Of a stretch of DNA of 64,000 nucleotides, positions 1 through 64,000 are shown piece by piece. The number at the start of each line of letters is the position of its first letter. Positions within the stretch are counted from its first letter, which is position 1. The position numbers and the translations under genes were made by a program. The stretch lies in the NCBI GenBank assembly GCA_016789725.1, contig JAEUQN010000001.1, positions 1-64,000 of the forward strand. The letters are read 5' to 3'. The stretch comes from Blastocatellia bacterium (GTDB lineage Bacteria > Acidobacteriota > Blastocatellia > RBC074). Under the pieces are notes generated by a model, which saw only the letters and a program-made list of their open reading frames with translations, was not told the origin of the DNA and ran no database searches.

Positions 1-1
1 C

Positions 2-100
2 GAACCCGCTGATCTCAAAGCGTGGCTGGTGGGCAAACAAGTGCGCCTAGTGGATTACAAAAGCCGCTACAAATCCGTCCGTCGCATTCTCTGGGTATAA
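2..100 (+). CDS. 3' tail of an ORF entering from the left edge
   Basis: An open frame runs from the window edge to a TAA at 98-100 and encodes about 32 residues ending in RRILWV. The stretch is basic and reads like real protein, but it is too short to assign to a family. It overlaps in another frame the start of the DUF2442-like ORF that follows, so only one of the two frames can be coding at the far left. Confidence 0.3.
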   Translation, partial: EPADLKAWLVGKQVRLVDYKSRYKSVRRILWV

Positions 101-234
101 TTCAAGGGTTACAAGAGGCCACGGTGAAGGAATTAGCAGAAATCGAAATTCCTGGCGTGGGATCGGGCTTGTACTGGCCGCAGCTTGAAGTAGACATCAG
201 TGTTGCGGGCTTATTGGCTCGAAAGCCTGGATGA
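22..234 (+). CDS. DUF2442-like protein, N-terminus uncertain
   Basis: The last 45 or so residues (LQEAT...GSGLYWPQLEVDISVAGLL) match the usual end of DUF2442 proteins, which carry a G-x-G-[IL]-x-W-P-x-L-[DE]-x-D-[IL] signature. The upstream part of this frame (GTG start at 22) does not look like the DUF2442 N-terminal half, and a different frame is open there, so the gene may be truncated or frameshifted. DUF2442 proteins are small, of unknown function, and often sit in toxin-antitoxin-like gene pairs. The stop overlaps the start of the next small ORF (ATGA), which supports translation of this frame. Confidence 0.45.
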   Translation: MAGGQTSAPSGLQKPLQIRPSHSLGIIQGLQEATVKELAEIEIPGVGSGLYWPQLEVDISVAGLLARKPG

Positions 235-371
235 CTGAATTGAGCCGGGCTGGTGGTAAAGTGACTTCGGACAAGAAACGAGTCGCTGCGCGAGCCAATG
301 GGAAACCGGGCGGAAAACCGAAGACGAAATTAGCTTCCGTCAAAACGACTCGTCTCAAGAAAGCGGCTTGA
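231..371 (+). CDS. small basic protein coupled to the DUF2442-like ORF
   Basis: A 46-residue ORF starts at ATG 231 inside the stop of the preceding ORF (ATGA overlap), a layout typical of translational coupling. It is rich in Lys, Arg and Ala (ARANGKPGGKPKTKL) and probably binds nucleic acid or is a disordered tail-like peptide. No family is recognised. It ends one base before the end of the convergent DUF6527 gene. Confidence 0.4.
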   Translation: MTELSRAGGKVTSDKKRVAARANGKPGGKPKTKLASVKTTRLKKAA

Positions 372-372
372 A

Positions 373-729
373 TTAGCCTTGTCCCCGCTCTTCCTTCACC
401 CACTCGACCTTTCCTTGCTTCAACCAAAAATGACTCTGGCATCCAATCTTTCGCCAAACCGAAGGGAAAAGGGAAACCGTGCCATCGGCCTGCACATTCA
501 CTTTCCAACTGGGATGCTGTTCCGGCAGTAAATTGAGGTACAAAGTCTTATTGCAACCGCAAGGGCAAAGCAATGCGACATACCATTGCCAGCCTGCTTC
601 TCCTACAATGTAAAGCTGGTTTGCCACCAAAGTCTCTGGCAACTCTGTCACCGACCGAGCTCGAATCAGCACCGGCGGCGAAGCGAATAAGCGGAGAAAG
701 AATTGTCGAAGTGTTTGCCACCAACGCAT
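373..729 (-). CDS. DUF6527 protein of the ubiquitin-like operon
   Basis: This 118-residue protein has a Cys cluster (CPCGC at residues 55-59) followed by a hydrophobic strand (LYLNLLP) and a Trp-rich C-terminal half, which is the DUF6527 pattern. These proteins are regularly encoded last in bacterial operons with a multiubiquitin protein, an E2-like protein and an E1-JAB fusion. The Cys cluster probably binds a metal. The start overlaps the stop of the E1 gene (TGATG), so it belongs to the same transcript. Its biochemical role is unknown; a substrate-adaptor or ligase-like role would be a guess. Confidence 0.75.
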   Translation of the reverse strand: MRWWQTLRQFFLRLFASPPVLIRARSVTELPETLVANQLYIVGEAGWQWYVALLCPCGCNKTLYLNLLPEQHPSWKVNVQADGTVSLFPSVWRKIGCQSHFWLKQGKVEWVKEERGQG

Positions 730-2144
730 CAGGCCGCCTCTCTTTTCATCGGCAAGTCATCACTCAATTCTGGAAGATCAAGTAATGGCGTAGTATCGCC
801 CCGACCAACATGGCGAGCCAAAACAGGACAAGGCTCAGACTCTGGCTCCTGATAAAATTGCCCTTGCGTCAGACTGTAGCGCGTCACCGCAAACCATTCA
901 TTACTGTCGTCCCGAAACCGATGGAGCCGAGCCAGAAATTCATTCACGGCAAAAGCGGCAAACAACATATTCACGCTAATGACCGCCGGGCGCTCTTCTT
1001 GAACGCCGACGATATATTTTTCGCGCAATCGTTCCGCATACACTTGGGGATTGGCTTTCTTCAGTGCTGCTGCCAACAATTGCTCTTGCGTATACACGCC
1101 TCGACTGAGCAGGCTGGAACGATCTGGTTGCAGATAGTGAACCGTGCCGCAAATTTGCTCCACGCCGCCTCTGCCATCAGCGATAAGCTTCACGCCCACA
1201 TCGAAGTACGGCAAGTTGTAGAAGACGGCCAACCGATTCAATAAATGACGCCCGTCAATACTGTCCATACAGCCAAAAACTACATCACATTCGGCAACGG
1301 CTTGTATCGCTTGCGGGTTTTGCAGGTTGGTCTCTAACGCGATAACCTGTGTGCCAAACCCCATCTGTTCAATAGCACGCGCTAAGATCTGCACCTTGCT
1401 GCGGGCCCGTTTCGCGTCGCTCATCGTGGTGTTCAGAATGCGGTTGAGATTTTTCTCCTCGACCCGATCTGGATCAATCAATACCAGCTTACCTATGCCT
1501 AAACGGGCAAGCTGTTCTATGACAGGGCTGCCTGTGCCTGAACATCCAACGACGGCAACCGACAAGCGGCGTAAAAGCTCTATGGTTCCGCGCCCGAATG
1601 CTTGTGCCTGCCGACGTGTGAATTCCGGTAAGAAAAGGGATGGCTGCTCGTTGGCGAACCGGAATTGTAGATCGTCACCCGCCAATGCAACTGCTGCTAA
1701 TGGTGCAAACGTCAAATCTGCCTGCACGCTGCGTCCAAAGATTCTGCCATCTGGAAGCATCACTGCGCTGGCGTGTGGCAAGTCGTTCTCCATCCACCCA
1801 AAGACTGAAGCAAAGAGTTCTCGATCCGCGTTGTCATCGGTCGGAGAAAATTGGTCATGACCATTGGGGTGACTATGAATTTTGAGCAACGCCATATCTT
1901 TGCGCGCAGCCTTTTCCAAGATTACTGGAAGACCTGCCGTTGACCATGAAACCTGTAATGGTGAGCGCGAATGATAGGATGCTGGTGCAACAGGAATAAT
2001 CTCGCTCACGGTTAACGTGTGACGGTGTTTGCCTTGATGCCGCCCGCACAACACCAAGACGACGGCTTCGCTACCATCGCCTGGATAAAGTTGTTGTTGT
2101 AACTGAGCATGTTGCAACCCAGTCATTCGTAAAATTACTTGCAT
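729..2144 (-). CDS. JAB-E1 fusion: ThiF-type Ub-activating enzyme with N-terminal JAB peptidase
   Basis: The 471-residue protein has an N-terminal JAB/MPN metalloprotease domain with the zinc site H90-S-H92, S100 and D103/D104, then a ThiF/E1 adenylating domain with the nucleotide-binding loop VGCSGTGS near residues 199-206 and the following LVLIDPDRVEEKNLNR. The E1 domain would adenylate the C-terminal glycine of the Ub-like protein encoded upstream; the JAB domain would trim it or remove it from targets. A candidate catalytic Cys is in VFGCMDS; the usual CxxC zinc pairs of many E1s are not seen. It is third in a four-gene operon, 3 bases after the E2 gene. Confidence 0.85.
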   Translation of the reverse strand: MQVILRMTGLQHAQLQQQLYPGDGSEAVVLVLCGRHQGKHRHTLTVSEIIPVAPASYHSRSPLQVSWSTAGLPVILEKAARKDMALLKIHSHPNGHDQFSPTDDNADRELFASVFGWMENDLPHASAVMLPDGRIFGRSVQADLTFAPLAAVALAGDDLQFRFANEQPSLFLPEFTRRQAQAFGRGTIELLRRLSVAVVGCSGTGSPVIEQLARLGIGKLVLIDPDRVEEKNLNRILNTTMSDAKRARSKVQILARAIEQMGFGTQVIALETNLQNPQAIQAVAECDVVFGCMDSIDGRHLLNRLAVFYNLPYFDVGVKLIADGRGGVEQICGTVHYLQPDRSSLLSRGVYTQEQLLAAALKKANPQVYAERLREKYIVGVQEERPAVISVNMLFAAFAVNEFLARLHRFRDDSNEWFAVTRYSLTQGQFYQEPESEPCPVLARHVGRGDTTPLLDLPELSDDLPMKREAA

Positions 2145-2147
2145 GTT

Positions 2148-2546
2148 TTACCCCCGTAGAAGTTCTCGTTCGAGCCAATGTGTGACCAGCAATAAATGTG
2201 TGGATAGATCGTCATCACCGGGTCGCCACGGGTTTTGTGGTGTGCGATGACGAGACCATCGTTGATACGGCTTCCCGTCTATATCCTGTCCGCTAAGCGC
2301 ACCAATCGGGCGTCCATCCAAACGATGAAGCGCGGGAGAAAACCAAACCATATCAAGCTGCACATCGGGATACCCCGGCAGGATTTGCAAAGCCACGGTT
2401 ACCTGCTGTTGGTTATAGCCTGGCGGAAGGTTGAAGGCGTGCAGCAAGAGCCACTGCGAACCGCCCTCAACAATCGTTTCCCAGACCATTCCCGATGCAT
2501 GCAGAAACTCACGATCCGCTTCCGGCAAAAGGAACTGCTGGCGCAT
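2148..2546 (-). CDS. E2-like (UBC fold) protein of the Prok-E2_E type
   Basis: This 132-residue protein sits between the Ub-like gene and the E1-JAB gene. The central LQILPGYPDVQLDMVWFSP and the C-terminal part with W-S-R-H, NPWRPGDDDL and a Leu/Trp helix match the bacterial E2/UBC family E found with multiubiquitin proteins. It contains no cysteine at all, so it cannot form the normal E2 thioester. The start at 2546 is preceded by GGAGGG and lies one base after the stop of the upstream gene. Family assignment rests on motif shape and context. Confidence 0.75.
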   Translation of the reverse strand: MRQQFLLPEADREFLHASGMVWETIVEGGSQWLLLHAFNLPPGYNQQQVTVALQILPGYPDVQLDMVWFSPALHRLDGRPIGALSGQDIDGKPYQRWSRHRTPQNPWRPGDDDLSTHLLLVTHWLERELLRG

Positions 2547-2547
2547 T

Positions 2548-2883
2548 TCAAATCCCTCCGTCCGTTTGATCCAACGGCAAGGTCTGAAATCGTTCCACGC
2601 CTGGCGTGGTAAAATCCGCCACTTCGTCGAGGCCGATTTTCTCTGCCTGCCCGTGACAAAATTTCTGGCTGATCAGGAAATGTTCGGGAGGCATTTTCCC
2701 GGCCAGTACGAGCAATTCCCGCCCCGTCATGTGCGAGACCTGGACGATGTAATACTGCCGGTCTATCCGAATCTTGTAGCGCTTTGCTTTCGGTGGTCTG
2801 TGACCCGTTTTGGCAAGCGCCTCGAGATCAATCGGTTCATCTGACTCATTCGTTGTAATTTCATTTACTAACAAAGTTTCCAT
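2548..2883 (-). CDS. ubiquitin-like modifier (multiubiquitin family, single domain)
   Basis: The 111-residue protein has one beta-grasp-like segment (KRYKIRIDRQYYIVQVSHMTGRE) of the multiubiquitin family, after a 30-residue acidic N-terminal tail. It ends TDGGI: a Gly-Gly pair plus one residue. That is the form expected of a precursor that a JAB peptidase trims to expose Gly-Gly before E1 activation. The start at 2883 is preferred over the upstream ATG at 2898 because GAGAGG lies 7 bases before it. First gene of the operon; members often have two or three repeats, here there is one. Confidence 0.8.
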   Translation of the reverse strand: METLLVNEITTNESDEPIDLEALAKTGHRPPKAKRYKIRIDRQYYIVQVSHMTGRELLVLAGKMPPEHFLISQKFCHGQAEKIGLDEVADFTTPGVERFQTLPLDQTDGGI

Positions 2884-2951
2884 TTTCAAACCTCTCATAA
2901 TTTAGAATTCATTGGATGACTGCTCATCCCTACACCCTCAAGTACGCGCAG

Positions 2952-2987
2952 GCGTGACGAGACGCATTTTTTCGGAGGTTGTCACGC
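2952..2987. promoter_or_regulatory. divergent intergenic region with a 7-bp inverted repeat
   Basis: The 160 bases between the Ub-like operon (minus) and the sigma-factor gene (plus) hold an inverted repeat GCGTGAC...GTCACGC separated by 22 bases. It is well placed to be an operator for one or both divergent promoters. No convincing -35/-10 pair was identified. Confidence 0.3.
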
Positions 2988-3043
2988 TTGTGCGTATCTG
3001 TAGTGGATTGGAATTCCAGAGGGAGGTTTTAGAAAGTTGTTGT

Positions 3044-3706
3044 ATGAAAAATAGTTCAGACACCCGTGAGTTATCTGACGAAGAATTAGTATTGCGGATG
3101 GCGGATAATAAGCAGAACCTCGTAATAGCAAAAGCCGCTTGGGGAGAGCTTTATGAGCGCCATCGTGAATATGTTTTTAAGGTGCTTTGCAAAATATCAG
3201 GCAAGTGGCTTGGCCTTGATGATGAGCTACGGCGTGATTTTGTGAGCGAGGTTTTTATTAAAGCCTACCTGAGAGCGAATACTTACACACCACAAAACTT
3301 CACTGACCCAGATCAATCAAGACGATGGGTGCGTGCCTGGATTGGCAAAATAGCAAAGCATCTTTTGGTGGATTGGCAAAGAAGAAATAAAGGCATCATT
3401 CCCCTCAGCTATGACGATGAAAAAAACCAGGAAGAGGTTGATAACAGCGAAGAAATGCCTTTGTTCCACAAGCAGGAATCATCAGCAAAGGTGCAACGGG
3501 CTTTGGAAAAACTTAATTTAAATGAGCGTTTAGTTCTTCGTGCCTATGCCCCGTACTGGAAGGGAGAGGGTAAACAACTCATCATCCCAGATGATGAGCT
3601 TACAGAATTAGCAGAAACGCTGGGAACGTCCAAAGCCAATATTCGGCAAATCAAGAAACGTGTACTAGACAAAATCAAACGAATGTCAGCGGAAGATAGT
3701 CCGTAG
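3044..3706 (+). CDS. ECF-like RNA polymerase sigma factor
   Basis: The 220-residue protein reads as a sigma-70 family ECF factor. Region 2 is LYERHREYVFKVL...VSEVFIKAYLRANTY followed by RRWVRAWIGKIAKHLLVDWQRR, and region 4 is VQRALEKLNLNERLVLRAYAPY with a C-terminal helix-turn-helix (DELTELAETLGTSKANIRQIKKR). The long region-4 insert (WKGEGKQLIIPD) is unusual. ATG 3044 is chosen because homologous sequence begins there; GGGAGG lies about 16 bases upstream. It is first in a three-gene set with an HTH-like protein and the IrrE-helicase fusion, and no anti-sigma factor is adjacent. Confidence 0.8.
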   Translation: MKNSSDTRELSDEELVLRMADNKQNLVIAKAAWGELYERHREYVFKVLCKISGKWLGLDDELRRDFVSEVFIKAYLRANTYTPQNFTDPDQSRRWVRAWIGKIAKHLLVDWQRRNKGIIPLSYDDEKNQEEVDNSEEMPLFHKQESSAKVQRALEKLNLNERLVLRAYAPYWKGEGKQLIIPDDELTELAETLGTSKANIRQIKKRVLDKIKRMSAEDSP

Positions 3707-3723
3707 AAAAGAAGTGTGCCCTT

Positions 3724-4341
3724 ATGAAAACGATCCCTATAAAACCAACTAATGACCAGATTACAGCAGAGGAGAAACTCGAAGCCATGCGCGGTAAAGA
3801 AAGGGTGTTTCCACAAACGATAGAAGAGGTTGCAGCAATGGAAAAGGAGCTTGAGAAAGAAGCCCCGCTTGCCCTCTCCAAGCTAGAAGATACTGAATCC
3901 CTCTGGCGGAAAATCGTCACTGCCAGTTCTACTTCTTCGTCGGATCAAAACAACAGCAATGACGATGCTCAAAAGGCTACAGAAATCGAGCCGAATTTGC
4001 CGCTGTTGGCAATGCTGAAGCAACGAAGCAATCAAAAAGCGAAAGTGATCGCTGAAAGAATGGGAGTCACGCCAACTTTTCTCTCAAATTCCGGTGAGCA
4101 CTCAAATGTACTTCCCTTTCGCGCACGTAATGAGCTTGCTAAGCGAGCGGCTTCAACATTGACTGGGATAAAGCACAGAGATGTCATCGAATGCTTGGAA
4201 GAGCGTGTTATTCAGCAAATAGCAGCTTACAACGACAAACCATTTGTCGCAGAAGAAATCACGTATCAAGTCCTTGTGTTGCGTTCCGGCTTAAATGAAC
4301 AGGAACAGAAGCTCTGGCTCAGCTTGGCCGAGGAGGAATAA
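3724..4341 (+). CDS. unknown protein with helix-turn-helix-like segment, partner of the IrrE-helicase
   Basis: The 205-residue protein has a charged helical N-terminal half, a Ser/Asn-rich linker (residues about 66-82) and a central segment KAKVIAERMGVTPTFLS (about 105-121) that resembles a Cro/C1-type HTH. Its stop overlaps the start of the IrrE-helicase gene (TAATG), which implies tight coupling. IrrE/ImmA-type proteases usually act on an HTH repressor encoded next to them (ImmR, DdrO), so this protein is a reasonable candidate substrate; that is inference. No family could be named. Confidence 0.6.
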   Translation: MKTIPIKPTNDQITAEEKLEAMRGKERVFPQTIEEVAAMEKELEKEAPLALSKLEDTESLWRKIVTASSTSSSDQNNSNDDAQKATEIEPNLPLLAMLKQRSNQKAKVIAERMGVTPTFLSNSGEHSNVLPFRARNELAKRAASTLTGIKHRDVIECLEERVIQQIAAYNDKPFVAEEITYQVLVLRSGLNEQEQKLWLSLAEEE

Positions 4342-7300
4342 TGCGATTATTGAAGGTTGCCAGAGAGCGTGCCCGCTTGCTCCGTCACAAGATTGGCCTT
4401 GAAAAAGAAGGCTTACTTGAAAGAGTTAAGAGTTATATTGAGAACGACCTTGATATTGAACTTTTTGCCACAACGCCACCCAATCTGCGACATGGGCACG
4501 CACTTTATAAGTCCGCCGAGAAATGTCTCTATTACGATCAAAAATATGACGCCGACCCAGCCAAACTGTTGGAAGTTTTGCTGCACGAACTCGGTCACTT
4601 GGAATGCCATCCACGGCTCACTCGTATTTGCACAACGCCCGATCCTTTACTGGGTTCAATGTACTCAATGGAGGGAACAGGGGCAGTTGCGCGTTACAGC
4701 CCGCGCATGCGCGAAGAAGCGGAAGCGAATGCTTTCGTGACGGAATTTCTTTGTCCGCAGGAAGAAGTATTTCGCCTTTGGAAAGAAAATCCTGATAATG
4801 ATTCAACTGTCTTAGCAAAACATTTCGGCATCTCTTTGCATCTTGTTCACACCCAATTAGCAGAATCCTTATATTGGCTGTCGCGGAGTGAAAAAGGTGC
4901 GCCAATCCCATCGAGGCGAGATACGATTTCCTACCACAATAGCCAGTTGGATGCTGCAACATTTATCGGGGCCCCAACGCTCGTCAGTGCCGGGCCGGGA
5001 ACAGGCAAAACAGCCACACTCATCAAACGGATTGAGTATCTACTGCATGAGCGAAAAGCCGATCCAGCAAGATTGCTTGTCTTGACGTTCAGTAATGAGG
5101 CGGCGCAGGAGTTAGAAGATCGGATCGCCAATCGTTTTGGTCATGACATAGCAGCACAGGTCACCATCAACACTTTTCATGGCTTTGGAATTTCCTTTCT
5201 GCATAATTGGGGGCAATTGATAAATCTCAGTCACGAGGCGCTCATTCTGGACGAAGCAGGCCAACAAGAATTAGTGAGCCACCTGCTTGGGCAAGTTCCC
5301 TGTGAATTGCTCCTTGATCTAAAACAACCTGATGAAACTGCCCGAAAAATCGTGGCGCATATCAATCATCTCAAAAATAGGCTTCATACCCCGGACTCAT
5401 TACAAGCAGAATTAACATTGTGGGAGATGCCTGACGAGAATCGTGAAAAGAAGGCGGCATGTCAATTTCTGGCCATTTTTCGGGCCTATGAGCAGGAGAA
5501 TTTGGCTCGCCAACGAGTTGATTTTGCTGATCTGATCGCGCTGCCGGTAACCATTTTGAAAAATAACAGCAATCTCATTAGCCGCTCTCGCCAAAAATAC
5601 CAATGGGTCATGGTAGATGAGTATCAGGATGTCAGCCGTTCCGTCGCGCAATTGCTTCAGCTTCTTTGTGGGCCGGACAATCCGCCCTGGGTGGTAGGAG
5701 ATTCGCGGCAAGCAATTTACCGTTTCCTGGGAGCAGCGCCTGAAAACGTTGACGGTTTCGAGCAGGATTTTCCGGGAGCAGTCCGATTTGACCTATCCGT
5801 CAATTATCGTTCCTGTGCAGAAATCATTACCGCAGCAAATCAACTTGGACATTTGATGGAGCAGCCGGAAACCGATTCCACAGACTATCCCAAGCGATGG
5901 GAAGCAGATGTCTTAAACCCTGTTTCCTTTAGTGCCTTGCCCATCCATCTGCTGGTAGGTAACTCTGACCAGGCAGAACAAGAAGCCGTTGCCCGGCAAA
6001 TTTGGAATTGGATTGAGCAAGGGGCCTCTCCCGGTGAAATAGCGGTGCTGGCGCGGCGTAATGTTGATGTTCGCAATGTTGTCCTGGCGCTGGGCAAGAA
6101 AGGCATCAAAGCTGTAACGAGCGGATTAGCAACACTGGATGGCGCTGCCGGTGATCTCGCCGTCATAGTCACCTTCGCAGATCGTCCGCGTACATCGCTG
6201 CCACGAGTATTGAAGGCACTCAACCCAAAACTGGATAAGGCAACCATCAATGAGCATATTACGCACCTGCAATATGTCTTTGCGGATGATGAGTATTTGA
6301 AAGAACAAGAGGCATTCGATGATCCGCTTGAAAACGAGATTTTGCGTATTTGGAAAGTTTTGCGAAAGCAATGGGGTGACGGCTTCACCACAATATGTTC
6401 GTTCCTCTTTGACGGCAGCGCCTATTTGCGCCGTATATTGCAGCAACCTGAAAGTGCGGAGCGATTTTTACAGTTAGGAGAAATCGTGACCGCCTTGGCG
6501 CGTGCGGCGACCTGGCGTTTTACGCATCAAAACGTCTTGGCCAAACAGTCGCGGCGCGGCTTTGCCCAGTTATTCCGTCAATCGCTGACGGCTGCAACTC
6601 CCAGTGCAGTTCCTGCGCCAAACACAACGGACGCGGTGCGTGTTATGACCTGCCACGCTTCCAAAGGTCTCGAATTCCCCCTGGTCGCCGTGGTCGGACA
6701 AACGCTGCCGGATGCGAGTAGGGTTGAGAAATTACTCTGGATTCCCCCGGTATTGCAGCCCACGCCTGAAAGCGAATTACGGCAAGCAGATTCGTTATTG
6801 TTTGTCGGCATCACAAGGGCTAAAGGGGCCGTCACCGTTTCCTATTCAACGACCACGGGCGGAAGATCAGGATCGCCACAGCATGCCAGGGTTCCCTTGC
6901 TAGAGCGTTGGTATAAGGTGCATGCGCTACCTTCCGAAGATGTCTATGCTGAGGCAGACGAAGCAGAGGAAATAAGCACCAGTGATATTTGGGGAGGCGC
7001 ACCGAATGGGTCTTTATCTGCCAGCACGCTCGATAAAGATAGTTGCGCCATTAAGACCTACCTGAATGACTTCCTTGATTTGAGATTTCCTCTCAATGAT
7101 CGCCCCTTATATCCCGTCTTCTATCAAACGACACGCTTGACACTTGAGCGAGCCGTACAAGAGGCATTAACGCGAAATGTCCATCTGGATACAGCGGCGG
7201 CGAAAACGTTTCTACGAAAACATTGGGAAGAGAAAAATTTCAACGATCACTCGCATCTGCAATTGTATATCCAGATCGGGGAATGCTACATCGAACGGCT

Positions 7301-7760
7301 GGCCAGGATTGTGACTATGCTGCCACCATTGGCTGAATTACTTGACTACAGCGCAGGCAATCAGGAAGGCGATGTGCAATTGCGTTATAACCTGATCGCC
7401 TTCTACCGAGCGACCACAGGTGCGATGCTTGCTGTCACTTTTCATCCTGAGTCATTTGCAAAAGATGCCAAAGAGGGCAAGCTGCTCTGGAGCAAGGTGA
7501 AGGCAGCCCATCGTAGTCATCTTTTGATGCTCAAACGAATCGCTCCCCAACTGCAACCCTTTATCTTCTCAGGGGAAGATGGAGCGCTCTATGAATTTCA
7601 GTGGAGTACAAAACGCGGCTCTGTTGAGGGCGCTCTAGAACAAGCAACAAATCGCCTGCGACAATTTGCCAACAGACAATTCAACCACCGCCTCAATGAT
7701 TGGAAATGTAATCGTTGTGAAATGCGGCTTATCTGTCCGCATTGGCTTGAGGTCATTTAG
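4341..7760 (+). CDS. IrrE-type metalloprotease / UvrD helicase / nuclease-like triple fusion
   Basis: The 1139-residue protein begins with an ImmA/IrrE (DUF955) metallopeptidase: HELGH at 82-86 and a downstream E-E-A-E-A-N-A-F (about 124-132) giving the third zinc ligand. A UvrD/Rep superfamily 1 helicase follows: Walker A GPGTGKTATL from 218, VDEYQDV near 425-431, GDSRQAIYRFLGA and VMTCHASKGLEFPL. The C-terminus has CAIKTYL and, at the end, CNRCEMRLICP, the Cys pattern of AddB/Cas4-type iron-sulfur nucleases; the PD-(D/E)XK residues themselves are not clear and may be degenerate. It probably unwinds or degrades DNA and couples this to proteolysis of a regulator. Confidence 0.8.
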   Translation: MRLLKVARERARLLRHKIGLEKEGLLERVKSYIENDLDIELFATTPPNLRHGHALYKSAEKCLYYDQKYDADPAKLLEVLLHELGHLECHPRLTRICTTPDPLLGSMYSMEGTGAVARYSPRMREEAEANAFVTEFLCPQEEVFRLWKENPDNDSTVLAKHFGISLHLVHTQLAESLYWLSRSEKGAPIPSRRDTISYHNSQLDAATFIGAPTLVSAGPGTGKTATLIKRIEYLLHERKADPARLLVLTFSNEAAQELEDRIANRFGHDIAAQVTINTFHGFGISFLHNWGQLINLSHEALILDEAGQQELVSHLLGQVPCELLLDLKQPDETARKIVAHINHLKNRLHTPDSLQAELTLWEMPDENREKKAACQFLAIFRAYEQENLARQRVDFADLIALPVTILKNNSNLISRSRQKYQWVMVDEYQDVSRSVAQLLQLLCGPDNPPWVVGDSRQAIYRFLGAAPENVDGFEQDFPGAVRFDLSVNYRSCAEIITAANQLGHLMEQPETDSTDYPKRWEADVLNPVSFSALPIHLLVGNSDQAEQEAVARQIWNWIEQGASPGEIAVLARRNVDVRNVVLALGKKGIKAVTSGLATLDGAAGDLAVIVTFADRPRTSLPRVLKALNPKLDKATINEHITHLQYVFADDEYLKEQEAFDDPLENEILRIWKVLRKQWGDGFTTICSFLFDGSAYLRRILQQPESAERFLQLGEIVTALARAATWRFTHQNVLAKQSRRGFAQLFRQSLTAATPSAVPAPNTTDAVRVMTCHASKGLEFPLVAVVGQTLPDASRVEKLLWIPPVLQPTPESELRQADSLLFVGITRAKGAVTVSYSTTTGGRSGSPQHARVPLLERWYKVHALPSEDVYAEADEAEEISTSDIWGGAPNGSLSASTLDKDSCAIKTYLNDFLDLRFPLNDRPLYPVFYQTTRLTLERAVQEALTRNVHLDTAAAKTFLRKHWEEKNFNDHSHLQLYIQIGECYIERLARIVTMLPPLAELLDYSAGNQEGDVQLRYNLIAFYRATTGAMLAVTFHPESFAKDAKEGKLLWSKVKAAHRSHLLMLKRIAPQLQPFIFSGEDGALYEFQWSTKRGSVEGALEQATNRLRQFANRQFNHRLNDWKCNRCEMRLICPHWLEVI

Positions 7761-7883
7761 TTTTCCGACTTAATGCAAGAATACTTGAATAGAATTGGGA
7801 CTGTTGGGAATTGGGTAAAATCCCTGACCAGTGTCGTCCTGCCCCTTCTCGACCTAAAGCGCCTTAAACTAGCCGCTCAAGAA

Positions 7884-8786
7884 CTATATCCCGCTTGATC
7901 CCGAAAGAGCATCTCTCTTTGGTTTCGTTTTAATACGGTAATAGCGGCGGTCTTCGACACGGATTTCCTGGGACTGCTCAAGCTGCTGCAACGTTTCCAG
8001 CACTTCCTTCTCATCAGGAACGATGTCGCCGAGCTTGCTGTCCAACACAAAGCCGAGGTAGCCGCTTCGTTCATTGGTGATGTTGACCACTAATCGTTCC
8101 GGTGAGAATTTTCCAGGCATAAAAGCGATGATGTCGCAGATGGCTGCCGCCAAGGACGAAACGTCGAGGGGCGCGGAGATCATTGCGGCTGGGGCACTGG
8201 GCGTGGAAATCTTTGTTTCAGAAGTTGCTTGCGGAATCGCCGAAGATAGTTTGGCTTGATAGGAACTGCGCCAGCCAACGGTTTGCTGGTATTCCCACAA
8301 TCTCAATGTGCAAGCAGCATCGCGGGCCGCGTAGGCGATTTGTTCTGGTCGTAAAGGGCGCTGGGAGAAACTTGATGATTGCTCAGTTTTGTCGAGTTCA
8401 ATCGAAAGGAATTTGCTCGCCAGGGCTTGCAGCGAATATTTCTTCTCACCAGCTTTGCGGGCCGCACTCATCGTGCAAAATGCGCTCGCGGTCAACAATC
8501 CCCAATGTTTTTGCAGCTTATTGATGTCGTACGTTGCATTGTGAACGACAATGCTGATGCTGGGATCGCCGAGGATGGGTCGCAGATTTTCTCTCGTGGT
8601 TTCTTCCTTGCCGTCCAGCACGGCTACTTCGATCTGGTCGCCTTCATTTCGCCAGGCAAGTTGCACCAGTGAAATCCATTCTTTGCTCGGCACGCGCCAA
8701 CTCGCCATTTCGATGTCCAATGCGCATATCCCCTGCCTTCGGAGTTGCGTGAGGTCGAGTTGTGTGACGATCTGGTAGTCAAGCAT
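7884..8786 (-). CDS. DEDD-type 3'-5' exonuclease (RNase D-like)
   Basis: The 300-residue protein (start at 8786; an upstream ATG at 8813 is possible) has the three exonuclease motifs of the DnaQ/RNase D fold: ALDIEMASW (Exo I), VVHNATYDINKL (Exo II) and YAARDAACTLRLW (Exo III, with Y before AxxDA, the DEDDy form). The last 100 residues carry a separate domain ending in a winged-helix-like segment (LETLQQLEQSQEIRVEDRRYYRIK). It is convergent with the IrrE-helicase gene, 123 bases away. It may trim DNA or RNA ends; whether it works with the helicase is unknown. Confidence 0.75.
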   Translation of the reverse strand: MLDYQIVTQLDLTQLRRQGICALDIEMASWRVPSKEWISLVQLAWRNEGDQIEVAVLDGKEETTRENLRPILGDPSISIVVHNATYDINKLQKHWGLLTASAFCTMSAARKAGEKKYSLQALASKFLSIELDKTEQSSSFSQRPLRPEQIAYAARDAACTLRLWEYQQTVGWRSSYQAKLSSAIPQATSETKISTPSAPAAMISAPLDVSSLAAAICDIIAFMPGKFSPERLVVNITNERSGYLGFVLDSKLGDIVPDEKEVLETLQQLEQSQEIRVEDRRYYRIKTKPKRDALSGSSGI

Positions 8787-8893
8787 GGTTTCTTTCAGTT
8801 GCGCTCTGTACAACTACAGGAGGCGGCGCACGGCTTCAAGTTTATCAAGGGGATTAGATGAATGTCACTGCCGTTCTTCGGGGATTGGCGAAC

Positions 8894-8998
8894 CTAGTGG
8901 ATGTGATGCCAATGTAGAGTCTGCGCAAGTCGTCTGGGGTCGAGGGTTGGAAGATGAACAAAGCAGTGGTGGTTGCAAAACTTGGAGCAGTATTCCAT
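8894..8998 (-). CDS. 34-residue Cys/His-rich peptide
   Basis: A short ORF starts 4 bases after the preceding stop, with GGAG about 9 bases upstream of its ATG. The N-terminus reads EYCSKFCNHHCFVH, a dense Cys/His cluster that could bind zinc. Too short for family assignment, and no homologue can be named from the sequence alone. Confidence 0.35.
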   Translation of the reverse strand: MEYCSKFCNHHCFVHLPTLDPRRLAQTLHWHHIH

Positions 8999-9001
8999 TT
9001 G

Positions 9002-9685
9002 TTATTCTCCAAAAAATTGATCCAGCGCACCCCATTCGATGAGTTCCGTTTCGACATCGAAAGAGCAATGCTTCGGCGTCGTTGTCCATTGGAAGCCTGC
9101 TGCCGTGATGAGAATAGATGAAGCTTCGGTTCGTTGCTCGTTAGTGTGTAAGTAGGAATGCAAAGGGAGATTGCCTTCCCGTACGAGCCAGTCATAAGAA
9201 TTCACACGATGTACGTTGCCTTCGCTGGGTAGAAACTGAAGCATCTCGTCCGTCGCAGGAATGAAATGCGGTGCCCACTCGAAGAATTCCATCCGCCATA
9301 AATCGTCCTGCTTTGCCTTGCATTGTTCGTAAATCGTTTTCAGTGACAGCAAATGGGATTTCAGCTTCGCCGAGATGCGCACGACGGCCCAATGGCACTC
9401 GTGGTCGGCGTACTCATCGGTAGCAGATGCCTGGATGAGTAGCACCTCGGGATAGACGAGCGCGCGGAGATGCGCCGCGCTCTTGAGTGGAGGCGTTCCT
9501 TTCGGGCTGCTAATGAAGGTGTTGTATTGGCTGTAAGTCGCGCCGTACTGCATCGCCAAGTCTTTGAGTTGGAGCGCGATTTTCTGGTGACAGGGTGGGC
9601 AACTCCACGCGAAGCCATTCCCGTGAAAGTCTATGGAACCGTACACCAATTCGGGTTCGGTTTGGCAAACCGGGCATGTTGTCAT
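9002..9685 (-). CDS. unknown protein with N-terminal zinc-ribbon-like CxxC pairs
   Basis: The 227-residue protein starts MTTCPVCQTEP and has a second pair SCPPCHQ at about residue 29, together a four-Cys zinc ribbon. The rest is mixed alpha/beta with many Trp and His residues (ADHECHWAVVRI, WRMEFFEWAPHF) and no recognised family. The start overlaps the stop of the upstream gene by 4 bases, so it is translated as part of the long minus-strand operon. Confidence 0.6.
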   Translation of the reverse strand: MTTCPVCQTEPELVYGSIDFHGNGFAWSCPPCHQKIALQLKDLAMQYGATYSQYNTFISSPKGTPPLKSAAHLRALVYPEVLLIQASATDEYADHECHWAVVRISAKLKSHLLSLKTIYEQCKAKQDDLWRMEFFEWAPHFIPATDEMLQFLPSEGNVHRVNSYDWLVREGNLPLHSYLHTNEQRTEASSILITAAGFQWTTTPKHCSFDVETELIEWGALDQFFGE

Positions 9686-10149
9686 GAGCGTTCCTCAGCG
9701 CGCTGATAGAACGCGCGCATTTCGTCGTACTCGAGTTGGAATTGTGGTTCAGTTGGGCAAATGACAAGCGTGCGGTCGCCCTCGGCATAGGTAAAAATCA
9801 TGCGGTTCTCCCGATGCACCCAAACACCGAAATAATCCGCGTCCTGCCACGTCGGGTGTGGCTCCCAGCCTGCGGGCAAATGCGCGTCATAGAAGTTGGC
9901 GTTTCTACGTCGCAGCCCCAATTGTTGGTCCGCATCAATGTCGCGGAAAACGGTGTTGCCATTTTCGTTGGTTTCGTCCGCGCCAGTGGAGATTTGCGCA
10001 CGATACCGACGGTAATTCAGGATGTGCTGGACGATTTCTGCTTGAGGTCTCTCTTGCGCCCTTGCCCAGTACCATTTGCCATACGCTTCGCCCGCTTTGC
10101 GGCGAAGCTCCCATTTCGTGAAGGGAGTTTCTGTGAGGGTGTTGGTCAT
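9682..10149 (-). CDS. unknown protein of the HerA-methylase operon
   Basis: A 155-residue protein, starting at ATG 10149 (MTNTLTETPF), is preferred over the upstream start, which would overlap the previous gene. It is rich in Trp, Tyr and Arg, with a helical N-terminal half and a strand-rich C-terminal half (DADYFGVWVHRENRMIFTYAEGDRTLVIC). No family is recognised. It overlaps the next gene by ATGA. Confidence 0.55.
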   Translation of the reverse strand: MTNTLTETPFTKWELRRKAGEAYGKWYWARAQERPQAEIVQHILNYRRYRAQISTGADETNENGNTVFRDIDADQQLGLRRRNANFYDAHLPAGWEPHPTWQDADYFGVWVHRENRMIFTYAEGDRTLVICPTEPQFQLEYDEMRAFYQRAEERS

Positions 10150-10180
10150 AGTGTTTGCGGGGAGAGCGAGGTTGTTTCGT

Positions 10181-10675
10181 CTATGCCAGATCGCGAATGT
10201 CTGTTTCGTCGAGTGTGCCATCCTGGTAATTCACTCGCACAGCCTCGCGCAGTTCTTCATCTACCTCGTCTTCATAGACCTGAATCGAAATCGCCACTAA
10301 CACCTCTTCGCGTTGCGCGCGGGTTAAGCGTGCGATGACGTCTTCGATGCTCTCGTTTTCCCAATCGGCGACATACTCGTTGAGGTGTTGGAGGAAGTCG
10401 GCTCGGAATGCATGCTGGTCATAGTCGAAGGAGCAATTCACCGCATCCTTGATGTAGCTACGTGCGATTGGCTCTGTATGCTTGGGATTGCTGATGCCAG
10501 TGTCTTTGATCGCGGAGTATAAGTCTACTTCCGTCAATCCTGTATTGGGGATCAGCACGCTGCAATGATGACGGAGAAACTCCGTGAACTCGGCGGTCGT
10601 GAGGCTGTCCAGCAGTTCGCGGAGCTTACTTCCCTTGATGATAATGTCAGCTTGGAGTGCCGTTTGGATGTCCAT
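10181..10675 (-). CDS. acidic unknown protein
   Basis: A 164-residue, strongly acidic and mostly helical protein with no signal peptide. The C-terminus (EDEVDEELREAVRVNYQDGTLDETDIRDLA) is very rich in Asp and Glu. No family is recognised. An acidic profile is seen in some DNA-mimic and antirestriction proteins, but there is no other support for that. It lies 59 bases downstream of the methylase-helicase gene. Confidence 0.55.
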   Translation of the reverse strand: MDIQTALQADIIIKGSKLRELLDSLTTAEFTEFLRHHCSVLIPNTGLTEVDLYSAIKDTGISNPKHTEPIARSYIKDAVNCSFDYDQHAFRADFLQHLNEYVADWENESIEDVIARLTRAQREEVLVAISIQVYEDEVDEELREAVRVNYQDGTLDETDIRDLA

Positions 10676-10734
10676 ATCAGTTTTCTTCTTGGGAGACGTT
10701 GTTTTCTGACATACCCTCTTTCCACTCTTTTCCT

Positions 10735-13700
10735 TCAGAACAAACTGAGTTGATGCTCGTCCACGAACTTCGGTTTTGCTCGCTTCTTCGGTGATTTGGT
10801 CAGGGTAAAGTCGCTGAACGGCAGAACAGATTCCACCTGCGTCGTTGTTGCCCCAGGCAACTCTGTCTCAGTGGCAGGAAGCGTTATCACCACCGGTTCG
10901 ATGATGCTACTGGTTGGTGGTGTTATGGCTATGGTTGCCGCCGTCGTTTCGCCTTCCACAGAGAAGGGGGTCAGTGAATTCTCAGTCAGAGCTGCCAGTG
11001 CCAATTCGTTGGTTTCCGCCACTGTCACTGGCTCAACTTCCCGGATTTCGATTTCCGTCGGCACGTTCCATTCTTCTTCGACTGCTTCGATGGAGGCGGG
11101 AACTGTCGCGTCTTGCCTTGTTGCTTCTTCGGACAAGGCCATAAATTCTTTGGCCTCACCTTCATTGTTATCTGCCGTCAATTCAGCATTCAACGCCGCC
11201 AGTTTGAGTTGTAATGTCCGGTACGTTTCCGCGTGTCCCCACCCGCGCGCCAATTCTTCTTCGCCTTTAGCAATTTCACTTGTTAGGCGGCAGATGTCTT
11301 TTTGCTCGTCTTGCAAGGTCTCCTGTAGGGTTTCACCGACATGCTCAATCGTATGCTTGACCGACCACTTCACAGGCATCTCCCATTCCAACTCCTCGCT
11401 CTCACCAATGGATTGTAGAGTGAGCGAATGACGATCCGAGTGATGCCAGGCCGAGAGGGAAAACCGTAAGCCAAAAGCTTCGGCGAGCTTCACCTCGACA
11501 CGTTCATTCCGGCGTGCCGATAAGGCCTGCGCGATCTCTGCCTGCGCGGCGAAGAAGCTCTTGAGGTCTTTTGGATCAAGCGTAATCCGATGGTCATTTT
11601 TGAAGGCGACGAGCGGAAGATTCTGGTGTGACTCCAAATGCGCAAGCAATTGTTGCAATGTGGTCTCTCGCTTGCACGCGTAGGTAAGTGATCTCCTGCG
11701 ACCCTGTGTCGTATACCGCAACTCATTGCGATTCCCTTCCCACGACGAATAGACCCGCTCCAAGCGCGCCAATTCCGTCTCCGTAGCAACTTTTTCAAGG
11801 ATGCGTGGATTGCCCGATGCAATCGCTTTGATCTGCGCTGCATCGAGCACTACGTCGCTGACATCCTCGGCGGTGCGCGCCGTCACGACTGGAGCCATCA
11901 ATTGGCTGATCGAACGCACCTTGTTTTCCAAAATGCCCCAGGTATAGGCATCAAACGAATTCTCGGTCACATAGACAAAGATATGGATCGCCTTGAATTG
12001 ATTGCCGGGTCGCAACCCCCGCCAATTCCGCTGGTCAATGTCCGTTGGTCGCCAGGGTGAATCCAGATGGTGAATCGCAATCACCTTGTCCTGCGCATTC
12101 ATGCCGACACCACATTTTGATGTCGAACCGACCAAGACTCGTATCCCGCCCGTCTTCATCCGCCCAAACAATTTGGCCTTGTCCGCGGCGGTTTTGGCCT
12201 CATGAATAAACGAAATCTCCGCGCGCGGAATCCCTCGCTGTACCAGTTTCTGCCGCAGCCCTTCGTAAAAGCTGGTATGGAGCAATGCTTCCTGAATTTC
12301 CTCGGCGGTGTCATCCGCCAATTCGGTTTCCGTTACCGCTTCCGGCTCTTTCAATTCTCTGGGCCGTGGTGTTCCAATGTCGCAGAAAATCAGTTGCGTT
12401 CCCTTCTCTGCTTCGTATTGCTGGTAGATCGCGGCAACTTTCTCCGCGCAGGTTTTCATCTTGCTGTCTTTGGTTTCTACCAAATGGGGCTTGTACAATC
12501 GCACGTCCAACGCGGCTTTGCGCCCATCTGTCGTGATAAGCAGCATGTTGTCTTTCTCTGGCGTGCGTGGGTCTAATTTCGCCGCCCGCTCCGCCAACTG
12601 GTCGATGATGTCTTTGAGTTCTGGGGATTGCGGAATGGTTACGATTTCCGGCTTCCCCCCAATGATGGATGGTCGCTCCAACTGCAATTGGTCAGAGGTT
12701 TTGATGTCTAACGTCTGACTCCAAAACGCCCGCAATTCCGGCAAATCTGTAAACTTGCTCAACCGCGTCACCATGCGAAACCCGGAACAATCCGGCTTCA
12801 TTTCCAGGGTTTCCGATGTTTCCGCATACGTCTGCACCCACGCATCAAAATGCGCAATCCCCATTTCTTTCATTGCATCCAACTGCAAATACCGTTGGAA
12901 GGTGTATGCCTCCACAATCGAATTGCTCACAGGCGTTGCGGTCAAGAAGAGGATTTTGCCGCCTGCTTTGCGCAGATGTTGCGTCTTCAAATACAAATCG
13001 AAGGCGCGTTGCGAATTCGTGTTTGGCATCCCGGCCACGCGCGTGCATTTCGTCGTGAAACCGAGATTCTTGAAGTAATGCGCTTCGTCCAGAATCAGGA
13101 AATCAATGCCGGTTTCTTCAAAGGTGATGGTGCGTTTGTCGTCCCGTTTGATTTCACTCTCAATCGTTTTGAGCTTGGCTTGCAAGGTGTTGATAGTGCG
13201 CTTGATTTGTTTCGGGGTCTTGCCGCCTTCCTCGCGCAAATAATCTTCCAGTTCTTGTAACTCTGCGACGATATGCTCTCGAATTGTCTCTGGCTTCATC
13301 GGCAACAGCGTGAGCGCAGTAAACGGCAAAATCAGCAAGTCAAAATCACTCGTCGCAATCCGCGCCAGCAACTTTGCGCGCTGCTTCGCGGACAAGCTTT
13401 CTTTGTCTGGCGCATACACCTTCATCCCTGGATAGAACATCCGTGCCTCTTCGGCCCACTGTTTTGTCAGCCCATTCGGAACAACCACCACAGGCTTTTT
13501 CGCCAGCCCCAGCCGTCGCATTTCCATCGCGGCCATGATTGCCTCGCCCGTCTTCCCGGCTCCGCCTTCATGCGCCGCCAACGCGGCCTCGGACAAGATA
13601 ATCCGCCACGTCATGTCCTTCTGGTGTGAACGCGGTTTGACCTGTAACGAAAGCCCTGGCAACGTCAAATGCGAACCATCAAACTTGGGTTCCACGAAGT

Positions 13701-15909
13701 TGTTGTGTTTTTCGTTATAGATCGTTTCCAACTCGGTTACGCGCGCCGCGTCTTTGGGCAACCAATCGCGGAACTTCAACTTTAATTCGGCCAGTTTCGC
13801 CTGGGCGGCAATCGTTTCGGTTTGGTTGAGGACGTAGCGCTCTGGATTGGTCCGCTTGTCCATCACGCGCGGCGTGCGCAGATTCAGTCCGTTCTCCAGC
13901 AGATCCAAAGCATTCATCCGGTTCGTGCCCCAGGTCTTGGTCGCTTCCACCGAATAGGCGTTGGTATGGGACAATGTCCATGTCCCCATCGCCGGGAAAT
14001 AGCGCACGACAACTTCCGTATCGAGCACTTCTTTGACAAATTCCTCAATCACATTCGGAGGAATCCAGGGTGAACCCAATTTCGCCCCAATTTCGCGCCA
14101 CGCAATCCACGCCGGTATGGCTTTTTCTAAGGCCGTAATGGAACGCTGCTGTTCGGGAGTCGGCTTCGGATGCTGTCGCTTGTACTGTTGGAATTTCTGG
14201 CGCACATTGCCCGCCAGAAACGTTTCGGCCAATTCCAACTCGCCCTTAGCAGTCTCGTAAATCCGTTCTGCCAACGCCGTCAGAATTTCTGCCTCGGAGC
14301 GGTCGAGCAACCTCGTGAGAAAGTCCAGCTTGATTCGGCCATACCGATTCAAGCACAACGACAGCGCCTCCATCGGCGTGAGGTTTTCCTGTTGCTCCGC
14401 TTCCCCGCGAATCGTTTGTCCAGTGAAGAGCGCCGACGGCGCGAATGTCTCTGGCTCTTCCAACGCGCTCAACAACCCTACGCACGGATGATCGCTTTCC
14501 AAACGTCGCCCATTGGCCTTGGCATTGATGGCTCCATAGGCTTGCCGAAACTCATCGTATAGTTCTTGCAGTCTGGCCCGCGTGCCTTCGGCAAAGCTGT
14601 TCCGGGCTTGTTCGTCTAATAAGACTTTGGCCTGATGGTAAACCGCTGCGATCAGTTCGGTGAATCGCTTGTCCCGCAACGGTTCTTTGACCAGTCCTTC
14701 TGTCGGCAGTGGTGTCGGTTTGGCTTCTTCTTCGCCCCTGGGATTGTTCGCCACATACTGAAACGCATCTGTCGGGAGTTGCTGCGTCAGAATGTCGGTG
14801 AGCGTTGTGCCCAACTCGCGGTCGGCAAACGGCTCCACAGTGAAATCCCGCATGTAATGCTGCCCGACTTTTGTCGTGGGCGTTCCCGCAATCAACCCCG
14901 GCTGCTCCACGATCCGTTGATTGAGGAAGATGTTTCGGTGTGTTATCCACTCCGCCTGCCCCACTCGAACCCAATCCGGGTAGTCCTCATCCTTTGCGTA
15001 ATATTGTGCCGTGCGCTCTTCGTCCGCCTTCTTGCGTAAAATGATGATGTCGGTCACAACCTCCGTTCCGGCATTTTGCTGAAAGGCAGTGCTGGGCAAT
15101 CGGGTGAGCGCAAGCAGTTCCGTGTTTTCGGCCAGAAATTTCCGTACCTGGGTTTCGGCCTTGTCCAGTGTAAAGCGCGACGTGATGAAGGCGATGATGC
15201 CGCCCGGCTTGGCCAATTGCACTGCGCGCGCAAAGTAGTAATCGTGCAGGCTTTGCTTCAGGTATTTCGGCTTGATGAATTCCGGGTCTACTACTTTGAT
15301 CCCCGCAAAGGGGACATTGGAAATAATCAAATCAAAGCTGTTGGGAGGGAGGTAACACTCTTCGAGCTTTTGCTGGTAGATGAAGCATTCCGAGTACAAC
15401 TGCTCCATCACCCGGCAACTCAACGCATCCATTTCCACGACGCTGATTTTGCTGTGCGCGCGCAGTTCCGGCGGCATCATCCCAATAAAGTTCCCGGCCC
15501 CGCCTGCTGGTTCCAGAATCCGTAACGGCTGTCCTTTGCTTGACCGCAACCCAAATTGCATCAAGGCGTCATACATTGCCTTGATGACCGGCAACGACGT
15601 GTAATGCGCGTTCAGAATGGAATCCTCGACCGAAAGCTGCTCCGCTTTGTCGAGAATTGCAGCCAGGCTGTCATGCGCTTTCGTGTCGTGATGATTGCCG
15701 TCGGGAAAAGCCTGTTTATGCACCTGCGAGTCGCCCCAGCCCGTGTAATACGACAGTGTTTGCAGTTGCTCCCGTGTCGGCTCGTTCCTGGTTTGCTCTA
15801 GTTCTTTGAGCGTCGCTAACGCCGCAAGATTGGCTTTGTAGCGGGCGGTTGCGCCGGTAAAGACGAGCGCATGCTCATCGGGAAAGGAAAAGCGAAATTC
15901 TGTGGTCAT
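10735..15909 (-). CDS. giant DNA methylase-SNF2 helicase protein (DarB-like architecture)
   Basis: The 1724-residue protein begins with the L-x-x-Y-x-G-W-G signature (SYYTGWGD, 53-60) typical of methylase-helicase proteins of phages and mobile elements. An N6-adenine methylase-like domain follows: motif I LEPAGGAGN (132-140) and motif IV SNVPF (197-201, Val in place of the usual Pro). A superfamily 2 SNF2-type helicase has Walker A GGAGKT (781-786), DEAH (940-943) and a C-terminal domain with VGSTSKCGVGMNAQ and QRNWRGLRPG. P1 DarB, of similar design, protects incoming DNA from restriction. The C-terminal 250 residues are low-complexity and end in a short LSLF tail. Confidence 0.8.
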   Translation of the reverse strand: MTTEFRFSFPDEHALVFTGATARYKANLAALATLKELEQTRNEPTREQLQTLSYYTGWGDSQVHKQAFPDGNHHDTKAHDSLAAILDKAEQLSVEDSILNAHYTSLPVIKAMYDALMQFGLRSSKGQPLRILEPAGGAGNFIGMMPPELRAHSKISVVEMDALSCRVMEQLYSECFIYQQKLEECYLPPNSFDLIISNVPFAGIKVVDPEFIKPKYLKQSLHDYYFARAVQLAKPGGIIAFITSRFTLDKAETQVRKFLAENTELLALTRLPSTAFQQNAGTEVVTDIIILRKKADEERTAQYYAKDEDYPDWVRVGQAEWITHRNIFLNQRIVEQPGLIAGTPTTKVGQHYMRDFTVEPFADRELGTTLTDILTQQLPTDAFQYVANNPRGEEEAKPTPLPTEGLVKEPLRDKRFTELIAAVYHQAKVLLDEQARNSFAEGTRARLQELYDEFRQAYGAINAKANGRRLESDHPCVGLLSALEEPETFAPSALFTGQTIRGEAEQQENLTPMEALSLCLNRYGRIKLDFLTRLLDRSEAEILTALAERIYETAKGELELAETFLAGNVRQKFQQYKRQHPKPTPEQQRSITALEKAIPAWIAWREIGAKLGSPWIPPNVIEEFVKEVLDTEVVVRYFPAMGTWTLSHTNAYSVEATKTWGTNRMNALDLLENGLNLRTPRVMDKRTNPERYVLNQTETIAAQAKLAELKLKFRDWLPKDAARVTELETIYNEKHNNFVEPKFDGSHLTLPGLSLQVKPRSHQKDMTWRIILSEAALAAHEGGAGKTGEAIMAAMEMRRLGLAKKPVVVVPNGLTKQWAEEARMFYPGMKVYAPDKESLSAKQRAKLLARIATSDFDLLILPFTALTLLPMKPETIREHIVAELQELEDYLREEGGKTPKQIKRTINTLQAKLKTIESEIKRDDKRTITFEETGIDFLILDEAHYFKNLGFTTKCTRVAGMPNTNSQRAFDLYLKTQHLRKAGGKILFLTATPVSNSIVEAYTFQRYLQLDAMKEMGIAHFDAWVQTYAETSETLEMKPDCSGFRMVTRLSKFTDLPELRAFWSQTLDIKTSDQLQLERPSIIGGKPEIVTIPQSPELKDIIDQLAERAAKLDPRTPEKDNMLLITTDGRKAALDVRLYKPHLVETKDSKMKTCAEKVAAIYQQYEAEKGTQLIFCDIGTPRPRELKEPEAVTETELADDTAEEIQEALLHTSFYEGLRQKLVQRGIPRAEISFIHEAKTAADKAKLFGRMKTGGIRVLVGSTSKCGVGMNAQDKVIAIHHLDSPWRPTDIDQRNWRGLRPGNQFKAIHIFVYVTENSFDAYTWGILENKVRSISQLMAPVVTARTAEDVSDVVLDAAQIKAIASGNPRILEKVATETELARLERVYSSWEGNRNELRYTTQGRRRSLTYACKRETTLQQLLAHLESHQNLPLVAFKNDHRITLDPKDLKSFFAAQAEIAQALSARRNERVEVKLAEAFGLRFSLSAWHHSDRHSLTLQSIGESEELEWEMPVKWSVKHTIEHVGETLQETLQDEQKDICRLTSEIAKGEEELARGWGHAETYRTLQLKLAALNAELTADNNEGEAKEFMALSEEATRQDATVPASIEAVEEEWNVPTEIEIREVEPVTVAETNELALAALTENSLTPFSVEGETTAATIAITPPTSSIIEPVVITLPATETELPGATTTQVESVLPFSDFTLTKSPKKRAKPKFVDEHQLSLF

Positions 15910-15984
15910 TGTGAGGTGTGAGGTTGAAAATGAAAAAGCGCGGCTCGTGACCGCGCTTCATTGGGGGCTGGGTTATTTGGGGAA

Positions 15985-16143
15985 TTAGCTCAGGTAGCCG
16001 TCAATTCGTGCGGCCCAGAGCATGAGCAAGATCAGGTAGACCAGAAGCCCCGCAATTACCGCGTACTTGAAGATCATCGGAATCAATTGGGGCCAAGTCA
16101 GTGGACGTTTGCCGGTTTCAGAAACGACATAGGTTGGTTGCAT
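15985..16143 (-). CDS. small single-pass membrane protein
   Basis: The 52-residue ORF starts at ATG 16143, with GGAG 9 bases upstream. One clear transmembrane helix (YAVIAGLLVYLILLMLWAA) lies near its C-terminus, with a soluble N-terminal part. It lies in the long minus-strand operon between the 83-residue protein and the methylase-helicase. Function unknown. Confidence 0.55.
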   Translation of the reverse strand: MQPTYVVSETGKRPLTWPQLIPMIFKYAVIAGLLVYLILLMLWAARIDGYLS

Positions 16144-16154
16144 TCGTGATTCTC

Positions 16155-16406
16155 CTATTGAAAGCAAACAGTGAAGATGATGGCTTCGATGGCTTCGACG
16201 TTTGGCGTCTCACCCAACTCCCATTCCGCCTCTATCAATTCACTCGCCGTTCTGCATCGTTGCAGGCATAACTGCCGTTGCTGCGCTTCGTAGTCAACAA
16301 GCATCTGCTCCAACTCTTCATAGGCATCAAGGTCGAGAGGAATTTGCGCGCTGCTGTCGGGAAGGGGGGTGAGAATGAGTTCAAGTTTTCCGCCAAGTTT
16401 TGCCAT
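16155..16406 (-). CDS. small acidic helical protein
   Basis: An 83-residue protein, start at ATG 16406 preceded by GGAG at the right distance. It is Glu/Leu-rich and likely coiled (LDLDAYEELEQMLVDYEAQQ), with Cys residues in the middle. Not recognised. Part of the operon between the GHKL ATPase and the membrane peptide. Confidence 0.5.
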   Translation of the reverse strand: MAKLGGKLELILTPLPDSSAQIPLDLDAYEELEQMLVDYEAQQRQLCLQRCRTASELIEAEWELGETPNVEAIEAIIFTVCFQ

Positions 16407-16468
16407 CACGATCTCCGTCGCCTTTGGTTTTCGGATCGTTTCCAGTGATGGCAAGAATCGTGCCGCGA

Positions 16469-18175
16469 TCAGTCAATGGTCTTCAATTCGATCTCGTGTT
16501 CGCAATTCTCTTTGTCCACATATTTCACCTGTAGCGCCTTGCAGAGAAACCCTCCCGTGGAAAAGATGGGTTTGATCGAGATGATGGTATTCTCATGTCC
16601 AATCGCATACCGAACATCCGACCAGCGAAAATCCCCCGGCACCGCATTCCCAATCAGCGTGCGCAACGCATCAGAAATTGAATCCCGAAACGAATTCTCG
16701 ATTTCGTCATAGCTAAAGTCGTCCGGGGTTGGGTCAAAGGCCAGCCACGGCCAACCGGATTGCAAAAACTCCTCTGGCGTTAATCCCGTGAACAAAAAGT
16801 CGGTGTCTTGCAGATGCCAATTGTTGGCTTCGTGTAACACAAACACTTCCCCACTGACCGGCTGCCACTCAATTGGAAGCGCCCCGTCGCTGCTCAATCC
16901 CCATTCACCTGGCTCCACAATATTTCCAAACTTCTCATGCGCTGCGCCAGGCTTCCAGTACAGTTGTTGGATCTCCAGGCGGCTCACATCGGCCTGCGTC
17001 ACGGTGTAGCACGCTCCCAACAATGGCTGGAAGCCGCGAATTCCCTGCTGGCTGTACCTTTTGGTTTCGCCGGGTCCCAGCGCAACAATTTCAGTCTCCA
17101 CCAAGCGGGGTGGAGCGCTGTAAGCAAACGCGCATAGTTTTCCGTCATTGCCTACCTCATCGGCGTTCGACATGCTTTCATCCAATGGCAACACTTCGGT
17201 CGCGGTGAAGTGGACCGCTCGTTGGCGATAGCCCTTATTTGTCGAGAGAAATTTATCGAAGGGACCTACCGGAAGGTTGGTCAACGATTGCCGGTCGAAA
17301 AAGTCTTCGAGGGCGCGTGTCACCGCCGCATTGAAATCCGTCAGCTTCTGATTCTCAATGAAGCCATTGCGGGTTGGCGATTTGGTGTCCAGTGGGCAAC
17401 CTTGTCGCACGTCGTACCAAAGTTGGAAGGAATGGAGTTTCTTGCCGTCAATGGTGGGCTGATACGAGATTCGTTGCCCGTACCAATTGACGCCCGTCGG
17501 TCGTTCATTTTTCTCTCCATGACCGATCCAGCAGGGATTCCCAAAGATTTCTGTCTCGCACAGGAAGGTCTCAAAACTGTTCTTCGGATCAAAAGGTGGA
17601 TTGACCTTTTTGCCGTTGTGCAAAACATCCACGTAGTCGGCATAGCCCGTCGCAAGGTTCAGGCCTTTGACTCGTCCGTTGTAATGCCAAAACAGTTCCT
17701 GCACGATCTCGTTGAATTTGGTCGTCACTGTTGCGATGAGCCTGAAGCCCTTTTGGGGTTTGGATGTTGCCACGCGCTTCAACCAGCCTGCTGCATATTT
17801 GTGATCGTCCCACCAGCGCTTAGTGTCAATCACAACTTTCCAGCCGCCGGACTCAATCGTGACTTCTGACACTTGTTCATGCGCAAGCAGGGCATGCAGG
17901 CCGAGTCCCATCGGGTGTTGATTGGTCTGAACAGTTTCATCCCAGCCTGATTCGCCAATTTTGATCAATGCGATCAGATCGTCCTGATCCTGCAGGCCGT
18001 GTCCGTCGTCTTCGTAAGCAAAGATGGTTTTATCCGTCGTGTTGATATTGACAGTCGTTGCTTGTGCGCGCTGCGAGTTTTGCAGCAACTCTGCGAGGAT
18101 TTCGTTAACACTGCCATTGAACGCGCGCTTGATGGCGGCGCGTACGCCCGTGAGGTTGATGAGTGTGTTGGTCAT
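16469..18175 (-). CDS. GHKL (Hsp90/MORC-type) ATPase
   Basis: The 568-residue protein (start at 18175, MTNTLINLTG) has a Bergerat-fold ATPase at its N-terminus: EILAELLQNSQRA (E29 and N33 of the N box), DDGHGL (G1 box, 56-61) and HPMGLGLHALL (G2 box, 88-96). The remaining 400 residues are an unrecognised beta-rich domain. Bacterial GHKL proteins of this kind occur in defence systems (MORC-like) and topoisomerase relatives. It is encoded between the SprT-like protease and the small proteins of the operon. The partner or substrate is unknown. Confidence 0.7.
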   Translation of the reverse strand: MTNTLINLTGVRAAIKRAFNGSVNEILAELLQNSQRAQATTVNINTTDKTIFAYEDDGHGLQDQDDLIALIKIGESGWDETVQTNQHPMGLGLHALLAHEQVSEVTIESGGWKVVIDTKRWWDDHKYAAGWLKRVATSKPQKGFRLIATVTTKFNEIVQELFWHYNGRVKGLNLATGYADYVDVLHNGKKVNPPFDPKNSFETFLCETEIFGNPCWIGHGEKNERPTGVNWYGQRISYQPTIDGKKLHSFQLWYDVRQGCPLDTKSPTRNGFIENQKLTDFNAAVTRALEDFFDRQSLTNLPVGPFDKFLSTNKGYRQRAVHFTATEVLPLDESMSNADEVGNDGKLCAFAYSAPPRLVETEIVALGPGETKRYSQQGIRGFQPLLGACYTVTQADVSRLEIQQLYWKPGAAHEKFGNIVEPGEWGLSSDGALPIEWQPVSGEVFVLHEANNWHLQDTDFLFTGLTPEEFLQSGWPWLAFDPTPDDFSYDEIENSFRDSISDALRTLIGNAVPGDFRWSDVRYAIGHENTIISIKPIFSTGGFLCKALQVKYVDKENCEHEIELKTID

Positions 18176-18301
18176 AAGTATGTGAGTTACAGGGTTGGCT
18201 GGAAACAAAAATGGAGCCTGGAAATGTACTGACTTCGCTCAATACACCTCAACCATTCCCACTCTTTTTTCTTCGCAGGTTTCTGTATGCTGTTTGGATC
18301 A

Positions 18302-19189
18302 TCATAAATCGAAGAGGCTTCCCTGCACGCCCAAAAACGGCGTAACGGAAAAATCTATTGCTGGAAGTGATGGTTCCGTTTCGTGTAGGCTCGTGGGAGA
18401 CGAAGGGAAACGCTTAACATCTCCTGTTGCAAGATAGAGCAGGTAGCTTTTGAAAAGTTGCGCAATGTTCTCTTCTGGGTGAATCAAAATCAGAATTTGT
18501 TGTTTGATGATTTCGATGAGCCTCGTTACTTCGACAAACAGAGGCGAGTCAGGTTGGTTGAGTTCCCGCTCCAGCCAGCGATGATATGCGCGTTCATCCA
18601 TTTGATCGGCAGGCAGATAGGGACTGTTTGCCAAACGAACTCTCTGGATCGTAGCCGGAAGGCCACTTCCTTTCTCTTCGGGCAACCAGATTACGCGATG
18701 TGGAATGAGGTCGGGATTGGCTATTGCATCGCTATGGTGGAACACGAGACGGCTCGCCGCGAGGGTCGCCCTGGATCGTGCGCGGTTGCAAGGACAATAG
18801 TATGTTTTTACGGTAGGCCGATGCCGATGATATTCATTTCCACACGCGGGGCATTGTGCGCGGTAATTCCCTTTCACCGTATTGACACTCGCATCCGCAC
18901 AACGCACAGGCGAGCAGCCTAATTCCATCGCTTTCAATTTCCATGCTTTTCCGTGTCCCACATCCTTTGGCGTGAGGGCGTGCGCAATCTCGTGCTTGAG
19001 TGTGTCAAGTGCGACTTCATGTGAATTGAGTTGTGCATTGGGCAAGGAGAGCGTGATTTGTTTGGGGCCGTAGTAACAACAACCCAAGCGCGTCTTAGCG
19101 GTGTCCCAACGGAATGTCCAATCCGCAAGGCCATGCTGGGCAAACAGTTGGCGAGCGAGCGTTTCAATGGCAGTTTTGTCAAAGGTCAT
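18302..19189 (-). CDS. SprT-like zinc metalloprotease
   Basis: The 295-residue protein has the SprT/Spartan signature: LKHEIAHAL (HEIAH at 66-70) with a third His in DVGHGKAWK (79) and a zinc ribbon CPAC...CPC (113-134). Spartan-type proteases remove DNA-protein crosslinks; SprT-like proteins are common on phages and plasmids. The C-terminal 150 residues are an unrecognised helical extension. The start overlaps the stop of the HerA-like gene (ATGA), so the two are coupled. Confidence 0.75.
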   Translation of the reverse strand: MTFDKTAIETLARQLFAQHGLADWTFRWDTAKTRLGCCYYGPKQITLSLPNAQLNSHEVALDTLKHEIAHALTPKDVGHGKAWKLKAMELGCSPVRCADASVNTVKGNYRAQCPACGNEYHRHRPTVKTYYCPCNRARSRATLAASRLVFHHSDAIANPDLIPHRVIWLPEEKGSGLPATIQRVRLANSPYLPADQMDERAYHRWLERELNQPDSPLFVEVTRLIEIIKQQILILIHPEENIAQLFKSYLLYLATGDVKRFPSSPTSLHETEPSLPAIDFSVTPFLGVQGSLFDL

Positions 19190-20556
19190 GCGTGAAGCTG
19201 GGTTGGCATCGGTTGTGACAGAATCACATTCTGAAACCGCGCATTCGTTTCGGCTTTCCGCTGAAACTTGAGGGCGGCGACATGATGCGGCTTGATGAAG
19301 CGGAGAATGGATTCATCTATCTTGAGCTTGCGACATGCGCCATCCCAATAAGTCGTGTGGATGCCGAGCAAGATCGTCGTGCCACAATTGGTCAAAAAGT
19401 CTTCCGAAAAATGGGTCGGCGATTGCGAAGCACACCACAACCCCATCCCAAACTTCCGCCCTTCTTTGGCAAGGATGTTCAGCAAGTTGTCGCCTTCTTC
19501 ATCCGCGAATTTGTGCGCCTCATCAATGACAACGATCTGCTGGACATCATTGACGGTTGGCTGGTCGCGCCGGGTGCGAAACAATTCTTCCAACCGCAAC
19601 TGCACCAACATACGTTGCTCATCATCGGACAACGATTTCATCTGATGCACACGCACCTGGGCATTCCCAAAGGGCGGCGGATTGGGGCGAAAAATGCCCG
19701 ACGCATCCAGATTCTTCAACCGCTCAAAGACGCTTTGCATCACGTCTTTGGAATTGTACTTGATGACATCGGTGAATTCGCGTCCGGTCTCAATGCTATG
19801 CACATAATCCGAATAGGCGCTGATCGTATCGTGCTTGTAGTCTTCCAGCTTTTCTTCCAACTTCATAGCTTCGTCATCATCGCTTACCTTCTCAAGCTGG
19901 CCGACCAGCCGACGGAGTTTCGCGGCCATCTTGTTGACCTTATCCAGATGGGTGATGGCAGGACTGTTGGCTCCTAAATACAGTGCCTTGATCTTTCGTT
20001 CGGCATAGGTGATCAAGTCGCCGAGGGTCGGATAAAACTGCTTGAGGGCGGCGTAATTGTTCTGTTCGAGAAACGCCGCGCGCTGCGCTTCCGTGATGTG
20101 CTTCTTGCCCCAGCTTGATGGCTTGTCCTCATAACAGCCATTCAGGTAGTAAATGTCTTGCAGGAGATACCGCAACGCCGTCTCCTGTTTTGGCCCCAAC
20201 TTGCGCGAGGTCGAATTAAGTAGAGTGAGCAACCAATTGATGCGCTTGCGCACGCCGCCGGAATGCGGATCAGGATTCAGAGCTAATGGGTTGTAGCCAA
20301 ATCGCGTCGCCTCACTATACTTCGCTGTCTTGCTGCCAGGAATGTCCAACTCGTCGTGGGGATCAAACACTTCTACTTGTATGCCGCTGCGTTGCGCGGA
20401 CGCGATCATCGCCCGCAGTTGATATGACTTCCCTACCCCGGACATTCCACACAGCAACGTGTGCCCATTGATAAGTTGAGACGTGTCCAGCGTGATCGGG
20501 ATTTGCTGCTTTTTTTGGTTGAAGTAGTATTGGTCAAGACCGAAGTAATGTTTCAT
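19186..20556 (-). CDS. HerA/VirB4-like AAA ATPase
   Basis: The 456-residue protein starts at ATG 20556 (MKHYFGLDQYYF); a longer frame upstream is unlikely because it lacks a start signal and ATPase-like sequence. Walker A is CGMSGVGKS (36-44) and Walker B VVIDEAH (about 342-348), followed by GLWCASQSP, the sensor-like strand of HerA/FtsK family pumps. Such ATPases move DNA or protein through a ring and serve conjugation coupling, end resection and defence. It is the first gene of the minus-strand operon that runs to about 8.9 kb. Confidence 0.7.
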   Translation of the reverse strand: MKHYFGLDQYYFNQKKQQIPITLDTSQLINGHTLLCGMSGVGKSYQLRAMIASAQRSGIQVEVFDPHDELDIPGSKTAKYSEATRFGYNPLALNPDPHSGGVRKRINWLLTLLNSTSRKLGPKQETALRYLLQDIYYLNGCYEDKPSSWGKKHITEAQRAAFLEQNNYAALKQFYPTLGDLITYAERKIKALYLGANSPAITHLDKVNKMAAKLRRLVGQLEKVSDDDEAMKLEEKLEDYKHDTISAYSDYVHSIETGREFTDVIKYNSKDVMQSVFERLKNLDASGIFRPNPPPFGNAQVRVHQMKSLSDDEQRMLVQLRLEELFRTRRDQPTVNDVQQIVVIDEAHKFADEEGDNLLNILAKEGRKFGMGLWCASQSPTHFSEDFLTNCGTTILLGIHTTYWDGACRKLKIDESILRFIKPHHVAALKFQRKAETNARFQNVILSQPMPTQLHA

Positions 20557-21247
20557 GGACAAGGTTTTCCCAGGAGATGATTCGCGCACTTGGATCGCCG
20601 AACATCCCTCCCACATTTTTTCTTTCTTGGCGGTTATAGGCGGGGCGGGGCAATGGGAGAAGCAACTTGCCGGCAAGTCACTTCTCCCCTCTCTGGACGA
20701 GGGGCGAAGCTTTGTGCGCCGCAGTATTACGATCTGCCGGTGACCGCTCTTGCCTCCTCGCTTGGCTCGTTCCAGAGACGCTGCTCCTTTGAGCAAGCAA
20801 TGTGCCAAGCAGCAATAGTGCAGAAAGAAATTGCTCCTGAAAACGCAGATCGGCGAGCCGCCAGGGCATCGCTCAGCACGACGCTCTGGCGACTCGCTTC
20901 TCAAATGATCGCGGTGAATTTTATAAAATATTTACTGCGCGGAAGGATGGTGATTCCTCCCTTGCTCCTAATGTGATGCTTTTTTCTTACTCATCTCCTT
21001 TTTTTCAAGTTTGCATCTCATGGGTGTTTTAAGTATTTTAGCGATGTTTTTCCGTATGCCACTCTTCTCGTGACTCTATTATTGATGGCTTTTTGGTAGC
21101 TCTCCATAGATAGACGTCCATCTCTCTGACGAGGCTTGTGCGGGGCGGGTGTTGAAGAAATCTCAATCGTGCGGGACTTTATCCCAGTGTCGAACTTTTG
21201 AACACAGGGAAAATCCCCCATGTCAACCTTTTTTATGGAGTCATTAA
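20557..21247. other. divergent intergenic region, 690 bases
   Basis: The gap between the HerA-like operon (minus) and the first LuxR-type gene (plus) must hold both promoters. It contains a small palindrome-like GGGAAAATCCCC just upstream of the LuxR start. The open frames in it lack start signals and recognisable protein sequence. No RNA gene or repeat array was recognised. Confidence 0.3.
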
Positions 21248-22012
21248 ATGGTTCATCGTGCAGTGGCGGAAATCGTGTGGGGCTTTATCTTGCAGCGCTT
21301 TGAAAATGATGCAGCCAAGACCGCTTTAGTGTGTGGTTTGGCGCACTTGCTGGGGGCAACGGGTCCCTGCGGCCTGATTGTAAGCCAGGATTTTTATGCG
21401 ACCCAAGGCTCGCTCCTGGAGCTTTACTGGCATAATTTGGAGGAGACGCAGCGCCATTATTTTGAGTACCAACTCCGCACCCTCGAACCCGCCCATTCGT
21501 TCGTACTCAAAGAGCAATATCTTGACTATTTAGCGCATCAGAGGGCGACAGGGTTCAGCCTTCTTTCCCGGCTTGACTTATCGTTAGCAGACCGCGCCAC
21601 ACCGGCTTACCTGGCCTTTTTACAGCGATTGCGGATGGGGCATATGTTGAGCGGATGGATGCGCTGTCACAGTGGTCTGGTGTGGTCTTTTACCTTCTCC
21701 CGCCCGCCGGAAGCACGCGCTTTTACAGAGGCAGAAATGGCGCTACTGCGTGAAGCGGTCTCGCATCTGCGCGCGACTGCCCCGCAATGGTGTGTTGATC
21801 TGCGTGGTTTCACACCACGCGAAGCGGAAGTTATTCGTCAACTCGCCACCCAACAGCCGCACAAACAATGCGCCCAATTCTTACGCATGGGCCTGAAAAC
21901 TTTTGAAAAACACGTCGAATCTATCCGGGAAAAACTCCGCGTTGCCTCGACCTGGGAAATCCTTCCAGCGATTAAGGCGCGGACTAAAGACGCTTTTCAA
22001 GATGTTGGATGA
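21248..22012 (+). CDS. LuxR-type transcriptional regulator (paralogue 1)
   Basis: The 254-residue protein ends in a LuxR HTH: FTPREAEVIRQLATQQ...HKQCAQFLRMGLKTFEKHVESIREKLRV (about 192-240). The N-terminal 180 residues look like a GAF/autoinducer-sensor-like domain but are not a clear member of a named family. It is followed after 44 bases by a diverged paralogue of the same length and order. The HTH is somewhat unusual in Gln/His-rich content around the recognition helix. Confidence 0.75.
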   Translation: MVHRAVAEIVWGFILQRFENDAAKTALVCGLAHLLGATGPCGLIVSQDFYATQGSLLELYWHNLEETQRHYFEYQLRTLEPAHSFVLKEQYLDYLAHQRATGFSLLSRLDLSLADRATPAYLAFLQRLRMGHMLSGWMRCHSGLVWSFTFSRPPEARAFTEAEMALLREAVSHLRATAPQWCVDLRGFTPREAEVIRQLATQQPHKQCAQFLRMGLKTFEKHVESIREKLRVASTWEILPAIKARTKDAFQDVG

Positions 22013-22056
22013 AAAAACGACCGCCTCTCTAAATTGTTTTGCCGTTTTTGGAAACT

Positions 22057-22848
22057 ATGAACCACGCTTCATTCCCCAGCACTCAACAACACCAGCAGGT
22101 GGCCGCCACGGTGTGGGATGTCATTGCGCATCGTTTTGCACCGGAAACGATGCTTGAACGCGCGCTCCGGCAAGCGGCTGCGCTCTTCCCTGCCACGCAT
22201 GTGTCCAGCCTCATGGTCACGTCGGACTTTTATTGCGTCGAGCAGCGACTCAATACCTGGCATTGGTTTCATCCTACCCAACAAGCGCACTCTTCTTTCT
22301 CACCATCTTCCCCAATCACAGCACTCCCGGCGGATCTTGCGCCCGTGTTGGATCATCTGTATGCCGATTTCCGGGCACAATCCAAACTCTATGGCGCACG
22401 TCACTTCCCGAACTTAACCGAGCTCGCCGCTGAAGCTTCGCCGCTGGGATTTCGACAGTTTATCGAGTTCTATGGAATTCAATCGTTACTGGCTGGCTGG
22501 CTACGCTTGCCTTCGCAAGATGTGTGGACATGGTTGTTCGCGTCCGCTTCTTCGGTCGCTCAGTTTGGCCCTTCTGACTTGTCTGTGTTGCTGAAACTAA
22601 TGGCGCATCTGAGTGTTACGGCGCGCGAGTGGTGTCTTGATTTAGGCGGCTTGACCGCACGCGAGTGCCAGATTCTACAAACTTTATCCAATGGCAAGCC
22701 GCAAAAGCACTGTGCCGCAGAACTCGGCATCAGCCCGCGCACCTACGAAAAGCAAGTAGATTCGCTGCGCAGAAAATTGGGCGTGACGCGCACTTGGGAA
22801 ATTCTTCCGGCAGTGGTGGCACGTACCCGCGCATCGTTTGGTACGTGA
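22057..22848 (+). CDS. LuxR-type transcriptional regulator (paralogue 2)
   Basis: The 263-residue protein, start at ATG 22057, is a tandem paralogue of the gene before it. Its C-terminal HTH is LTARECQILQTLSNGKPQKHCAAELGISPRTYEKQVDSLRRKLGV, and both proteins end in the same TWEILPA-type motif. The N-terminal sensor-like half has diverged more than the HTH. The two may form heterodimers or respond to different signals on shared operators. Confidence 0.75.
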   Translation: MNHASFPSTQQHQQVAATVWDVIAHRFAPETMLERALRQAAALFPATHVSSLMVTSDFYCVEQRLNTWHWFHPTQQAHSSFSPSSPITALPADLAPVLDHLYADFRAQSKLYGARHFPNLTELAAEASPLGFRQFIEFYGIQSLLAGWLRLPSQDVWTWLFASASSVAQFGPSDLSVLLKLMAHLSVTAREWCLDLGGLTARECQILQTLSNGKPQKHCAAELGISPRTYEKQVDSLRRKLGVTRTWEILPAVVARTRASFGT

Positions 22849-22854
22849 GTGGGC

Positions 22855-24018
22855 TTAATCGCGTTGATCCTGCACAAATCGAAGCACCCATCCCTTGAAC
22901 AAGGGGTCTTCTAACCGATATTGGATTTCGGTCCCAGCCACTTCCCGCCGCAGTAAATGTACGCTCTCCAGGGACTGCAAGGCTTTATGGATTGTCCCCG
23001 AACTCAAATCAAAAGCGCGCAGAAACTGCTGCGAGGTCAGCTTCTGCGTATGCCCCTGCGCAATCGCGCTCAGCACCTTGCGTTGATTCGTTGTCTGCCC
23101 CACCCATTGGTTGGCATAGATTGGATCAAATAACTGAACCAGGGACTGAAAGACCTCAGCGACAAGGGATGGCGTCAGTTCGCGCCAGCTTTGCTGCTCA
23201 GCACGATCCCAAGCAGTTTTAGCGAGCAATTGGACATAGTAGGGAACATCTTCGGTCAACTCAAAGAGGGTTGTGAGAGCAGCGTCCGGGACGACGCAGC
23301 CCAACCCAGCAAAGCCTTGCACAATGGCAGAGGCAAAATCGGGGCGCGGAATGCTCTTGATGAAGAGGGGCAAACCCAACCGGTAAAACGGGCGCGCCGG
23401 ATTGTTGATCATGTCCTGCAACAACGAAGTCTCAGAACCAGCAAAGACATACCCCACATGCCGATGCAATTGCACCGCACTGCGCAATTGATTTTCAATC
23501 TCCGGGCCACCCAGCTTGAGGATTTCCTGGAACTCATCAAGGATCACGCCAATCGTATACTTCGCTGCTTGCGCATATTCCTCAATCTGATTCAGCGCTT
23601 CCACCAATAAGGGAGCCGGTTGCTCTTCCGGGCGTGATTTTACGCCCAGCGTAACTTGGAAGGTACTCTTCTCCGGGTTGTACGTCACACCTGGTTGCAG
23701 GCTGGTGAAAATGTCTTTTACCATTCGCGCCGCCTGCTGAGCATTGGGCGCAAATTTCGCGGTCGCCGCGATCAGCCCGCGCACCAATTGTTCGATACTC
23801 GTAAAGGATTGGACGTTGAGATGAATGACCCGTGCGCGCCGTTTGGGCAACGCCTCTTCCGCAGCAATCAGGATCGAAGTTTTGCCAAACCGCCGGGGGC
23901 CGATCATGAAAAGCTTGCCGGCCTGTGTCAGCGCCTGTTTGACTTGCCGTACTTCTTCCTCACGATCAATCAATTGATGCGGTGCGACGGCGTACTCAAT
24001 ACTGAAGGGATTGTCCAT
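22855..24018 (-). CDS. AAA ATPase with C-terminal winged helix (archaeal-ATPase family)
   Basis: The 387-residue protein has Walker A GPRRFGKT (40-47) and Walker B VILDEFQE (about 163-170). The Arg-rich Walker A and the C-terminal winged-helix segment (KLTSQQFLRAFDLSSGTIHKALQSLESVHLL) are typical of the ATP-binding proteins of Pfam Arch_ATPase type, which are mobile, often solitary and of poorly known function. It is convergent with the second LuxR gene. Repeats lie 30 to 85 bases upstream of its start. Confidence 0.75.
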   Translation of the reverse strand: MDNPFSIEYAVAPHQLIDREEEVRQVKQALTQAGKLFMIGPRRFGKTSILIAAEEALPKRRARVIHLNVQSFTSIEQLVRGLIAATAKFAPNAQQAARMVKDIFTSLQPGVTYNPEKSTFQVTLGVKSRPEEQPAPLLVEALNQIEEYAQAAKYTIGVILDEFQEILKLGGPEIENQLRSAVQLHRHVGYVFAGSETSLLQDMINNPARPFYRLGLPLFIKSIPRPDFASAIVQGFAGLGCVVPDAALTTLFELTEDVPYYVQLLAKTAWDRAEQQSWRELTPSLVAEVFQSLVQLFDPIYANQWVGQTTNQRKVLSAIAQGHTQKLTSQQFLRAFDLSSGTIHKALQSLESVHLLRREVAGTEIQYRLEDPLFKGWVLRFVQDQRD

Positions 24019-24049
24019 TGGGTGACTGGCTAAACCGGAATTTCCTCTT

Positions 24050-24102
24050 GTTGATTTCCTTTTGTTGATTTCCTTTTGGAAATTTTTATTATGGAAATCA
24101 AC
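24050..24102 (-). promoter_or_regulatory. GTTGATTTCC repeats upstream of the AAA ATPase
   Basis: Two direct copies of GTTGATTTCC (24050-24059 and 24064-24073) are 14 bases apart, and an inverted copy GGAAATCAAC lies at 24093-24102. A half-copy GGAAATTTTT falls between them. The array starts about 30 bases upstream of the ATPase start, so it is a likely operator, perhaps for autoregulation through the ATPase winged helix. Confidence 0.45.
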
Positions 24103-24270
24103 CGGGTCTTGTCAAGCCCTGAGACACGAAGAGGAAGCCTTTCGACTTCCTCGAATTCGGCAGTGTCCTCAGCCATATAGATATTTCACCGCCAGTTGCT
24201 CCCCTTGTATTGGAGTGGAGAAACCCTAACAACGTAGCGAACTATACGCTTCGCACTGCGCGGGATTCTC

Positions 24271-24768
24271 TTAGTGCCAGACGTCCCGGTCGAGCAGCGT
24301 AAAGCCCGGAATCACCTGATAGGCTCCTGTGTCAGCGGCGGCGGCGGTTCTTTGCACCATTTCAGCGACATAGTCGTAGGGAAAAATGACAGTGCGAAAC
24401 AGGATGGTCGGAGTCGTCGGATCATCCATTGCCACTGCTTGCAAGCCCAACCGCCCAATCCAGATTTCATTACTAGGCATGCGATACCACTGCACGTCAA
24501 ACTCCTCTGGGGAAAGCGAGGTCGTTTGGATGACATCGCTGGGGATAGTGAGTCGTGGGTTGTCCGTAAAGCAGAGGCCGCTTCGTTGGGCAAGTCGCAA
24601 GCCTGTTATGTTGGGCGTCGTTTGCTGAAGATTCCGCAATTGTTCGCGTAAGGCGAGGAGCGCGTGTGCGGTTGTTTCTTCCAATGTGAAATGCGCCACT
24701 AAGCGTGCTGGAAGCGGTTGGGTCGGTTGGGAAAACGAGGTTGCCGGTAGAAGGTAGTGTCTGGTCAT
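24271..24768 (-). CDS. unknown protein
   Basis: A 165-residue protein with a Thr/Leu-rich N-terminal part and a strand-rich middle (EFDVQWYRMPSNEIWIGRLG). No family is recognised, no signal peptide or membrane helix. It shares strand with the M48-like peptidase gene, 87 bases downstream of the coupled 39-residue ORF, so it may be in the same transcript. Confidence 0.5.
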   Translation of the reverse strand: MTRHYLLPATSFSQPTQPLPARLVAHFTLEETTAHALLALREQLRNLQQTTPNITGLRLAQRSGLCFTDNPRLTIPSDVIQTTSLSPEEFDVQWYRMPSNEIWIGRLGLQAVAMDDPTTPTILFRTVIFPYDYVAEMVQRTAAAADTGAYQVIPGFTLLDRDVWH

Positions 24769-24854
24769 TCGGTGTTTGTTCTTTTATGTTTTGGTTGCGG
24801 TCGGTTTTGGGTTGGCATATTTGCTATTTCCTCCTCCCGCTTCCCACCCTCTTT

Positions 24855-24974
24855 CTATTGGCTGTAATAGCCGGGCTTCGTATATTTGATTTTGATTTTG
24901 CGCCATCCCTCCTTGGCGAGTTCATCGTTCGGCATACCCCAGAAGGTGACGACAAAAGTGAGGATGAGCTTCAT
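24855..24974 (-). CDS. 39-residue peptide coupled to the M48-like peptidase
   Basis: A short ORF (MKLILTFVVTFWGMPNDELA...) begins at ATG 24974, overlapping the stop of the M48-like gene (ATGA). The hydrophobic N-terminus is followed by a basic, Tyr-rich tail (WRKIKIKYTKPGYYSQ). The overlap with a GGA-rich stretch upstream supports translation. It may be a small membrane-associated or secreted peptide; no family is known. Confidence 0.45.
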   Translation of the reverse strand: MKLILTFVVTFWGMPNDELAKEGWRKIKIKYTKPGYYSQ

Positions 24975-25702
24975 GATTTTCCTTCAGTGAGAAAGGCTCT
25001 CTGTTGGCGGGAGATTTCCCAGCCATGAGCTAATTGAGACAGTCGCCTCTGTCGCTCTTTGTGCGACGGATGGGTTGACCCTCCTTTCCGGCTGGGCAGG
25101 CGATTGAAGAGGGTGATCGCAGCACTGCTCTCCAGCCCCATCTGTTGCAGGGTCCAGGCTGCCACGTAATCGGCAAAGATTTCTTCTTCTTGGTCTGTCT
25201 GGATCGCACGATGTGCATAGCGATGACCGATCTCGTGTCCTAACAATGCCACCAATTCTGCCTCCGTCAGCTTGTTGATCGTTTTCCAGTTCAAGAACAC
25301 ATCACCGCCGAGATAACTCATCGCAGGCGTGCCATCATACATCTCCAAAATACACACCTGTACATTAGCGTCGTGGACTTGGAGCACGCGCTGAATCAAC
25401 GTACGGCGTGCAGCAGACAATTGCTCACCTTTGTTTTTGCCCAGGTACGCATACGATTTACAGTGACAATCAAACTGCCCGGTATAGCGTTCGTTTTGCC
25501 GCAGATACGCAATCAATTCTTCCAGCCTGGCGGTATCGCGTTCCCAGTCGGACTGAAAGAAGTCGTCAGCCCGCGCAAATGTCGCCAACACGGCGGCGTT
25601 GAATTGATGCGCTTCTTTTTTCTCGTGCCACGTGCGCGGCAGGGCCAATGTGGTATGGAGCGTAAAGATTCCGAGACAAATCGTCATGATGAATTTGGTC
25701 AT
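24971..25702 (-). CDS. secreted M48-like zinc metallopeptidase
   Basis: The 243-residue protein (start at 25702) has a signal peptide (MTKFIMTICLGIFTLHTTLA) and the M48 signature ALLGHEIGHRYAHR with the downstream Glu in EEEIFADYVAAWTLQQMG. Two Cys (DCHCKSY) lie in the middle. It is shorter than HtpX/Oma1 and lacks membrane helices, so it is likely periplasmic. It is followed by a translationally coupled 39-residue ORF. Confidence 0.75.
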   Translation of the reverse strand: MTKFIMTICLGIFTLHTTLALPRTWHEKKEAHQFNAAVLATFARADDFFQSDWERDTARLEELIAYLRQNERYTGQFDCHCKSYAYLGKNKGEQLSAARRTLIQRVLQVHDANVQVCILEMYDGTPAMSYLGGDVFLNWKTINKLTEAELVALLGHEIGHRYAHRAIQTDQEEEIFADYVAAWTLQQMGLESSAAITLFNRLPSRKGGSTHPSHKERQRRLSQLAHGWEISRQQRAFLTEGKS

Positions 25703-25793
25703 GGCAGGTTCCCTTTTTTGTGAGAGTTTCTTGAGGAATTCGGTCGGAGCCACTCTCTTGTCCACCCGTGAAAACCTACCTCAACCGATGAGC

Positions 25794-25869
25794 GCAGGAG
25801 CCTTGATCGCACGGACCCCGGCTCCTGCCATTCTCTCGCAAACTAACGACCTGAAGAGCGTTTGCGAGA
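25794..25869. repeat. two adjacent stem-loop inverted repeats
   Basis: GCAGGAGCC/GGCTCCTGC (25794-25802 with 25820-25828) and TCTCGCAAAC/GTTTGCGAGA (25834-25843 with 25860-25869) are perfect 9- and 10-bp inverted repeats 5 bases apart. They lie upstream of the M48-like gene. Neither is followed by a T-run. They could be regulatory hairpins or a small structured RNA. Confidence 0.4.
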
Positions 25870-26034
25870 TAGCTTGGGAGTGAGCAAGGGATGTGCCAAT
25901 GAAGGGAGTTGGGATGGGGATTTTTCGAATTTTGGAGATTGCGGGAGGGTCGCCTTACGAAGAAGGATTGAATCTGAGCAGGATTTGGTAAGGATGAAAA
26001 AGGAAGGCTTTGGTCGTGATTTTTGGAATGACCT

Positions 26035-26071
26035 GAGGTGGTTTAATAGAAATGGAGTTGAAACTCTCGCT
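26035..26071 (+). repeat. left terminal inverted repeat of the IS3 element
   Basis: 37 bp, TGAGGTGGT... to ...GAAACTCTCGC, matching the complement of the right end with three differences. It lies just upstream of the orfA start and probably overlaps its promoter. Confidence 0.92.
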
Positions 26072-26082
26072 AGAATCAAAGA

Positions 26083-26346
26083 ATGCGAAAGTATGATGAC
26101 GAATTCAAACAACAGGCTGTCAAGAAAGTTTTTGACGGACAATCAGTGGCATCGGTTTCCAGAGAATTGGGCGTAGCGGAAAGCCTCATTCACAAATGGA
26201 AAGGGGATGCCCGCAGCAAGGGGGCGAACGGCGTCGCCAGCACGGAGTCTAAAGAAAACGCCGCCCTCAAGAAACGAGTCAAAGAACTCGAACAGGAGGT
26301 CGAAATCCTAAAAAAGGCGGCACTTATCTTTGGCAGGGGAAGTTAA
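26083..26346 (+). CDS. IS3-family transposase OrfA
   Basis: The 87-residue protein has the usual N-terminal HTH (KYDDEFKQQAVKKVFDGQSV...) followed by a leucine-zipper-like coiled coil (AALKKRVKELEQEVEILKKAA). It binds the terminal repeats. The frame contains A-AAA-AAG at 26310-26316, a classical -1 frameshift heptamer in register, from which the full-length OrfAB transposase is made. Confidence 0.92.
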   Translation: MRKYDDEFKQQAVKKVFDGQSVASVSRELGVAESLIHKWKGDARSKGANGVASTESKENAALKKRVKELEQEVEILKKAALIFGRGS

Positions 26347-27254
26347 AACGATATGCCTTTATCGAGGCGGAGCGGACTAATTTTCAGGTCCAATTGCTGT
26401 GCCGTGTGATGGCGGTTTCCGAAAGCGGTTACTATGCCTGGCGCAAACGGCTGACCACACCACCGACCGTGAAACGGTTCTCGGCGGCTCAATTAGTTAA
26501 GCATTGCTTCCTGGAGAACCATCGCCGCTATGGTTCACGACGAATTGCCGCCGCTTTGCAAAAGCAGGGGGAAAAGTTGGGACGGTTTCGCGTCCGCCGA
26601 TTGATGCGGGAACAGAATTTGCGGGCCATCCAGCCGAAGAAATTTGTTCCGACCACAACTGATTCACGCCGCACACTGGCGAGTCCGAATTTGCTCAATG
26701 AAATTTCGAGAGTTGATCGTGCAGTGGGGAAGATCATCGTGGGCGACATTACTTATTTACCGTTGTGCAATGGCAAATGGTGTTACTTGGCGATCTGGCA
26801 GGATAAGGTAACGCGGCGCATTGTTGGCTGGCATCTGGCTGAAACAATGAGGGTGGAATTAGTCATGGCGGCCTTGAAAAAGGCTATTAACAAAGGATTA
26901 ATCAAACCCGGTGCAATCATTCACAGCGACCAGGGCCGCCAATATGCGGCGACGGATTTTCGCGCCGTTTTGTGGGAAACCAGGTTGCGGCAATCAATGA
27001 GTGCTAAGGGGAATTGTTATGACAACGCACAAGCAGAAAGTTTTTTCTCCCGATTTAAGGCGGAATTAGTTGAAGGAGGTATCTTTGAATCGGTTGAGCA
27101 AGCTACATCCGAAACCTTCAGCTACATTGAGGGATATTACAATCGGGTGCGCCTACATTCGAGTTTAGGCTACAAAACGCCGTTGGAATTTGAGACGGAA
27201 TTGAAAATCAAGGAAATAAGGAGGAGCGAGAGTTTCAACTCCATTTCTACTTGA
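26313..27254 (+). CDS. IS3-family transposase OrfB (frame -1, DDE integrase core)
   Basis: The OrfB frame opens at the slippery site and continues without its own clear start, as in other IS3 elements (KRYAFIEAERTNFQVQLLCRVM). It has an HTH-like region (RRYGSRRIAAALQ) and the rve DDE catalytic residues in VGDITYLPL (D), HSDQGRQYA (D) and NAQAESFFSRFK (E). It acts mostly as the OrfAB fusion produced by -1 frameshifting at AAAAAAG. Confidence 0.92.
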   Translation, partial: KGGTYLWQGKLKRYAFIEAERTNFQVQLLCRVMAVSESGYYAWRKRLTTPPTVKRFSAAQLVKHCFLENHRRYGSRRIAAALQKQGEKLGRFRVRRLMREQNLRAIQPKKFVPTTTDSRRTLASPNLLNEISRVDRAVGKIIVGDITYLPLCNGKWCYLAIWQDKVTRRIVGWHLAETMRVELVMAALKKAINKGLIKPGAIIHSDQGRQYAATDFRAVLWETRLRQSMSAKGNCYDNAQAESFFSRFKAELVEGGIFESVEQATSETFSYIEGYYNRVRLHSSLGYKTPLEFETELKIKEIRRSESFNSIST

Positions 27255-27262
27255 CCACCTCA
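27226..27262 (-). repeat. right terminal inverted repeat of the IS3 element
   Basis: 37 bp that overlap the 3' end of orfB; it ends in CCACCTCA and is followed directly by the ACC target duplication. Confidence 0.92.
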
Positions 27263-27821
27263 ACCACTATTGGTTGGATCTATTTTGCAGTGCGGGATGG
27301 CTTGCCAATGCCACGTCAAGATTATCTGGCTGGGCTTTGGGTGCAAAAACTTCCGTGGCCATTAAACATAAAATCTGGTATGCGACGCTCAAACCAAGGC
27401 AGAATGTTCCGTCTTTCACCTCAGCCGAGCAGAAATATTTTCGCGCCCTACCAACATTTGCGTCATTTTTGCATCTTTAATCATTGGAGAGAAAAAGAGA
27501 GGAAAAGCTTTTAGCCCTACCGCGCCTGTATCAGAATTTGCGCGCGTTGGCATTTTTTCATGAAATGTCTTGCCCATTTTTCACATATCTAAATGAAGGC
27601 TGAATTTCTGTCCGCCTCACGAGATGCGCGAAGAACCATGAACGAATGAACGGATAAGCGTCTGTCCGGCAGCCGACGCCAGAAACAATAACCCCGGTCG
27701 TGAAGACCCGCAGCCGCCCTGCACTTCACCCGGTCGCCGCTTTGGGCACGCTCTCTGCGCCTGCGCCCAACGGTATTCCTTGCCCGCCTCTTCCTCAAAT
27801 GCACCGGGCAAGATTCTCACG
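27263..27821. other. non-coding stretch between IS3 element and sigma-54 activator
   Basis: About 560 bases with no ORF that has both a plausible start signal and protein-like sequence. It contains the upstream region of the sigma-54 activator. Possible leftovers of a former gene around 27274-27480 are not recognisable. Confidence 0.3.
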
Positions 27822-28874
27822 ATGTCTGTGAAAGCCCGAAAACCGCCGTCTGCCCCGCCGCCCACCATTCCCGGCATGGTCTATCGCAGTCGCGCCATGC
27901 AACAAGTCGCCGTGCAGGTGCAGCGGGCCAGTCAGAGCCGTTTGCCAGTGCTCATTACGGGCGAAACCGGCACAGGGAAAGAACTCATCGCCCGCGCCAT
28001 TCATTACCTCAGTCCGCGCGCGGCCCATCCCTTTAGCCCCATCAATAGCACAGCGCTGCAACCCTCGCTCGTCGAAGCATCCCTCTTCGGTCACAAACAG
28101 GGAGCCTTCACCGGCGCACACACCAATGCGCTCGGCACGCTGCGGGCGGCGAATCACGGCACGGTGCTGCTGGACGAAATCGGCGATCTCGCGCCGGAAT
28201 TGCAACCCAAGCTCTTACGATTTTTGCAGGAAGGCGAAGTGCATGTGGTGGGCGAAACACAGCCGCGTCAGGTGGATGTGCGTATCATCGCCGCCACGAA
28301 CAAAGACTTGCAGGCACTGATGGCAGCCGGACAGTTCCGCGAGGATTTGTATTACCGCTTGTTGGGCATGACCATTCATCTCCCACCTTTGCGCGCCCAT
28401 AAGGACGATCTTGCGCTGCTGGTCGCGCATTTTCTGCGCCAGGCTTGTCAGGCCGAAGGAAAGGGCATCGTGACGATCAGCGAGGCAGCGATGGAAACCT
28501 TGTTGCGGGACGAGTGGCCGGGCAATGTGCGGCAACTGCAAACCGAAGTGCAGCAAGCCCTGCTGGCGGTCGGCAGCGGAACACAGCTTGCGGTCGAGCA
28601 TTTATCCGACCGTTTGCAACTGCGTTCGATGGACTTTGATGAGACGCTGGATCGCTTGTTCCGTCGTTCCCGTTCGCAGCCTGCTGCCAAACCAGCCTTG
28701 ACCATCGAATTTCCGCGCGAATTGCCCTTGCAGGAAACCTATCAGCAGATGCAGCGCCAGTTTCTCATCGAAGCCCTCCAGCGTCACGGCTGGAACTTGA
28801 CCCATACCGCCAAGGATTTGGGCGTTTCGTTACCGAAATTACGTCAGGATTTGAAAAAATATGGTGTGCGCTGA
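27822..28874 (+). CDS. sigma-54-dependent activator, lacking a receiver domain
   Basis: The 350-residue protein (start at 27822) goes almost directly into the AAA+ domain: Walker A GETGTGKE (47-54), the sigma-54 contact loop GAFTGA (94-99), Walker B TVLLDEIGD and the ring-closing FREDLYYRL. It ends in a Fis-type HTH (EALQRHGWNLTHTAKDLGVSLPKLRQDLKKYG). The missing N-terminal sensor suggests regulation in trans or constitutive activity. The presence of two such activators (another at 55228) implies that some promoters on this replicon depend on sigma-54. Confidence 0.85.
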   Translation: MSVKARKPPSAPPPTIPGMVYRSRAMQQVAVQVQRASQSRLPVLITGETGTGKELIARAIHYLSPRAAHPFSPINSTALQPSLVEASLFGHKQGAFTGAHTNALGTLRAANHGTVLLDEIGDLAPELQPKLLRFLQEGEVHVVGETQPRQVDVRIIAATNKDLQALMAAGQFREDLYYRLLGMTIHLPPLRAHKDDLALLVAHFLRQACQAEGKGIVTISEAAMETLLRDEWPGNVRQLQTEVQQALLAVGSGTQLAVEHLSDRLQLRSMDFDETLDRLFRRSRSQPAAKPALTIEFPRELPLQETYQQMQRQFLIEALQRHGWNLTHTAKDLGVSLPKLRQDLKKYGVR

Positions 28875-28900
28875 CCGCGCCACCCGCCAGGTTTTCCACA

Positions 28901-28931
28901 GGTAGAAAAAATCTTTCTACCTGGGTAGAAA
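28901..28931. promoter_or_regulatory. GGTAGAAA repeats: inverted pair plus a direct copy
   Basis: GGTAGAAA (28901-28908) pairs with TTTCTACC (28914-28921), and a third GGTAGAAA follows at 28924-28931. It lies just downstream of the sigma-54 activator stop and could be a transcription-factor site or weak terminator. It precedes a 400-base intergenic stretch. Confidence 0.35.
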
Positions 28932-29015
28932 CTACTCTTCACCTTGCTTCTCACCAAAATCGCTGTCCTGTTGGAGAGTTAGCTCCCAGTCATCAAGTTC
29001 TATCCCAAGCCGTCA

Positions 29016-29034
29016 CTAGAAAAATATTTTCTAG
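29016..29034. promoter_or_regulatory. CTAGAAAA palindrome
   Basis: A 19-base near-perfect palindrome with 8-bp arms (CTAGAAAA...TTTTCTAG) in the 460-base gap between the sigma-54 activator and the AraC-type gene. It may be an operator. Nothing else recognisable fills this gap. Confidence 0.3.
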
Positions 29035-29334
29035 CGCCTCCCCGTAAAAATCGCCGGGCGCATTCCAGCAACCGGCGAACGCATTGCGGCACAATGGTTT
29101 ACAAGTATCCCACCAGACACAAATCGCATTGGCATAGCAATTGTGGTTAGTGGGGCGGAGTTTTCTAAACAACACGAAGTACAAGGTTTCGGCTGCCCAC
29201 CCAGCACGCTTGGAGTGGGTGGCCTGCCTGATTGAGTACTGGAATTTCCGACCAGAGGGTTCTTTCCCCCGCGCTAAGGCTGACAGCTATGACAGGGGAA
29301 AGTGCGTGCTGGTCATCACCACGAGAGGTATCGA

Positions 29335-29742
29335 ATGTCCTCACTTTCTACCGCGAACCCCAGTCCGCTGCGTTTAGTCAATCCGTTTCCACTCCCTGTC
29401 TGGCCTGATGCGCCATTGACACGCCTTGATCCGTGTGTGGTGCAAGTCATCAAGCGAATGGTGACAGATTTGAGCCAGCCCTATTATCTGGAGGATCTGG
29501 CCGCTGAGGTCAATCTCTGTCCGCGCCAATTGGAGCGGCTGTTTCAGCAGGAAACGCATTTCACGCCGCTGCAATATTTGAAACGCCTGCGCTTGGAAAA
29601 AGCGAAAGCCTTGTTGCTGGATTTTACGCTGAGCATCAAAGAAGTGCGCTTGGAGGTGGGCTACCAACACGCAAATTGGTTCGGCGTGGACTTCAAAGAG
29701 GCGTTTGGGATAACACCCCAGCAGTATCGGGCGGGGAAATAA
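29335..29742 (+). CDS. AraC-type transcriptional regulator
   Basis: The 135-residue protein (start at ATG 29335, GAGAGG upstream) is little more than the AraC two-HTH DNA-binding domain: YYLEDLAAEVNLCPRQLERLFQQE and, after a linker, LSIKEVRLEVGYQHANWFGVDFKEAFGITPQQYR. No effector domain is present, so it resembles MarA/SoxS-size regulators. Its target is not evident. Confidence 0.85.
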   Translation: MSSLSTANPSPLRLVNPFPLPVWPDAPLTRLDPCVVQVIKRMVTDLSQPYYLEDLAAEVNLCPRQLERLFQQETHFTPLQYLKRLRLEKAKALLLDFTLSIKEVRLEVGYQHANWFGVDFKEAFGITPQQYRAGK

Positions 29743-29749
29743 ACGCGCC

Positions 29750-29811
29750 ATGTCGTTTTCTGTACACGAATGTCGTTTTTTGTATAGCAAATGTCGTTTT
29801 CTGTATACCGA
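29750..29811 (+). repeat. three tandem 20-21 bp repeats (ATGTCGTTTTYTGTATA)
   Basis: Near-identical units start at 29750, 29770 and 29791, each beginning ATGTCGTTTT and followed by a TGTA-rich end. They begin 7 bases after the AraC gene stop. Tandem units of this size occur as regulator binding sites and as the repeated ends of IS21-type elements; which applies here is not known. Confidence 0.6.
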
Positions 29812-30016
29812 TAGTTCCCCACGACGAAAGCCAGTTGTGATAGCGTTTGGGGCGTCCGCAATTGATAAAGTTCACGAGCCTACAGCGATGCTGCCCGGCC
29901 AGGAAGTGCGGCTGTCATCCTCGCTCTCAATCTAATTCTGTCTTTTCCAGCGAGCGATCTGCGCTCGCGTCAGGAATCGTGTGTCCAGCATTGGAAGCTG
30001 GGATTAGGAGCCTTCT

Positions 30017-30910
30017 ATGCCTTTCTCATTTCGTCGGTTGTCCAAAAGTCATGTGATTGCGTTGTCTTTTGTTCTCATCAGTGCCTTGACCGCATTAGGA
30101 CTTGGCGCTCGGCGTTGGGGGGCCAATCCCAGAGAAGCTAAGCCGGTTGTTGCCAACACGCCGCAGGTCAAGAACAAGGTCAAGCCTTTAGGGAAAGGCT
30201 ATCTGCAACGCAAAGGCATCTGGCCGCAATTACGACCACTCTTGGACGCCCACGGCGACCGTTGGGAAAAACCGGGGCAGGAACGCCTGATCCTGATGGG
30301 CACGATGGAAAGTCCTGCACGCGCAGGGAAAATCCCCGTGCAACTGATCCTGGAATTTCCTGATAAAGCCCGGCTGGAAAAACAAATAGATGGCAAGCAG
30401 CAAGTCACCATCTTTGACGGGAAACGCAAATTCAAATTGGGCGAAGCGTTGTCACCAGAAGAAGCGGATGAACTGGAGTCACTCGTGCTGGACTCCGCCG
30501 ATCACTTCCTCGCCGGACACATGCAGGGGTTTGCGCTACGACATCTGGGGACCCGCTTTCGCCTCGATGATGGCTCTGCTGCCAATTACAAAGGCCCGTA
30601 CTATGACATTTATCAAATGACCGACCAGCTTCCCCAGGAGAATGAAGAATTTCTGCCGCAAAACAAACGGTTCTATGTAAATTCCGACACCCAATTGCTG
30701 GAACGTATCAGTTATCAACTTACGCGCAATGGCAGGCCGGTAGATGTGCTGGTGCAGTATGCCGGATGGCAGAAAGAGCGCGGTCAGCAAATTCACCGCA
30801 CCATCACGCGGACGGAAAACGGCAAGTCCACGTTGGAGTTCACCATCAATGCCATTCGCCTCAATCCGCGTGCGGATGACGGCATCTTTACCAAGCCGAT
30901 CAGCCAATAA
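30017..30910 (+). CDS. secreted unknown protein upstream of the RHS gene
   Basis: The 297-residue protein starts at ATG 30017 with AGGAG upstream and has an N-terminal hydrophobic segment (HVIALSFVLISALTALGLGA) fitting a signal peptide or membrane anchor. The rest is beta-rich (VTIFDGKRKFKLGEALSPEEA...) without a recognised family; a lipoprotein-carrier-like fold is possible. It lies 48 bases before the RHS start, which suggests a joint export or display role. Confidence 0.6.
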   Translation: MPFSFRRLSKSHVIALSFVLISALTALGLGARRWGANPREAKPVVANTPQVKNKVKPLGKGYLQRKGIWPQLRPLLDAHGDRWEKPGQERLILMGTMESPARAGKIPVQLILEFPDKARLEKQIDGKQQVTIFDGKRKFKLGEALSPEEADELESLVLDSADHFLAGHMQGFALRHLGTRFRLDDGSAANYKGPYYDIYQMTDQLPQENEEFLPQNKRFYVNSDTQLLERISYQLTRNGRPVDVLVQYAGWQKERGQQIHRTITRTENGKSTLEFTINAIRLNPRADDGIFTKPISQ

Positions 30911-30958
30911 ATTCATCTCGTGTTCATAAACAGGCAGCCATTCTTATTAGGAGCGTCT

Positions 30959-33900
30959 ATGTCATTGATTCCTCAATTCTCACGTCAGAGCCGGAATTTC
31001 CTCGTTCTTTTGGGACTTTTCCTCTTGGCCGCACCTGGCTGGGCACAACAGGAAACACCGGGGCGTGGCACTTACCCGCAAGGGGCTTATTTGCTCTCCG
31101 ATATTGAGCAGATCAATACCACAAATGGGAATGTGATGTTTCACGTGCCGGTCGGGTCGCTCCCTGCCGGACGCAATGGGCTGAGTGCAGCGGTGGCGTT
31201 ACATTACAACAGCAAGCTGTGGGATTCCTGGTATGGCTTTGCCTGTGATTACAACTCCAATTGCGAGGACAATGTGCAACAACTATACGCCTCACCAACA
31301 GGCGGCTGGCGCTATGGCTACCAATACCAATTACAGTTGCTGACGCGCCCGCAATCCTATCCTTGCTCTGACCCGCGAGCTTGGTACGTTCATCGTCTGG
31401 TCATGAACTTCCCGGATGGCAGCAGTCATGAATTCCGTCCTTATGGTTTTGATGATTTTGCAAATGAAGGCTATTACCAAGTTTCCCCCAGCGGATACGG
31501 AATCAATAATTCTTGTGGTTGGTCATTATTTACGTCAAATACCATGACGTACTATAGCACTGACAACACATACCTTAGACTGGAAGTGCAGCATGACACT
31601 AATGATGGCTGGGAAAACAATCCCTGGACGCTATATTTGCCGAATGGCGGGCGCATTACTGCCAACGAACCCGGCCCGAATGGCCCCATTGTGCAGCGCA
31701 TCTATGATGCCAACAACAATTTTGTCGAAGTGCAAAATGTTACCTTGCCCAATAACAATCCCGCCAACAAGCTGATAGATCAACTCGGTCGCTCGGTGGT
31801 GATTGAGCATGCCAGTACCGGAGATTACATTCACAGCCCGGGGGCGAATGGGCAAACAGTAACGACAACTGTCACCGGGAAAGCCATCAACAATTATTCC
31901 TGGAACAATGGCTATTTTGTGGTCGGCAATTCAACGACCTTCGATTTTGGCTTGCCCTTTATTAGTGGGGTAGATCAAATCATCACGCCAACACAAGCTG
32001 GCGGGTATGCCTATAGCTTTACTTACAATATTGAGATTGGCAGTGGCGTCAATGGGTATGGCGAAGTCGCTTCGGTCAAGTTACCCTCTGCGGAGCAAAA
32101 TAAAGCCCAAACAACCTACTCGTACATCGTGACAGGATATACCTCTGCATATCAGGTGCTGCATAATCCGCTTACCCAGAAGACCCTGAAATACCTGAAG
32201 CAATACGATAACCCCACCTCTTACGACTCGTCCTCAAATTACATTACTGAAACTTCGACCTACAATATCCCCGCCGATGAATGGGTGGGTAGTAGCAGCC
32301 TGACCGCGCCGAATGGAGGCGTAACAAGCGAATGGTTCTATCCGCCGAGTGCTACTCCCTGGCAAAGCGGCTTGGTCTATAAAACCGAAAGTCCGAATGG
32401 CACAGTGGTCGAGCGTTTGTGGCAACCCAACACGCCGCAATCTCCGTATCTGGCCGTAGACATCAATCCATACGTGAAAACCGAATTCGTCTCCCTCAAA
32501 AATGCCGCCGGAACCTTAGTCAAAACCGCCATCAAAGATTTCAATTATGACAAGAATGGTAACCTAACACAGCAAATCGAATACGATTGGGTGGCGTATT
32601 CAAGCGTGCCGCGCGATGGTTCGGGGAAACCGACCGGCATTCCTGGGGGAGCTGTTGTCAAGCGGGTCACGGTCAACACCTTCAATAGCCCGACCCCGGA
32701 TGCTTCCGATAAAACTACGGTGACGGCGAATGCTTATAACAAGCCCGGCTCGCCGAACCTGCGCAATGCCATTGCCAGCAGCAAAGTGCAGGCCAGCAGC
32801 GGCGGAGCAGCGGTTGCTTACACAGAATTCACCTATGACAACGCGACCACTACGGGCAACCTGACCCTGCAACGAAGCTGGGACTCGACGAAAGGGTCTG
32901 TCTCTACTCCGCTCACGACCAGCAACTCCATCGCCGTCAGCCATTCCTATGGCACATGGAGCAATGGCAATACGGGCAAGCGGAATCAGACAACCGACGC
33001 GAACGGCACCGTTACGAATTTCACGTATGGCGATATAAGCGGCTCAGGAACAGACGTGTATCCAACGCAAATCGTCGCGGCATACGGCACTTCCATCGCT
33101 CGCACCACGAATCTGACCTATGATCTCAACAGTGGTTTGACGCTGCAAGCCACCGATGCCGATAACAGCATCACGATGAAAACGACGTATGATGATTTAG
33201 GCCGCCCGACGCTGGTTGAGGAAGGCGGTAGCGGTTCGCCGCTCGTTTTCCTGCGCCAGACTTCCACTGAATATTCCGCTGCGCTACGCCGGGTCATCGT
33301 CCGTTCCTCAAAGGACACCAAAACCGATGGCAAGCTGATGTCCGTTCAGCATTACGATCAACGTGGTCGCGTGCGTTTGACGCGCACCATTGAGACAGGT
33401 CTCTACTCTGATGCTACTGATGAAACTAAAGGTATTAAGGTACAAACACGTTATTTCGCGGGCGATTACAATGGCAGCACGACTCCCAATCCAAACAGCT
33501 ACTCCTTAACGTCAAATCCTTACCGGGCAGATTATTCCTCCAATGCGGGTAGCGAACCAACGATGGGATGGACACGCTCAAAGGCAGATCAAAGCGGGCG
33601 TGTGCTGGAAGTTCAATCGTATGGCGGCACAGCCTTGCCTGCCCCCTTTGTGACGAGCGGTGCAAACAGTACAAACAAAGGCACCGTGGTCACCTATTAC
33701 GACGCGGAAAATGTACGCGTGACCGATCAAGCCGGCAAGCAACGCACCAGCGCGACTGATGGTTTGAGGCGACTCGTCTCGGTTTGGGAAGCTCCGAATG
33801 CGGAAAACTATCTAACCAGTTATACCTATGATGCGCTGGATAGTTTGACGCAGGTCAATCAGGGCGGACAACTGCGTAGCTTTGAATATACCTCGCTCAA

Positions 33901-36337
33901 ACGGTTGAAATTGGCGAATAACCCAGAAAGCGGGATCACACAATACACCTATGACAATAACGGAAACTTACTGACGAAACTGGATGCACGCTCGACCCCT
34001 ATTACGACGACCTACACCTACGACGCGCTGAATCGCAATACGACGGTGCGCTATTCATCCTATCCGGCTGGGACAGCAGCAGTGGATCGTTTTTACGACA
34101 CCGTGGCGAATGGTAAAGGCAAGTTCGCGTATGCGGTCAGCTACAACACCGAAACCAACGGCACGCTGACGTACAACTACGATCAAATCAACAACTACGA
34201 CAAGTTGGGGCGTGTGACCAGCAAATCACAGAACTTCCTCATCAATCAGGGCGGCTATACTTGGCAGCCCTACACGACGACTGCCACCTACAATTTAGCG
34301 GGAATGATGACGTCGGAAACCTATCCGTCCGGGCGCACGGTCTATTACAATTATGATGATGCGGGACGAACGACAAGCTTTACAGGTTATCTGGGCGATA
34401 GCGCCTTCCGCAATTACTCCACGCAGATGAGCTATCTGCCTGGTGGACAATTGACGAAAGAAGTGTTTGGCACGACGACACCGCTCTATCAACGGCTGAA
34501 TTACAACTCGCGGCAGCAACTCTTTGCCGTGCGTGTTGGTACCTATAATGGCACGACCTATGATAACGATCCCCAGGCGGCACAAAGCAGCCAAACCTCT
34601 TCCTGGGATCGCGGGATGTTGACGTGGCGCTATGGCAGCGACGATGCCACGATCTGGGGCGCAGGCGGCGCGAACAACAATGGCAATGTAGTGTATGCGC
34701 AGCATTGGATTCCGGGCGCGAATTCGTATAACGACGAGTATGAATATGATAACCTAAACCGCCTCAAGCAGATCACAGAAAACGGTAATGCGTCGTTTGT
34801 GCAAGCCTTTGATTACGATCAGTGGGGCAATCGCACGATCAATCAAACGCTCACGACGACTTCTGCGGACGTCAACAAGAAGATATTCACCGTCAACACG
34901 ACCAACAATCGCTTAGGCGTGCCGAGCGGCCAGCCATCGAACATTAAAATGGAATATGACGGTGTAGGGAATCTAGTCAACGACACCTGGACGAATCCGA
35001 ACGCAGGCGGGGCGATGGAATACGATGCTGAGAATCACATGACGTCAGCGGTGAACGGTGCCCACAAATACCGCTACAACGCGGATGGCAAGCGGGTGCG
35101 GCGCATCATCTCCGGGACAGGCGAATTCTGGATGGTGTATGGGATTGGCGGGGAGTTGGTGGCGGAGTATAATGCGTCCACAGTAATCCCGACGCAGACG
35201 AATCCGACGAAGGAATATGGTTATCGCAACGGGCAGTTGCTCGTCGTTGCGGAAGGCAGTAATCCGCAGTGGTTGATTCAGGATCACCTCGGTTCGACGC
35301 GCATAGAAATATGTTTGAGCGGAGCGTCAAATACTGTCGTGCGACGTGATTATTTCCCGTTTGGGGAAGAGATCAAGGGAAGCTTGCGGAGCAGCAGCTA
35401 TGGTTATGGTATTGCAAGCTGCGGCTCTGGCCCTAAACAAAAATTCACTGGCTATGAACGGGATGATGAGACGGGGCTGGATTTTGCTCAGGCGCGGTAT
35501 TATGCGAATGTGCAGGGGCGGTTCACAAGTGTTGATCCATTATTAGCAAGTGGTATAGAAGATGAACCTCAAAGCTGGAACCGTTATAATTACTGCTTAA
35601 ATAACCCTTTAAGGTTTACTGATCCAACAGGCTTAATATGGGGAAAGAAAGATGGAGAATATGTTTGGTATAATAGTGAGGACGAGTTAAAAAATGCGGG
35701 AGCAGAAATCGTTGAATTTGCTCATGGATTCCGCTTTTATTATGAAGCAGCGGGTGGTGGTTGGATCAGGCTTGATCCCAACAGAAATTCCTGGGAAAGA
35801 TTTGATACTGAGGAACAAGCGTTTTATAACTCACACGCACCAAATGCCGGGGGACAATCGGCGCTGGGGGGGCAAGGACAAACGCTAGAATTGTTGTTTG
35901 GTGCCCAAGGTATAGGGAGCCTAGCAACGAGTTTGGTGAGAAGTGCGGCTCTTAGGTTTACTACAGTAGAAGTCTTTAGAGTAGAAGCATTAGCAGGTGC
36001 AAACACCCGAGTGCTTATTAGTGAAGCAGGGAACGTCGGTGTGCAAGGAGAGAAAATGCTCTTTCTTAATTTTGGGGTAAAATCAAGAGCTGAAGATTTT
36101 CTTGCAAAGCGGTTGGCACAAGGATTTGAAGACACAGTAATTAAATCATTCAGAGTCAAAAAATCGTTCCTGAATGAGCTACGGTCATCCGCAGTTTTAG
36201 AATCAGAAGCTGCTGCTTTTCCGGGTCGCCCACTTCTTGTAGATACAACCAAGGCGGTTAATCAGTTTGGCCTACGGTCTGCGCAAATTCAAGCGCTTCA
36301 AAAGGCAACTGTTCAGGGAAGTGGGAAAATAAAATAG
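30959..36337 (+). CDS. RHS-repeat protein with variable C-terminal toxin-like tip
   Basis: The 1792-residue protein starts at ATG 30959 (AGGAG upstream) and has a signal peptide (LVLLGLFLLAAPGWAQ). The body is a long series of YD/RHS repeats (YTYDALDSL, YTYDNNGNL, YEYDNLNRL) that fold into a shell, and the core ends in the RHS signature YFPFGEE...GRFTSVDPL...NRYNYCLNNP...DPTG (to about 35632). The last 234 residues form a tip without RHS motifs; it contains VEVFRVEALAGANTRVL and QFGLRSAQIQ, typical of interchangeable toxin tails, but no catalytic site is clear. The sequence turns AT-richer from about 35540. Confidence 0.85.
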   Translation: MSLIPQFSRQSRNFLVLLGLFLLAAPGWAQQETPGRGTYPQGAYLLSDIEQINTTNGNVMFHVPVGSLPAGRNGLSAAVALHYNSKLWDSWYGFACDYNSNCEDNVQQLYASPTGGWRYGYQYQLQLLTRPQSYPCSDPRAWYVHRLVMNFPDGSSHEFRPYGFDDFANEGYYQVSPSGYGINNSCGWSLFTSNTMTYYSTDNTYLRLEVQHDTNDGWENNPWTLYLPNGGRITANEPGPNGPIVQRIYDANNNFVEVQNVTLPNNNPANKLIDQLGRSVVIEHASTGDYIHSPGANGQTVTTTVTGKAINNYSWNNGYFVVGNSTTFDFGLPFISGVDQIITPTQAGGYAYSFTYNIEIGSGVNGYGEVASVKLPSAEQNKAQTTYSYIVTGYTSAYQVLHNPLTQKTLKYLKQYDNPTSYDSSSNYITETSTYNIPADEWVGSSSLTAPNGGVTSEWFYPPSATPWQSGLVYKTESPNGTVVERLWQPNTPQSPYLAVDINPYVKTEFVSLKNAAGTLVKTAIKDFNYDKNGNLTQQIEYDWVAYSSVPRDGSGKPTGIPGGAVVKRVTVNTFNSPTPDASDKTTVTANAYNKPGSPNLRNAIASSKVQASSGGAAVAYTEFTYDNATTTGNLTLQRSWDSTKGSVSTPLTTSNSIAVSHSYGTWSNGNTGKRNQTTDANGTVTNFTYGDISGSGTDVYPTQIVAAYGTSIARTTNLTYDLNSGLTLQATDADNSITMKTTYDDLGRPTLVEEGGSGSPLVFLRQTSTEYSAALRRVIVRSSKDTKTDGKLMSVQHYDQRGRVRLTRTIETGLYSDATDETKGIKVQTRYFAGDYNGSTTPNPNSYSLTSNPYRADYSSNAGSEPTMGWTRSKADQSGRVLEVQSYGGTALPAPFVTSGANSTNKGTVVTYYDAENVRVTDQAGKQRTSATDGLRRLVSVWEAPNAENYLTSYTYDALDSLTQVNQGGQLRSFEYTSLKRLKLANNPESGITQYTYDNNGNLLTKLDARSTPITTTYTYDALNRNTTVRYSSYPAGTAAVDRFYDTVANGKGKFAYAVSYNTETNGTLTYNYDQINNYDKLGRVTSKSQNFLINQGGYTWQPYTTTATYNLAGMMTSETYPSGRTVYYNYDDAGRTTSFTGYLGDSAFRNYSTQMSYLPGGQLTKEVFGTTTPLYQRLNYNSRQQLFAVRVGTYNGTTYDNDPQAAQSSQTSSWDRGMLTWRYGSDDATIWGAGGANNNGNVVYAQHWIPGANSYNDEYEYDNLNRLKQITENGNASFVQAFDYDQWGNRTINQTLTTTSADVNKKIFTVNTTNNRLGVPSGQPSNIKMEYDGVGNLVNDTWTNPNAGGAMEYDAENHMTSAVNGAHKYRYNADGKRVRRIISGTGEFWMVYGIGGELVAEYNASTVIPTQTNPTKEYGYRNGQLLVVAEGSNPQWLIQDHLGSTRIEICLSGASNTVVRRDYFPFGEEIKGSLRSSSYGYGIASCGSGPKQKFTGYERDDETGLDFAQARYYANVQGRFTSVDPLLASGIEDEPQSWNRYNYCLNNPLRFTDPTGLIWGKKDGEYVWYNSEDELKNAGAEIVEFAHGFRFYYEAAGGGWIRLDPNRNSWERFDTEEQAFYNSHAPNAGGQSALGGQGQTLELLFGAQGIGSLATSLVRSAALRFTTVEVFRVEALAGANTRVLISEAGNVGVQGEKMLFLNFGVKSRAEDFLAKRLAQGFEDTVIKSFRVKKSFLNELRSSAVLESEAAAFPGRPLLVDTTKAVNQFGLRSAQIQALQKATVQGSGKIK

Positions 36338-36347
36338 AGCATGCTTT

Positions 36348-36833
36348 ATGAATCAAGATGAAATTTATCGTTTGCGTGAAGGAGCAAAAGGGATTACTCC
36401 GACAGAAGGGATTACTTTTACAATTATAGCACGTTGTTCTGGGGATGCCCCATTAGTGCTTGACCGTTGTAAAGAGGTTCTCAGTCTAGTCCTTCAGCCT
36501 GACTCTGAAGAGTGGCCATCTAACGCAGAATGGCGCAGATTGCTACCAGAATGGTTCGTGAATAAGTCAGCAGCGGAAATATCTCATCAGGAAGCGGAAA
36601 GACGCTTACGACTTCCTCTAAGCGAGCGGATAAGATTGAGTCAGCAGTGGTCTATTAGTGCTTTCGTCCATTGGTTTCAGCCGAATGAACGCCACTGGAT
36701 TTGGTGGGATGCTGAGGTCAAAGATATAAACACACTACAAATCAAGGTGATCGCCAAAGACGTACCATTCCCTTGGGCAGCACTTGACTGGCTATTAAGA
36801 GCATCTGGAGCATTAACGGTTGAAGAGGAGTGA
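36348..36833 (+). CDS. probable immunity protein for the RHS tip
   Basis: A 161-residue cytosolic protein, 10 bases after the RHS stop and with the same AT-richer composition as the RHS tip. It is a small Trp-rich, acidic protein (ISAFVHWFQPNERHWIWWDAEVKD) without signal peptide. Position and composition fit an immunity protein; no immunity family could be named. Confidence 0.55.
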   Translation: MNQDEIYRLREGAKGITPTEGITFTIIARCSGDAPLVLDRCKEVLSLVLQPDSEEWPSNAEWRRLLPEWFVNKSAAEISHQEAERRLRLPLSERIRLSQQWSISAFVHWFQPNERHWIWWDAEVKDINTLQIKVIAKDVPFPWAALDWLLRASGALTVEEE

Positions 36834-36930
36834 GTATATCCTATGCAGCTTTCCAAGCCGATAAAAAGGGTTATCGGCTGGCAAAAGCAGGTCGTAAGGA
36901 GCCTCTTTAGAATAAGACACCGTTGTTGGG

Positions 36931-37089
36931 TTTTACCGCTATCCCGGATTAGTAATTTTGGATTTCCCGCCTAAACTTGCTGATGGGGCAAAGGTAGCAG
37001 GCCAAGAAGATTACATCATCCAGTCATTTACTGCCTTATTGGAACACCTTCATATAACAGCTCCTGCAAAGTTAATCGCCGCTGATTGA
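36931..37089 (+). pseudogene. C-terminal gene remnant
   Basis: A frame with protein-like sequence (FYRYPGLVILDFPPKLADG...DYIIQSFTALLEH) runs to TGA 37087 but has an in-frame stop at 36913 and no start. It looks like the end of a larger protein left behind next to the RHS/immunity pair, as is common where toxin tips and immunity genes have been exchanged. The family is not recognised. Confidence 0.5.
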
Positions 37090-37106
37090 GTGTTACGTCG
37101 CAAAAT

Positions 37107-37132
37107 CCAAAGGAGCGCGAGCGCCCCTTTGG
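37107..37132 (-). terminator. probable intrinsic terminator of the DUF11 operon
   Basis: CCAAAGG...CCTTTGG forms a hairpin with an extended GC-rich stem (GCG/CGC), and on the minus strand it is followed by ATTTTG. It lies about 60 bases after the last gene of the minus-strand operon. A second hairpin (ACCACC/GGTGGT) stands between it and the gene. Confidence 0.55.
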
Positions 37133-37189
37133 AAAGTGACTTGTATTTTCATACCACCACCTTGCTTGCGGGTGGTAGTTGAACTTGCC

Positions 37190-40100
37190 TTATTTGATCC
37201 GCCGCCGGAATTTGAAGGAACCGCTTTGTCCGGCTGTCAACGTGCCGACGGTGTCAGTGTATTTGCCGTTGGCGACACCACCCGTACTTAGACTCAGCAC
37301 AATTACCCCGCCGCGACTGTCACTCTCTTGACCGGGGACATGTGTCGTAAATACAGCCCAGTTGTTGCTGCCGAGATCACCGTCCTCGACAAGGGTGAAA
37401 TTAGTAGCCGTCAGGGCAACCGACCCCGTTCCGGCGGCTTGCGACAAATTCTGATAAGTGATGGTGTAATCCATGTCGGCACCAGATACGGCTGTGGTAG
37501 CCCCCCCGATCCCTGTGGCATTGATCGTGACTGTGCTTTTCAGCACTTTTACGAATCCGGTAAACGTTCGGTCTATCGTCTGGTTGGACTTGGTGTTGTC
37601 GCCGGTTGACGTGGCACGAAGGATGGTGTTGTACGGCGTCAACACGGCAATCCCGCTTGGTGCTGTCACTTCTACTAGCACCTGTTGTGTTCCACTGGCT
37701 GCCACTGACAGCGTCGTCACTGTCGCGCCGCCGGACGTCGTTGTCCAGGTCGCCCCGTTATCCACACTCACGCGCACTGCGAAGCCTGCTGGCACCGTCG
37801 GTGTCGAGAGCGTGTAGCTGTCTGCAATGCTGCCGGTGTTTTGGAGGGTGTTGGTGAAGATAAGAGTTCCGCTCGCTGTGGTGTTTCCTCCGAACGCTAC
37901 GCCCGCAATCCCGGTACTCAACGATTGATCGGTAAAGTCATCATTGTTGTCCGTTGGGCCGGTCGCCGCTGCCGCACCGTTTGGGCCAATGAGCGGCGCA
38001 CCATAACTGCCGCCGGTCGTAATTGTCGTCGGTGCCGGGGGCGCACCCACCACCAGCGAAGACAGTAACGGCGTACCCAGATTGTTGTAAGTGACACTGC
38101 CCTGGTTCGGAATTATCGTTCCCGGTACCACGCCCGCATTCACGCGGTTTTGGAAGGTGATAGTGGCAAATTCACCCGGCAGTAAACCACCACCAACTGT
38201 CGCCGTTGCCCCTGTCCCTACGCGCGCGGTGAGAACGTTCCCAACCACATCCGCCTGGTCATCGCCCGCCGCATCCGTTTTTGCTACGCCGTTGATTTTT
38301 AGCGACCCCGCCACATATGTCGCATTGGTGACGGCTGCGAGATTGTCCGCAATCACGGCGTCTGTCACAGGCCCACCCGCTGGATTCGCGGCCAACATTA
38401 ACGTCCAGGTCATCGTATCGCCCGGCATCAAACTCCCACCATTGTCATCCACCACCGTTTTTTGGAGATTCGGTTGCGGCGGCGCGGCTACGGTGATGCT
38501 CGTCACCCGCACCGACCCCGACGCTTGGTCAATCGAAGCGGCGCTGCCATACACGGTATTCAAGTAGGCCGTGTTGTTGACTACTGTTCCGGGCGTGATG
38601 GCCGGATTGATCTGTACATCAAACTCCACCACTTGCGTAGCGCCTGGTGCCAGCACGCCGCCACTGACGGCGGAACTGCCCGGCCCGATATTGGCATGCA
38701 CCAATTGAGAACCGCTCAGGTAATAACCGGTGTCGTCTGCCAACGCATCCGTCACACTGGCACCGTTGATTTTCAGACTACCTGCGACATAGGACAGGTT
38801 GGCCTGCATGGTGTCTTCGATGGCGGCATTCGCAGCGCCGTCCGTCGCCGACGTGTTGCGTGCTGTCAAGGTGACATGCAAGATGTCGCCCGGTACTACC
38901 GTTCCGCCATTCGCATCCGTCATCGCTTTTGTGACGGAGATGGTTGGACGCAGGCCAATCATTACGGGCGTCGGTTGGTGGTCGAAATTCGGACAGCCAA
39001 ACAACGTGTGGGGATCGCCGATGTTGGAGGACAACACACTATTGGTTCCGGGGCCGAAACTCGCCGTCCATTGTGACGGAATCAAATCGCCCGGATTGAC
39101 GGTGTTATTGACTTGCACGCGGTATTTGATTTGTTGCGTGGCCCAGTCAGCATAGCCAATCCCGATAATCGTGCCGCCCGTCCCGACCACAGCACCTTGT
39201 CCGGCATAGACTGTGATGACACCGCCCGCGTATTGCGCCGTGTCATCGCCGACTGTATCGGTGCGTCCGCCCACATTGCCCGGCACGTTGCCGAGAATGA
39301 TTGAGTTCGGCACATAGGTGAAGCGCGGATCCAGCGTGATCGTTCCAACCACACCGTTGGCGGTTGGCCCGCCCGTGTTCGTAATGAGCTGTGTGAACTC
39401 CAAAATGTCTCCCGGCTGCACCGTCCCGCCATTGAGATCGTTCACGCTCAAACTGTTCTGGATTTGCGGCGGATCGCTTGACACAGGCATCGCAATCCAA
39501 GTGCCTTCATTGTTGGCCGGATCGCCGTCCTGATCGGGATCAGGATCGCTGCCGTTCACGCCTGTATCGGTGACGTGGATAGCTCCACCCAACGCATCGT
39601 TCTCGGCTTGCGCATAGACGATGGACAGTGGTGCGGCGGCGGCACCCGTAATGCGAAAGACCATCTCATACACGCCTTCTTCCCCACCGTTCAGACTGCC
39701 AGTGGCAAACGTCACCGTGGGGCCAGGTGTCACATAGCTATTGGCAAATCCGGTAAAGGCGGGATTCAACGTCATCGTGGACGGGAATGGGGTGATCGGC
39801 GTAATGCTGGTCAATGAATAATTCCAGCATTTGTTCATAAAGGCGTTGAGATGGAGTCTTGTTTGGATGTTCGTCGCTTGTCCGCTCCCATACGCTTTGA
39901 CGTGGTATTGAAACCGAACCGTGTAATCGCCCAGAGCATTCTGGGTAACCGACTGCACATCGAACGAGGTTCCGACCTTGACCGCTTGCGTCAAGATGAT
40001 CGCGGCAGGCCGTCCAGCAGGTGACGCAGGCGCGCCAGCAACGGGAGAAGAACCTCCAACTGGATGGTATGTCGCCACCGGGCTGCCCGGTAATGTATTC

Positions 40101-41014
40101 CCCAACACGTTCGTTCCATTCGCTCCCGCAAAAAACCAGAGTCCACCGCCTGTATCCACGCGCAAGCGCAATGTGTAGGAGGAATTTTCGCCCGCTTGAA
40201 GGATATTGCCCGGTACGAAGAGGTTTTGATCGCTAATGCCATTGAAGCCCGGATTAAGGTCTCCCGCAACGGCATTGCCACTCAATGGCGCGACGGACAA
40301 CACTGAAACGGAAGCCGGGGCCGGAAAGGCCGCGCCCAGATCAATCGTAATGGCACTGGTCAAATCGCTATTGCCGCCCAGATTGTTGGAGTTGACAATC
40401 AGGCTTACATCATAAGAATTCCCGCCATTGTAGGCCGTTGCGGCAGGGTAAAAGTTGAGTTCGATATTCGGCGCACCAAAAACTTGCATGCTTGTGATCG
40501 TCGGCTGCGCATCATCGAGCGGATTCCCATTGTTATTGGCGTCGGGATTTAGCCCTGTTTGTGACACGTCTGCGAGAAGCATACCACCGCCATACATACC
40601 GGTCGCGTTGGCATTATTGGCGTAATTATAGAACGCATCATCCTCTGGTTTGATCCGCATAGTGAGATTGATGATCGCGCTCATGCCCGGTGCCAGACTG
40701 TTACCAGGCAATAACAGATTCGGTTGCCCTGCCCCATTGAAGCTGGGGTCAGTTAAGAACCCACTCGGACTACTTAATCCGGTGAGATTCAATATTGCGC
40801 CTGGGGCGAATTGCCCGGCGAGATCGTCGGTGACTTGGAGGTTGCTGATGGGCAAGATGCCGTAGTTCTTGACGGTGTAGGTGATGGTGGTTGAGAAACT
40901 GCCATCGAGATTGTTGATCGGTGCGCTACCTTGTTTGGCCAGTCCCAATTCGGTTTGGGCAAACGCGGGACTGACGCACAAGCACAAAAATAAAATGAAC
41001 AATAGCTTTTGCAT
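37190..41014 (-). CDS. secreted DUF11-repeat protein (1274 residues)
   Basis: The signal peptide is MQKLLFILFLCLCVSPAFA. About ten DUF11-like beta-sandwich modules follow, marked by repeated [ND]TG-x-x-x-DA-x-[VI]-x-D-x-L-P-like and 'PGDILEFTQLITNTGG', 'PGDILHVTLTARNTS', 'PGDTMTWTLMLAANP' segments. The last 80 residues (SNNWAVFTTHV...GSFKFRRRIK) are shared with the two other large secreted proteins of the operon. DUF11 domains are Ig-like surface modules. Last gene of a five-gene operon around a predicted beta-barrel protein. Confidence 0.75.
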   Translation of the reverse strand: MQKLLFILFLCLCVSPAFAQTELGLAKQGSAPINNLDGSFSTTITYTVKNYGILPISNLQVTDDLAGQFAPGAILNLTGLSSPSGFLTDPSFNGAGQPNLLLPGNSLAPGMSAIINLTMRIKPEDDAFYNYANNANATGMYGGGMLLADVSQTGLNPDANNNGNPLDDAQPTITSMQVFGAPNIELNFYPAATAYNGGNSYDVSLIVNSNNLGGNSDLTSAITIDLGAAFPAPASVSVLSVAPLSGNAVAGDLNPGFNGISDQNLFVPGNILQAGENSSYTLRLRVDTGGGLWFFAGANGTNVLGNTLPGSPVATYHPVGGSSPVAGAPASPAGRPAAIILTQAVKVGTSFDVQSVTQNALGDYTVRFQYHVKAYGSGQATNIQTRLHLNAFMNKCWNYSLTSITPITPFPSTMTLNPAFTGFANSYVTPGPTVTFATGSLNGGEEGVYEMVFRITGAAAAPLSIVYAQAENDALGGAIHVTDTGVNGSDPDPDQDGDPANNEGTWIAMPVSSDPPQIQNSLSVNDLNGGTVQPGDILEFTQLITNTGGPTANGVVGTITLDPRFTYVPNSIILGNVPGNVGGRTDTVGDDTAQYAGGVITVYAGQGAVVGTGGTIIGIGYADWATQQIKYRVQVNNTVNPGDLIPSQWTASFGPGTNSVLSSNIGDPHTLFGCPNFDHQPTPVMIGLRPTISVTKAMTDANGGTVVPGDILHVTLTARNTSATDGAANAAIEDTMQANLSYVAGSLKINGASVTDALADDTGYYLSGSQLVHANIGPGSSAVSGGVLAPGATQVVEFDVQINPAITPGTVVNNTAYLNTVYGSAASIDQASGSVRVTSITVAAPPQPNLQKTVVDDNGGSLMPGDTMTWTLMLAANPAGGPVTDAVIADNLAAVTNATYVAGSLKINGVAKTDAAGDDQADVVGNVLTARVGTGATATVGGGLLPGEFATITFQNRVNAGVVPGTIIPNQGSVTYNNLGTPLLSSLVVGAPPAPTTITTGGSYGAPLIGPNGAAAATGPTDNNDDFTDQSLSTGIAGVAFGGNTTASGTLIFTNTLQNTGSIADSYTLSTPTVPAGFAVRVSVDNGATWTTTSGGATVTTLSVAASGTQQVLVEVTAPSGIAVLTPYNTILRATSTGDNTKSNQTIDRTFTGFVKVLKSTVTINATGIGGATTAVSGADMDYTITYQNLSQAAGTGSVALTATNFTLVEDGDLGSNNWAVFTTHVPGQESDSRGGVIVLSLSTGGVANGKYTDTVGTLTAGQSGSFKFRRRIK

Positions 41015-41036
41015 GAAGTTGATCTCCTGTCTGGGG

Positions 41037-41067
41037 GAGGGCGACGCGCTTGTACAACGCCGCCCTC
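41037..41067 (-). repeat. stem-loop between the beta-barrel gene and the 1274-residue gene
   Basis: GAGGGCG/CGCCCTC arms of 7 bp with 17 bases between lie in the 63-base gap between the two genes. It may set relative expression or mRNA stability; no T-run follows. Confidence 0.4.
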
Positions 41068-41077
41068 GCAGGCGTAA

Positions 41078-44000
41078 TTATTTCGGCTCAATCCCTTGGT
41101 GGCTGGTGCCAAAGAGATTGAAGATATTGGCGAGCTTCGTAGTGATCGTGAAGTAGAAGCCCGAACGGATTGGCCCGGTATACGCGAACCGCGCATCTAG
41201 CGCGCTCCGGTTGTACCCAAAGCCCAACCGCACGTCTTCCAGCGGCCAGAAACCTAACTCGACTCCCAACGCGGTGCGCCGTTGATTCCACCCAACCTGT
41301 CCCAGCCAGCGTCCCTCGACCGCCGCGTCAAAGTAATGACTGAAGCGATCCTGAATGCGCCCCTGGAACAAATAGGTGTCGGTGGAGATACGATTGAGGC
41401 TCGGCCCTTCCGAGGACACTTGCCGGAATGCAGCCCTCCCAAACAACTCCACCTTGCCGTTGTGAAATGGCTTGTACAAACCGTCTGTAGTCACTTGATG
41501 GACTGTTTCCTGGTTGAGACTGAAATTCAAGCCGCGCCCCGCACCGCCGGGCAAACGGCCCCGATCAAAGCTCGTCATGTCATAGCTCAACAACCAGGCC
41601 ACGCGGTCGCTTTCTGCCGGACGATAGGCAAACGCCGCGCGCCCCTGCATGATCTGGCTCTCGATGTTCTGGAAATTCGTTTTGGACAATTGGAAGTTGC
41701 CCAGACTTGTGAGGTTTTCTGTCATCCTTCCTGCCGCGCCTGCCGACAGAATCTGGCCAAAGCCTAGCCGGTTACGCAGCTCGTAGCGCAACGACGTTTT
41801 GAAGTCTTCCGTCGGCATCCAGGCTGCCGCCAGCGAACCACTAACAAAGCCATCCTGTTGGCCTGCCGTGTGGAAGCCCTTCTCCACACCTGCGTCCAGC
41901 GACAAGGTCTTGCTCGCCTGGAACTTCTGGTTCACGCCCAAGACGGCGAAACTGTCGGTCCCATTGATGCCTTGCTCAATCTGGTAGCGCGAGACAAAGT
42001 TCGTATTACGGAAGAATTTCGTCTCCACCCCAAAGGACATCTCTTTGCGGCTATTGCTCGCTGCAAAGCCCGTGCTGGACAAATCGGCAATCGGTAAAAT
42101 CGCCGCTGAACCCAGCCGCTGCGTGAAGAACAGATTCGTAAAGTTATTGAGCTTGTACTTCGCGCCTACTAACCATTGATCGGGATAGGTCTGATCTTTG
42201 CCCTGAACGAGGTTCTGTTCCCGGCTCACTTGCAGGCTGAGTTTTTCAGTCGGGTTATATTCCACGCCCGCTTTCACCATCTGCGAGTTCGTCGTCGTTG
42301 TGCTATTGACGCTGTTCGTTGTCAGTTCGCGCATTGCGTAACCGAGGTTCGCCCGGAACTTTTTGCCGAACTGGTGAGACCATTCCGCGTCTAGGGTCTT
42401 GCGCCCATTGTCCACATTGACCGTCTTGTTTTGCTCGTCAATGTAGCCCATCGTGAACTCATCATTCGCTGTAATGTTGGCCGTTAACACTGCCTGGAAC
42501 CGTTTTGTGCCGGGCGTGGTCGTGCCGCCGAACGGATTGAAGTAGCCTTCATCCGAACGCGCGTACAACGCATTGGCAACGAACATCTTGCCCAACGGCT
42601 GATGCCATTCCGCCCGATACGCATTGCCGCGATGGAAGCCACTCGCTAAACCAAAGTAGTTGCCTGCCGCCGCCACTTGGCCTGATGTTCGTGACCATTC
42701 CGCCGATATGTTGCCACTGTTGAAGAGCGCTTTATGCAAGTCTACCCCGCTGATCTGGTACGCGCCAAAGCCCCTTTGCAACTGGTCAATATACGTGCCA
42801 CCCACATTGAGGCCTTTCCATCCCCACTGCGCGCGTCCCGCATAGACGTTCGACGAATTGCCACCATCGGCGAATTCATAAATCGTCACCACTTGCACCA
42901 AATCCAACGCCGACGTAAATGCTTGCAATGACCGTTGCAGATACAGCACGCCCGTCAGGTAATCAATTTGGTAATCAATTCCTCTGACCAACGCTTCCGT
43001 CTTTTGCACTACCTCCGGGCTGCGCCGGTCGCGGTATTCCAAAAACACCTGTTCTGTGTTCGGCAGCAAACCCGACGCGCTCAATTTGGCATAGCCGAGA
43101 ATGTTGCCCGGAAACACATCCCGCGCAAATTGCGTTTGGGGACGCGCACCCGCTACCGTCAGATAGGTTTGTTTGTTCGCTTCGATGTGGATTTTCCCAC
43201 CGGTTAACGAACGCTCATACAACGACAATTGCGGCCCCGCTAGATTGCTCGCACCGAACCCCGCAAAGTTGCTCAAGGTGTTCGCCGTTGTGCCGATGCG
43301 GACGCTTGAACCTAATCCCACGCCCTGGAAGCTTGATGGTTGGTAGTTACCCACCTCGTTCCCCAGCAGCCGGAAGTCGCCAAACATTGCGTATTGCTGT
43401 CCATGCTCCAATTTGAAGTACAGCTTCGAGTTCGATTGCACTTCCTGAAACCGCGTCGAAGAATCACCGAAAATCGGATACATCCGATCCTGCGGATTCT
43501 GTTGGAAAAGTTGATTCTGATTCAGTAACCGATTCAGCGGACGGCTCGTATCGTAACTGCCAGTGAAGGTTGTTTGATTGCCGAGCGGCGCTTTGAGGAA
43601 AAACTGGCCGCGTCCCGTCACCTTCTCCTTATCGCCCGAAAGCTGATGTTCCGGCGCGGCAGCACCCACCGATACTTTCCCAACACCCACCATCAACGTC
43701 GGTCGGATTTCCGGGTCTATCTGGATTTGACTCTCTGCGTGTAACGTTCCATTGGACGCGAAGAATTTCACCAAGCCAGCTTGTTGCGGCGCGATGTATT
43801 GCACCAACGCTAAACCGCCCAGCATCTCCAGCTTCACCTGATTCTCCGTCTCCGGTGTTTGTTCCACCGAAAGGCCGTTCGAGCGAGTCAGGTCTTGCGC
43901 CATCAATTGCCGATGCCGACTCGGCGCTGCTCCAAGGCGTTGTAACGAACCTGCGCTGGCCTTCAACACAAGGATGTCATTGTCCGCCGCCGGATTGCCC

Positions 44001-46798
44001 CATTGGTCGAACGCTTCGATCACGACATCTATGGTTTGCCGTCCGCCTGCACGCAACACTGTCGCGCTCGGATGAAGGGACAATTTCTCACTTGGCCCCC
44101 GGCCATAGAGACTCAACATCTCCACTGCTTTTTCAGCACCATCCGGCCCCACCGAAATCACTTTCACGCTGTTTGGGCCAGGATTCAGGTTCACTCCATT
44201 GAAGTAGTAGCTGGAGAAGCCAACCTTCGGATCGGTCAATTTCCGACCGATTTGATTGTCGCCGACCTCTTTGCCATTCACTTCCAGTTTGACGCTGTGG
44301 CCTTGTGCGACCCGCGCTTCCAAACTCAAGGCACGATCCATCACGACTTCCCCGGATTTGTAACGCGGAAGCACGATCTGGTTTTCGTTGATGCGTTCGA
44401 TTTGCGCTGCGCTTTCGGCAAACTCCGGTTGCACCGCTGCATCCAACTCCCGACCAGATGCCTTGTCTGCTTCGTCGTGAATCTTCTGCGTCGCACGCTC
44501 GCGCAACTTCTTCATCCGACAATCGAACTCTTTCTCGTCCTCGCAAGGCCGCCGCGCGATATGGGCCGTTTCGATTTCCTTCGGCTGCCAGCCTGACGGA
44601 ACCAGCGCGAAGTTCTGCCGCATAATGCCGCCTCCCAAAAGCGGACGTTGCACCAGCCTCGTCCATGAATGCTGATATTTGAGGTTTTCATCAATCAACA
44701 TTGCGCCTTGCGGCACCGACAACGGATCAAGAATCAACACGATGCTGCCTGCATCCAACATCGGCAGGTTGTATTGCCCATTCGCATCGGTCACGACGGC
44801 GGTGCCGTTGGCGGTGTAGATGCGTGCGCCCGCTACGGGGCGGTCGGCCTCCTTGTCATAGAACCCATTCTTATTGAGGTCTTCAAACACGCGCCCAATG
44901 ATCGCCTGCTTGTCTGAAAAGATGCCGCCTTGCACTTGCACTGAGGCACGCGCTGTCGGCGATTTTGCGACTTCCCCTGTCGGGAATTTTCCTTCCGCAG
45001 TGGCGAGGTTCTCCGACTGACCTTGATGCGCTGATGGGCCGACGATCACGCGATATTGCAGCGTTACTGTTTCGTGCGCGGCAAGCATTCCGACCGGAAT
45101 CGTGCTGACACCACCAACCGAAGTGAGGTTCACATTCGTGACCGTTTGTCCGCGCAGCAATTGGACTTTGTTTTCCGCCAAGCGGAAGCCGCCAGGCAAC
45201 TTGTCCACCACTATTGCGTCACTCACTGGCGCGTTTGTCCGATTCGTGACCGCCACGTTGTAGCTGACAATATCGCCAACCACCGCAAAGGCTTTATCTA
45301 CCGTTTTGCGGATTTCCAAGGTTTGCGTTTCAAACATTGGAAGGTTGAATGTTAAGACTGACAAGCTCGGCAACAATACATCGCCGTTCGTGAGTGTAAA
45401 ACCACCGCTGACCGCCAGCGATTGTCCATCGGATGAATGCAGTGTTGCCGTAAACAAACCATCGCCCGTCGGGACAATAGTGACTTGAATCGTGCGCGAG
45501 GCATAGCCATTCGCCTGGCTCGTGACGTAGTACGCGGCTGGCACGCCAACCGCTCCTAGTTGTGACGGTGCAGGCACGAAGTTGAAGGCACCGCTGGCGC
45601 TGGTGGTTAACGTCGGTGTGTTGGCCTGGTTCGGCGCATAACCACTATTGCTCGGAATGTTCAGTGGATCACTACCCGCCGGATCAGTCGCAAGCGTGAC
45701 CACCGCTCCGCTAATCGGCACACTGCCGCCCGCCCGTCCTGCAAACACAATCCCTACTGGATTCTGAATCACCGTGTTCGGATTCGTGGTGGTTTGCGGG
45801 AAGTTTGTGCCAGAGAAAATGCCGCGATTGATTAATCCCGTGCCGGCAGGAATCCCCTCGCCAAGTTTGGCTTTGAACTCAATCTTGACTGTGGCACCAA
45901 TCGCAATAGAGGCCCATTTGGCCTGTACGCGCGCGCCGTTGGCGTCGCCATTGTCCGCATCAACGGCATCCGTTAAGGCAACACCATCCACTTTGAGTGT
46001 GTTGGCAACATATGTCACGCCATTCGGTAAATCGTCTACGAACGTGACGTTCAGCGCCTCGCTTCCGCCACTGTTTTTGAACGTGATGTAGTACCAAAAT
46101 TCCTGCCCCGTTGCGACCGTCATTTGTGTCTTCCCGCTCAACGGATCGCTCAGGCTGGTTTCACTGGAAGTTTTGACCGGCGGCTTTTGTGGATCGCGCG
46201 GGTCGGAGAACTTCGGGCCTTCATTCATCCCATACAGCCGCTGCCCGGCGTCCGTAGTATTCCCATTGACGCCGGGTGTTACGGTGGTCGCGGTTAAGTT
46301 GATCGCGGTAGTCGTCCCAGCCTGCGCGTTGCCCGTATTGAAGGATACGATCACTGGAACGCATTGACCGGGTTGTAGTGTGGGAGTTTCCGTTGTGCCA
46401 ATCACCACCGGCACGTCGCCCGCGTCCACAACGCCGTTGGCGTTCAAATCGTAATAGAGGTTTTGAAGGGTCGCGGGCGCGCCGATCTTGGCGTCCGTCA
46501 CGTGGACAGTGTTAGCGACGTTGCCGCTGTTGCAGATCGCAAAGGTTCGATATTGATTTTCCAGTGGGCCAAAGTTGATCGGCGGCGTCGTTTCATCTGG
46601 TGTCACCTGGACACCTGCAATCGCCGCGACAATAACTTTGACTGGCTCACTGACTGTGTTGATGGTGGCTCCGCTCGGATCGGTATAGCTGGCGGAGGCT
46701 TGATTGATGATCTCGGTGCCACTACCTGGGACTTGTGCCCAGAGCGTCGTGCTAAAGAGCAACGCACACAGCAGCAGAATGAGGGATCGTTTGGTCAT
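41078..46798 (-). CDS. outer-membrane beta-barrel protein with DUF11 and SdrD-like modules (1906 residues)
   Basis: Start ATG 46798 follows TTAGGAGAAGC. The signal peptide is LILLLCALLFSTTLWAQ. The N-terminal module (GTEIINQASASYTDPSG...VQVTPDET) is shared with the 761- and 678-residue genes. DUF11-like modules and an SdrD/Cna-B-like module (GRVFEDLNKNGFYDKEADRP) follow, then a central linker. The last 750 or so residues are a long run of alternating strands (YARSDEGYF, GYIDEQNK, LSLQVSREQ, YDMTSFDRG) like an outer-membrane barrel. It may anchor or export the smaller proteins of the operon; the family is not named. Confidence 0.75.
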   Translation of the reverse strand: MTKRSLILLLCALLFSTTLWAQVPGSGTEIINQASASYTDPSGATINTVSEPVKVIVAAIAGVQVTPDETTPPINFGPLENQYRTFAICNSGNVANTVHVTDAKIGAPATLQNLYYDLNANGVVDAGDVPVVIGTTETPTLQPGQCVPVIVSFNTGNAQAGTTTAINLTATTVTPGVNGNTTDAGQRLYGMNEGPKFSDPRDPQKPPVKTSSETSLSDPLSGKTQMTVATGQEFWYYITFKNSGGSEALNVTFVDDLPNGVTYVANTLKVDGVALTDAVDADNGDANGARVQAKWASIAIGATVKIEFKAKLGEGIPAGTGLINRGIFSGTNFPQTTTNPNTVIQNPVGIVFAGRAGGSVPISGAVVTLATDPAGSDPLNIPSNSGYAPNQANTPTLTTSASGAFNFVPAPSQLGAVGVPAAYYVTSQANGYASRTIQVTIVPTGDGLFTATLHSSDGQSLAVSGGFTLTNGDVLLPSLSVLTFNLPMFETQTLEIRKTVDKAFAVVGDIVSYNVAVTNRTNAPVSDAIVVDKLPGGFRLAENKVQLLRGQTVTNVNLTSVGGVSTIPVGMLAAHETVTLQYRVIVGPSAHQGQSENLATAEGKFPTGEVAKSPTARASVQVQGGIFSDKQAIIGRVFEDLNKNGFYDKEADRPVAGARIYTANGTAVVTDANGQYNLPMLDAGSIVLILDPLSVPQGAMLIDENLKYQHSWTRLVQRPLLGGGIMRQNFALVPSGWQPKEIETAHIARRPCEDEKEFDCRMKKLRERATQKIHDEADKASGRELDAAVQPEFAESAAQIERINENQIVLPRYKSGEVVMDRALSLEARVAQGHSVKLEVNGKEVGDNQIGRKLTDPKVGFSSYYFNGVNLNPGPNSVKVISVGPDGAEKAVEMLSLYGRGPSEKLSLHPSATVLRAGGRQTIDVVIEAFDQWGNPAADNDILVLKASAGSLQRLGAAPSRHRQLMAQDLTRSNGLSVEQTPETENQVKLEMLGGLALVQYIAPQQAGLVKFFASNGTLHAESQIQIDPEIRPTLMVGVGKVSVGAAAPEHQLSGDKEKVTGRGQFFLKAPLGNQTTFTGSYDTSRPLNRLLNQNQLFQQNPQDRMYPIFGDSSTRFQEVQSNSKLYFKLEHGQQYAMFGDFRLLGNEVGNYQPSSFQGVGLGSSVRIGTTANTLSNFAGFGASNLAGPQLSLYERSLTGGKIHIEANKQTYLTVAGARPQTQFARDVFPGNILGYAKLSASGLLPNTEQVFLEYRDRRSPEVVQKTEALVRGIDYQIDYLTGVLYLQRSLQAFTSALDLVQVVTIYEFADGGNSSNVYAGRAQWGWKGLNVGGTYIDQLQRGFGAYQISGVDLHKALFNSGNISAEWSRTSGQVAAAGNYFGLASGFHRGNAYRAEWHQPLGKMFVANALYARSDEGYFNPFGGTTTPGTKRFQAVLTANITANDEFTMGYIDEQNKTVNVDNGRKTLDAEWSHQFGKKFRANLGYAMRELTTNSVNSTTTTNSQMVKAGVEYNPTEKLSLQVSREQNLVQGKDQTYPDQWLVGAKYKLNNFTNLFFTQRLGSAAILPIADLSSTGFAASNSRKEMSFGVETKFFRNTNFVSRYQIEQGINGTDSFAVLGVNQKFQASKTLSLDAGVEKGFHTAGQQDGFVSGSLAAAWMPTEDFKTSLRYELRNRLGFGQILSAGAAGRMTENLTSLGNFQLSKTNFQNIESQIMQGRAAFAYRPAESDRVAWLLSYDMTSFDRGRLPGGAGRGLNFSLNQETVHQVTTDGLYKPFHNGKVELFGRAAFRQVSSEGPSLNRISTDTYLFQGRIQDRFSHYFDAAVEGRWLGQVGWNQRRTALGVELGFWPLEDVRLGFGYNRSALDARFAYTGPIRSGFYFTITTKLANIFNLFGTSHQGIEPK

Positions 46799-46877
46799 TG
46801 CTTCTCCTAAAATATGAAGACGGATGGCTCTGGCAGGGCGAGGAACCCCCAAGGCAAAGCCAGATTGAGATGAGGGA

Positions 46878-46926
46878 GCAACCGGACGAGCATTCACGGG
46901 TCAGTGGCTCCAACTCGTCCGGTTGC
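46878..46926 (-). repeat. 13-bp perfect inverted repeat in the operon
   Basis: GCAACCGGACGAG and CTCGTCCGGTTGC form a perfect 13-bp stem with a 23-base loop between the 678-residue and 1906-residue genes. It could be an mRNA stabiliser or attenuator; the flanking run of T that an intrinsic terminator needs is absent. Confidence 0.5.
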
Positions 46927-46969
46927 ATCTGCACGGATGGCTCCTCAGTTCACCCGTACATTGCGGCAC

Positions 46970-49006
46970 CTACTGCTTAATCTTCCGCTTGAAGGCGAAC
47001 GTTCCTGACTGGCCTGGAGCTAGTGTTGGAACCGTGTCCGTCAAAACGGATGACCCAGTCGTGTCGCCGGTAATCGTGCCGCCATTGGTGTCGGTGGCAG
47101 AGGCCGCGACGTGATCGGTCGTGTTGCCCCAATTGTTCGGCGCAGCATTGCCGTTCTCCGTGATGACTATATTGGTCACATTGAGCGTGACGGAGTTCGT
47201 TCCACCGCTCACAGCAATGTTCGTGTAGGTGATTTGGTAGGTGATTTGTGCGCCCGGCACGGCATCGGTTGGCCCGCCTAAGCCTGTAGTGTTTGCGACC
47301 ACCGCTGTTTTGACGAGTTTCAGATACCCCGTGTACAGGCGATCTATCGTGTTGTTACTGAGGGTCGGGTCGGTGACTGAGGTGGCCTTGATGACGGTGT
47401 CATAGCCTGCCACGGCGGGAATCCCGGCAGGAGCGGTTACACGCACCTGGTAGTTCATGGCCGCAGCGGGTGCCAAGGTTGCAGTCGTGACACTGCTACC
47501 GCCCGAAACGGTTGTCCAGGTTGTGCCGCTATCCAAACTGATCTCCACCGTGAACCCGGCAGGAACCGTGGGCGTCGTCAAGACGAACTTGTCATTGCCA
47601 TTCCCACTGTTCTGCAAAGTGTTGGTGAAAATGACGGTGGCTGGAGCTGTCGTGTTTTCCCCTGGTGCCACGCCACTCAAACCAGTCGTGGATGATTTAT
47701 TGGTAAAGTCATCGTTCGTTCCCGTCGGACCAGTTGCGTCCGCATGGCCGGAGGTTCCATTGAGAACGCCTGCGGTAATGACAACGGCAGTAATCTGCGG
47801 AACGCCTGTTCCTGCGGTGCCGCCGAGCGGAACGCTGGAACCATTGCCATTCCCCTTGTTTGGGGTCGCGTCGCCCGATTGATCCGTGATCAGATTGCCC
47901 AGACCACTCGTCCCAAACGTGTCGGCAATAAACACAATGCTGTTGCCCGCCGGGGCGCTGGGAAGTAAAGTGACCGTGAAGGGAATGTTGGCACTGCACG
48001 CCCCTGCCGCTAAGGAGTTGCCCACTGGAAAGGCCAGCCGAGTAATGCTCGTCAGCGCGGGTTGTGTCGTGGCCCACGTTGCCATCGTCGGCGCAGTTGT
48101 CAACGGGTCGGCGCTGTACAGGGTACCAACCGGAAAGCTCTGACCGGCTGTCAACTGCGTGAACTGTGGGATCGGTGCCACAATAAATACCGAGGAATTC
48201 GCGCCCGCTGGTGCGCCCGGTAAGGTCATCGCTGTCACTGGACGATCTGCCGGATTACAGGATTGCACGGTATAGGGAATCGTGCTGCCAGGGGATATTG
48301 GCCCCGCCGGAACAATCGCCGTAAGCTGCAATTGCGAATCCTTCACAATCGCACCTGTGTAACTGCCGACGGCTTCGTGAATCCCATTCACGGCTGTTGC
48401 ATCAGAAGTTTTCACTCCACCCGCCGAACCATCATCCACCACGTCATCACTCGCGCTGTCACCCAATTTCGTGGTGTATGTACCCGGTGTCGCCGCAGCA
48501 TTCGCTTGTACTTCCACCAGCACCTTGATTGAACTGCCTTGCGCGACAGCGGCGGAATTGACTGTTGCGGCATTCGTGAGAATGTCTGGCTCGCCCGGAT
48601 CAATCACACCGTTGTTGTTGAGGTCAATCACCGCGCGCAGAATGGTGACCGGGCCGGTCGTGGTTTCGCCAGCCCCGTTGACCGGGAAGGTGAACGGCAT
48701 ACTGGTATTGCCAGTGTTCGTCATCGTGAAGGGCAGGGTGGCCTTCTCGTTTGGAACGAGGGATGGGGCTGTGGCTCCATCTGGGGTAATTACGATCCCG
48801 CTTACTACGGCAATGGTGACTGTGACTGTGTTGGATTGATTGCTGTGGGAATTCCCCGCCGGGTCACTGTAGGTGTATTTCGCTGTATTCGAAATCACCG
48901 TGCCGCCAGCGGCGTGAGATTGTCCGAGGACTCCGCCCGCTGCCAACGCGAGTAGGGCTGTCGCCAGGACTGAGCGCAGAATGGGAAACTTTTTTTTGGC
49001 TTTCAT
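46970..49006 (-). CDS. secreted DUF11-like protein (678 residues)
   Basis: Signal peptide SVLATALLALAAGGVLGQSHA. The N-terminal module (GTVISNTAKYTYSDPAGN...VITPDGA) matches the same module in the neighbouring proteins, followed by beta-sandwich modules and the shared C-terminal part (APNNWGNTTDHV...GTFAFKRKIKQ). Likely a surface or assembly subunit that partners the 761-residue paralogue; no enzyme motif is seen. Confidence 0.75.
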   Translation of the reverse strand: MKAKKKFPILRSVLATALLALAAGGVLGQSHAAGGTVISNTAKYTYSDPAGNSHSNQSNTVTVTIAVVSGIVITPDGATAPSLVPNEKATLPFTMTNTGNTSMPFTFPVNGAGETTTGPVTILRAVIDLNNNGVIDPGEPDILTNAATVNSAAVAQGSSIKVLVEVQANAAATPGTYTTKLGDSASDDVVDDGSAGGVKTSDATAVNGIHEAVGSYTGAIVKDSQLQLTAIVPAGPISPGSTIPYTVQSCNPADRPVTAMTLPGAPAGANSSVFIVAPIPQFTQLTAGQSFPVGTLYSADPLTTAPTMATWATTQPALTSITRLAFPVGNSLAAGACSANIPFTVTLLPSAPAGNSIVFIADTFGTSGLGNLITDQSGDATPNKGNGNGSSVPLGGTAGTGVPQITAVVITAGVLNGTSGHADATGPTGTNDDFTNKSSTTGLSGVAPGENTTAPATVIFTNTLQNSGNGNDKFVLTTPTVPAGFTVEISLDSGTTWTTVSGGSSVTTATLAPAAAMNYQVRVTAPAGIPAVAGYDTVIKATSVTDPTLSNNTIDRLYTGYLKLVKTAVVANTTGLGGPTDAVPGAQITYQITYTNIAVSGGTNSVTLNVTNIVITENGNAAPNNWGNTTDHVAASATDTNGGTITGDTTGSSVLTDTVPTLAPGQSGTFAFKRKIKQ

Positions 49007-49023
49007 CTGCTACGACTCCTTTC

Positions 49024-51309
49024 TTATTTGACCGTCCGACGGAAACGACACGTCGCTTGTCCGCCTGATGGGAGGCCGCTGGTTAAGTTGAAGGTGAGAT
49101 TGGTGCTACCTGCGCTGTCGCCTGTGACCGTGAAAGGCACGCTGCACGTTGCGCTGCCGACCACTTGATTCGTCAGGTTGCCCCAATTGTTGGGCGCGGC
49201 AGTGCCATCTTCGGTGATAGCAATGCCGGTAGATGTGAGCGAGTAGCGTTTGGCATCCCAGGGGAACGTGCCGCTGGTGCCATTGCTGCCTTGTCCAGTA
49301 ATGGTTAAGACATACTCGATTTCCGCTCCAGGAACGGCATCTGTCGCGGCCCCCACTCCAGTGGTGTTCGTCACCGTTGCGGCCTTCACGACTTTGAGGC
49401 TGTCGCCGACGAGTGTGTCGCCAGTGGATTCAAAGGTTTCGTTCTTTGGACAAGTGCCACTGACGCCGATGCCATTGAAGACGCGGGCGGTAGTGGTTCG
49501 TGTGTAGCTCGGAAAGATCGGCGTGTTTGTGCCAGCAAAATACCAGCCCGCGTAGATGTTCAGGCTGAGCGTATTATGACCCGTGCCGAACCGCGCCGCC
49601 GGAACCGTGTAGCGCAGCAGAAAATCCACGGCTTGTCCTGGATTCAATGTAATCCCGTTCATCGGTACGTTGAGCGGGTCAACGCTGTGGATTTGAGAGG
49701 TGAGAATACTGGTGGCGGAATTGAGTCCGGCGAAGGACTTCAGCAGTTTCCAGGTCGCGCCGCCATCGAAAGAAACTTCTGCCGTAATGTCCGGCGCATT
49801 ATCAAACAACACGCCTGCTGTCGCTCCGGTATAGGGCGTGTAGGTGGAATAGCCGGTGTCAAGTTCCTTATGTCCCTGGATCAACCCAAAACTCAGCGGC
49901 AGACTGCCGTAGTTCGTAATGCGCTTGGGCGAGACGAACACGTAATTTCCGGTGATCGTGTTGAATGCAGGTGTCGGCCACAACGTACCGTCATAGTGTT
50001 CACAGTTTGAGGTGTAGGACTCCGCCTGCGTCGAAGCCGCATTGGAGGCTGGCCCCATGTACATATTTGGAGAGCCAGCAACAGCAGTTTGCTGTTGTAC
50101 GCCGTTCCCATCCGAAGAACCAATCGCAGGGCCTTCATCAAAGTTGGCGTTGCCGTCCCCTTTATTCGGCACGGTGTCGCCGCTCTGATCCGTAATTGGA
50201 TTGTTCAAGGTATTCGTGGCAAAGACATCCACGATCTCACTGATGTTTGGTACCGTCGCTGGATTGAGACCCGGATTGATCGTCACCACTAAGGGAAAGC
50301 TCGCCGTGCATGCGCCTGCCGCTAGACTGCTGCCCGCTGGAAACGCCATGCGCGTGACCGATGAAATCGGCGACGGGACAGTGGTTGTCCAAGTCGCTGC
50401 CATCGGCGCGGTGGCCAAGGGGGAGGTGCTGTAGAGCGTATTGGAGGGGAAGGATTGGCCTGCTTTGAGACTGGTGTTCGTCGGAATTGGCGCGATCAAG
50501 AATACGGCGCTGTTGCTACCGCCCGGCGCGCCCGGTAGCGTGATCGCGTTCGCCGTCCGCTCGCCGCTATTGCACGCCTGTAGGTTGTAGCTGATGTCAC
50601 TGCCGGGCGTCACGGGTCCTGCCGGAGCCGTCAAGGTAATCGCAATCTCTGCATCTTTATCCACCGTGGTGGTGTAACTACCCGTGGCTTCCAAAATGCC
50701 ATTGACTGCTGATGCGTCGGTGGTCTTGACTTCGTTGGCGCTGTTATTCGTTGCTACACTGTCCGTCGCGCTGTCGCCTAACTTGACCGTGATCGCAGAA
50801 TTATCTGCCGCCGTCGGATTGACGGTAATCTCTGCCAGCACTTTCAAACTGCCATTCTGCACCAACGGCGCGCAGTTGACGGCTGCCGCATTCGTCAGAA
50901 TGTCGGTGTCAGTGGGATCAATGATTCCGTTGCCATTCGCATCAATCACCAATTTGGTAATCGTGGCCGGGCCGACAACCGAGGCGCTGCTTCCGCTCGC
51001 TCCAAAGGTGACGGGCTGGGTAAAGTTACCGGTATTGGTGACGGCGAAGGCTTGCACTGTCACTTGTCCCGGAACCAGGTTCGGCAAGACCGAATTGTCT
51101 GGGGTAATGACCAGCCCAGCGACATTCGCCACCGCGATCACGACTTCGTTTGATAGTGTGCTATAGCTTGTGCCGCTGCCGTCGCCATACGTGGCGCTGG
51201 CCGTGTTCTTGATTTGCGTACCGCCTGGGGTGGCCTGTCCCAGTGCGAGTGAGGTGAGGAACACTGCACTCAGCAGTAACCCGCACATCAGGCGAGAAAG
51301 TTGATTCAT
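49024..51309 (-). CDS. secreted DUF11-like protein (761 residues)
   Basis: Signal peptide MCGLLLSAVFLTSLALGQA. The N-terminal module (GTQIKNTASATYGDGSG...LVITPDNS) and the end (APNNWGNLTNQV...ATCRFRRTVK) parallel those of the 678-residue protein, which begins 17 bases after it ends. An insertion of about 160 residues with Tyr/Trp-rich sequence (ESYTSNCEHYDGTLWP) distinguishes it. The two genes are paralogues. Confidence 0.75.
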   Translation of the reverse strand: MNQLSRLMCGLLLSAVFLTSLALGQATPGGTQIKNTASATYGDGSGTSYSTLSNEVVIAVANVAGLVITPDNSVLPNLVPGQVTVQAFAVTNTGNFTQPVTFGASGSSASVVGPATITKLVIDANGNGIIDPTDTDILTNAAAVNCAPLVQNGSLKVLAEITVNPTAADNSAITVKLGDSATDSVATNNSANEVKTTDASAVNGILEATGSYTTTVDKDAEIAITLTAPAGPVTPGSDISYNLQACNSGERTANAITLPGAPGGSNSAVFLIAPIPTNTSLKAGQSFPSNTLYSTSPLATAPMAATWTTTVPSPISSVTRMAFPAGSSLAAGACTASFPLVVTINPGLNPATVPNISEIVDVFATNTLNNPITDQSGDTVPNKGDGNANFDEGPAIGSSDGNGVQQQTAVAGSPNMYMGPASNAASTQAESYTSNCEHYDGTLWPTPAFNTITGNYVFVSPKRITNYGSLPLSFGLIQGHKELDTGYSTYTPYTGATAGVLFDNAPDITAEVSFDGGATWKLLKSFAGLNSATSILTSQIHSVDPLNVPMNGITLNPGQAVDFLLRYTVPAARFGTGHNTLSLNIYAGWYFAGTNTPIFPSYTRTTTARVFNGIGVSGTCPKNETFESTGDTLVGDSLKVVKAATVTNTTGVGAATDAVPGAEIEYVLTITGQGSNGTSGTFPWDAKRYSLTSTGIAITEDGTAAPNNWGNLTNQVVGSATCSVPFTVTGDSAGSTNLTFNLTSGLPSGGQATCRFRRTVK

Positions 51310-51349
51310 ACTGCAAACTCCTTATGAGGATGGTTGTTGAGGAAGCTAA

Positions 51350-51384
51350 AGGCGGGTTGGACATTTGCGTTCCGTGACCCGCCT
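51350..51384 (-). repeat. stem-loop after the first DUF11 operon gene
   Basis: AGGCGGGT/ACCCGCCT arms of 8 bp lie in the 80-base gap between the 156- and 761-residue genes. Like the two other stem-loops in this operon it stands at a gene junction. Confidence 0.4.
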
Positions 51385-51389
51385 CTTTG

Positions 51390-51860
51390 CTACTTGATGC
51401 GAACTTGGTAATTGGCCGTCGTTTGGCCGGTGGGGAGGGTGGAATAAGTAAAGCGGAGATTTGTATAAAGACTCACGGGGGCTTCCACCAAGTGATCCTG
51501 ACCGTCTGGTCCGCGTTGCCGGATCATCGGACGCGCGGCCCAGGTCATCCCGCCGTCCAGCGAGAATTCCAGGCTGGCCTGCGCTGACGCCGACCCAGCA
51601 ACATATTCCGTCTTCTTATCCACCGGCAGAGTGGCGACAAAGTTCTTGACTGCGCTATCGGTATCGTTGACGGCAGTGAGGCTCCAAGTGATCGTTTCAC
51701 CCGGCTTCCCTTCCACACGGTCGGAGGCGAGCGTTTCCCCGCCTCGCGTTACCCAGCCTTTCAGCAGGAGATTAACTTTGTTTTGTGCGGTGTTGGCGAG
51801 GGCCAGTGTGGCAGTAAGCGTGAGTAGGCACACGAAGGCCATGAGGAGACGAGCTTTCAT
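51390..51860 (-). CDS. small secreted DUF11-like protein (156 residues)
   Basis: A signal peptide (LLMAFVCLLTLTATLALA) is followed by one DUF11-like module (KPGETITWSLTAVNDTDSAVKNFVATLP) that ends in YQVRIK, the same kind of Arg/Lys-Ile-Lys ending as in the larger proteins. It is the first gene of the operon and could be a minor or tip subunit, or a chaperone-like cap for the assembly; this is inference. Confidence 0.7.
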   Translation of the reverse strand: MKARLLMAFVCLLTLTATLALANTAQNKVNLLLKGWVTRGGETLASDRVEGKPGETITWSLTAVNDTDSAVKNFVATLPVDKKTEYVAGSASAQASLEFSLDGGMTWAARPMIRQRGPDGQDHLVEAPVSLYTNLRFTYSTLPTGQTTANYQVRIK

Positions 51861-52210
51861 TTTCGTTTCTTCCTTTGCTATGAGTTAGTCGGATAGGCGT
51901 AAGGATCGGTGAGATCAGGCACGCCCGATTACGGCGGCGGGTAATTGCAATGAGCGTGCCGAGGGGCGTTAAGATGGGAAGGGATGGGCGAGGTTTTTCA
52001 CTTGTTAAAAAAATGACTGAACGTTTACTTTCCCTCTTGCGTTTTTCTGCTTTAGTGTTTAGAGTCCCACGTTCTCATGCTTGGGATGGTGACCTGAGCA
52101 AGAGAATTCACAGGCTGATAGCGAATGCAGTATGGGAGTGATGATCCCAGAAATTGCCATTGGCTGTTGGCAAGACACTAAACGAAGCACTTGGATTTTT
52201 TTCTCAAGGA

Positions 52211-52310
52211 AAGCCTTGAGATCAAGCGGTGATTTAATGACTCCTTTGCTAAAGGGTCCGCCTGTCTCATCAACAGGTGTGTTTAGTGCCGCCGCTTGAT
52301 CTCAGGGCTT
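52211..52310 (+). ncRNA. structured element with a 19-bp closing stem and two internal hairpins
   Basis: AAGCCTTGAGATCAAGCGG (52211-52229) pairs with CCGCTTGATCTCAGGGCTT (52292-52310) with a single G-U pair. Inside are CCTTT/AAAGG (52243-52247 with 52251-52255) and CCTGT/ACAGG (52261-52265 with 52273-52277), giving a three-way junction of about 100 nt. On the plus strand it is followed by TTGTTCTTT, as in an intrinsic terminator. It could be a small RNA, a replication-control RNA or a DNA cruciform. No known RNA family is recognised. Confidence 0.4.
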
Positions 52311-52441
52311 TTGTTCTTTATACAAGATGGATTCGTTCGTGGAATGAACCTGGTTGCATCCAAGTATCCTTTTTCGCGCGTGGGGCAGTTCTTTTGTGGA
52401 AATGTCTGGTGATTTAGGAGAGATATGAGCGTGACCGGAAA

Positions 52442-52490
52442 CACTGAGAGGCGCATTGGTTTTTCCTCAATACGCCCCTCAGTGGTTTTT
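52442..52490 (+). terminator. intrinsic terminator-like hairpin upstream of the replication-like gene
   Basis: CACTGAGAGGCG (52442-52453) pairs with CGCCCCTCAGTG (52473-52484) with one mismatch, followed by GTTTTTG. It lies 220 bases before the gene at 52714, so it may end a small transcript starting upstream or attenuate transcription of that gene. Confidence 0.45.
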
Positions 52491-52713
52491 GTTTCCTGTT
52501 CGGTTGTTAACGCCAACCTGACAGGGTAGATCAATCTTGTAACTTTAGCCCAATACAACAGCCTGGTAAGCTGTTGGTAGAATGATCTGTTGGTAGTGTA
52601 TGAGAAACCTTTGCTTTCGTCAAAAGGTTTCACCTACCATTTGCTCAGCCTATCTGATCTTCTGCATACAACTTGCCTGTCTGTCCTCTCATTTTGGTGA
52701 TCTTGGAGATTGT

Positions 52714-55101
52714 ATGAATTCCTATGGTGGTTACGACTTGGATGACAACCCTCTGGTGCAGGCGATTGGGAAGTTGCATCTCACTGGAAACCTGGTGGCG
52801 CGTTCCTGGTTTCACTATTTGCGGAAACCCACCGGCAAACCTGACCTGCTCGCCATTATGTTGTTAGCTGAGATCGTCTATTGGTACCGTCCAATCCAGG
52901 GAACGGATCATGAAACTGGCTTGCCCCTGCCCTGGCGCAAGAAATTCAAAGAACAATTGTTGCGCGTGGATTATCAGAAGCTGGCGGATCGGTTTGGATT
53001 CTCTTATGACCAGGTGCAACGAGCAATCACTTTTCTGCGCAACAAAGGACTTCTTCATATCCGACTGCGCGCCCATGCCAATGGCACTTACGTCTACCTT
53101 GAACTGATCGTAGAACGAGTCGAGCAAATTAGTGTCGTTCCGCAAGGCGTGACGGAAGAAACGGTCTGGGAAGAGTTTTCTGCGGGCGGGATTGAGCGAG
53201 TAGATGTTGCTGTGGCGCTTGACTTTACTCAGCGCCCAGCAACGCACCAGACCCACCCGGCAAATTTGCAAGGTCCCCCCACCTCGCAAATTTGCAAGGT
53301 CGGTACCCACCCGGCAAATCTGCGACGTCGCCACCCCGCAAATTTGCCGGGTCATAAGGAAGATAAGATTTCTGGTATTACAAAGATTTCTAAAACAACA
53401 GAAATCCCCCCTACCCCCCTTGCAGAAACCGACAACCAGACGGATGGAGTTGTTGTTGAGGAAAATTTAGGAGAAGTTGTTGCCCCGAAAGTATTCCCCC
53501 TTACTGATCCTGTAGATGCGGAATTGCTTAGCGGACAAGGCCGAATCACAAGCGAAAATTTCCTACTGGCTGTTCAAACCCAAGGCGCGCTAGCCCTTCA
53601 GCCCATGTTTGAGGAATTGCCCTTCGAGATGAAAACCGACTCTGCGGCGCTGGAGGAGATGTCAGGGATGGATGGGGATGAACTTTCTCCCGTCAAAGCT
53701 CCTTCCAATCGCACCGTCCGACTCGCCCATCAAAACCAACAACTACCCACCATCCTTCCGGCAGCAGTGCAGGCGCTTGTCGAGTGGACGATTGGCACGA
53801 TTGGCTGCTCGGCTTCCCAAAGGGAAATTCAAACCCTCCTCGAACTGTGTCGTGATGAGAAATATTCCTTCGCGGAACTGACCGCCTGCTATCTCGCCCA
53901 CAAAGCGCCTGGAAGTCGGTGGAATCGTCCTTCATGGCAGTCGGTCAAAAGCGATATTGCTCGCTTTGCAAGTCTCTATCGCGCCGTCGCTGACGCCACG
54001 ACCAAACTGCCCGATCTGTCCGTTCTTGTGAATGCGCTCGGTTGGGAATGGGCCAAATTGGCGCTGGCGGATCAACATGCTTGGGCCGTCGCCGTCCAGC
54101 AATTTGGGTGGGATTCTGCTCAGGCGTCCGTATTTCTTGCTCACTTCCACCAAACCTTGAAAGGCCAAAAGGGATTCGCGCCGACTGTGGCCGATTTATG
54201 CGATCACTGGCAACGTGCGCTGGCAACCCAAACGACAACCGCTAGACTGACCGACGTGCAGCAATCCCTAGTGGCGCAACTCGAAGCCCACGGCATCAAG
54301 CCTGCACAGGCCGTTGAATTGGTCTTGCAGGATGAAACGGAGGTTGGCACTCAACTTGCTGCTCTTCCCTATCGGGATCGCGACGCGATTGAGAGCCTTT
54401 CGGGCTGGCTCATCAAAGCAATTCGCCACCGCTACAGTGTTCCATCGAGTCTCACAACCTATCTCGCCCGTATGGAAGCAAACCAGGAGGCCGAACGCTT
54501 GAAACGAGAACAGGAAGCGCAACAAGAAGCGCACTGGCTCGCTAACCGGGCGGGCTATTTTGCTTACCTTGAACAATGCGCTTTGCTCTTGCAGCTACAA
54601 AATCCATGCGATTGGACGGCATTTCAAGCGACAAATCCCACTGGAACAATGGCTGATCATTGGGGCGAGTTTTGGAAGTTTTTCGATTTGCGCCCTCAAG
54701 TCGCTTTGCAAGTACTCCATTTTCTCGAATGGGATCAGGTTGTCATGGTAGGCGAAGACCCGATCCGTTATCGCCAAGTGACCACTCCGGCTCCCGTGCT
54801 TGCTTCTCAATCAGTTGCTCTAGTAAAAGATTGGCATCCCCAGCAAGAGCCAAGTCAGGAAGCTTATTACAGCTATGTTCGGGAACGAGTTGATACGATG
54901 CAGACTGCTCACCCTGTCGAATACGCTGCATTCATTGCGGATTCCGCAAAGCAGCGCGACTGCATCAAAACCTTCAAGCGGATGGTCGAGGCTTTTGATG
55001 AACCCAAGGGGCAGTGGGATCGCTTCGTGCAATATTTTCAAACCTTGCCATTATCCGTTCCAGTGTTGACGTGGACGCAATGGAGGGAGGCGTGCGGATA
55101 A
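52714..55101 (+). CDS. replication-protein-like HTH protein containing its own iterons
   Basis: The 795-residue protein starts at ATG 52714 with GGAG upstream. Residues 1-140 resemble phage/plasmid replication organisers with a winged helix (YQKLADRFGFSYDQVQRAITFLRNKGLLHIRLR). The part around residues 180-230 is a low-complexity linker (HPANLQG, HPANLRR, HPANLPG) encoded by iteron-like DNA. The C-terminal half is helical (AQALVEWTIGTIGCSASQREIQTLLELC). No helicase or primase motif is seen. It lies in front of a sigma-54 activator and the RepA-type gene. Confidence 0.65.
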   Translation: MNSYGGYDLDDNPLVQAIGKLHLTGNLVARSWFHYLRKPTGKPDLLAIMLLAEIVYWYRPIQGTDHETGLPLPWRKKFKEQLLRVDYQKLADRFGFSYDQVQRAITFLRNKGLLHIRLRAHANGTYVYLELIVERVEQISVVPQGVTEETVWEEFSAGGIERVDVAVALDFTQRPATHQTHPANLQGPPTSQICKVGTHPANLRRRHPANLPGHKEDKISGITKISKTTEIPPTPLAETDNQTDGVVVEENLGEVVAPKVFPLTDPVDAELLSGQGRITSENFLLAVQTQGALALQPMFEELPFEMKTDSAALEEMSGMDGDELSPVKAPSNRTVRLAHQNQQLPTILPAAVQALVEWTIGTIGCSASQREIQTLLELCRDEKYSFAELTACYLAHKAPGSRWNRPSWQSVKSDIARFASLYRAVADATTKLPDLSVLVNALGWEWAKLALADQHAWAVAVQQFGWDSAQASVFLAHFHQTLKGQKGFAPTVADLCDHWQRALATQTTTARLTDVQQSLVAQLEAHGIKPAQAVELVLQDETEVGTQLAALPYRDRDAIESLSGWLIKAIRHRYSVPSSLTTYLARMEANQEAERLKREQEAQQEAHWLANRAGYFAYLEQCALLLQLQNPCDWTAFQATNPTGTMADHWGEFWKFFDLRPQVALQVLHFLEWDQVVMVGEDPIRYRQVTTPAPVLASQSVALVKDWHPQQEPSQEAYYSYVRERVDTMQTAHPVEYAAFIADSAKQRDCIKTFKRMVEAFDEPKGQWDRFVQYFQTLPLSVPVLTWTQWREACG
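53260..53391 (+). other. candidate intragenic replication origin (four palindromic iterons plus AT-rich stretch)
   Basis: GCAAATTTGC lies at 53260, 53286 and 53338, and GCAAATCTGC at 53314, each in a similar CCCACC...GGTC context. Centre spacings of 26, 28 and 24 are not all multiples of 3, so repeat 2 is read in another frame than the others (TSQICKV against HPANL): the DNA, not the protein, is conserved. An AT-rich segment with AAGATTTCT at 53365 and 53383 follows. Lambda ori has four iterons and an AT-rich region inside gene O in the same arrangement. Confidence 0.55.
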
Positions 55102-55227
55102 ATTGGGCGTCGAATGCGTGGTGAAAAAACGAGAAAAACTGCTTGCCATATTGGATAGATTATCCGATAATTTTGCCATCTGATCGAAGCCAATTTCATT
55201 TTCCCGTCCCCAGACAGGAAGAAACTC

Positions 55228-56553
55228 GTGAACAATCTACATCCTTGTGTTTTATTGGTAACTACTGACACCTGCCAATTGTTTATCCAGCAATATGCAG
55301 GTTCCTTACCGAACCTATCCTTCGCCAGAAGTTTTGGTGTGGAGACCATCACATCCTATCAAAGTTTAGTTGTGGAAGATGCGCTTTGGGATTACGAAGA
55401 AGCACAGCCCTTTCTGGCGCATGGCATTCCGGTATTTGTCGTTTCTCGTAATCCGACGGGATCGCATGCCGTTTTTGAATATCGTCAGGTTGGCGTGCGG
55501 AAATATTTTGGTTTGACAACGAAATCTGATGTCGAAGCCTTTGTCTCGCAACTGAGCATCGAAACGCGCCGTTACCAGCAAGGACTGGTTGCGGCGCAGC
55601 CTCGCTCGCTTGGATCTGCCAAGGAACAGTTGCTGGTGGGAAATAGTCCGGCGATGTTACATCTTGCTGATGAAGTGTTCAGCGTAGCAAAATCAGAGTT
55701 GAGTGTCTTGCTGCTCGGCGAGACGGGCGCTGGCAAGGAAGTCATCGCACGTACGCTGCACAACTTGAGTGGGCGTTCCGGCAAACTGGTGGCCGTTAAT
55801 TGTAGTGCGCTTCCTGCCGAGTTGGCTGAATCGCTCTTGTTTGGTCATGAGAAAGGAGCTTTTACTGGGGCCAACGAACGGAAGGAGGGATATTTTGCGC
55901 AAGCGGAAGGTGGCACCTTGTTTCTCGATGAAGTCTTTGAGTTGCCAGAATTCCTCCAGGCTAAATTATTGCGTGCGCTGCAAGAAGGGACGGTCGTTCC
56001 GGTCGGTGGGAAGGAGAAAAAGGTGCAGGTGCGTGTCATCGGGGCAACGAATAAGAAACCGGAGCAGATGCTACGCGATGGCGGGTTGCGTGAGGATTTC
56101 TTGTACCGGTTCAAAAAACAAATACTCATTCCGTCCTTACGTGAGCGAAGGCAAGATATTCCGCTCTTGGTCGAGTCTTTTTTGAGCGATTGTGGTACGT
56201 CACTACAGATCGGAGCGGATGTAATGCCATTACTGCAAGCCTATTCCTGGCCTGGCAACGTGCGTGAGTTACGAGCTATGGTAGAGGACTGGGCTCACCG
56301 CCTGAATCAAGGTGAGCGCGTTTTGGTGGAGGATCTGCCGCCTGCTTTACGTCCAGCAATAACGCTTTCCCCGGCTGCATCGGCCACTGTTCAGAAAATT
56401 ATCTTGGAATTTAAGGACGAGTTCAGTTTGGAGACTGTTACCAAAGCGTTTATGAAAAAGGTATTGGATGACTGCGGGGGCAATATTTCGGCAGCCGCAC
56501 GCATGTTGAAGATCAGCCGTCAAACGCTCAGCCGCAATCTTTTCTCATACTGA
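55228..56553 (+). CDS. sigma-54-dependent activator with N-terminal receiver-like domain
   Basis: The 441-residue protein starts at GTG 55228 (AGGAAG upstream). The first 130 residues look like a receiver fold, but without a clear phosphoacceptor site. The AAA+ domain has Walker A GETGAGKE, GAFTGA (GAFTGAN) and FREDFLYRF-like elements; a Fis-type HTH (DCGGNISAAARMLKISRQTLSRNLFSY) ends it. Its 3' end overlaps the convergent RepA-type gene by 9 bases. Confidence 0.85.
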   Translation: MNNLHPCVLLVTTDTCQLFIQQYAGSLPNLSFARSFGVETITSYQSLVVEDALWDYEEAQPFLAHGIPVFVVSRNPTGSHAVFEYRQVGVRKYFGLTTKSDVEAFVSQLSIETRRYQQGLVAAQPRSLGSAKEQLLVGNSPAMLHLADEVFSVAKSELSVLLLGETGAGKEVIARTLHNLSGRSGKLVAVNCSALPAELAESLLFGHEKGAFTGANERKEGYFAQAEGGTLFLDEVFELPEFLQAKLLRALQEGTVVPVGGKEKKVQVRVIGATNKKPEQMLRDGGLREDFLYRFKKQILIPSLRERRQDIPLLVESFLSDCGTSLQIGADVMPLLQAYSWPGNVRELRAMVEDWAHRLNQGERVLVEDLPPALRPAITLSPAASATVQKIILEFKDEFSLETVTKAFMKKVLDDCGGNISAAARMLKISRQTLSRNLFSY

Positions 56554-58227
56554 TTGGGATAATTGTTCCCTTGGATGGTCTTCTAAACCTAACTGCTTAC
56601 TGTAAGCAGCGATAATCTCGTCGGCGTGTGGAGCGTTTTTTTCCTGGAACTCCTCGAAGGTCATGAGCGCGGCCTGTGCGCCGAACTCTTTGAAGACACT
56701 CCGATAGGCCGCGCGTTCGATCTCTGCCTCATCCATTGCGGCATATCGTTTGCGCCAATACTTTTTTTTCTCTAGCTGCATCTCCTCAATCTGTGCAGCC
56801 GTATAAGTTGTTCGAACATAAGCTTCAGTCTCGGTTTTCAGGTAATGGTCATACGCATGTTCGAAGGCATGTAAGGCGAACTCTTTCCCCTCACGTTCCA
56901 AATCTTGCGGGGCCACGCGGTATTCACCGACGCGGGAGTTCCCTTGTTTTCTCTCTTTTCCGCCCCCTGCCATTGGAGTCCTATTTTGTCGCACCGAAAG
57001 AATATCCTCGCAATGACGTTCCAACCCATTCATCCAGAGCGGTGAAAAATTATCCTGCGCCGCTTGCGTCAAAGCGGCTGCAATCAATTCCTGGGCCGTC
57101 TCATAGCCAAGATCGAGAATCAGATTTTCGGCCATCGAGATTTCTTTGCGGGACGGATCTCGTCGTACCGAGCCAAAGCGCAAATGAAGAAAGTGCTTTA
57201 CCAACAACTCAGCCTCCCCTGCCCCCGAAGGTAAGGTTTTGCTGTCCGGTAAACTTTCGGGTTCTCGTCGCACGCGATTGAACTCCTGGTACTCCGCGAC
57301 GGCTCGTGGGCCAATCGTGTACCAGATGCGCCAGTCTCGGATGTCATCGCGATCCATCAAAGATTCGTATCGGACCTTCAGGATGTAACTGCTTTGCAAA
57401 TGGGCGCGGTGAATCTTGTACATCTGCTTTTGCATCGGCACGGCATTTTCGTAGCGTTTTTGCCCAGAAGCGAGACAATATTCCGAATAGTCGAGCCAGC
57501 AACTTTCCTGACCATTTCTCAGGGCGGCATACACTTTAAAACTGGCGACTTCATACCAACGTTGGGCCGAAGGTGAAGGAATCGCTTTCAAGTAACTGAA
57601 GTCAAGTGGGCGGACCGGGACTTCATTGAGGAGACCGGCATAGACTTGGCCTGGGATGATGTAGACAGCATCCGCCTCTTGTCCATCGGGTAATTGCTCG
57701 CCGGTGAAAATCACATCATAACGCCGAAATCCCGCCTCCAGACGCTTGGTTTGCCCTTTGTTCGTGGTGTACGTCAACTTGGCGGTAATCATCGCACCAG
57801 CGCATTGGTATAAGGCCTTACGGATTTGCTCATTGAGTGTTCCTGACGGACGGAGCCCCAGTTCCTGGCAAATGGAACGCATCGTGCCGAGTCGTAAAAT
57901 CATGGGCATTGGTCGGCCTGCTTCATCCATGCGTTTGTTGATAATGAGGGTGTCAATCTGATATGCCATGATCCCCGGCATGCCATACTTCAAGGTAGGT
58001 GACACATCCCAAAGCAGGTCTACCTTGCCACTAGGTAAATTTCGTTGGATATGAATCGGCTCTGCTCCTTGTTTGCTTAAGCAGTGCATGGGAAGTTTTG
58101 AGAGAACGCTCTCTACTCGGATGATCTCGCGTACCGTTTGGGCCAAGATTGCCCGTGCGGTTGGTTCCGACCTATCATCAGTCGGCAACAGACTCATCTG
58201 GTGTGATGGGGCTTGTGGTTTTTTCAT
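56545..58227 (-). CDS. plasmid replication initiator (RPA/RepA type)
   Basis: The 560-residue protein starts at ATG 58227 with a strong AGGAGG. The region VDLLWDVSPTLKYGMPGIMA and GTLNEQIRKALYQCAGAMIT matches the replication initiator protein A family (PF10134), whose winged-helix domains bind iterons. Ten iterons lie directly upstream of it (58354-58753). The gene ends convergent with the sigma-54 activator. The C-terminal 200 residues are basic and helical (EKKKYWRKRYAAMDEAEIERAAYRS). Confidence 0.75.
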   Translation of the reverse strand: MKKPQAPSHQMSLLPTDDRSEPTARAILAQTVREIIRVESVLSKLPMHCLSKQGAEPIHIQRNLPSGKVDLLWDVSPTLKYGMPGIMAYQIDTLIINKRMDEAGRPMPMILRLGTMRSICQELGLRPSGTLNEQIRKALYQCAGAMITAKLTYTTNKGQTKRLEAGFRRYDVIFTGEQLPDGQEADAVYIIPGQVYAGLLNEVPVRPLDFSYLKAIPSPSAQRWYEVASFKVYAALRNGQESCWLDYSEYCLASGQKRYENAVPMQKQMYKIHRAHLQSSYILKVRYESLMDRDDIRDWRIWYTIGPRAVAEYQEFNRVRREPESLPDSKTLPSGAGEAELLVKHFLHLRFGSVRRDPSRKEISMAENLILDLGYETAQELIAAALTQAAQDNFSPLWMNGLERHCEDILSVRQNRTPMAGGGKERKQGNSRVGEYRVAPQDLEREGKEFALHAFEHAYDHYLKTETEAYVRTTYTAAQIEEMQLEKKKYWRKRYAAMDEAEIERAAYRSVFKEFGAQAALMTFEEFQEKNAPHADEIIAAYSKQLGLEDHPREQLSQSV

Positions 58228-58353
58228 GATGCCTCCTGTAACTGACCACACGCGCACATTATGTAGTGTGTCTTTATTTGTCTAGTAGTGTATTTAAGTC
58301 TAATAAGTGGGGGCATAGTAAGAGCTTATAAAACAATAAGTTAAGTGCTGTAA

Positions 58354-58753
58354 TTTCTCCCAAATATTCACCTTATTTCTCTCAATAGTTCACAGTGCTT
58401 CTCCTTATAGTTCACTTTCTTTCTCCTGAAAGTTCACACGTTTTCTCCTAAAAGTTCATGTCATTTCTCCCGATAGTTCACCGCATTTCTCCTAAAAGTT
58501 CACATGTGATTTTCTTGTGGAAATCTCTTCATCCCGTACTTTAACTCCCTTTAGCAGAAATGGCTGTTGTACGGTAAATGATTGACACGACTAGATATTG
58601 TGGTAAGACGTGAGTCTTGGCACTAAGAAGAAGATCGAAACCGGTCTATTTCTCCCAAAAGTTCACCTGCGAGGGAAGGAAAATAACGGTTTCTCCTAAA
58701 AGTTCACCGCTGAATATATCGAACAATTGCCTCTGCTTCTCCCGAAAGTTCAC
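58354..58753 (+). repeat. origin iterons: seven in a 22-bp phased array and three more
   Basis: Units of 18 bp with consensus TTTCTCCYRAAAGTTCAC start at 58354, 58376, 58398, 58420, 58442, 58464 and 58486, an exact 22-bp period (two helical turns). Three more start at 58649, 58690 and 58736; the last overlaps the recombinase stop. The stretch between repA and the array (58290-58353) and the gap between clusters are AT-rich. This is the layout of an iteron-controlled plasmid origin. A CRISPR array was excluded because the 4-bp gaps are not spacers. Confidence 0.85.
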
Positions 58754-59784
58754 TCCTTACTCGTGGCTTTTTGCTGGAGCCGGGAGTTGATGAGACAACT
58801 AAACTTGTCGCGCTTCACACCGATGCGTTGCACATAGATGCGGGTCGTGGCGGGATTCCGATGTTCCAAGGCATCTTGGACTTCGGGCAGACTCTGTGCT
58901 TCCTCCGCCACAATCCGCGCAAAGGTGTGCCGGAGTTGATGCAAATGAAATCGGTTGGTTAGGCCCGCTGCTTTCGCATATGTTTTCATCTGGCGTGCAA
59001 ATGACCACGCTGCCAAGGCGTGTTTTTTTTCGTTGGCTGCGGCCCCGCGATCATGGCGCAGCCACAAGGGCTCCTCGTCATTTCTGGTAATGATCGAGAG
59101 TCGTTTGCTCTGACGCAGATAGGCGACGAGGGCGTCTTTGACGGCTGGCTCATCCAGCTTGCGGGTGGAGTAATAGCCGCCCTTGATCCGTGTCGTCAGT
59201 TGCAATCCGTCTCCGCTCATTTCCACATCACACCCACGCAAACTCAGCAGTTCATGACGGCGCAAACCGGAGGTAATGAAGAGTAGGAAAAGCGCATAAT
59301 CACGCAACCCGATCAGGTTTGGCGGGTTCGTCTGAGCTTGAATGATGGCATGCAGGGCATTTAATTCCTTATCTGTAAGTGCCTTGACTGACCGGCTTTG
59401 GTACGGCTTGGGCGCTTTCGGGCGCGCTAGGCGAACGGGGTTGAAGCGAATCCTGCTGGCGAGCAGCGGCTCTTTGAGCACCCATTCGTAAAACGAGGAA
59501 ACAAACGACAACCGACTATAAATGGTGGCTGCTTGTAAACCTTTCTTTTCCAGCGCCACGCGCCAAGCGCGAATATCATCGGCCCCCACCTCGTCCATTT
59601 CCTTCCCTATCCAGGTGAAAAATCCTTGTACGGCGGCGCGTTTCATCCGCATCAAGTCGTGCCACCGTGGGCTGCTCGGATCACAGACCGCTTCGATCCA
59701 GAAGGAAATGACGGCATCCAGTGCAATCGTTCGGCTGGATACCTCTGTTTGAGGATCGGCAAGAAGTTTCGTGGTTGTGTTCAT
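58750..59784 (-). CDS. tyrosine recombinase (XerC/D-like integrase)
   Basis: The 344-residue protein has all catalytic residues of the family: R175 or R176 (SGLRRHELL), K201 (TRIKGG), H282 and R285 in HQLR, H308 (ALEHRN) and Y317 (TTRIYVQ), preceded by a SAM-like N-terminal domain (YSRLSFVSSFYEWVL). The start at 59784 is chosen; 59796 is also possible. It probably resolves plasmid multimers or drives integration. A 15-bp inverted repeat lies 18 bases upstream of its start. Confidence 0.85.
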   Translation of the reverse strand: MNTTTKLLADPQTEVSSRTIALDAVISFWIEAVCDPSSPRWHDLMRMKRAAVQGFFTWIGKEMDEVGADDIRAWRVALEKKGLQAATIYSRLSFVSSFYEWVLKEPLLASRIRFNPVRLARPKAPKPYQSRSVKALTDKELNALHAIIQAQTNPPNLIGLRDYALFLLFITSGLRRHELLSLRGCDVEMSGDGLQLTTRIKGGYYSTRKLDEPAVKDALVAYLRQSKRLSIITRNDEEPLWLRHDRGAAANEKKHALAAWSFARQMKTYAKAAGLTNRFHLHQLRHTFARIVAEEAQSLPEVQDALEHRNPATTRIYVQRIGVKRDKFSCLINSRLQQKATSKE

Positions 59785-59801
59785 GGCGCGCATCATAGCA
59801 A

Positions 59802-59846
59802 AAAATGAAGCGTGCGAAAATGTAGTCGTTGCGCACGCTTCATTTT
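59802..59846. promoter_or_regulatory. perfect 15-bp inverted repeat between recombinase and ParB-like gene
   Basis: Arms AAAATGAAGCGTGCG (59802-59816) and CGCACGCTTCATTTT (59832-59846) flank a 15-base centre. The element lies just upstream of the recombinase start. It could be a recombination core-type site or an operator for the divergent pair. The arm length exceeds that of a normal operator. Confidence 0.55.
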
Positions 59847-59981
59847 CTTTTTCCTTGTATTTTGCCATCCGATGGCTAGAATACAAACCCTGTGGAACAA
59901 TCGTGCTTTTGTCAGCCTTTGACAGGAGTGAGCTGGTTGCTCGTTTAGCAGTGATATTCGTTGGTTCAGTTCCTTTCTTTT

Positions 59982-60791
59982 ATGCCTCGTCGTCGTCTCA
60001 GAAAACCGCAACCCCTTGCGAATGCAACTACTGTGCGCGCCATACTGGCTGAGATTCGTAATCACTTCCCTTCTCTACTGTTGAAAAAAGATCGTGAGGT
60101 AGTCAATTTTCTTCGTGCTGCTCTGCACTCGACGTCTTCCGAAGCCTCTTTTTCCCGGTTTGGGCGACGCTCACGCTGGGCGCGTGAAACATTGCTGACG
60201 GCGGCTTTTATTGCCCAGCAAATCCTCGCCGAGCGAACTCATCCAGCCCTCTCGCTTTCCAGTTTTGTGAAGCATCACTGTTGTATTCTCAACTTCCCTG
60301 CCGATGTGCTTGCGGCGCTGGAATCCGGGCAGATCACACTCTTTGAAGCTGAACACTTAACGCGCGTCCGCGCCGGACGCTTGGGGCTGACCGATGGCCA
60401 TCAAGCCCGACAGGCGCGCGCTGCCATTCTGTCTGCACATCTTCGCTCCAATGGGACGGCTGCTTCACTCCGCGTACGCGTAAATGATTTGGCAGGCGTC
60501 AAAGCCGCTATCACTGCCCTACTCTTGCCCGATGACAAAGAAACAACTGTAGCGGCGCTCGAAGCGGAAATTGACGCCTATGCCGAGAAGATCGAAGCTA
60601 TTGACTACTCCTTCCTCTTCGTGGATAGCCTGACCTATATCGTCCAGAATATGTTGCTCGTAAATCCAGACCGATTGACTGATGTTGATGTAGATCGTCT
60701 GTTGGCGAAGCTGGATGACGTTGTAGAGGTTGTCCGTGAAGCCGTCGCTAAATCGCATGCGACTGTTTCCCTTCCTTCCAGGCGCGGGTAA
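59982..60791 (+). CDS. ParB/KorB-like helix-turn-helix protein
   Basis: The 269-residue protein starts at ATG 59982 with a basic N-terminus (PRRRLRKPQP). The middle has an HTH-like region (SFVKHHCCILNFPADVLAALESGQITLFEAEHLTRVR) that resembles the ParB/KorB HTH, but the ParB CTP-binding motifs are absent. It may be a transcriptional regulator of the replication-partition region. Family uncertain. Confidence 0.5.
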   Translation: MPRRRLRKPQPLANATTVRAILAEIRNHFPSLLLKKDREVVNFLRAALHSTSSEASFSRFGRRSRWARETLLTAAFIAQQILAERTHPALSLSSFVKHHCCILNFPADVLAALESGQITLFEAEHLTRVRAGRLGLTDGHQARQARAAILSAHLRSNGTAASLRVRVNDLAGVKAAITALLLPDDKETTVAALEAEIDAYAEKIEAIDYSFLFVDSLTYIVQNMLLVNPDRLTDVDVDRLLAKLDDVVEVVREAVAKSHATVSLPSRRG

Positions 60792-60872
60792 TGCTGGTTT
60801 GACGATATGGTTTGTTTTGATTGATGGCCGGATTATCTAGTGGCGACATTACTGTGCGTATCCGACACAAAA

Positions 60873-61751
60873 TCACTTCTCTAGTTGCGTCAGTAACAAT
60901 TTAAGCTCTTCTGCTGATGTGTATGTTACTTTGACGAACCCTTGATTTTGATCACCTTTTACAGTGGTTTTTAGGTTCAATCGTTTCTTTATTCGTGCAG
61001 CAGTGGTTGGCCCAAAATTGCCGTCTTTCTGCGCTCCGATTTTGTCTGTTTTCTGGCGTGATTGGTTGTTAAGTATTGCCTGAACTGCTTCACGAAGCGC
61101 GTCATTGGAAGGAAAAGTACGGGAGGCGAGTTGATTGAAAATCACTCTTGTGGTGAAAACATCAGGGTTTTTTCTGAGCATGCTGCGCACATCAGCCGGA
61201 TATTTACTGATGGCTAGATACTTCCGAACTGTCCTGCCTTGCCGGTCAAATCGCTCGCTGATCATCTGCTCTGTTATCCCTGCTTTGAGAAGCCGTTGGT
61301 AGCCTTCTGCAATGTCAATTGCTGGGAGGTCTTGCCGCGTCAGATTTTCTGTCAACCCATCAATTACACGTTCTCCATCATTGGCATACTGCTTTATCAA
61401 GGCGGGAACTTTTACAACTCCCGCTATGCGGGCTGCAAGTAAGCGGCGTTGCCCGGCAATGCAGATCAGCCGATATTTGTCATCGTTGATCTGTAATTCA
61501 ATGATGAGGTTTTGTAGTACCCCCTTATTTTCTTGGATTGAACTAACCAGCTCCAGGAAGGAATCGGCTTCGGTGTCAATTGATTGTCTGACATTATCTT
61601 CAATAAGTATTTCTTCAATCGGAAGCAGCACTACTTTGCCGATCGCTGCTTGCAGTCTCTCAAGTTTCTCCCGGTTAGCATCTGGAGTGTGTAGATCGCG
61701 CAGGAACCCTTCTTTTCGTTTTTGCGATTGTGCTGCAATTTTTGATGCCAT
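60873..61751 (-). CDS. parB: ParB chromosome/plasmid partition protein
   Basis: The 292-residue protein (start at 61751) has the ParB CTP-binding elements AGQRRLLAARIAG (99-111; GQRR in place of the usual GERR) and ENLTRQDLPAIDIAEGYQRLL (135-), and a central HTH (ITEQMISERFDRQGRTVRKYLAI). It binds parS as a clamp and is downstream of parA with parS copies on both sides of the pair. Confidence 0.88.
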   Translation of the reverse strand: MASKIAAQSQKRKEGFLRDLHTPDANREKLERLQAAIGKVVLLPIEEILIEDNVRQSIDTEADSFLELVSSIQENKGVLQNLIIELQINDDKYRLICIAGQRRLLAARIAGVVKVPALIKQYANDGERVIDGLTENLTRQDLPAIDIAEGYQRLLKAGITEQMISERFDRQGRTVRKYLAISKYPADVRSMLRKNPDVFTTRVIFNQLASRTFPSNDALREAVQAILNNQSRQKTDKIGAQKDGNFGPTTAARIKKRLNLKTTVKGDQNQGFVKVTYTSAEELKLLLTQLEK

Positions 61752-61781
61752 ATATCTGGTCTCGTTTTCGTAGAATTCTAT

Positions 61782-61805
61782 AAGGTGACAACGCGTTGTC
61801 ACCTT
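61782..61805. promoter_or_regulatory. parS-like site 1, just upstream of parB
   Basis: A perfect 24-bp palindrome with core TGACAACGCGTTGTCA, lying 30 bases before the parB start. Such sites are ParB loading points and can also act as operators. Confidence 0.8.
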
Positions 61806-61884
61806 CTGGCTTGTGACTCATCTTATGGATGAGGGACGAAGGGCAGGTGCTAATGAGATTGCGACCATAATCGGAGTTCTTACC

Positions 61885-61908
61885 AAAGTGACAACGCGTT
61901 GTCACTTT
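61885..61908. promoter_or_regulatory. parS-like site 2, overlapping the parA stop codon
   Basis: A perfect 24-bp palindrome with the same 16-bp core as site 1. It lies in the short parA-parB gap and reaches into the parA stop. Confidence 0.8.
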
Positions 61909-62794
61909 ATATCTCGTCAATTACTTCGATGGCGGAAGCATGCGCAGCTTGTGCTAGCGACTTCGTATTAGGAGTTGGAATCCGCCCCACGCGACGCCCT
62001 TTCAGCGCCGGCAGGATTTCTCCGGCCAGCATACTGTAGGAAGTGGCTATGGTTGAATTGGGTTGATAATCCAGTAAGGGGAGACAGGCGGATTCGGCAG
62101 CCTGTACGTGATTGGAAATGGGAATATTGTTCTCAAATACATGGAAATTCGCCGAGGCTGCAATCTCACGGATGATTTTTTCATAGTTTCGATGCGTCGC
62201 ATTCCGTTTATCAAATTTGGTGATGACGCAGCCTAAAATGGTAAGCGACGAATTGGAATATTTGCGTACTTCTTCCGCTAATTCGACCATTTCCAGTAGC
62301 CCGCGCGAGGAGCTTGGTTCAGGAAATACGGGGATTAAATAATAGTGAGTCATGTTGAGTGCTGAGGCGAGTAGACAATCTCGACTAGGATGGGTGTCAA
62401 CCAATATGACTTGGTATTGGTGTAGCGCTTTCGTCTCGAAAACAAATTTTAGTAATTTGTCATTAGTAAATGACCCTGTCTTCTCTTTTACGATTTGTTG
62501 TAAATCAGATGTCCCAGCCAGCAGGTCAACATTGTTGGTATTTGAAGAAAGCGCCACCGCCTCCAGCGGTAGCTCATTCCTGATGGCATAAGCCAAGCTT
62601 TTCCCTGTTTGTTTGGCAGCGTCTCTTCCTCCCAGTATCTCAGTTGCCGATCCTTGCGGGTCCATATCTACAACTAATACACGCTTTCCAGTATGAGCGA
62701 AGGCGGCTGCAAGATTTACCGTGGTGGTGGTTTTGCTCGTTCCGCCTTTTAAATTTGCTAGAGTGCAGATGCTGGTCTTGTGATTATCACTCAT
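61907..62794 (-). CDS. parA: ParA partition ATPase
   Basis: The 295-residue protein (start at 62794) has the deviant Walker A KGGTSKTT (16-23) and VLVVDMDPQGSATEIL, and LVDTHPSRD as the Walker B-like strand. No N-terminal HTH is present, so it is of the shorter ParA type. Together with parB and the parS sites it partitions the replicon. Confidence 0.92.
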   Translation of the reverse strand: MSDNHKTSICTLANLKGGTSKTTTTVNLAAAFAHTGKRVLVVDMDPQGSATEILGGRDAAKQTGKSLAYAIRNELPLEAVALSSNTNNVDLLAGTSDLQQIVKEKTGSFTNDKLLKFVFETKALHQYQVILVDTHPSRDCLLASALNMTHYYLIPVFPEPSSSRGLLEMVELAEEVRKYSNSSLTILGCVITKFDKRNATHRNYEKIIREIAASANFHVFENNIPISNHVQAAESACLPLLDYQPNSTIATSYSMLAGEILPALKGRRVGRIPTPNTKSLAQAAHASAIEVIDEI

Positions 62795-62916
62795 AATTAT
62801 TTGAGGGTTTGTCAAAGTTTGTGTAATGGTATCCCGTTTCTGAATCAGAGTTAGGGTGAAATCGGGAATAAGGTAAAATATGATTTATTCGTTGTCAATT
62901 GAAGATAGCGGCTTTT

Positions 62917-62936
62917 AGTGACAACGCGTTGTCACT
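62917..62936. promoter_or_regulatory. parS-like site 3, upstream of parA
   Basis: A 20-bp perfect palindrome with core TGACAACGCGTTGTCA, 123 bases upstream of the parA start, where it could also tune the parAB promoter. Confidence 0.78.
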
Positions 62937-63050
62937 CCGCGTTGGTAGTGATTACAAATGTACAATGTACGAGGCAGGTGTCTTCAGTTTTGTCTTTATC
63001 GAAGCAATTGGCTGCGAGAGTGAAGATGACCATGCTGTCTGAATGACGTC

Positions 63051-63070
63051 GCTGACAACGCGTTGTCAGC
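63051..63070. promoter_or_regulatory. parS-like site 4, upstream of parA
   Basis: A 20-bp perfect palindrome (GC-TGACAACG...CGTTGTCA-GC), 257 bases before the parA start. It completes four copies of the site around parAB within 1.3 kb. Confidence 0.75.
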
Positions 63071-63339
63071 AGGAGGAGCAAAATACAGATTTCAGGCCAA
63101 CTGTTTTTCATAGGGTCGAGTGGGGAGGCTGTTCTTTGGGTCGCTTGTGGGGACGCGGAGTAAGCCTTTACCTTAGTTATCTTTCTTCTTTTACCTATTA
63201 TGCCAAGCAAAGGGAATGACCTCGTTCTACTCGGAGGGCGAGCGCCTTAACGTTTAGTCGTTGTGTTTGGACTCAATTTTGCACAGTCAGGTTCCTTTTA
63301 TTTTTTATGACGTACTCAGATCAAAAAGGAATCTAAACC
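63071..63339. other. non-coding region between parS site 4 and the Cas4-like gene
   Basis: About 270 bases with no convincing ORF; it contains the probable promoter of the Cas4-like gene, whose AAGGAA ribosome site is at its end. Confidence 0.3.
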
Positions 63340-63570
63340 ATGAAGCAAAACTCAGATTGGATCACACCATCAGCAATTGGAAGGTTCACCTTCTGCGAAA
63401 AAGCCTGGGACATGGAACGTTGTGGACAGGCAGTGCCGACCACAAAGCAAATGAAACAAGGGACAAGGAAGCACCGGCAGAAGGAATTTGCTGTTGGGAT
63501 GTCTTCTTTTCTGTTTGCGGTCGCACTGCTTTTGGGACTTACCTTTATGGCGTTTTTCTTTGTGAGGTAG
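63340..63570 (+). CDS. Cas4-like nuclease, N-terminal part with membrane helix, ended by amber stop
   Basis: The 76-residue ORF begins ITPSAIGRFTFCEKAWDMERCG, the first-Cys motif of Cas4/Dna2-like PD-(D/E)XK proteins, and a membrane helix (SSFLFAVALLLGLTFMAFFF) follows. It ends at TAG 63568; the next codons, in the same frame, continue the protein (after one Glu codon, MLWLLVTVV). Related membrane-bound Cas4-like proteins are one polypeptide, so this looks like a nonsense-split gene or a read-through product. Confidence 0.65.
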   Translation: MKQNSDWITPSAIGRFTFCEKAWDMERCGQAVPTTKQMKQGTRKHRQKEFAVGMSSFLFAVALLLGLTFMAFFFVR

Positions 63571-63573
63571 GAA

Positions 63574-64000
63574 ATGCTCTGGCTCCTTGTCACTGTAGTT
63601 TTTTTGATATTAGTGGGGTTGTTGCTCCGATGGAATGTGGGTGCCGGATTTGGATGGATCAGCTATCGAGATCGTGGGCGTAAAAGCGAGGTCTATGTTT
63701 CGCGCCCGCATCGTATCAAGGGCAAACCGGATTTTGTTGAGCGGAACAGGGAAGGGGTTGTGCCCATTGAATATAAATCACATCGCGGCTCGTTAGAAAA
63801 ACCGTTTCAGAACCACATTGCCCAAGTTCTCGCCTATTGTTTTCTCCTCGAAGATATCTTTGGCCCAGGCCGAGTGCGCAGAGGCCGACTTGTTTATGAT
63901 CAACAGCAATTCGATCTGGTTTATGGCGATAAAGAACGAGCTTACATTGCACGTTTAATTACGCGGATGCGGCTGCTTCGACGTGGGGCAGGGAAGCGCA
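63574..64000 (+). CDS. Cas4-like nuclease, C-terminal part with membrane helix (partial at right edge)
   Basis: It starts at ATG 63574, 3 bases after the amber stop and in the same frame. A membrane helix (WLLVTVVFLILVGLLLRW) is followed by the nuclease core: GKPDFVERNREGVVPIEYKSHRG (PD...ExK) and HIAQVLAYCFLLED. The open frame reaches the window edge, so the C-terminal Cys cluster expected of Cas4 is not visible. It would be membrane-anchored, unlike CRISPR Cas4; no CRISPR genes are nearby. Confidence 0.65.
   Translation, partial: MLWLLVTVVFLILVGLLLRWNVGAGFGWISYRDRGRKSEVYVSRPHRIKGKPDFVERNREGVVPIEYKSHRGSLEKPFQNHIAQVLAYCFLLEDIFGPGRVRRGRLVYDQQQFDLVYGDKERAYIARLITRMRLLRRGAGKR

Follow-up and report, generated by a model that had tools for sequence, protein, structure and literature searches.

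A probable lambda-type replication origin inside a phage-type initiator gene, with an AT-rich motif that recurs across initiator genes

Several phage and plasmid replication genes carry their own origin. In gene O of phage lambda (J02459), four annotated iterons in codon phases 0, 2, 2, and 1 separate the region encoding the DNA-binding domain from that encoding the C-terminal part of the protein, and an AT-rich stretch lies on their 3' side. In phage SPP1, gp38 binds direct repeats in its own gene, and oriL lies within gene 38 and adjoins an AT-rich unwinding element (PMC6316719). Plasmid pSK41, of the RepA_N type, presents four Rep boxes located centrally in rep, whose product has a winged-helix N-terminal domain, and the swapped segment of ~500 bp in pPR9, which combines a phage-type DNA-binding domain with an origin, supports autonomous replication (PMC5703833). 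Finally, plasmid Rep proteins bind one strand of the AT-rich region (PMC4081077).

We analyzed a candidate gene of this type in a 64,000-nt stretch of DNA from a Blastocatellia bacterium (hereafter the window). Its product is very likely a theta-replication initiator of the phage type (O-like), and the interdomain linker very likely contains the gene's own origin, i.e., an in-gene origin of the lambda type. This kind of layout is already known, but its setting is new. The reading frame is open from 52600 to 55101 on the forward strand and contains an ATG at 52714. Because GGAG stands just upstream of this ATG and homology begins there, 52714 is probably the start codon rather than 52600. The resulting gene (52714-55101) encodes 795 aa. 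The protein matched PHROG_270 "replication initiation" (E=1.8e-6 for the whole protein and 8.2e-7 for the domain) and PHROG_391 "O-like" in profile searches, and tblastn related it to initiators of phages and plasmids. The original prediction of an origin inside a replication gene thus agrees with the PHROG_270 match, the iterons, and the AT-rich stretch, with replication itself proposed by analogy.

A winged-helix DNA-binding domain was predicted at the N-terminus (52750-53140, forward strand; aa ~13-142) from an alignment of relatives (alignment A2) and from AlphaFold2, with a recognition helix corresponding approximately to FSYDQVQRAITFL. The AlphaFold2 model of this domain has a mean pLDDT of 83, with most of the core above 90 and a low-confidence tail at the start of the linker. 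Its top viral fold match was the DnaD-type protein of Bacillus phage PM1 (E=1.1e-11); the fold search of the PDB returned generic winged helices and ranked B. subtilis DnaD very low. For the C-terminal half, we found no plasmid match and no significant match among the C-termini of the relatives, and no helicase-loader gene adjoins the initiator gene. Directly 3' of the gene lies a sigma-54-type AAA+ regulator (55228-56553), an unusual neighbor for a replication gene. The leader of the initiator gene contains a 15-nt inverted repeat with a 10-nt loop (52598-52637), which is possibly a copy-control or attenuation element.

The linker contains four palindromes at 53260, 53286, 53314, and 53338. 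These are the positions originally proposed, although the palindrome is not identical in all of them: three copies read GCAAATTTGC and the copy at 53314 reads GCAAATCTGC, with one mismatch. On the forward strand, the corresponding iterons are CACCCGGCAAATTTGCAAGGTC (53254-53275), CACCTCGCAAATTTGCAAGGTC (53280-53301), CACCCGGCAAATCTGCGACGTC (53308-53329), and CACCCCGCAAATTTGCCGGGTC (53332-53353). The repeated unit exceeds the palindrome, since 33 bp can be aligned around the core CACCYSGCAAATYTGCNNSGTC, and the spacing of 26, 28, and 24 bp is looser than the 22-23 bp usual among the relatives described below. The 17-mer SGCAAATTTGCNNGGTC is found in three exact copies at the iterons; the rest of the 7.77 Mb genome contains a single further copy and no second cluster. 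Relative to the ATG at 52714, the palindromes are in codon phases 0, 2, 0, and 0, and the second repeat is therefore in a different reading frame, as had been noted.

These repeats might reflect selection on repeated linker peptides (PANL) rather than on DNA, which we consider extremely improbable. Indeed, three of the four copies encode A-N-L (PANL) in one phase, but the second, in the other phase, encodes S-Q-I-C. When we redrew the synonymous codons of the linker while keeping the peptide fixed, including the repeated PANL peptides, 10 of 5000 redraws reached four copies of any perfect 10-bp palindrome. This probability (P ~0.002, and not lower) is only suggestive for one gene because the PANL peptide is itself repeated. 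The evidence of this single gene against chance is therefore not overwhelming, and it is the homologues that supply strong evidence.

The relatives were identified from alignment A2, composed of the window's winged helix and 30 relatives sharing 31-39% identity. PHROG_270 was matched by all 31 members and PHROG_391 by 28 of them, and HTH_36 was the most common Pfam match. Based on tblastn, the initiator gene precedes a DnaB-type helicase gene in Acinetobacter prophages and a plasmid; it is followed by G39P-type loader and DnaB genes in Geobacillus phage PT9.1 and by a DnaC-like ATPase gene in phage SpaA1. Other relatives were found on plasmids of Protochlamydia, Nostoc, Deinococcus, and Megaera. 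Scanning the genomes and viral contigs with the window domain alone yielded no match and the family alignment was needed: it recovered relatives in both bacterial genomes (244) and viral contigs (219), and 80 from each set were taken further. A profile search detected the domain in all 173 loci examined (81 non-redundant). No close relative of the window gene was found in 98 close genomes or in 396 genomes of the phylum.

The relatives share a common anatomy: a winged helix, palindromes spaced 22-23 bp apart in rotating frames, and then an AT-rich motif, TACAGAGATTACTACA. For instance, PT9.1 presents four copies of TGACGTTNNAACGTCA at 22-bp intervals, three other relatives (L126, L149, and L176) each present four copies of TTACTTNNAAGTAA at 23-bp intervals, and a Lachnospiraceae gene carries TAGCAAATTTGCTA, a palindrome almost the same as that of the window (L018). 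We scored the linker palindromes of 79 non-redundant genes, requiring a score of at least 3 that was reached by no more than 1 in 100 synonymous-codon shuffles. A total of 24 genes passed, and only 3 of 132 control segments of the same genes reached a score of 3. The number of passing genes is a lower bound, since the scan demands even-centered palindromes; it missed, for example, a Nostoc gene with four repeats at 22-bp intervals (L010). Out-of-frame repeats in homologous genes, which were proposed as a check of the original prediction, were indeed found: in 23 of the 24 passing genes, the palindrome copies are distributed over at least two frames, mostly with a spacing of 22-23 bp. That the iterons of the relatives are maintained at this spacing through a rotation of all frames argues against selection on the peptide.

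The palindromes differ between relatives and appear to track the recognition helix. The distance between recognition helices correlated with that between iterons once the remainder of the domain was taken into account (partial r 0.27), and this value was reached in none of 2000 permutations, although the correlation may partly result from shared ancestry. The combination of a winged-helix protein with palindromes is typically found in repressors, and several relatives bear the annotation of a GntR-type regulator. It could be argued on these grounds that the palindromes of the window are operators, bound by the winged-helix protein or by its sigma-54-type neighbor and controlling the gene's own transcription without any origin function. 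We regard this as rather improbable: the palindromes lie ~550 bp inside the gene, where no promoter-like match was found, and those of the relatives occupy the same linker, precede the shared AT-rich motif, and in some cases stand beside DnaB-type helicases or loaders. Moreover, the origins of lambda and pSK41 are built in the same way.

An in-gene origin is further suggested by the sequence that follows the iterons. The presumed unwinding element (53360-53407, forward strand; 48 bp) has the lowest G+C content of the gene (27% against 53% for the whole gene) and falls within the lowest 0.14% of the window. It contains AAGATTTCT at 53365 and 53383, in line with the AT-rich stretch and its two repeats originally noted after the iterons. 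It also contains a match to the conserved AT-rich motif at 53379-53394 on the forward strand (TACAAAGATTTCTAAA, against the consensus TACAGAGATTACTACA). Using a PSSM trained without the window gene, the best score of the gene (20.6) was obtained at 53379, just behind the palindromes, with the next place scoring -0.6; none of 200 randomized genes reached 20.6.

Across the relatives, TACAGAGATTACTACA was found directly behind the iterons with at most three mismatches in 54 of 80 genes and in none of 19 control segments. Codon choice within the motif is far from the usage of the same genes, with a GAG:GAA ratio of 66:4 compared to 278:596 in the rest of their sequences. A few relatives carry the motif in another reading phase (3 of 54, plus the first copy in L111), which argues for a constraint at the DNA level. 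The exact 20-mer TACAGAGATTACTACAGAGA was found in at least 120 viral stretches, and all 81 occurrences read in viral contigs share one phase; part of the conservation of the motif may therefore be due to the peptide TEITTE. Overall, the frame-rotating iterons and the skewed codons of the motif bear out the selection on DNA initially proposed, and we reject both chance and peptide-only explanations of the repeats. Sequence comparison shows the anatomy of these genes, its conservation across relatives, a constraint on the DNA itself, and a statistical link between helix and iterons.

The motif extends beyond genes with this winged helix, which accounts for 37 of the 81 exact 20-mers read. Ten representative genes with the 20-mer were scanned and all were O-like or DnaD-like initiators belonging to several PHROGs; one matched this winged helix weakly (L209) and the other nine lacked it. 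This raises the possibility, which we advance tentatively and at somewhat less than even chances, that the AT-rich element provides a common code for origin opening, in which a short motif close to TACAGAGATTACTACAGAGA is kept at the DNA level in O-like and DnaD-like initiator genes of several families and bacterial phyla while the adjoining iterons change freely. Such a shared motif beside freely changing iterons suggests one common reader, e.g., a single-strand contact common to these origins or the machinery that loads the helicase. Among the papers listed by searches of the open-access literature, none was relevant to the motif or its peptide. This motif, common to several initiator families and recurring in many distantly related phage replication genes, is the newest part of our results.

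The motif can also locate in-gene origins blind. Searching the window's own genome revealed a tandem motif pair on another contig (C144), within a second O-like initiator gene (L316:4062-5207, minus strand; PHROG_9773, 5.6e-33). This gene presents five TCTTACCGTAAACAGA-like iterons spaced by 24, 23, 23, and 23 bp in all three frames, which stand right before the AT-rich motif. An HNH-endonuclease-like stretch is located between its winged helix and its iterons. The motif deserves follow-up and can serve to annotate origins in phages and plasmids from metagenomes. Its constancy beside variable iterons also makes the question of what reads the melting zone directly testable.

The contig carrying the window gene is 242 kb long, with no end overlap that would indicate a circular molecule. 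It encodes a type IV coupling protein (PF02534, 8e-32), ParA, ParB, and a tyrosine recombinase. Around the parB and parA genes (60873-62815, minus strand), the 16-bp palindrome TGACAACGCGTTGTCA occurs without mismatch at four places (61786, 61889, 62919, and 63053), which are probably parS sites. A second, unrelated replication-protein candidate (Rep-like; 56545-58257, minus strand) has relatives on planctomycete plasmids. Upstream of it is a candidate conventional origin (58354-58753, forward strand) with ten 22-bp iterons TTTCTCCYRAAAGTTCAC, seven of them in tandem, ~5 kb from the in-gene origin. Between about 62 kb and 136 kb, the GC skew increases, which is consistent with an origin in 46-64 kb but does not discriminate between the two candidates. 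The genome's one DnaB match is on another contig. Searches for Rfam families and tRNA gave no match. Beside the replication region, a run of large secreted-looking repeat proteins (37190-51860) shows a higher G+C content (55-57%).

This context suggests a two-replicon conjugative plasmid. Because a conventional 22-bp-iteron origin lies 5 kb away, the in-gene origin is probably one of two replicons on this conjugative-plasmid-like contig, and the window gene may constitute a silent or accessory replicon. It is also conceivable, if unlikely, that the gene is a decayed or captured phage replication gene whose anatomy is real, the plasmid using only the iteron origin at 58.3 kb and its Rep. A complete conventional origin is indeed present nearby, and in staphylococcal plasmids that carry two initiators, one is sometimes inactivated (PMC5703833). 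However, all 795 codons remain in an uninterrupted frame, the iterons barely differ from one another, and the AT-rich motif stays near its consensus in the part where decay would appear first.

Assuming that the in-gene origin is functional, a mechanism can be proposed by analogy with lambda (PMC7466680), SPP1 (PMC6316719), pSK41/pPR9 (PMC5703833), and plasmid Rep proteins (PMC4081077), from which binding, melting, helicase loading, and replication are all extrapolated. The winged helix, probably as dimers, would bind the four GCAAATTTGC palindromes, and the bound dimers would wrap the DNA and assemble an O-some-like complex. This complex would melt the adjacent AT-rich stretch (53360-53407), whose conserved motif would serve as an unwinding and single-strand loading element. 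The host DnaB helicase might then be brought in by the divergent C-terminal half or by host loaders. The winged helix and its cognate iterons would move as one unit, carried in the gene. Together with the melting zone, they may form a single portable unit across the phages and plasmids of numerous phyla, which defines a testable class.

The parallel with lambda gene O and its origin, described as close in the original prediction, holds for the four in-gene iterons in different phases and the AT-rich stretch on their 3' side (PMC7466680) but not for membership of the lambda O Pfam family. Indeed, the window protein had no match to PF04492 (Phage_rep_O) at E<=0.1, whereas lambda O matched it at 5.7e-36, and comparing the profile of the window family with lambda O gave no match. 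The window protein belongs instead to PHROG_270, related to but distinct from lambda O's family. The two genes also differ in their iteron sequences and in length (299 aa for lambda O and 795 aa for the window protein), and lambda has a P-type loader, whereas the downstream neighbor of the window gene is a sigma-54-type AAA+ regulator in a plasmid-like context. We claim no motif identity with lambda, since the fixed consensus aligned to its AT-rich stretch with 5 of 16 mismatches, a value also reached elsewhere in O. The PHROG_270/PHROG_391 initiators of the Acinetobacter prophages, PT9.1, and SpaA1 share with the window a homologous winged helix, in-gene palindromes, and the same AT-rich motif, the iterons and motif being a feature found here across PHROG_270 and lying outside its published definition. 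In contrast to the window gene, these phage initiators have a spacing of 22-23 bp and other palindromes. Their C-terminal parts are also shorter, and the neighboring gene often encodes a loader or helicase. The resemblance to SPP1 gp38 and oriL lies in the layout of the in-gene origin, as compared with its published description (PMC6316719). Relative to pSK41 and the RepA_N family, the window protein had no match to PF06970 at E<=0.1 and its C-terminal half is unrelated to anything found, but both present origin boxes inside the rep gene, a winged-helix N-terminus, and a plasmid context. Finally, pPR9 carries a phage-type HTH_36 domain together with its origin (PMC5703833), and HTH_36 is also frequent in the alignment of the window's relatives.
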